From positions 248,001-312,000 of the forward strand of contig NW_026960609.1 in NCBI RefSeq assembly GCF_021018805.1: a stretch of DNA of 64,000 bases. Reading direction: 5' to 3'. The position numbers and the translations under genes were made by a program. The stretch is from Prinia subflava (taxonomy: Eukaryota; Chordata; Aves; Passeriformes; Cisticolidae). Numbering within the stretch: position 1 is the first letter of the stretch; each line of letters opens with the position of its first letter. The notes under the pieces are model-generated. The model was not told where the DNA came from, searched no databases, and saw only the letters and a list, made by a program, of their open reading frames with translations. Shown one piece after another: positions 1-64,000 of the stretch.

Positions 1-224
1 AGGCTCTCACCCTTAGCTGCAGTAAGATGTTTATTTCCAGATGGTGTCCGGGGAAAGAGAGGGTGTCCCCAGAGGGACAGGGTATTTTCTCAGGACTTCT
101 GAGGGTGGGGCAAGCTGGCACACAGCCAACGGGGGTCAGAAAGGGAAGGAAGGGTCAGTCTACATGACACGAGCTCTAGGGGTCCCTGAGGGGGGAGAAA
201 CCATTCCCACAGGGGAATGTAACA
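1..224 (-). mobile_element. Partial 3' LTR of the left provirus
   Basis: On the minus strand it begins TGTTACATTCCCC at 224 and runs off the left edge. It aligns by eye along its whole length with the 3' LTR of the right provirus (57094 to about 56868), including AATAAA-like and CTGACCCC blocks. It does not resemble the LTR at the other end of its own provirus (3865-4654). No polypurine tract precedes it. Confidence 0.75.
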
Positions 225-603
225 GAGTGTTATAGCTACTAACTGGGTGCTTCTCCACGCCCGGGTCTTCCCTCTCACTCCGTTCAGTGGGGGTACTTCT
301 TTAAATTGCCAATGCCGGGGCCAATATGCTTGTGGGATGATTGAACAATCAGATCCTGTGTCCCCCCAAAACTGAAGCCCTATGACGTGGGGGTCCCGGC
401 TGCCATAAACACGGCATGTTCCCCAAATCATCAGGGACTCCTTCCATATTTTCATGGCCAGGGCCACCCAGGGGTCCCGCTCTGGGGCGACTCCTGCTGG
501 CCCTGTGGTGCAGGCGCTGCTTGCGGCGGCAGTGGGTACGAAGGCACCGCTGGCGGTATTGTAAAATTCTGTAAATGTGTGGCTGTCGAGGGTGGAAAAC
601 CGG
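225..603 (-). pseudogene. pro fragment of the left provirus
   Basis: Part of a minus-strand open frame containing FWGDTGSDCSIIPQ, with the retroviral aspartic protease triad DTG at 354-362. The frame continues a short way and then enters the LTR at 224. The protease C-terminus with its conserved GRD-type helix is missing, so the enzyme is truncated by the internal deletion. Confidence 0.75.
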
Positions 604-3600
604 CTATCCCCTGTGGGGCATGGGGTATGAGGGTTCCCCGCCCAACTGGGGGTTGGCATAGATGGGCCGCCTTGCCTTCGCAGTGGGAGGAGGCTGGGTG
701 CGGCCCACACGCCCCCTCCCTTTCCTGTTTCCCTGAGGCCGGGACTTGCAGTCTTTGACAAGGTGCCCCTTCTTCCCACAGCCCCAGCAGGGCCCTCTCG
801 CACGTGCTTGGAGCGGGGGCTGGGGACAGCTCACTGCGATGTGGCCTGCCTGGCCACATTTGAAGCATGCCATTTGTTGGGGGTTAGATTTGTTCTTTTT
901 CTTCTCACAGAATTTTTTCCCATAAGTTTCCAAGAAGCCTTTATGACTACTTAGAACAAAAGGGAGTACTTGGAGGACATGGCAGCACAAGGCTACACCT
1001 ATTGTTTTTGAGTCCCTGGGAGTGTCCCTCAGAGGGGAGAGATGATGAGCTTTGGGAAAGGCAAAAAGACAGCTGGGGGAGGGCAACTCGCTCTCAGCAC
1101 CGAGGAGGACAGTCAGGCTGCCCCTCGCTGCAGGAAGAGTTCACGGCCATCACTCTGCCTCTGCCTCGTCCTGGGAAATCTATCGTCATCTGCTCCTGTA
1201 CCCAGGAATCCTGAGCTTGCCTTCTCCAGCCCTCCCCCCACCGCCGCTGCTTCTTCGGAGCTTTGAGGTTCCCCTGCTACTCTGTAGCCCTGCACTGACC
1301 AGCCCTGCCGGGACACCCCTGCTGCTCCAGCTACCAGCGCAGAGCTCCCCATCTCTTCCACCGGCCTGGGACTTTCCACCCTTCCAGCTCAGCCTCTCGG
1401 AGTCCTGCAGGGGCGCCGAGATCAAACTGCCCCGGGCTTTCTGTGAAAGCCCTCAAGGTTCTTGGTTCTGTTTATTATTGATGCTGTAGTTGTTGTTTGT
1501 TTGTTGTTTTGTCATATATACTAGTAAAGAACTGTTATTCCTATCCCCATACCTCTCTCTGAAAGCTCCTTTAATTTTTTTTAAAAATTAGAATAGTTTG
1601 GAGGGAGGGGATTTGAATTCTCCACCTCTAGAGAGGTCCTGCCCCCTTCCTAGCAGATATCTGTCTTTCAAACCAAGACACCATTGCACTGGTTAGGGTG
1701 CGGACGGCTGCTTGGATGGGTGTCAGGTGTTCCTCTTTTACGACATGTTTAATCATGTCGGCGAGGCTGGCTCTGGCCGGCAAGGAACGCAGAATGTCCT
1801 TGGTGGTGGAATTGCCCTGCAATCAGCCACCACGGGGCCCCTTGCCTCTGGAGGCAGGGTAGATGAGTCTACTGCTGCCTGGAGGCGATCCACAAACTGT
1901 GTGAAACTTTCACTCTCCGCCTGTTTTATGCTGGACCATGGGGATGGCCTGGCCACCACTCAGGATGCGGCTCGAATGGCTTCCCTCGCGGCCTGGGTGG
2001 TGGCCCTGACTTCCTCAGCCAGCAGGTGTGCGGCTTGCTGCTGAGGGGTTATCATCTCATCATGTTTGCCCATCAACCTGGACAAGCTGGAGCCGTGCAG
2101 TGGCTGTCCTGCCCCAGAAGTTTGGGTCAGTAAGTTTGTGCAACTATCTTTCCATTCTTGTTTGAAAACAATCATACCCGCGCCGTCAAAAATCATGCGG
2201 CCTATTTGTTTAATATCAAAGGGGAGCAAATCATAATTGCCAAAAAGGCCATCCATGAGTGTTGAGACCATGGCTGAATTAATTCCTTTCTCTGAGATTG
2301 CTTTAACAATTGCCTGTACATCTTTGGGGTTTACCGGCTTGTATGTTCTCTGCTGGTTCCCTTCTGGCCCGGTAACTCTCACAGGGAAAGCTCGCACTGT
2401 GGCCGCGGGAGCCCACTCAGCACAAGCTATCTTTATCTTTCCCCAGTCAGTGAAGTGGGCTGGCTCGTATTGTGAACCCTTTTTGGAATGGCTCAAAGCT
2501 TTATTCGTTTTCGCTTTAAACCGCATCGGCTTTTCCCTTTCCGTTTCTGAGTCCCAGCCATCTTCCGTCAGCTCTCCTGAGCTGCTGGAGCTGCTGCTGC
2601 TGGACTCAGAGTCGGAAGCTGAATGCCAGCACGCTTCCGGGCTCCTGTGCTGTTTTGTGCGGCTCTGGCCCCGCCCCTCTGTTCGGGGGTGGTGCTGCTC
2701 CCGCTCCCTGGGCTTGCCCTGCCTCCTGGGGGGGGAGGTCTCTCCCTTAAATGGAAGCAGCATTGAGCGCGGCTCCCGACTGGGCATGCGCTCTCTGCTG
2801 CCCTCCCGCGCAGGCCCGTTTGAGAAAGCCCGCAACTCCGGACAGAGCGCGCATTCGCCTGCCGCTCTCGGGCGCATATGTGCCCGTGGAGAGCCGTGGT
2901 GCCGCTTTGGGCATGCTCTCTCTCCCTTCTTGCCGCGCGTATGGGTCAGCAAAAGTCCGCGACTCCTGCCCGAGCATGCACTCTTATCCCTCTTCCCCGT
3001 CTTTTTCTCGTGCATGCGCATCAGCAAACACCCGCCGCTCCAGGCTCTCCCCGCCGAGGGTATCTAGGCCCCACCCCTCCCTTCGGCCAGCGCCATTTTC
3101 AAAGCCGTATGGCGGGGTTGCTACCCGCTTGTCCTCCCTAGCCGCGTTTTCGGCATCCCTGGCTTCACCCGCCAGTTCCTCCCAAAAAACCCGTGCCTGG
3201 GCACCGAAACGCTGGCTGGCGGCGAAGAGATGGATGGGGAACTTGCAGATTTTCGGGAAGGTTCCGCGGGTGAGGGGAGACCTGACGGGTTTGGCGGGGG
3301 GGCCCGGGGGTTTTCTGAGGGCATCGGGGGGTTTGGGCTTGGGCTCAGGGAGCTGGGAAACACGCCTGGCTCCCATGGATCTCCACCCTCGGACAAATCG
3401 CGTTCAGACGCTGTTGGCGTTGTGGCTCCTATCCCCAGCTTGGGGGTAGATAGCAGACATATGCGTGCGGCGCTCCAGAATTCCTGTTCCTCAAGCGCCT
3501 TGTGTAGGGCTTGCTCGACCTTTCCCCATGCTTTGAGGCTTTTGCCGCTGCCCAAAGATTTTGTATCTTCAGCTAGTGCGGCCGTGCATCTCCCCCACAC

Positions 3601-3741
3601 CTCCGAATGGAGGATTTCTACTGGGCGCTCAATCACCTCAAGCTCTAATAATCTTGTGACAGCAAGTTGAAAATCCTTGAGCTTGCACTTAATTCCCCAC
3701 TGTTTGTAAATCATACTTACGACCTTCGCCATGGCCTCCAT
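604..3741 (-). pseudogene. gag of the left provirus (alpharetrovirus-like), broken
   Basis: The start is ATG at 3739-3741. Matrix (3741 to about 3400) is followed by a Pro-rich segment with a stop at 3121. Capsid continues in other frames (3027-1960, then 1959-1753 with the major homology region SFTQFVDRL, then 1822-1681). The solo LTR at 875-1680 splits capsid from nucleocapsid, which has two CCHC knuckles (CFKCGQAGHIAVSC and CWGCGKKGHLVKDC, near 874-710). At least two frameshifts plus the insertion make it non-functional. The matrix layout and the splice donor inside gag (GTAAGT, 3715-3720) point to an alpharetrovirus relative. Confidence 0.75.
875..1680. mobile_element. Solo LTR (family X, copy 1) inside gag
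   Basis: An 806-bp TGTTGGGGG to CAAGACA block (TG...CA) flanked by the exact 5-bp repeat CCATT (870-874 and 1681-1685). It interrupts the gag frame between capsid and nucleocapsid. A second copy of the same family lies at 16129-16943. Poly(A)-like motifs occur on both strands (AATAAA on minus near 1475), so orientation is not assigned. Confidence 0.85.
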
Positions 3742-3864
3742 TGGCTGGTCCGACCGTGTCCCGTCCGCCAGAGTCGGTTTCTTTTCCCGCCCTGGCCGCT
3801 GCTTCTGTCCAGGTGAAAACCCCGATTCCCGAGGGTTTTTTCCTCCCAGGTTTCGGCACCAGAA

Positions 3865-4654
3865 TGTTGCCTTCCGATAGAAGGCAAGGCAACCTGGGTT
3901 CCAGAAAACAGCACGGACACTTGGCCTCTGCCAAGTTACTTGGTCCACAGATGCCCTGGTTTAGGACAAATTAGGGGAAAAACTCCACAACTCCCTCCCC
4001 CACCACCGGGTTCGGGAGGAATTTCCTCAGAGGAAAAGTGGAAAAAACTTGTTTATTAAGAAACAACAAAAAAACACTCCCCAACACAAGAAAAACAGTC
4101 CGAGATGACAACAAATGTTTTCACCAGTCCAAGAGAGGGTGAGCAGTCTCTGCTGGGGAGGGTGCCAAAGCTTCTCTCAGGTGCAGACTCCGGGGGGGGG
4201 GGTCCCTTGACGTTCCCGAATCAGGGCCCGAAGCAGGTCCGATGTCTTCAGGGAAGGGGAGGAAGGAAAGAAGGGGAAAAACAAAAGCAGAAAAATGGCA
4301 AAAAGCAAGCAAAAAAGCAGAAAGCAAGAGAGCAAAGCCAGCAAAACGAGCCTAGCTATCAGCAAGCAAGCCAAAAGCAAGCAGCCGGGGGAGGGGCTCA
4401 GCTATAGACAAAACAAACTGAGAACATGGGAACAGAAACACACGATTTGGGATACAAAGCATGAAAATGTCCTGTCACCCCAGGACAACAGACACACTGG
4501 CATCAGTATGATGGATGGTCCAAAATGGCTTTTATTCTTTTACCTCATGGTGTTAAATAGTCAAAGGGGGCTTTACTACGTCAGAGGGGGGCGGAGGGTC
4601 CTTATCTTTCCGTGACATCCGAGATCTTCCGGGCGCCTGTCCTTATCTACCACA
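3865..4654 (-). mobile_element. 5' LTR of the left provirus, split by a nested LTR
   Basis: The left boundary is set by TGTTGCC at 3865, three bases from the primer-binding-like site. The outer LTR is 3865-3946 plus 4493 to 4617-4654. It contains a TATTTAA promoter motif and AATAAA on the minus strand. The remainder is the nested solo LTR. The right boundary is either TGTCACGG (4617) or TGTGGTAG (4654); without a second copy I cannot decide. Confidence 0.6.
3952..4487 (-). mobile_element. Solo LTR nested in the left provirus LTR
   Basis: A 536-bp block, TGCCCTGG to CAGGACA on the plus strand, flanked by the 5-bp repeat ACAGA (3947-3951 and 4488-4492). AATAAA on the minus strand (near 4050) gives the orientation. 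It is a distant relative of the solo LTR at 37706-38355, sharing the GGTTTAGG(A/G)CAAAT start, the GAAAAGTGGAAAAAA block and the GGGATACAA end. Confidence 0.8.
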
Positions 4655-6064
4655 ATTACTGCAGTAGAGTAGCAGAATAATGGAGCAAGCTCTATACCAC
4701 TGCACATGCAGATTAAGTTTGGAGGTTTCTCTCTATAAGCCAGGTGTAGATAGATGCTCTTAGTAGTATTTTTCTATCTCTAAACAAAGGGAAAAAAACT
4801 AAAAGTATTAAAGCCTTTTTTATCAAATACACTGAAACTGAGAAGCTGCCAGGCTGCCATTTAAAGCACTTCAATACACAGGGCCTAGGGGACCTGCTGT
4901 GCATGATCACTTACTTGATGCAACATCTGGTGATGAAGTGCTTTAAGGAAATACAGATCCAGATGTCTTCTGGTGGTTTAAAAGCAGAGCTGGTCAGAAG
5001 TAAAGCTAAAAGGTGTGAATAACAGCTAGGATGCCCTGGAGACCTGCAGGATTGTAGAACCTCAGTAAAAATCTCTGCCAGCCCCCTGAGCTGTGGTGGA
5101 AATTCTGTGGAAGCAGAAGGTGTGTTTTACTTGGACAGCAGCTCTCCTAAGGCTCAAAAAGCCCATCCACTCCTTGAATATGAGAACCTTTGCCTGTTTC
5201 TATTAGAGCTGGAATACAAAGATAACACTGGAGAAGTACATTAATTGAACAAAAATCTATATGCCTTAGACACTGCATAGATGAGGATTATACATACAAG
5301 AACTGAAAGAATGGCACTTGTACTATTACTCATCTTCTCTGGAAGTAATTAAAGTTATCAGTAATTCAGATGGATTATAAATTTAATTCAAAAACTTTTT
5401 TCTTTACTCATAGTTTAATTCATTACAGCAACTACCGCTCTAGACATAACCATTTGCAAGGTTTATCTTGATTCATTTTCTCAGGAGGGACACCCAAGTT
5501 ACTGAAGACTGAGCTGAACCAAGAACCACCCTGTCAACACTCCATCTTTGTGCCACAAAAATTGACTAGAAGTACGTGACAATGGTACCGTGCCTCTCTT
5601 GGCTTTTTCATCATGAACTCTGATGCCTGTTCTGTTTAGTTGGGCCAACATCAATAACAGGACACTCACCATCTCAGAATTGATGTCAGACAAAAAGAAA
5701 CACTGCTCACGAGCACAGTTACTGCAGGAGATTCTAGATAGCCAAAAGGAGAGCTGTCTCATCAGAGTTGCTGAGACACTAAATAGTTGGTTTCAGTGTA
5801 AATGATTCTCTGCTGCCATAATGATGAGAACTAAAACAAGGCAGAGGCTTTAATCTCAAAGCACAGCTGCTCAGCAGTAGCTGATGGACCTGCTCTCCCT
5901 CCATAAAAGATACTTTAGCTTTAAGAAAGGTGGCTTGCAATCTTTAATTTATTTTAGTGCTTTGAAATGAGCATGGTCTTGCATCAATGCCTAAAACTGA
6001 GATGCTAAATCTTCAATACCTCTACTTGAAAAGTAATGTAAAAATCACAGCAGGCACAGACAGG
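4655..6064. other. Intergenic DNA downstream of NFKB1
   Basis: AT-rich unique-looking sequence between the NFKB1 3' end and the LTR of the left provirus. Only short chance ORFs are present. I see no gene, RNA or recognisable repeat here. Confidence 0.5.
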
Positions 6065-6757
6065 AGAATTAATTTTGTGGTTTTATTATAAAAGTAAAAT
6101 AAAAATAAGCATTTAAAAAGCATGCATTTTCAAAAAGGAACAGATATAAAAAAACCTATTTACAAGTAGGAAAATGCTAAACTTGAAAAAATTTTGGAAT
6201 AAGAGTCACCAAAGTTTAATTACATTATTTAAATATACAATATTCTTTTAGGATTCTCTTTTTTTCTCTGCCTTGTCACTGTTGTGATTAAAGTAATGAT
6301 TTTTCTTTGCCAGCTATTTTATAAGCTGCTTGCATGCAACTGTGCTGCAAAAATTATGAAGAGAGCAGCTAGGAACTGTATCCTCTGCTTGTGTGCTTAT
6401 TAACCTCTTTAGCAAGTTTGTATTATGCATTAACAACTTATTTTTCATCTGTAAAAGAAAGTCCTCACAGAGCAGGAAAGCTCAGTCAGTCTTTCATAGC
6501 ATCCAGTCCTGTGTATTAATGCAGCAGTGGAGCCCTGGTTATTCTAAATGGCTTCTAAATGAGTACAATTAAGTGTACTTGAGGAAGGAAGCAGTGGCTA
6601 GGAGTCACATGCTGCAGTTGCCCTTTGTTCGGGTTCAGGTGGGATTCTTCCAGTGCACTTTTGGTTGTGAGTTCCTTTCCTTCTGGCCAGGATGACACTG
6701 ATGTAATTTGAAATGTCCCACTTGTTCCTGTAACTGCATATTGCTAATTGAAGATCA
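6065..6757 (-). other. NFKB1 3' UTR remnant with poly(A) signal
   Basis: AT-rich sequence follows the terminal exon. AATAAA on the minus strand (plus TTTATT near 6083-6088) is the first good poly(A) signal about 670 bp beyond the former stop, so the transcript end is probably near 6065. The exact cleavage site is a guess. Confidence 0.45.
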
Positions 6758-6941
6758 CTAGTCAGCTATATAATTGCTTTGCCCTGAACTTTCATGTCCA
6801 TAGCCCAGGGCCATTTTGCCAAGTGTTAGTGAGGGCTTGCTGTTCAGAGAGTCTAAGTGAAACTCAGCTTGCGGAAGGAGGTCTCCACACCACTGTCACA
6901 CATGCTTTCAGTGTCTTGAAATCTGCTATTGTAGAGCTCAC
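6758..6941 (-). pseudogene. NFKB1: NFKB1 terminal exon: IKK degron then stop and frameshift
   Basis: The exon reads GELYNSRFQDTES, then CDSGVETSFRKLSFT. DSGVETS is the p105 degron phosphorylated by IKK and read by beta-TrCP, and it is intact. The Glu codon that should follow SFT is TAG (6853-6855). A few codons later the tail is continued only in another frame, which ends in TAG at 6758-6760. The acceptor is CCCTCAG at 6942. Confidence 0.85.
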
Positions 6942-8545
6942 CTGAGGGATAGAGAAAAGGGAAATAATTTGTGTGGCTTGAGCAAAGTTGCTTTAAGAAA
7001 AGTCTAAGGAATATAAACCAACAGAGTTAAGCTCTTCTATAGGAAAATAACTAACATGAGGTAGTATAATAGCAAAAGCTGTGCTGAATGTTTCCAGGCC
7101 ACCAAAACATGTGATCAGCTTGCAGTTGGAGCTTGGATGGGATGAGAAGCCTGGTGCTCTGCTGACACTAATGCTGGCACTGCACTGAGGTCAGGACTAT
7201 GCCCAACTGTGGTGGTCACAGGGCAAAAGGTTCTCTGGTTTTCAAAGTAACACTGTGCAAGTGTACAGCTCCAGGATGAGGCTCCTAAAACTTATAATTC
7301 ATATTACTTCAACTTACAGATTTCCTTTTGAGACAAACACTTGAAGAGCTTTCATCTAGTAAGTGACTCAAATAGGAACAAGGCAGTAGCATCTATCACC
7401 TGTGCAGGATCCACAGAAGGAGTGCCTGACTGCAAGAGCTGAAACTGAAGGTACGATGTGGGATCAGTGTGACTAAAAACAGTGGTGGTGTTGTAAGAGT
7501 TCAGTCTTGTTTTTCTAAACAAACATCTTAAACAATGTGATGCCCTCCATTCATGTTGCAGAGGAGCAGAACTCGTCTTACCCTTCAAGATGAATCTAAA
7601 GGGGCAATATGGGTACAAGCACATTTTTGGGTGGGTGTGAAGGTTTATTCCATGACTGACCAAATAGTTTTCTATAGAGAATAAACTGGCAATGTTGGAC
7701 TGGAATGGAGTGACTGGTGTTTCTTTTTTCTTACAGGGTGTAAGTTTACACATTAGGCTACAGGCAGCACTACCAGTGTTTGAACAGGAAAAAACAAAGG
7801 TTTTTGTTCCTAAACCTGGCCAGGCAATGACTGAACAGCCCTGATGACAAACTTCTCACAACCTCTCTTTTTCTCTTAGTAGAGTTCCCTGCTCAAAACC
7901 ACGGAAGGACCTCCATCACTGAAGATTCTCAGAACTCAACTGGATATAACATGGGCAACCTCATGTCATACTCCACTGGCCCTGCTCTGAGCAGGTAGTT
8001 GGCCAGCAGGACTGCTTGAGGTTACACAGGACATGTAACGTAAGCCATCCCCAGTTTCTTTGCCTACAGAACACTGGGCCATTTTGGAGTGCTACACATG
8101 ATGGAAGGAGAAATTTAATACTGAAGTGTTACTGGGAAGTTTAAGAGCCCAAAACATTTTTGTTTATCAAGCTATGAGGGGGGAAAAAAGTCAAAAGCTA
8201 ATGGCACTTGTACACACCTAGGAGATAATTGCCTATATTCCCAGTACATCCAAGGTATTACCATTAGCAAATGGCAGGTGTCTGGTTTTAGCAAAGGGCA
8301 GCAGTATAATGAATACTGTGATGCAGGCATGCTGATTCGTGGTCCATTTGTCCTCTTTCCTACGCCTAGCAGATATCTATGATGAGAGGGGTCACACTGC
8401 AGTAAAATATTTCTGAAACCAGTAAGCAGGTGAAGCAGTGTATGCAAGAAGGTGAGCAATTTATCAGCAGTCCTAGACAGAGTGGGGAGGGAGAACTGAA
8501 AAAAAGTCTTAAATAAAGCTCTTCATATTTTGCTGTCAATTTTAC
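6942..8545 (-). other. NFKB1 last intron, nothing recognised
   Basis: Intron between the last two surviving exons. A 133-codon open frame at 7352-7753 (minus) has no recognisable domain and no splice or start context, so I treat it as chance. Confidence 0.5.
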
Positions 8546-8720
8546 CTGTCTCTCCATTTGCAAAGGTGAGCGGTGATGATGGAAGAGCTTTTGCTGTACT
8601 GTCCTCCAGGGAAGATGGTCTGTGTGAGATGAATAGTGCTTCCTGAATTATTTTTATGGCTTCTGTGTGATCCATTTGTCTCAAAGCAGTGATCAGCTCT
8701 TGAACTGTACCACCAGACAC
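8546..8720 (-). pseudogene. NFKB1: NFKB1 C-terminal exon c (death domain end)
   Basis: Encodes VSGGTVQELITALRQMDH, then TEAIKIIQEAL and a Ser/Pro-rich tail ending FANGET plus one base. It matches the last death-domain helices of p105. The acceptor is CTTTCAG and the donor GTAAAAT. It is open in its own right but lies downstream of the tandem stops of the preceding exon. Confidence 0.9.
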
Positions 8721-8854
8721 CTGAAAGAGCAAACATCAAATACTCAGCATCATTCAGGCTGGCTAAAACTGCAGGGCTGCACTGTCTCACTGTGCAGGAG
8801 GACAAGGTTCTCTAGGTGTATTAATGTTCTTTATAACCTGTTACAGCACATTAC

Positions 8855-9027
8855 CTATTAATTATCTAGCAGAGTCTTCGATGGGGAAGGGCTCAACCTG
8901 AAGGCATTACTAAGAATGCCAAGACCCAGTTTTTGTGCTAGGGTGAACCAGTTTTTAGTTGGATCAGGCAATTCCAATAGTTTGTAAAGCTGCATGTTGG
9001 AATTCTCAGTCAGCTCTCTCAAATGTC
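8855..9027 (-). pseudogene. NFKB1: NFKB1 C-terminal exon b (death domain) with tandem stops
   Basis: Encodes [19 protein letters not shown], then [19 protein letters not shown] and [11 protein letters not shown]. This is the first helices of the p105 death domain, well conserved. The expected Tyr-Glu codons before the donor are TAA (8858-8860) and TAG (8855-8857), so the exon ends in two consecutive stops right at the splice junction. The acceptor is CCCCAG and the donor GTAATG. Confidence 0.9.
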
Positions 9028-9321
9028 CTGGGGAACAGAGAAATATGTTAGTTTATTATTTATACAAATCATGCACCAGTTCATTTTTAAGCAGAAACAA
9101 AGCCAAACTGAAGACTACTTGAGAGTCCAATCCCAGCATTTACAAATGGATTGCTGCAATACTGCAAATGTACTCCTTGTCCTTGAGACATCTTAAGGGA
9201 ATCATGCTCATTGTGTGCAAGGGAGTGGGTAGGCACCTCTTCTTGCTCACCAGCTCAGTTACAAGCTGTTGCAGGGCAATGTACTCTGCCACTACAGATT
9301 CAGTACTCAATTATTAGAGGG

Positions 9322-9972
9322 TGTAAGAGTCGGTCCGAAAATCCCTCATTTCTGCCTCACGACTGTCAGAGGCCGAGACCCTAACCCATGGACCCTGAGC
9401 CACAGCACAGGCCAAGTTTTCCCTGCAGCTGCTGTCACTGGACCAAGATGCCCTCCTCAGGGACCCATGCATGAAACAATGGGGATGGTTACGGTTTTCT
9501 GGCCATGTTTGCAAAGAGATGTTCCTGTACTGACCGTACTTGGTAAGACCTGAGCTGCACCGCTCCCCCTATTGTGAAAGAACACCTGCGATGCCCACGA
9601 AACTGACCCCCCTTTCTGGCATTTTGCCTCTCGCTTTGAAAAGAACTATAACAACTCCACCAGAAGAGCAGGCTTTCGAGGCCTCCCCTTTGGACGACGG
9701 CTCCATTGACCTACGTGCCACGGAGACTGCGAAGGTGGTCTGTTGGCATCGGCGTCACGAGGACTCCCGTCTGTCAGTTGGTAGCTATACCCTTTCTTTA
9801 CCCCCCTTTCTCTCCCTCTCTCTCTCCCTCTCTTCGTTCCCCTTCTTTTCTATCGCATAACTGTGTGTATCAATAAAGATACAATTGATTTCACTTGAAT
9901 TAAGTTATCACTGCCTCTTTTTGCACTCTGAAATCAAAACGAACCATCACGACCATCCTTTGGCTCGTGACA
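9322..9972 (+). mobile_element. Solo LTR with 5-bp target duplication
   Basis: A 651-bp block, TGTAAGAGTCGG to CTCGTGACA, flanked by GAGGG at 9317-9321 and 9973-9977. AATAAAG near 9871 gives plus orientation. It is in the NFKB1 intron, 33 bp past the donor of the exon at 10005-10071. There is no internal retroviral sequence. A pyrimidine tract (CTCTCTCTC-type) lies near 9800-9840. Confidence 0.85.
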
Positions 9973-10004
9973 GAGGGATATTGTCAAGTCTTTACAGGTG
10001 TTAC

Positions 10005-10071
10005 CTTGTGTGAGTAAGTCCTCCAAAACCTCTGCTGATTCGTAGGGTTGGCCATTTAATATGTCGTACAC
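10005..10071 (-). pseudogene. NFKB1: NFKB1 C-terminal exon a (post-ankyrin linker)
   Basis: Encodes VYDILNGQPYE and LEDLLTQ plus one base, matching the p105 segment between the last ankyrin repeat and the death domain. The acceptor is TTCTCTTAG and the donor GTAACAC. It is a 67-nt exon in phase 0. It is the first surviving exon left of the 10-kb provirus, whose LTR begins 82 bp upstream in the intron. A solo LTR ends 33 bp beyond its donor. Confidence 0.88.
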
Positions 10072-10152
10072 CTAAGAGAATACATTAAAGTCAGTATTTA
10101 GGAGTATTAAGTGTCCATTAAGTTTTAGCAGTGTTATATAAAACCCTAAATC

Positions 10153-10801
10153 TGTAGTGGTGTGTTAATGAGTTCTTTATATTTTCTAAGTTTTTCTAAG
10201 CTCTTTGTAAGATGGTTTGTTCCTTGTACCCCCTGTTTTGCCTTCCTGATAGTTGCCGCTGGAACTCCTCCAGTAACTGTTAGGTGTCAATCCTTTTCCC
10301 CCTCCTCCCTGGAGCCTGCCTGTCATCTCAGAGCCCTGCCTCAGAGCTAGACAGTTCTGTGAGGGGCTTCGAGTGATAGGCTAGGTTTGGGGAAAATCCC
10401 CACCCCTCCCTTCTGTGTGGTCCTCGTTTGTGTCAGTCACCTTCCTAGCCTCTCCTGTATTGAACCCAATTGGTTGTACCCTCCTCACCACCCTCTGTAC
10501 TGCCCCCCAATAAAAGGGGGTCTGAAAAAGCCAAAATTGGCTCGGTCTGAGCAAGTCCTTGGCTGGTGGGGAGGCTCCGCCTGACCCCTCAAATAAACCC
10601 CCTTGGATTTACTCAGCCAGCTCCTCCCTTCATTCTCCGCCATCGTCTGCCCCTTGCCACCTGTGCCTTGAAGTCTCGTCGGAACCAAAAACCCACTGGA
10701 TCGGCTTGGCTTGCACTGCTCGTCAGCCGTACCTGCTGCTTGCCGTGGTGCCTGAGCTAGCCTAGGTAGGTCGGGACCGCGTTCTGAGAGGCGCTGCGAC
10801 A
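10153..10801 (+). mobile_element. 5' LTR of the central provirus
   Basis: 649 bp, TGTAGTGG to GCTGCGACA. It contains CAATAAAAGG near 10507 and CAAATAAACC near 10589 (promoter and poly(A) candidates). It aligns throughout with 19658-20302. The sequence just after it (GCTTGACG...) is not an obvious primer-binding site; TGGGGCCCC about 16 nt downstream is the nearest TGG candidate. Confidence 0.92.
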
Positions 10802-11709
10802 GCTTGACGTCCATTGTGGGGCCCCTGGAGACATCGGAGGACCCCATGGAGAGGACCGGTGGACCGGGGCGCAGCGAGTCCGGATCCGCGCTTCATCCCT
10901 TGACTGCAAGCTACGTCAGTTATAGCAGCCCACCGCACGGGGGGGGTGTGCTCCCGACGGCTGAGAGGGGCAGCTTCTTCAGCCCGGAAGAAGTCCCCCT
11001 CAGGAGGAGATTTCCCTGAGACTGAGCTTTCCCCTCATCGCCAGAGTTTTGGTGAGCTCCTCCTGTTCCCTCCAAGGGACAGGAGCCTCGATCCTTTTTT
11101 TCCCCGAACCGGAAGCACGGTGGTCTCTGAATTCAAGCCTCCAAGGCTGCGCAGCCCTGGGGTTGTGTGTGGTAGCCCCCTCCCTGGCTTATCCCTCTCT
11201 GGCGCTTTTAGTTGTTTTGGTGGTTTCTCATGGTTTTAATTTGCTCAGTTGCTTTTGGCGTGGCAGCCTCGCGGCGGGGGCGGGGTGCACGCATGGTGAC
11301 AGCAGGCAGAGCGTGCGGCGGGAGCAGCAATTTGTGCATGGCGTGGCAGCCCGTCGGCTTTTTGGTGCGCAGAAGCCCGCCGGCTTTTCAGAGCAGCGAC
11401 AGCCCCCGTGGCCGGCGCAGAGGCAGCCCGTGGCCGGCACGGCGGCGGTCCCTGCACGCAGCGACAGACCCCTCGGCTTTTCGGCGTGGCGGCCAGCCAT
11501 TCAAAGTTCGTATGGCTGATAGTCTCCGACGGCCCGGCGATTTCACGGTCGGCTTTGTTACCAGCCAAAGTTCCCGTGGCTCCCCGGGGGTCAGAGGCAC
11601 ATGCGGCTCCCCCCGGTTTGAAGAGAGCATGCATTTGGTTTTAAGTTCAGTTTTCCTGATTTGTGCTCAGTCTAGTGAGTGTGTGCTGCAGCTTATCATC
11701 GGAGCCACA
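10802..11709 (+). other. Leader of the central provirus
   Basis: About 900 bp of GC-rich, stop-interrupted sequence between the 5' LTR and the gag start. It presumably held the primer-binding site, splice donor and packaging signal. I cannot place them individually. Confidence 0.5.
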
Positions 11710-13658
11710 ATGGGTGCTAAGCTCTCCGCAGCACAAAAGGGAGTTTTTTATGGTTTAATTGATGTTTTGCATGCTGCCCAAGTTAAGCCCCCTTAAGGGC
11801 GATTTGAAAAGGTTTGTCTGCTAGGTATTTCTCCATTTCCTCCAAACGTCCCCTGCTTCCATTCACTGCGCTCAGTTTTGGCACGCTGTGGAAGACAAAA
11901 TGCTGGAATTGGGAGAGGCAGAGGGCGAATCACTTCCCAAAGTTGCTTATCTAGCCCTGCAGTTTAAAACTGCTGCTTTGAAAAGGAGAGGGATGGAGAA
12001 ATCACCGAGTTGTGGGCGACCTCCCCGGGTTCCCCCTCTACTCAGTCCCAAACCCTCTCGGTGAAGCAAGGGAATTCTAAAGGGGAGTGACAGGCAGCCA
12101 GCCTGTCAGTTCAGGCTCCCTGTAGGTTCCCCAACCCCCGCACCCGAGCACTCTTGGACAGACTGCTCGGGACTTCTCGGATTACCCTGGCCAGGCAACC
12201 CGAGAACCTTGCCCACCCCCACCTTTCCCAGTTAGAAAGGCCAGAGTTCGTTTTAGTGTTGCAGAGGCTGAGCCATCTCAAAATGGTGCCCACTCCCTCA
12301 GGACACAAAATGGCCGCAACCACGTGGCCCGATCGTCCTCTGTGTCCTTCCCTTCTCCTTCCCGTAATCCCTTTCACTCATCCAACTCTTTTCTGTCCCC
12401 AAGTCCTCCTACTTCCCACAATGACTTTTCCCCGCCTTCTCCAAAAACCCCACCCACTCACCCTGCCCACCAACACGCCCCTAGGGTGTCATTGACTACT
12501 GCCCAAAACACGCCCCCTCACGGAAGGTGGCCATCTTGGAGCTCCGGTTTCCACACCCCTCCCATTGGTTCCCACGCTCTGCCCTCCCTGTTCCCATGAT
12601 GGAAACCAGGAAGATGAGGGGCAAGAGCCTGAAACCCAGGACCCAGACCCAATTTCAACACTTGCCCCAGTCACATTTAAACGAGGCAGGGGTGGGCAAG
12701 CCCCTCATCCCAATTGGCACTCCTTCTCCCAATCTATTATCAAGGACCTCTGTAAAGCCCACAAAGAATATGGTAGGGAAAGTCCCTACTTTCAGGGACT
12801 TCTCGCTGCTGATCTCGCAGGTGTGGTGGCAGTCCCAGCTGACATCAGTTCTTCTCCTGCCTCATGACATCCACAGAGTATAAACTCTGGGAACGGGCAT
12901 GGAGGCAGCTGCTCAAGGACGCCCTCCCCGATTTGCTCTTGAACCCAGACACAGCAGTGGATGAACAGGGCTATGCCCTGACCCTAGAACATCTTTGTGG
13001 TGAGGGATAATGGGTCACTGCCCCAGCGCAGGCTGCCGCCATTCCTGTCCCAGCCCTTGAAATTCTGAAACAATTAGCAGGCAAGGCTTTTTTCAGTCTG
13101 CAGCCACATGGTCCCCTTCCACCTTACACACAGATTTGACAAGGGCCATTGGAATCTTTCGTAGACTTTGTAGAGAGGTTCACACGAGCCATTGAAATCC
13201 AAATCAAAACAGAACATGTCAGGGAGGGAATACTAGAGGAGATTGCCTTTATTAATGCAAATGATGCCTGCCGTGACACAATCCTCAGTCTTCCTCTAGA
13301 CCCCCCTCGGACCTTGAGGAGTATGTTACAGGTCTGCCAAATGAAGGTTCCTTTCATGGCCCCTCCACCAAGACAACATCTGAGACAAATGCCCCAGAAT
13401 CATCCCCTGAAGGCTGCAGCTACTGAGGCCATCACCACAGATTCATCTTCTGGGCCTGCCAACGTTCCATTGCCTCGCCGGACATCCTTTCGGCGTCCTC
13501 CAGACAAACCCTGCATGCTACAAGGACAGTCTGGACACTGGATGCCCGACTGTCCACTTAAGAAGGAGTTCCAGGACTTTGAAAATAAAAAACAGGGGGG
13601 ACAGGGGGAACCTGAGGGAGGGAAACCTGGGCCGAACCCAAGGGTTCAAAAAAACTAG
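11710..13658 (+). pseudogene. gag of the central provirus, broken
   Basis: ATG at 11710 opens MGAKLSAAQKGVF, an N-myristoylation-type Gly-2 start like that of the right provirus, but it stops at 11794-11796. Later pieces show capsid (12717-13100), a stop near 13017, and 13149-13658 with the major homology region VDFVERFTRAI. There is one zinc-knuckle relic, CMLQGQSGHWMPDC, whose second Cys is Gln, so it cannot bind zinc normally. Gag is non-functional. Confidence 0.8.
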
Positions 13659-14592
13659 ATGAGGAGCGCGAGTCCACCCTGTGCCAGGACATAAATAGGG
13701 TGAACCGGGCAGGGAACAATGGGGAGGGGAGACAGTCAATTGACACAACAGTGCCTTCTCATGTAGAGGGAACCATGACACAGTCCACTTCTATCGACAA
13801 TCTACTGGACATGACAAAACCCTTTGAATGCGATCTAGCCAGACCAATTCTAACGACAACCTCTTCCTCTGAACCTTACAGGTTGCAGTTGACAAAGCCT
13901 TTGCTCCTGAATGACGATGATTGGCATTTTCTCGCTGCTGACCCTAGCGACCTGGAGAACTGGCTTCAGATCGAAGGTGAGTTCTTCATCATCAGGGATT
14001 GCAAATACACTCCGCAGGCGATCAAGGTTATCCCGGGAAAACTCAGAACTAATCCCAGAGGCCTTGTTCTCTGGCTGCGTTGCTCCCACCTGCCAACGTT
14101 CCTCCCAAGAGGTCAGATCGTGGCGCAGGCCATTCCTACCGTGGACCCCACAGAAAAAGATGTCCCCTCGGCCTGCCCAGTCCAGAAGATCACCACCGAC
14201 AAACCGAAAATAATATGCAAATTTAGGGTGGGAGAGGAGACCCTGGACATTGAGGGTCTCCTGGATACCGGAGCATATGTGACGATCATGCCTGCAAGGT
14301 ATTGGCCATCACATTGGCCCTTACAAAACGTGGCCGGAAACGTACAGGGTGTAGCAGGCATCCATTAGCTAAACAATCAAAGGAAGTGGTCCAAATTGAG
14401 AGGCCAAAAGGGCAATTGGCAAGCCTCTGCCCTTTCGTTTTAGATTATAAGGTACCTTTGCTTGGACGAGACCTCATGGCCCAGTGCGGGGTCACAATTA
14501 ACATCCTAGACCCCTCACAGGATTTTTGGGTGGTGGTCACTGAGAAGCGCCCTACCCAGAAGCTGAATTGGCAAACAGACACACCAGTGTGA
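13659..14592 (+). pseudogene. pro of the central provirus (dUTPase-like part plus protease), frameshifted
   Basis: The open frame 13700-14368 carries an N-terminal part ending RGQIVAQAIP and then the protease triad LLDTGAYVTI. It hits TAG at 14366-14368. The rest (LLGRDLMAQCG) lies in another frame up to 14592. The N-terminal part resembles the dUTPase-like domain that precedes protease in betaretroviruses; this is an inference from motif spacing. At the former pro-pol shift site (GGATTTT, about 14520) the two frames are fused by an indel. Confidence 0.75.
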
Positions 14593-17500
14593 GTAGAACA
14601 GTGGCCGCTCACAAGAGAAAAATTAAAGGCGCTTCATAAGCTCATGGAAGAGCAGCTGAGAAAAGGTCACAATGAGGAGACCATTTCACCATGGAATTCT
14701 CCCGTTTTTGTCATCCATAAGGCTGACAAAAGCAAATGGCAGCTCCTTCACGACCTCAGGCAAATCAACGTTATTGAAGATATGGGGTCACTCCAGCCAG
14801 GGATGCCTTCCCTGACCATGTTCCCCCAAGATTGGAAACTGGCAGTCATTGACATCAAGGATTGCTTTTTCCAAATTCCCCTACATCCTGACGATGCCCC
14901 ACGGTTTGCATTCTCGGTTCCCTCTATCAACCGAGAGGCCCCAAGAAAGCACTACCATTGGCGAGTTCTCCCGCAAGGGATGAAGAACAGCCCGGTGATT
15001 TGCCAATGGTATGTAGCTTCCTTGCTGTCCCCGGTCCGCGCAGCCGCAGAGAAGGTCATTATCCATCATTACATGGATGATGTCCTCATTTGCACCCCCA
15101 ACGATGACCTGCTAACCCACGCGCTCGACCTCACAATCAGTGCATTGGTTGTTGCAGGATTCGAGCTGCAGGAGGACAAGGTTCAACGCATGCTGCCTTG
15201 GAGGTACCTAGGGCTGGAGATCGGTAAGCGGACCATTGTGCTGCAAAAATTGCCAATAAAGACCAAAATTAGTACCCTTGCAGATGTCCATCAGCTGTGT
15301 GAGGCATTGAACTGGGTGCGGCCCTGGCTGGGTCTGACCACCGAAGACCTGGCCCCCCTTTACGATTTATTGAAAGGGGGAGAGGAGCTATGTTCTCCTA
15401 GGGCGCTTACCCCAGAGGCACGGAAGGCCCTGGAAAAGGTCCAAGACACCATGTCTACCCCGCAGGCCAACCGGTGTGACCCAGACCTGCCTTTTAAGTT
15501 CATCATTACGGGTAGACTGCCACACCTCCATGAGGTGATTTTTCAATGGGACAGTGCACGAAAAATGCCAAGAACATCCAAAAAGGACCAAGGAGGAGGA
15601 GATCCTCTCTTAATTATAGAGTGGGTCTTCCTCAGCCACCAGAGGTCCAAAAGAATGACAAGGCCACAAGAGTTGGTGGCTGAGCTGATTCGGAAGACAA
15701 GGACCCGAATCAAAGAACTGGCCGGATGTGACTTCAAATGCATTCACATTCCAATTGGTTTACAATTGGGCCAAATTACAAAGCCCATGTTAGAACACCT
15801 GCTTCCAGAGAATGAAGCGCTGCAATTCGCTCTGGACTCTTTCACAGGCCAAATTTCAATTCATAGACCTGCTCTACAAAATTTTCAATTCGGAAGCCCA
15901 ATTTACATTGATGCCGTCAAGCATTCGGAGCAGGAAACCCTTAGAAGCCCTGACAGTGTTCACTGACGTGTCCGGAAGACCCCATAAGTCAGTTTTCACT
16001 TGGAGGGATCCTCAGACTCAGCGGTGGGAGGCAGATATTGCTGAGGTGGAAGGATCACCTCAGGTCTCCGAGTTGGCCACTGTGGTCAGAGCCTTTGAAA
16101 GGTTCCCTGAACCATTCAATTTAGTAATTGTTGGGGGTTAGATTTGCCTCTTTTTCACTTACAGAATTTTTTCCCATAACTTGCTAAGAAACCTTAATGA
16201 CAGTACTTAGGCAGAACAAAGGGAGTAGTTGAAGGACATGGCAGCACAAGGCTACACCTATTGTTTTTGAGTCTCTGGGAGTTTCCCTCAGAGGGGAGAG
16301 ATAACACGAGCTTTGGGAAAGGTAAAAGACAGAGCTGGGGGGGGAAGTTGCTCACTTTTGCTCTCAGCATCGAGGAGGACAGTCAAGCTGCCCCTTGCTT
16401 CAGGAAGAGTTCATGGCCATCACTCTGCCTCGTCTTGGGAAATCTGCCGTCATCTGCTCCTGCACCCAGGAATCCTGAGCTCGCTTTCTCCGGCCCTGCC
16501 CCTACCGCCACTGCTTCTTTGGAGCTTTGAGATTTTCCTGCTACTCTGTAGCCCTGCACTGCCCAGCCCTGCCAGGACACCCCTGCTGCTCCAGCCACCA
16601 GCGCAGAGCTCCTCATCTCATCCACCAGCCTGGGACTTTCCACCCTTCCAGCTTGGCCTCTCGCAGTCCTGCAGGGACACCGAGATCAAACTGCCCTGGG
16701 CTTTTGGGAAAGAAAGCCCTCAAAGTTCCTGCTTCTGTTTATTATTAATGCTGTAGTTGTTGTTTGTTTGTTGTTTTGTCATACATACTAGTAAAGAACT
16801 GTTATTCCTATCCCCATACCTCTCTCTGAAAGCTCCTTTAATTTTCTGGGTTGGGATAATTTGGAGGGAGGGCATTTGAATTCTCCATCTCTAGGGAGGT
16901 CCCGCCCCCTTCCTAGCAGATACCTGTCTTTCAAACCAAGACAGTAACTGACTCCGCATATGTTGCAGGAGTTGTGTCCAGAGCAGAACAAGCCATCCTG
17001 CAAGCGGTGTCTAACGTGACACTCTTTGAGTTGCTCTCAAAACTTGTCAAGCTGGTCTCCTACCGAGAGCAACCGTTTTATGTGATGCATACGAGGTCCC
17101 GTACCGATTTTCCAGGGTTCATTGCTGAGGGAAACAGGAGGGCCGATGCTCTTGCTGCCCCCGCGGCAATGACCCCTCTGCTGAATATTTTTGAGCAGGC
17201 AAAACTCAGCCATCAAATTTTCCATCAAAATGCACCTGACTTGGTGTGACGATTCCGTATCTCCTATCAGCAAGCCAAGGCCATCGTGGCCGCATGTCCC
17301 TCATGTCAACAACACGCCCTTCCCACTTTACATACAGGCGTAGACCCCAGAGGATTGAACAGTGGTGAGCTGTGGCAAATGGATGTTACCCACATTCCAG
17401 CATTTGGTAGACAAAAATACGTTCACGTGTCTGTGGACACCTTTTCCAGTGCAGTCTTTGCCTCTGACCACACAGGGGAAAAAGCCCAGGATGCTATCAA

Positions 17501-18128
17501 GCATCTAGTACAGCCTTTCTCCTTCGTGGGCATCCCAAAGGCCTTGAAAACCGACAATGGCCCTGCGTACCGCTCCAAGGAGCTCCGCAGCTTCCTGCGA
17601 CAATGGGGAGTGGAGCACAAAACAGGCATGCCCCATTCCCCAATGGGCCAAGCAGTGGTAGAAAGGACCCACCGTGAGATCAAGCGAGTCCTTGCTCAAC
17701 AACAACCATTTTTAAAGGTGGAACCACCCTCGATCCGATTAGCCAGGGCATTATATACAATCAATTTTTTGAACTGCTCCTTTGAGGTTTTGAACCCACC
17801 AATCATATGTCATTTTGGAGCAAATGGACAGCTGCAGATCAAGGAGAGGCCACCAGTTCTGGTAAAGGTCCCTGAGACCAGACAGACAGAAGGGCCTCAT
17901 GAGTTGGTCACGTGGGGACATGGGTACTCTTGCGTGTCCACCCCCACTGGCCTGAAATGGATCCCATCCAAGTGGGTGAGGCCCTACGCCCTGAAGGTCT
18001 CAGGGAAAAATGACAACGTTCCGCAGGTCGCAAAGGCAGCGTTACGAAGAAAACCTAAAGACAAGAGTACGTGGGAAGAACTCCCCTTTCCCCCTAGTCC
18101 CTGTCCAGGTGATTGTGTTTTATTTTAA
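14593..18128 (+). pseudogene. pol of the central provirus, broken and LTR-interrupted
   Basis: A TGA at 14590-14592 precedes reverse transcriptase (14644-15966) with YMDD in HHYMDDVLICTP. A frameshift near 15960 moves RNase H into another frame (FTDVSG, then EGSPQVSELA), which is cut by the solo LTR 16129-16943 and resumes at 16944 (VTDSAYVAGVV). TGA at 17247-17249 interrupts the integrase N-terminus. The integrase core (17286-18128) keeps its catalytic Asp, Asp and Glu (DVTHIPAFG, KTDNGPAY, VVERTH). Not functional. Confidence 0.88.
16129..16943. mobile_element. Solo LTR (family X, copy 2) inside RNase H
   Basis: An 815-bp TGTTGGGGG to CAAGACA block, closely similar to 875-1680. It is flanked by GTAAT (16124-16128) and GTAAC (16944-16948), a 5-bp duplication with one change. 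It splits the RNase H codons for Leu-Val and Thr-Asp-Ser-Ala. Being nested, it is younger than the central provirus. Confidence 0.88.
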
Positions 18129-18186
18129 GTCTTTTCCAGTTACACTGCATTGAGCCCAGACCCGAGCCTCAATCCAAAAGAGCACC

Positions 18187-19626
18187 ATGTGGATACCACT
18201 GTTCCTGGTTGCTTGCTTTGTCCTGCAAACGCGAGGGTGGATCGTGCCACAGCCGAAGGCCAATGTGTAGGCTACGCTTGCCAGAGCGATGGGCCAAGAC
18301 CACATTTGTTTGTCCTCGGCATCAGCAGCCGATCCATTGACAACCTGTCTTGTGGGGATCCCTTTTAAGCTTGAGGAATTCCCCCCTCCTCTGTTGAAAA
18401 TTATGGCTGCCGTTAACAGACTGAAACCACCCCATAGAGTCGCCCAGTCCTCCATTACCCACAAAGTAGGTATACCCGTCCATAACCCCTTAGTTTTGTG
18501 GAGAGATTATGTTGCCACCCTGCCTCAGTTGTCCAAAGCCCCTGTTGAGTTGGAGATCCTTGGTTCCTCCAGTTCCATGTGGTGTGTTCAGTTTATTTTT
18601 GATCCACCCAAAGGCCAGGAGAAGCTGCTCCACCCAGTTCTCCAGATAAAGGAAGTATATAAAGCCGGAACGTGGTGTGACAGGATCGCCCATGTAATGA
18701 TGGCCTCTACTCTAAATTATAAGCCCCTGGCCCTTCCCAAAGGTAGTTTCCTTATTTGTGGCAACCGAGCGTGGGCAGGCATCCCCCCTTGCCTGACAGG
18801 AGGTCCATGCACCCTTGGCCGTTTGAGCCTGTTTACACCAAATAAAACCCAAATTATGAAATGCAGAAAGAAAAATTCTACTGTTATTTTGGCCTCCAAA
18901 AAGATCCAAAAGAGAGATCTGGCTGATTTGGACCCAGACTGTGACTCGGAAATTGTTCATTGGTCTAGACCTAAAGGTGCCGCCATCACAGTCTTTTTTC
19001 CATGGGTCTCAGCAGCAAAAGCACTCGGAGAATTGGGCCATCTAGAGTGCTGGGTGGCTAAACAGGCAAACTTTACTTCCAACGCCCTGGCTGACCTCCT
19101 AGCAGAAGAGGAGATAACAAGGCAGGCGACACTTCAAAACAGAGCCACGATTGATTATCTACTCCTCCTCCATGGCCATCACTGCAAGGAGTTTGAAGGA
19201 CTCTGTTGTTTTAATCTAACCTCAAAAGCAGAAAACATCTGTAAGACTATTAATCAGATGCAGGACCTGGTACACGAAATCAAACAGGAAAACAACGATT
19301 GGTTCAGTGGACTTTTCAAAGGTTAGGGGCTCTCAGGCTGGGCAAGTTCTATTCTAAAACCTTGTTTGTTGGTTGTGTTTATCCTTGTTATTGTTTTAAT
19401 TGCCTTTGGAATTATTAAGAGGATGATCAGTAAGTTGATTTTGGGTGCTACCTCTCCCCCTTCCGTTAATCTAGTTACCGTTCCAAGTGCACCGGAAGAG
19501 TACGAAATGCAGGAGATTGAAGATGCAGAGGAGCAGCCCTACCCTCCTTACCCTCCTTATGAGGACACTTCAGAATGGGTTGCTGAATCAGATCCACAAT
19601 TCGAATATCCTCCACCACCCTTCTAA
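18187..19626 (+). pseudogene. env of the central provirus: one frame, two stops
   Basis: The ATG at 18187 starts a signal-peptide-like MWIPLFLVACFVLQTRG. The frame is intact to 19626 except for TAG at 18268-18270 and TAG at 19324-19326. The surface part ends near KKIQKR (basic cleavage-type site). The transmembrane part has a hydrophobic fusion-type segment, the covalent CKEFEGLCC (CX6CC) motif, a membrane anchor (19360-19420) and a Pro/Tyr/acidic tail. The CX6CC type is the gamma-type envelope also carried by some betaretroviruses. Confidence 0.85.
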
Positions 19627-19657
19627 TTCTCATCATTTTAAAAAGAAAAGGGGGAGA

Positions 19658-20302
19658 TGTAGTGGTGTGTTGAGTTCTTTATATTTTCTAAGTTTTTCTA
19701 AGTTCTTTGTAAGATGGTTTGTTCCTTGTACCCCCTGTTTTCCTTCCTGATAGTTGCCGCTGGAACTCCTCCAGTAACTGTTAGGTGTCAATCCTTTTCC
19801 CCTTCCTCCCTGGAGCCTGCCTGTCATCTCAGAGCCCTGCTTCAGAGCTGGAAAGTTCTGTGAGGGGCTTTGAGTGATAGGCTAGGTTTGGGGAAAATCC
19901 CCACCCCTCCCTTCTGTGTGGTCCTCGTTTGTGTCAGTCACCTTCCTAGCCTCTCCTGTATTGAACCCAATTGGTTGTACCCTCCTCACCACCCTCTGTA
20001 CTGCCCCTCAATAAAAGGGGGTCTGAAAAAGCCAAAATTGGCTCGGTCTGAGCAAGTCCTTGGCTGGTGGGGAGGCTCCGCCTGACCCCTCAAATAAACC
20101 CCCTTGGATTTACTCAGCCAGCTCATCCCTTCATTCTCCACCGTCATCTGCCCCTTGCCACCTGTGCCCTCGACGTTTCGTCGCAACCAAGACCCACTGG
20201 ATCGGCTTGGCTTGCACTGCTCACCAGTCGTACCTGCTGCTTGCCGTGGTGCCTGAGCTAGCCTGGGCAGGGCGGGACCACGTTCTGAGAGGCACAGCGA
20301 CA
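19658..20302 (+). mobile_element. 3' LTR of the central provirus
   Basis: 645 bp, TGTAGTGG to ACAGCGACA, directly after a polypurine tract. It differs from the 5' LTR by small indels (for example TTAATGAG against TTGAG) and scattered substitutions. Host sequence resumes at 20303. Confidence 0.92.
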
Positions 20303-21433
20303 TAATTCCATCTGTAAATCAGCATTTTTTTCCTCTCCCGGGCTCAGTATGACTAAGAACACTAGAAAACCTGTGCTAAACTTAGGGAGAAATCTTGAGA
20401 AGTTAATTTCCTTTTATTCTAAGCTGTGTCATCTGGCAACTATTTTCAAGACACAGAGGAAGTCTTGGAGTAAATAAATGGCAGTAGCCGTGGCTATAAG
20501 CAAGGACCTGCTGCCTGTCTGCAACTAGTCATTTAAAACAAAGCCTGGGTTAGATTTTCACCTAAGGCTGGTACCACTCCCCAGCTCCAGATGATTAAAG
20601 ATGCTGACTGCTTATCCTTTATACTCACACCAAGCCAAATCCACAATAATCTGCTTAATCACTGTTTGGGTAGAACACAGGAGTGCATTTTCCCACCACA
20701 CACAGGCTGCAATTATGAAAAACACTCAGCAAAGAAACCTACTGGAGAATGGGCCTTCAAACACAAACTACCCATCCAGCTAAACACTTTCCCACACTGC
20801 AGACTAGTGCAGCTACTTCAAGAACTACCTGATCACTTTTGTTCAGCAGCATTAGTCAGTTCAATGGAGCTTTCTTCCTGTGCTGTTTCATCAGGGAGTT
20901 TTATGGCTGAATTAGCTTAATTTTTGAGGGCAAATTAGTTGAATTAATTGAAATTAATTAATTAAATAACTCGCCAGCTGTACCTGCTGCTTGCCGTGGT
21001 GCCTGATCTAGCCTAGGCAGGTCAGGACCGCGTTCTGGGAGGCCCTGCAACAAGTATCTCCAATTTTTAACAGTTCTTTGCACTAACAGGGTTAATTTAC
21101 CAAATTCCACTTGTGATCCAAGAAACAATTCAGAACCTGTTTAATTTTAGACACCCAAAATGATAAGTAACTGAGCTGTCTCATGAATTTCAGTGCCTCC
21201 AAGGCTCTAGAAAACAACAAAGCTTCCAAAGTGGGAAGGCAAATGAGATGATAAAATGTTTAGAATAAAGAAATGCTTGGTTAAATTGAGTAACAGTAGA
21301 ATAAAGGCAACAGAGTCAGGTCTTATATGCCTAGGTGACTAAATGCTCTTTACATTTTAAAAATCAGCATAAACATCTGTCCTGCTCTCAAAGTAGAACT
21401 CTTTTCCCTCTTTGTCCAAAACTGCTGCCTTAC
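20303..21433 (-). other. Intron remnant where the p105 ankyrin exons should be
   Basis: About 1.1 kb of non-coding DNA lies between exon 11 and the 10-kb provirus. Read on the minus strand in all frames, I find no ankyrin-like exon (no HLA or TPLH-type motifs) and nothing resembling the rest of the glycine-rich region. It holds an LTR 3' stub (20970-21052) next to an ATTAA-rich tract (20940-20969). An AATAAA on the minus strand near 20412 could end a read-through transcript. Together with 10072-10152, this is all the host DNA left where NFKB1 normally has about ten exons. Confidence 0.75.
20970..21052 (+). mobile_element. LTR 3'-end stub next to NFKB1 exon 11
   Basis: 83 bp matching the last 83 bp of the central provirus LTR (shared TACCTGCTGCTTGCCGTGGT) and ending GCAACA where the LTR should end. 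The 5' part of the LTR is missing and the junction is an ATTAA-rich tract. It is more diverged than the two provirus LTRs are from each other, so it belongs to an older or separate insertion. It may mark a deletion breakpoint. Confidence 0.8.
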
Positions 21434-56361
<34,928 letters not shown>

Positions 56362-56756
56362 TTTAAGTCCTGAAAAAGAAAAACATGATTAGAACTCCTA
56401 TTTCTTTTTCCAATGTAGAGCAACAGAGAAGCCTGGAAAACATTCAGAGTTAAAAGCCCAATCTCTGACACTTTTTATTTTACTCATAACATTAATGATT
56501 TTTAAAATACTTCTAAAATTCCTCAGTATCTGGAAGGGACAATGTAAGGACAAGATAGGCTACAGCTAGGATTTTCCATTGTCCATTGTCAAGAAATTAA
56601 AAATTACAGTCCAGAAGACAAAATTTCTTAAAATCAGGAATTGTTTCCATCTTTGCTCTGACTATTCTGCCATTAGACTTTAGGCAAAATCATTACCATA
56701 GAAATAGTAGAACTCTTAATTTTTATGCAATAAAAAGAACATAATGAGCCTTCGTG

Positions 56757-57094
56757 AATGAACCCTAACTGATAAATAACCCTCCTTATTCCCCTCAAGG
56801 GTCTAAGCTAGCTCAGTCCTTCTCAGGCCTAGGAGGATTATATCAAGAGAGACAGGAAAAGGATTCAAAAGAGGCTCTCACCCTTTCTTTGCTGCAGCGA
56901 TCTTTATTCCAGGTTGGTGTCCCAGGAGAGAGAGCGATCCCTGGGGACAGGGGTCTTTTCTCAGGATTTCTGAGGGAGGGGCAAGCTGGCACACAGCCAA
57001 TGGGGTCAGAAGGGGAAGGAAGGGTAAGACTACATGACAGGGGTTCCAGGGGTCCCTGAGGGAGAATAAACCATTTCCCCAGGGGGATGTAACA
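56757..57094 (-). mobile_element. 3' LTR of the right provirus
   Basis: On the minus strand it starts TGTTACATCCCCC right after the polypurine tract. AATAAAG (near 56910) is the poly(A) signal. The far end is placed at TGAACCCTAACT (about 56757-56760) from TG/CA ends and expected size; it is uncertain by tens of bases. It shares family with the LTR at 1-224. Confidence 0.7.
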
Positions 57095-57135
57095 TCTCCT
57101 CCTTTTTTTGTTTAAAAAGATACAGAGAGAAATTC

Positions 57136-58491
57136 TCAAATTCTGTTTGACACGGAGTGTGGGTTTTCCCACCACTTATGGTTGGTAGGGAGACCAGATC
57201 GCTTTAGATTTGCCAACTCTATATGGTTGACTTCTGAGGTAGAAGATATGAGGCCATTAATAGCCTTGAAAATCAAACAGCGTAGGATCCCGAATGCTAT
57301 GGTTACAAGGAAAAGGATAACAAAAAGTAACAAAATTGTTTTAACTACAGAACTCCACCACCCAGTGAATCCCCAGCCCTTGAACAGTTCCTTGATCCAA
57401 TCTTCAGATTCTTGCTTCACTTGTCCGATCATGTTGTTCATGCTTCGGAGGGCAGCATGGATGTTTGGAGCCTTTGAGGACAGATTCATGCAACAGAGTC
57501 CTTCAAATTCCTGGCATTCATGTCCATGCAATAGCAAAAGATAATCGATAGCAGCACGGTTCTGGATCGTGGCCTGTCTGGTAATCTCCTCGTCTTATAG
57601 GAGGGAGCTGATGGCGATGGATGTTAAATTAGCTTGCTTGACCACCCAGCACTCTAGGTGGCCCAATTCACCTAGAGCTTTGGCTGCTGCTACCCACGGA
57701 AGAAACAGTGATACAGCAACTCTTTTTGACTTTGCCCAATGAAAAATGTCTGAATTACAATTTGGGCCCAAATTGTCAGCACTCCTCTTTTGAATTTTGT
57801 CTGCCGATTTGTTTTTGTGAGTCCATTCGCAAATTAAAGTTTGGTTGGGTGTCAACACGGACAATCGCCCTATGGTACATGGCCCTCCGAAAAGCCGGGA
57901 TGGAATTCCTGCCCATGCCCGATCCCCACAAACCAAGAACAATCCTCTAGGGAGGCTTCTGGGTTTGGAGTGAGATGGGTTGTCTGGTGCAATGTGGCTT
58001 ATATTATGACACCACCTCTTTGCAGTAAACTCTCCCCGGAACTGCCTTATAAGGTGGTACTCGTCAGTGTTAGGGGGTTTTGGGATGATAGAGAACTGGA
58101 TGCAGTATGTGGCGGGGGAGGAACCCAATAGTTCTAACTCCTGGGGTTCATGAGCTACCCTGGGCAAACCCTGCACCCATTCTGCTAAGGGGTTCATGGC
58201 GAACACACCTTGCTTTTGATGATCTTTGTGTGGTTGTGGGGTGTGTGCCTCTGGAATTTCGTTGGACCTGTATTTGTCCAAGCCTGCTGGAAATTCTCCA
58301 GCCTGCAAAGGAATTCCTACCAGACAGGTGGACATAGGGTTCTTAGCTGCTGCAATGGACAAACATATGTTTTCCTGCTGAAGTGTCTGTGCCAGGGTTA
58401 CCCAGACGTTCTGACGTGGTTGAGGGATGATCCATGCAGCTGCCAGACTGTTCAGCATTAGCAGGATGACAACTTGGATGGGGTTCATCAT
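57136..58491 (-). pseudogene. env of the right provirus: single in-frame stop
   Basis: ATG at 58491 with a hydrophobic leader (VVILLMLNSLAAAWI). The frame runs to 57136 with only one stop, TAA at 57595-57597, which falls in the transmembrane subunit between the fusion-type segment and the heptad region. Basic cleavage-type site KIQKRS, CX6CC motif CQEFEGLCC, membrane anchor near 57330. The cytoplasmic tail differs completely from that of the central provirus. As it stands it could give only the surface part and a truncated transmembrane part. Confidence 0.88.
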
Positions 58492-58587
58492 AGGGTTGAG
58501 TGGGAGGTAGGTTTTCTCTAGAAGGGAAAAATAAACATTTTTAAAACATGTTAAAAGGTTCCTGTTTCTGCCAGAAGGAATCCACCT

Positions 58588-61305
58588 CTAGTAAGGTTCT
58601 TTCTCTTCCATCCGGCGGCGTCTTCTCTTCGAAGCATCAGTCACTTGCTTCTCATCCCCTTCTGCTGGAGCTGGATTTTTGGGGACAAAAGGTTTCACCC
58701 ATTTCTGGGGAATCCACCGAGGGCCTGAGGGAGTAGCCACACATGCATAGCCACGACCCCAGGTCACAAGCTCATATGGACCTCTGGTTTCCCAAGTTTC
58801 AGGATCCCTAATCAAAACCGGTGGACGCTGAGACAATTTAAACTGATTACCACTATTAAAATGACGTACCACAGGTGGACTCATGTTTTCAAATGAACAG
58901 TTCAGAAAATTGATGGTGAACATGGCTTTGCAGAGCTTCTGCTGTGGAGTCATCCATGAAGCCGAGCAGTTCTGCCTAGCCAGAACCTGTTTGAGCGTCT
59001 GGTGTGCACGCTCGATCACAGCTTGACCTGTGGGGGAGTGAGGGATGCCAGTTTTATGCTCCACTCCCCACTGCTGGACAAATTCTAGGAACTCCTTGGA
59101 CACATACGCTGGGCCGTTATCAGTTTTGATTGTTTTTGGAATTCCCAACACTGCAAAGGCTTGCGCTAGGTGCTGCTTGGCATGTATGGATTTTTCTCCT
59201 GCGTGGGCAGAGGCATACACTGCACCTGAATATGTGTCAATGCTCACATGAACATATTTGAGGCGACCAAAACTAGGAATGTGTGTGATGTCTGTTTGCC
59301 ATACCTCACAGCTGCCCAGGCCCCTGGGGTTAACCCCCATGCCCATCGATGGCATGGCCTGGAGCTGGCAGTTCGGACAGGTACCTACAATGGCTCGAGC
59401 CTGGCTCCATGTTAGCTGGAATTGTCGGATCAGGGCTGGCACATTTTGATGGTAATGTTGGTGACTCAGTTTTGCCTGTTGGAAGACATCAGGGAGATGT
59501 GCCTTTTCAACTGGTGCAGCAAGGGAGTCTGCCTGGCGATTCCCCTCTGCGATCTCACCTGGCAAATCAGTGTGTGACCTCACATGCATCACGTAAAACG
59601 GGTGCTGTCGATGAAAAACCAAATAGATTAGCTTTGAAAGCAACCTGAAGAGATGTTCATTCTCTATTTCTTTGAGCACAGCCTGCTCCGCTCTGGACAC
59701 TACTCCCGCCACATAAGCAGAGTCAGTTACCAAATTGATTGTTTCTGAGAACTTCTCAAAAGCTCTTACCACTGCCGCCAGTTCAGCCACTTGGGGGGAT
59801 CCCTCCACAAACTCAACATCAGGTTCCCAATGCTGAGTCCGTGGGTTCCTCCAAGTCATCACTGACTTGTTGGAAGCCCCCGATGCGTCTGTGAAGACTG
59901 TGAGAGCTTTGAGTGGTCTCCGACTCCTTTTCTCACGAGGAATGAGGTGGACTTCCTCACTGAACAACTTGTGGGACGGGGCATGGACTGATATTTGTCC
60001 CTTGTAGCTGTCCAGAGATAACTGGAGACTGGCATTACTCTGCAGCAAATGCTCAAACATCTCTTTGGTCAATCTCTCAGGAGAGTTCTTTCCCTCCTCT
60101 GAAAGTCTGATCGGGAGGTGAATACATGCAAAGTCACAACCTGCCAATTCACACAATCTTACCCTGGCCTTCCGAATCAGCTGCGCTATCAGCTCCTGTG
60201 GCTCTGTGATGGTCTTGGATCTTTGGTGGGAGAGGAAAACCCACTCTATTATCAAGAGTGAATCTCTCTCTTCCTCGATCCATTGAAAGATCAAACCATG
60301 CAGATGTGGCAGTTTTCCTAGAACAATGAACTGGAAAGGCGCCTTTGGCTCACACCGGTGAGCCTGTCTCTCTGACAAGGCTTTTTGTACCTTTTCGATT
60401 GCTGTCTTCGCCTCTGGGGTCAGCTCCTTGGGAGACGTCAGCTCCTTCTCCCCCTTCAATAAATTGAAGAGGGGTTCTAGATCTTGATTTGTGGGGCCTA
60501 GCCAGGGTCTTACCCAATTCAAAGACCCACACAGGGAGTGGAGATCTGCTAGGGTTTTTGGATTGCAACCAATTTCTAAGCTCTGAGGAACAACAGTCCT
60601 TGCAGTGATTTGCAAGCCCAGGTATTTCCAAGGTGGCATCCTTTGAACCTTGTCCTCCTGTAATTGAAATCCAGCAGAGGTTAAAACTTTAATCACTAGG
60701 TCAAGCGTGTGTTGGAGTATAGAGTCATTGGGGCCACACACTAGCACATCATCCATGTAGTGAAGGATGATGGCTTCTTTTCTCTGTGCGCGTATTAGAG
60801 ACAGTAATGAGGCTACATATTGTTGGCATATGAAAGGACTCGATTTGAGACCCTGGGGAAGGACCCTCCAGTGATAACGCTTCATTGGGGCCTGTCTATT
60901 GACAGTGGGAACTGAGAAAGCAAACCTTGGGGCATCTTCAGGGTGCAATGGAATTTGGAAAAAACAGTCTTTGATGTCTAAGACAGCCAATTTCCAATCT
61001 CGGGGGAGCATTGTTGGAGTGGGCATTCCTGGTTCCAGAGGTCCCATGTCTTCTACTATTTTAATAATTTCTCTTAGATCATGGAGCAACCTCCACTTGT
61101 CCTTTCCTGGTTTCTTTATTACAAAGATCGGGAAATTCCAGGGGCTTGTTGTCTCCACAATATGTCCCTGAGCTAATTGCTCTTCCACGAGTTTTTCCAG
61201 CGCCTTGAGCTTTTCTTTACTCAAAGGCCACTGTGCTACCCATCTGGGGGTGTTTTCCAACCACTTTAACTTCTGGGTAGGGCGCTCCACAGTGGCTACT
61301 TGCAA
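58588..61305 (-). CDS. pol: pol of the right provirus: uninterrupted RT, RNase H, integrase
   Basis: 905 codons without a stop. Reverse transcriptase holds the catalytic Asp in AVLDIKDCF (residue 110) and YMDD at 183-186. RNase H holds Asp 473 (FTDASG), Glu 508 and Asp 528 (VTDSAYVAG). Integrase has the zinc-binding His 615, His 619, Cys 643, Cys 646 and core Asp 672, Asp 729, Glu 765 with exact DDX35E spacing. Expressed in retroviruses from the gag-pro-pol RNA by frameshifting; the first codon here is in the overlap with pro. All catalytic residues I can check are present. Whether it is transcribed is unknown. Confidence 0.92.
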   Translation of the reverse strand: MQVATVERPTQKLKWLENTPRWVAQWPLSKEKLKALEKLVEEQLAQGHIVETTSPWNFPIFVIKKPGKDKWRLLHDLREIIKIVEDMGPLEPGMPTPTMLPRDWKLAVLDIKDCFFQIPLHPEDAPRFAFSVPTVNRQAPMKRYHWRVLPQGLKSSPFICQQYVASLLSLIRAQRKEAIILHYMDDVLVCGPNDSILQHTLDLVIKVLTSAGFQLQEDKVQRMPPWKYLGLQITARTVVPQSLEIGCNPKTLADLHSLCGSLNWVRPWLGPTNQDLEPLFNLLKGEKELTSPKELTPEAKTAIEKVQKALSERQAHRCEPKAPFQFIVLGKLPHLHGLIFQWIEEERDSLLIIEWVFLSHQRSKTITEPQELIAQLIRKARVRLCELAGCDFACIHLPIRLSEEGKNSPERLTKEMFEHLLQSNASLQLSLDSYKGQISVHAPSHKLFSEEVHLIPREKRSRRPLKALTVFTDASGASNKSVMTWRNPRTQHWEPDVEFVEGSPQVAELAAVVRAFEKFSETINLVTDSAYVAGVVSRAEQAVLKEIENEHLFRLLSKLIYLVFHRQHPFYVMHVRSHTDLPGEIAEGNRQADSLAAPVEKAHLPDVFQQAKLSHQHYHQNVPALIRQFQLTWSQARAIVGTCPNCQLQAMPSMGMGVNPRGLGSCEVWQTDITHIPSFGRLKYVHVSIDTYSGAVYASAHAGEKSIHAKQHLAQAFAVLGIPKTIKTDNGPAYVSKEFLEFVQQWGVEHKTGIPHSPTGQAVIERAHQTLKQVLARQNCSASWMTPQQKLCKAMFTINFLNCSFENMSPPVVRHFNSGNQFKLSQRPPVLIRDPETWETRGPYELVTWGRGYACVATPSGPRWIPQKWVKPFVPKNPAPAEGDEKQVTDASKRRRRRMEEKEPY

Positions 61306-62150
61306 AAATCCTGGGGTGTTTTAGGAATGACCAATTGGACTCCCCACTGAGACATGGTGTCCCTCCCCCACAGTGGGGCCTTATAATCTGCTACGAAAGG
61401 ACGGACATTCGCCACCTTTCTGTCAGGTCCCTCAATTTGCACCACATTTTTTGAAATCCTTGCCATTGTGATTCCTCCTATGCCCTGAAGTTTACCAGCC
61501 ACCGGTTGTAATTCCCAGTTCGAAGGCCGCATGCTTTGTGGCAGAATAGTGATGTCCGCGCCCGTGTCAAGGACTCCTACCACTAGGAGGCGCTGCGACC
61601 CATACGTAATGTTGCACGCCATAGAGGGTTTAGGTTCCCCCACCACCTCTGTCCAGTAGACCTCTGGTGATTTACCGTCTGCTGTGATCTCTGCTGGAAC
61701 CGGTATGGCTTGGGCAAGAATTTGCCCCGCTACCAGATAAAAGGGTGGGTGCATACAATGAGCCAACAACATGAGGCCTATTATTTTTCCCTTAATGGTC
61801 ATGGGAGCTATCTCAATTTCCAAGGGTGTGTGTGCCGTGTCCCCAATAACAAAATACTCACTGTCCAGTCCCATGTGGTAAACCGTCAGGTCCTGTGAGA
61901 TGTTAGACAGGTCAACTGTTATAACCATCCACTCAGTAGATCTGAAATGAAAACCTTTAGTAGTTACAAGTCTAAAACGGCCAAGTGGTTGCCAAACTTT
62001 GTTAGTTGAGCATTCAGCATTTACATTTTTCTGCACCCCCACACCCCGTGACCTGCCCTCCCCCCCCTTTTTCTTTAAGAGAGAAGCTTTTGCCAACGTG
62101 AGTCCCGCTATATTTATATCTTTGCGCGTTGTAGTGTCAACAGCGGGCAC
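61296..62150 (-). CDS. pro: pro of the right provirus: dUTPase-like domain and aspartic protease
   Basis: An open frame of about 285 codons overlaps gag and pol at its ends in the -1 frames. The N-terminal half has a GQILAQAIPVP-type motif that resembles the end of a dUTPase-like fold, as in betaretroviral pro (inference; the catalytic dUTPase motifs are not convincing). The C-terminal half is the protease with GVLDTGADITIL and the closing GRDTMSQWG helix. No internal stop. The slippery site into pol, GGATTTT, is at about 61307-61313. Confidence 0.85.
   Translation of the reverse strand: MPAVDTTTRKDINIAGLTLAKASLLKKKGGEGRSRGVGVQKNVNAECSTNKVWQPLGRFRLVTTKGFHFRSTEWMVITVDLSNISQDLTVYHMGLDSEYFVIGDTAHTPLEIEIAPMTIKGKIIGLMLLAHCMHPPFYLVAGQILAQAIPVPAEITADGKSPEVYWTEVVGEPKPSMACNITYGSQRLLVVGVLDTGADITILPQSMRPSNWELQPVAGKLQGIGGITMARISKNVVQIEGPDRKVANVRPFVADYKAPLWGRDTMSQWGVQLVIPKTPQDFCK
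61304..61314 (-). promoter_or_regulatory. pro-pol -1 ribosomal frameshift site
   Basis: Pro ends CAG GAT TTT TGC AAG TAG. The heptamer G GAT TTT lies in the pro frame, and a -1 slip enters the pol frame that reads through VATVERPTQK. The same GGATTTT occurs in the central provirus near 14520, where an indel has merged the two frames. Confidence 0.75.
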
Positions 62151-62161
62151 GCGCTGTAAAT

Positions 62162-63921
62162 TCAGTTTTTTTGTTTGTGGGATTTCTTCTGCTTCTGGGT
62201 CTGAGGGCAGGTTCTGGCGAAGTGTCCTGGTTTCCTGCAGCGGAGGCAGATGATGCGCTGCAGCTGGTCTGGTGGCATCGGTTGCCTGCTTGGGTGTGGT
62301 CCTGCAGGGGCTGTATGCTGTGGGTGTGTAGGTCCAGGATGTCTTTCAGATGTGCAGAACATTTCTGCCCTTCTGGAACAAGATTCTATCATCTGGGACA
62401 GAGTAGGTGGAGGGTCCAAGGGGAGACTGAGAATAATTCTACGACAGGTCTCATTAGCATTTCTTTGAGCCATCTCTTTGATCAGCTCTGCCTGCACCAC
62501 GGGATCTGGTACTTGGTGTTCCACCTGTGTCCTCAGACAATCAACAAACTGTAAGAAATTCTCCGTAGCAAATTGTTTAACATTGACATAACTTCCTTTC
62601 CCTTCCCTTGATGGTAGCTGATAAAACATTTTCTCTGCAACATTGCTAATCCTAAGTAAAATTGGTTTGGATAACACTCGAGTTTGTTTTTCGGGGCAAG
62701 CCCAGGCACCTTCACCACACAGATGTTCAAATGTAATATCATTATTCTCAGTGTCCTTAGCCATATTAGGGTTTTGCTGAATCTCCTGTAAAATTGTTCT
62801 TAAAGCTCTTTTCCACATATTGTCCCACGGATCATACTCTGAGGGAGATAACAGACATCTGAATAAGTCCTTAATATCACTAGGAACCATTTCATTAGAA
62901 TCAAATGTGGCTCTAAACATCCCTTTAAAGATGGGAGTGTCCCTCCCAAACTCACGCTGTACTTTGCACAGCTCTTTCTTATCTTGGTAGGAGATCGGCT
63001 GGTATTGCCTGGAACCTTGCCTTCTACCAACATATGTAACAGGAGCAACAGAGAAAATGTGTTCATCTGCATTTGCCAAGGGTCTGGGAACTGCTGCTGG
63101 TATCCCTGTGCCTGGGGACACTGAAGTTACAGCGTTTGCAGTCCCTTGGAGGTTGGGAAGGGGGGGCATGCTCTCTCCGTGCTGGCTGGGCAACCCAGGC
63201 TGTCCCCCTCCCCCCGCCGTGTGGCAATCATACCCCCCGCCATGGCTGTGCGGGGAGGGGGGGCCGGCCCTCTCCGTGCTGCCGGGGCAGCCGGGAGGGA
63301 GGCAGGGGGAGGAGGGGTGGGGTGGGGCTGCCGGAGGCCAGCAGGGGTTGGCACAGGGATAGAGGGCAGGGGCGGGGGTGGGGGCAGAGGGAGGGGGTAG
63401 GGGGGAGAAGGGGTTGTGGAGGAAGCTCGGAGCACATGGCAGCCGCCATTGTTATCTGCCACGTGGAGAGGGACCCCCAGGGGCTCTGCAGCCTGGCAGG
63501 AGCCCCGGACCGCCGCTGCCCTCCCACCGAGATCAGTCGGAGAGAAACTGTCTCTGTTGGAAGGATCCCGGGACAAAGGTAAACCCGGATATAAAGGTGG
63601 ATCAGAGAGAGGAGGACTTGGGGGAAGTTTTTTCTCCTGGGTAGGTTTGCTTAATTCTAGAAGATGTTTACGAGCTTGCAAAAATATTGGGATAAATACA
63701 GAAGCGGCGTGATCATTATTTTGGCCTTTATCTGTGATCACAGTACCCACGTGGTCCCAAAAGGAAACAGTATCCATCTGTAACAATTCAGCTTCAGTAA
63801 ATTCATGTTCTAACCAGCGAACAAATTTTTTTTGCAGCCTTTTGGAAATTTTAACGTTAATTAAAAGGTCTTGAAGTTGTTTTAATACACTCTTTTGAGG
63901 AGCAGATAGCTGTATGCCCAT
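62162..63921 (-). pseudogene. gag: gag of the right provirus, one frameshift
   Basis: ATG at 63921 opens MGIQLSAPQKSVLKQL, with the Gly-2 myristoylation start. The first frame runs to 63127. The remaining capsid and nucleocapsid lie in another frame (63193-62162) with major homology region ATENFLQFVDCLRTQ and one intact CCHC knuckle CLRCRKPGHFARTC. The shift falls in the Pro-rich, G/C homopolymer stretch about 63130-63260. The 3' end carries the -1 shift heptamer A-AAA-AAC just before TGA. Confidence 0.85.
62163..62175 (-). promoter_or_regulatory. gag-pro -1 ribosomal frameshift site
   Basis: The last gag codons are CAA AAA AAC TGA, giving the slippery heptamer A AAA AAC in the correct phase. 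A -1 slip continues straight into the pro frame (about 62150 onward). This is the classic betaretroviral gag-pro arrangement. I did not fold a downstream pseudoknot. Confidence 0.8.
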
Positions 63922-64000
63922 GATTCGGTATTACTGAAAGCTATTTGCTCAAATCCAGCCTCCAGTTGCTTCAGTCAGCTGTATGTGACTCCTGTGTCTC
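63922..64000 (-). other. Provirus leader fragment
   Basis: Seventy-nine bases upstream of the gag ATG, up to the window edge. Too short to contain the primer-binding site or LTR with certainty. Confidence 0.5.

Follow-up and report, generated by a model that had tools for sequence, protein, structure and literature searches.

We wanted to know whether Prinia subflava still has a gene for p105. The question is raised by a stretch of 64,000 nucleotides (the window; contig C40, positions 248001-312000 of 3.70 Mb), in which NFKB1 lacks its ankyrin-repeat part. The original prediction for this locus allowed two readings: a bird with a p50-only NFKB1, or a decaying second copy of the gene. We conclude, with a probability of roughly 0.93, that the window holds a decaying neo-W gametolog, that the working p105/p50 gene lies on the neo-Z contig C53, that the missing exons were lost by a deletion with an LTR at its edge, and that the provirus found in the gap is a separate event.

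We compared the window with human p105 by tblastn. The minus strand matched residues from about 40 to 399 and from 785 onward, and no window match with E < 0.8 started in residues 400-784, in agreement with the prediction that the window has no ankyrin-like translation. Further, we sought the 23 coding exons of NFKB1 from C53 on the minus strand of the window by blastn. Fifteen of them were matched (exons 1-11 and 20-23). The other eight (exons 12-19; 1,142 nt), which encode the remainder of the glycine-rich region and every ankyrin repeat, had no match there, as had been claimed for everything between exon 11 and the first exon after the ankyrin repeats. These two flanking exons, 11 and 20, were found both by tblastn and by exon mapping. 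By sequence, solved p50 structures match the Rel exons of the window, and the p105 death domain structure 2dbf matches the exons after the gap. Scans of the window for tRNA genes and Rfam families gave no matches. The features are listed below; where no other source is given, positions come from exon mapping from the C53 copy.

56317-56361, minus strand: coding exon 1 with the ATG
55122-55206, minus strand: coding exon 2
46195-46232, minus strand: coding exon 3; the acceptor is the second AG of a tandem NAGNAG
43491-43589, minus strand: coding exon 4 with the RFRYVCEG loop (tblastn and exon mapping)
43489-43490, minus strand: exon 4 splice donor, lost: AT in place of the GT of C53 (comparison with C53)
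35578-35726, minus strand: coding exon 5
33903-34066, minus strand: coding exon 6
28423-28581, minus strand: coding exon 7
26689-26793, minus strand: coding exon 8
24728-24816, minus strand: coding exon 9, one Asp codon shorter (comparison with C53)
24028-24166, minus strand: coding exon 10
21434-21556, minus strand: coding exon 11 with the NLS and the beginning of the glycine-rich region, final exon ahead of the gap (tblastn and exon mapping)
20970-21052, plus strand: 83-bp LTR end on the exon 11 side of the deletion (comparison with C53)
20960-20969, no strand: AT-rich filler at the deletion junction (comparison with C53)
10153-20302, plus strand: provirus in intron 19, antisense to NFKB1 (repeat structure and comparison with C53)
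10005-10071, minus strand: coding exon 20, with which coding sequence resumes after the gap (tblastn and exon mapping)
8855-9027, minus strand: coding exon 21 with the death domain; last two codons TAA TAG, against TAT GAG on C53 (exon mapping)
8546-8720, minus strand: coding exon 22
6758-6941, minus strand: coding exon 23, with a 4-bp deletion

The gap between exons 11 and 20 contains what had been described: the provirus, the 83-bp LTR end and approximately 1.13 kb of additional DNA, almost entirely alignable with NFKB1 introns of C53. With exons 12-19 deleted, this locus is unable to make p105, as predicted. An expanded TTTC microsatellite (46237-46367) lies directly upstream of exon 3, whose tandem NAGNAG acceptor retains only its second AG.

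A search of the assembly for ankyrin exons had been proposed as a check. We performed it on the whole Prinia subflava assembly (1.12 Gb, 537 contigs) and found the full set on C53, a contig of 103.2 Mb. NFKB1 on C53 has 23 coding exons, AG/GT at every internal border and an open frame of 981 amino acids. Its product is identical to P0121, an annotated protein of Prinia subflava, apart from a single Ala, which is set by the tandem acceptor at exon 3, and the 36-residue N-terminal extension of P0121. Therefore Prinia subflava still has a p105 gene, and a p50-only Prinia is not supported. Outside C53 the best identity to the ankyrin part was 65%, on C9, among the 51 of 131 candidates scored in the protein search, and the C9 match carries the exon set of a paralogue. 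We also searched the assembly with a 10-kb DNA query, a part of the C53 segment that is deleted in the window. With 39 of 3,385 candidates scored, the 53 matches listed all fell in query positions 862-1414, and the query's own place was not among the matches listed. This part of the query is a dispersed repeat, matching many contigs of the assembly.

The copy in the window carries small lesions as well. The p50 part had been described as open; this is right for its reading frames, but the donor of exon 4 is AT in the window and GT on C53, so that not all splice sites of the p50 exons are usable, and exon 9 lacks one Asp codon. The other remaining exon borders keep AG/GT. Exon 21 ends in two in-frame stops within the death domain, and the 4 bp deleted from exon 23 cause a frameshift and an immediate stop. 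A loss of the exon 3 acceptor, seen in a first alignment, was ruled out: the second AG of the tandem is intact and is the one also used by P0121. In total, eight of the 23 exons are deleted, a donor is lost, and two stops and a frameshift have arisen, lesions of the kind that block the normal product of a pseudogene.

We next to this considered that the W copy has been kept as a p50-only gene, which lost its ankyrin block and still makes a short Rel-homology protein in females. All Rel-homology frames are open and the borders are preserved except for the exon 4 donor. With exon 4 included and exon 11 joined to exon 20, a frame of 427 residues runs into exon 21. A weak-looking in-frame GT precedes the lost donor by 6 nt and in principle could rescue exon 4 minus two residues. 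On the other hand, the join of exons 11 and 20 shifts the frame, and the frame ends approximately 150 nt short of the end of exon 21, upstream of exons 22 and 23; with the stop this far ahead of the remaining exon junctions, nonsense-mediated decay is to be expected. Skipping of exon 4 removes 33 residues, including the RFRYVCEG loop, which we take to be a DNA-contact loop, and such a transcript (exon 11 to 20) ends after 394 residues. Retention of intron 4 gives a stop after 92 residues. Since the exon 4 donor is lost and the join of exons 11 and 20 meets an early stop, it is doubtful that the window copy makes normal p50.

Selection bears on the same question. In the p50 part 15 of 400 positions differ between the window and C53, with dN/dS of 0.0152/0.118 by NG86 (approximately 0.13) and 0.0194/0.081 by YN00 (approximately 0.24), values that favor a p50-only gene. 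In exons 20-22 (136 codons, stops left out) they were 0.0395/0.136 (NG86) and 0.0451/0.098 (YN00). We polarized the residue differences with 11 other songbirds, picked by hand, over 534 columns, without counting exon 23, the stops and the Asp deletion. There were 26 differences, 16 derived in the window copy, 7 derived on C53 and 3 ambiguous. The p50 part holds 10 changes derived in the window copy against 2 on C53 (9 of the 10 at positions where the other songbirds compared all agree), while exons 20-22 hold 6 against 5. These counts do not mark p50 as a special target of selection. The p50 exons remain well conserved, so that either decay set in recently or constraint acted on p50 most of the time; judged from these sequences, the W copy probably evolved under constraint for a large part of its existence. 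We regard a retained p50-only gene as very unlikely, and a decaying gametolog that presumably yields no useful product remains our reading of the window copy.

Further, we aligned C40 with C53. C40:252655-331788 and C53:9298950-9359807 share 22 blocks of at least 80 bp in conserved order and orientation, across introns as well, with 80.6-96.8% identity; one extra match, on the other strand, is a repeat. The window copy thus is collinear with the Z copy and keeps its introns, as is characteristic of gametologs. A processed retrocopy is ruled out by these introns and by the collinearity. Beyond the 3' end of NFKB1, C40:238001-252654 (which includes positions 1-4654 of the window) had no match of at least 80 bp to C53:9276001-9298949. 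Retroviral similarity was seen in window positions 1-4654.

The K2P distance between C40 and C53, computed from nine blocks with 24,918 sites in all, was 0.062 (approximately 6.2%); eight of the blocks are intronic and one also holds exons 21-23. Five of the seven residues derived on C53 are common to Cisticola and ancestral in the window copy. In the tree, C53 of Prinia and Cisticola stand together (94/94) with the window copy outside, although none of the 11 inner branches reaches the mark set by the tool and 9 of 11 are open. The shared residues, with which the weakly resolved tree agrees, point to a Z-W split older than the split of Prinia and Cisticola, that is, to a divergence older than the species.

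These data also bear on an artefact of assembly, in which the window would be a misjoined or alternative haplotype of a single NFKB1 locus. We consider this very unlikely: divergence is 5.8-6.9% in each of the nine blocks, the residue differences predate the Prinia-Cisticola split, and the edges of the provirus and of the LTR stub are base-precise against C53. Also, the window has DNA that is absent from C53 at six other places that we tested, apart from the provirus, and there the flanks overlap on C53 by 3-11 bp.

We wanted to place both contigs on chromosomes. Five DM-domain matches were found in the assembly, three clustered at C53:100.04-100.14 Mb and two on C10. C53 also carries CHD1, NIPBL and HNRNPK, with second copies on C37, C48 and C41, respectively. 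A third match of the CHD1 family, on C15, is probably the paralogue CHD2. We take the DM-domain cluster and these three genes to be avian Z genes, of which W copies exist. From them, C53 is the Z, and second copies outside C53 are as expected of Z/W gametologs. The W sequence seems scattered over several contigs, among them C37, C41 and C48. From the pairing of C40 with C53, the decay and the literature, we infer that C40 is W. The prediction of a decaying second copy is thereby supported and sharpened to a neo-W gametolog.

Songbirds carry a germline-restricted chromosome with copies of normal genes, and a decaying extra copy there would look alike. The assembly search placed none of the W-side copies of CHD1, NIPBL and HNRNPK on C40, so that no W gene was found on this contig itself. 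Against a germline-restricted copy stand the collinearity with approximately 60 kb of C53, the second copies of three Z genes in the same assembly, and the sex-linkage of chromosome 4 in Cisticolidae, which predicts just such a W copy. A germline-restricted copy is in our opinion highly improbable, and we retain the W gametolog.

We were able to locate the edges of the deletion by comparison with the Z copy. Window position 20959 corresponds to C53:9304471 and position 21053 to C53:9318651, and on C53 these points enclose 14,179 bp (approximately 14.18 kb) with exons 12-19. The edge on the exon 11 side is base-precise, as host DNA abuts an LTR, reduced to 83 bp, at its terminal CA. The other edge is uncertain by some bases, with approximately 10 bp of AT-rich filler following the host DNA. 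From the sequence, these edges fit the loss of exons 12-19 in one deletion whose upstream edge lay inside an LTR. We infer an order of events in which an LTR element would have inserted into intron 11 of the W copy, and a later single deletion, starting inside that LTR, would have removed all but its last 83 bp together with the host DNA holding exons 12-19. The ends would have been closed by end joining with the short AT-rich filler. A different provirus inserted in intron 19 with no removal of host bases, and the W copy also acquired small lesions at its exon 4 donor, in the death domain and at the C terminus.

The provirus has its LTRs at 10153-10801 and 19658-20302. On C53 its two flanks join and share 6 bp (9303814-9303819), seen in the window as a target-site duplication with one mismatch (TAAATC vs TAATTC). 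That the loss was due to the provirus, through insertion into the ankyrin block or recombination across it, is highly improbable: it sits in the gap and belongs to the same LTR family as the 83-bp stub, but its target-site duplication shows that no host DNA was lost at the insertion, which rules it out as the cause, the deletion junction lies approximately 0.66 kb away with host DNA on one side, and recombination between LTRs does not explain this junction as it stands. The K2P distance of its LTR pair was 0.040 over 644 sites. Since this is below the Z-W distance, the provirus may be younger than the Z-W split, or of about the same age, the rates not being fixed. We scanned seven frames with Pfam, six of them within the provirus, and four gave matches (retroviral protease, reverse transcriptase, integrase and a piece of avian gp85 envelope).

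Other LTR or provirus-related sequences were observed in the window. An insertion of approximately 4.55 kb (28939-33489), absent from C53 and with direct repeats of 335 bp at its ends that are 99.1% identical (28938-29272 and 33156-33490), is probably a very recent LTR element. Positions 57460-61511 are related to the central provirus in the opposite orientation (66-73% identity), and so are positions 874-1680 (87% identity).

In chicken and zebra finch NFKB1 is, as we assume, on chromosome 4. According to PMC13097842, chromosome 4 is partly sex-linked in Cisticola juncidis and Camaroptera brevicaudata, over 13.8 to 47.3 and 45.1 Mb of Parus major, and in another study the sex-linked part in Cisticola covers 13.8-49.1 Mb on zebra finch (PMC13333021). 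Prinia subflava is likewise a cisticolid warbler; the window copy resembles the cisticolid neo-sex system in a Z-W split that apparently predates the separation of Prinia and Cisticola, and fits the published sex-linked part of chromosome 4 (PMC13097842, PMC13333021). It also resembles the neo-W gametologs of Sylvioidea as portrayed in three studies (PMC11255319, PMC13097842, PMC13333021): the Z copy is complete, and the W copy is losing exons and has insertions that Z lacks. It differs from what the Sylvioidea papers present in that a single gene, NFKB1, is followed here to the base. Neither NFKB1 nor Prinia is named in their main texts. In the literature searched, with most subscription papers outside its scope, we found no description of this W copy of NFKB1, and no paper in the literature searched dealt with bird NFKB1 on a neo-sex chromosome. 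The NFKB1 in the window is ordinary in kind, an instance of gene decay on the W chromosome.

Compared with p50 from NFKB1, the window copy has the same Rel-homology frames, NLS and start of the glycine-rich region, and differs by the lost exon 4 donor, the frame shift after exon 11 and the absence of a p105 precursor. There is a very slim chance that the W copy is transcribed with exon 4 skipped and gives a Rel-homology protein in females only, a W-encoded, sex-limited dominant-negative of NF-kappa-B. If this were true, such a protein would keep the dimerisation domain and the NLS without the DNA-contact loop or the I-kappa-B-like part.

In summary, the alarming observation of a bird without the p105 inhibitor resolves into ordinary neo-W decay, and it illustrates how a gene may seem lost when a W contig is read by itself. 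The locus offers a case of the death of a W gene at the level of single bases, with an LTR-edged deletion of approximately 14 kb, small lesions, and a clean provirus as a bystander. NFKB1 is haploinsufficient in people. Gene loss from W in Sylvioidea was reported to spare haploinsufficient genes (PMC11255319). Because of these two points together, Prinia females with one working NFKB1 would be a modest exception to such sparing. What is still of interest is that females would have lost a copy of a dose-sensitive immune gene, and that there is a small chance of a dominant-negative made by W.
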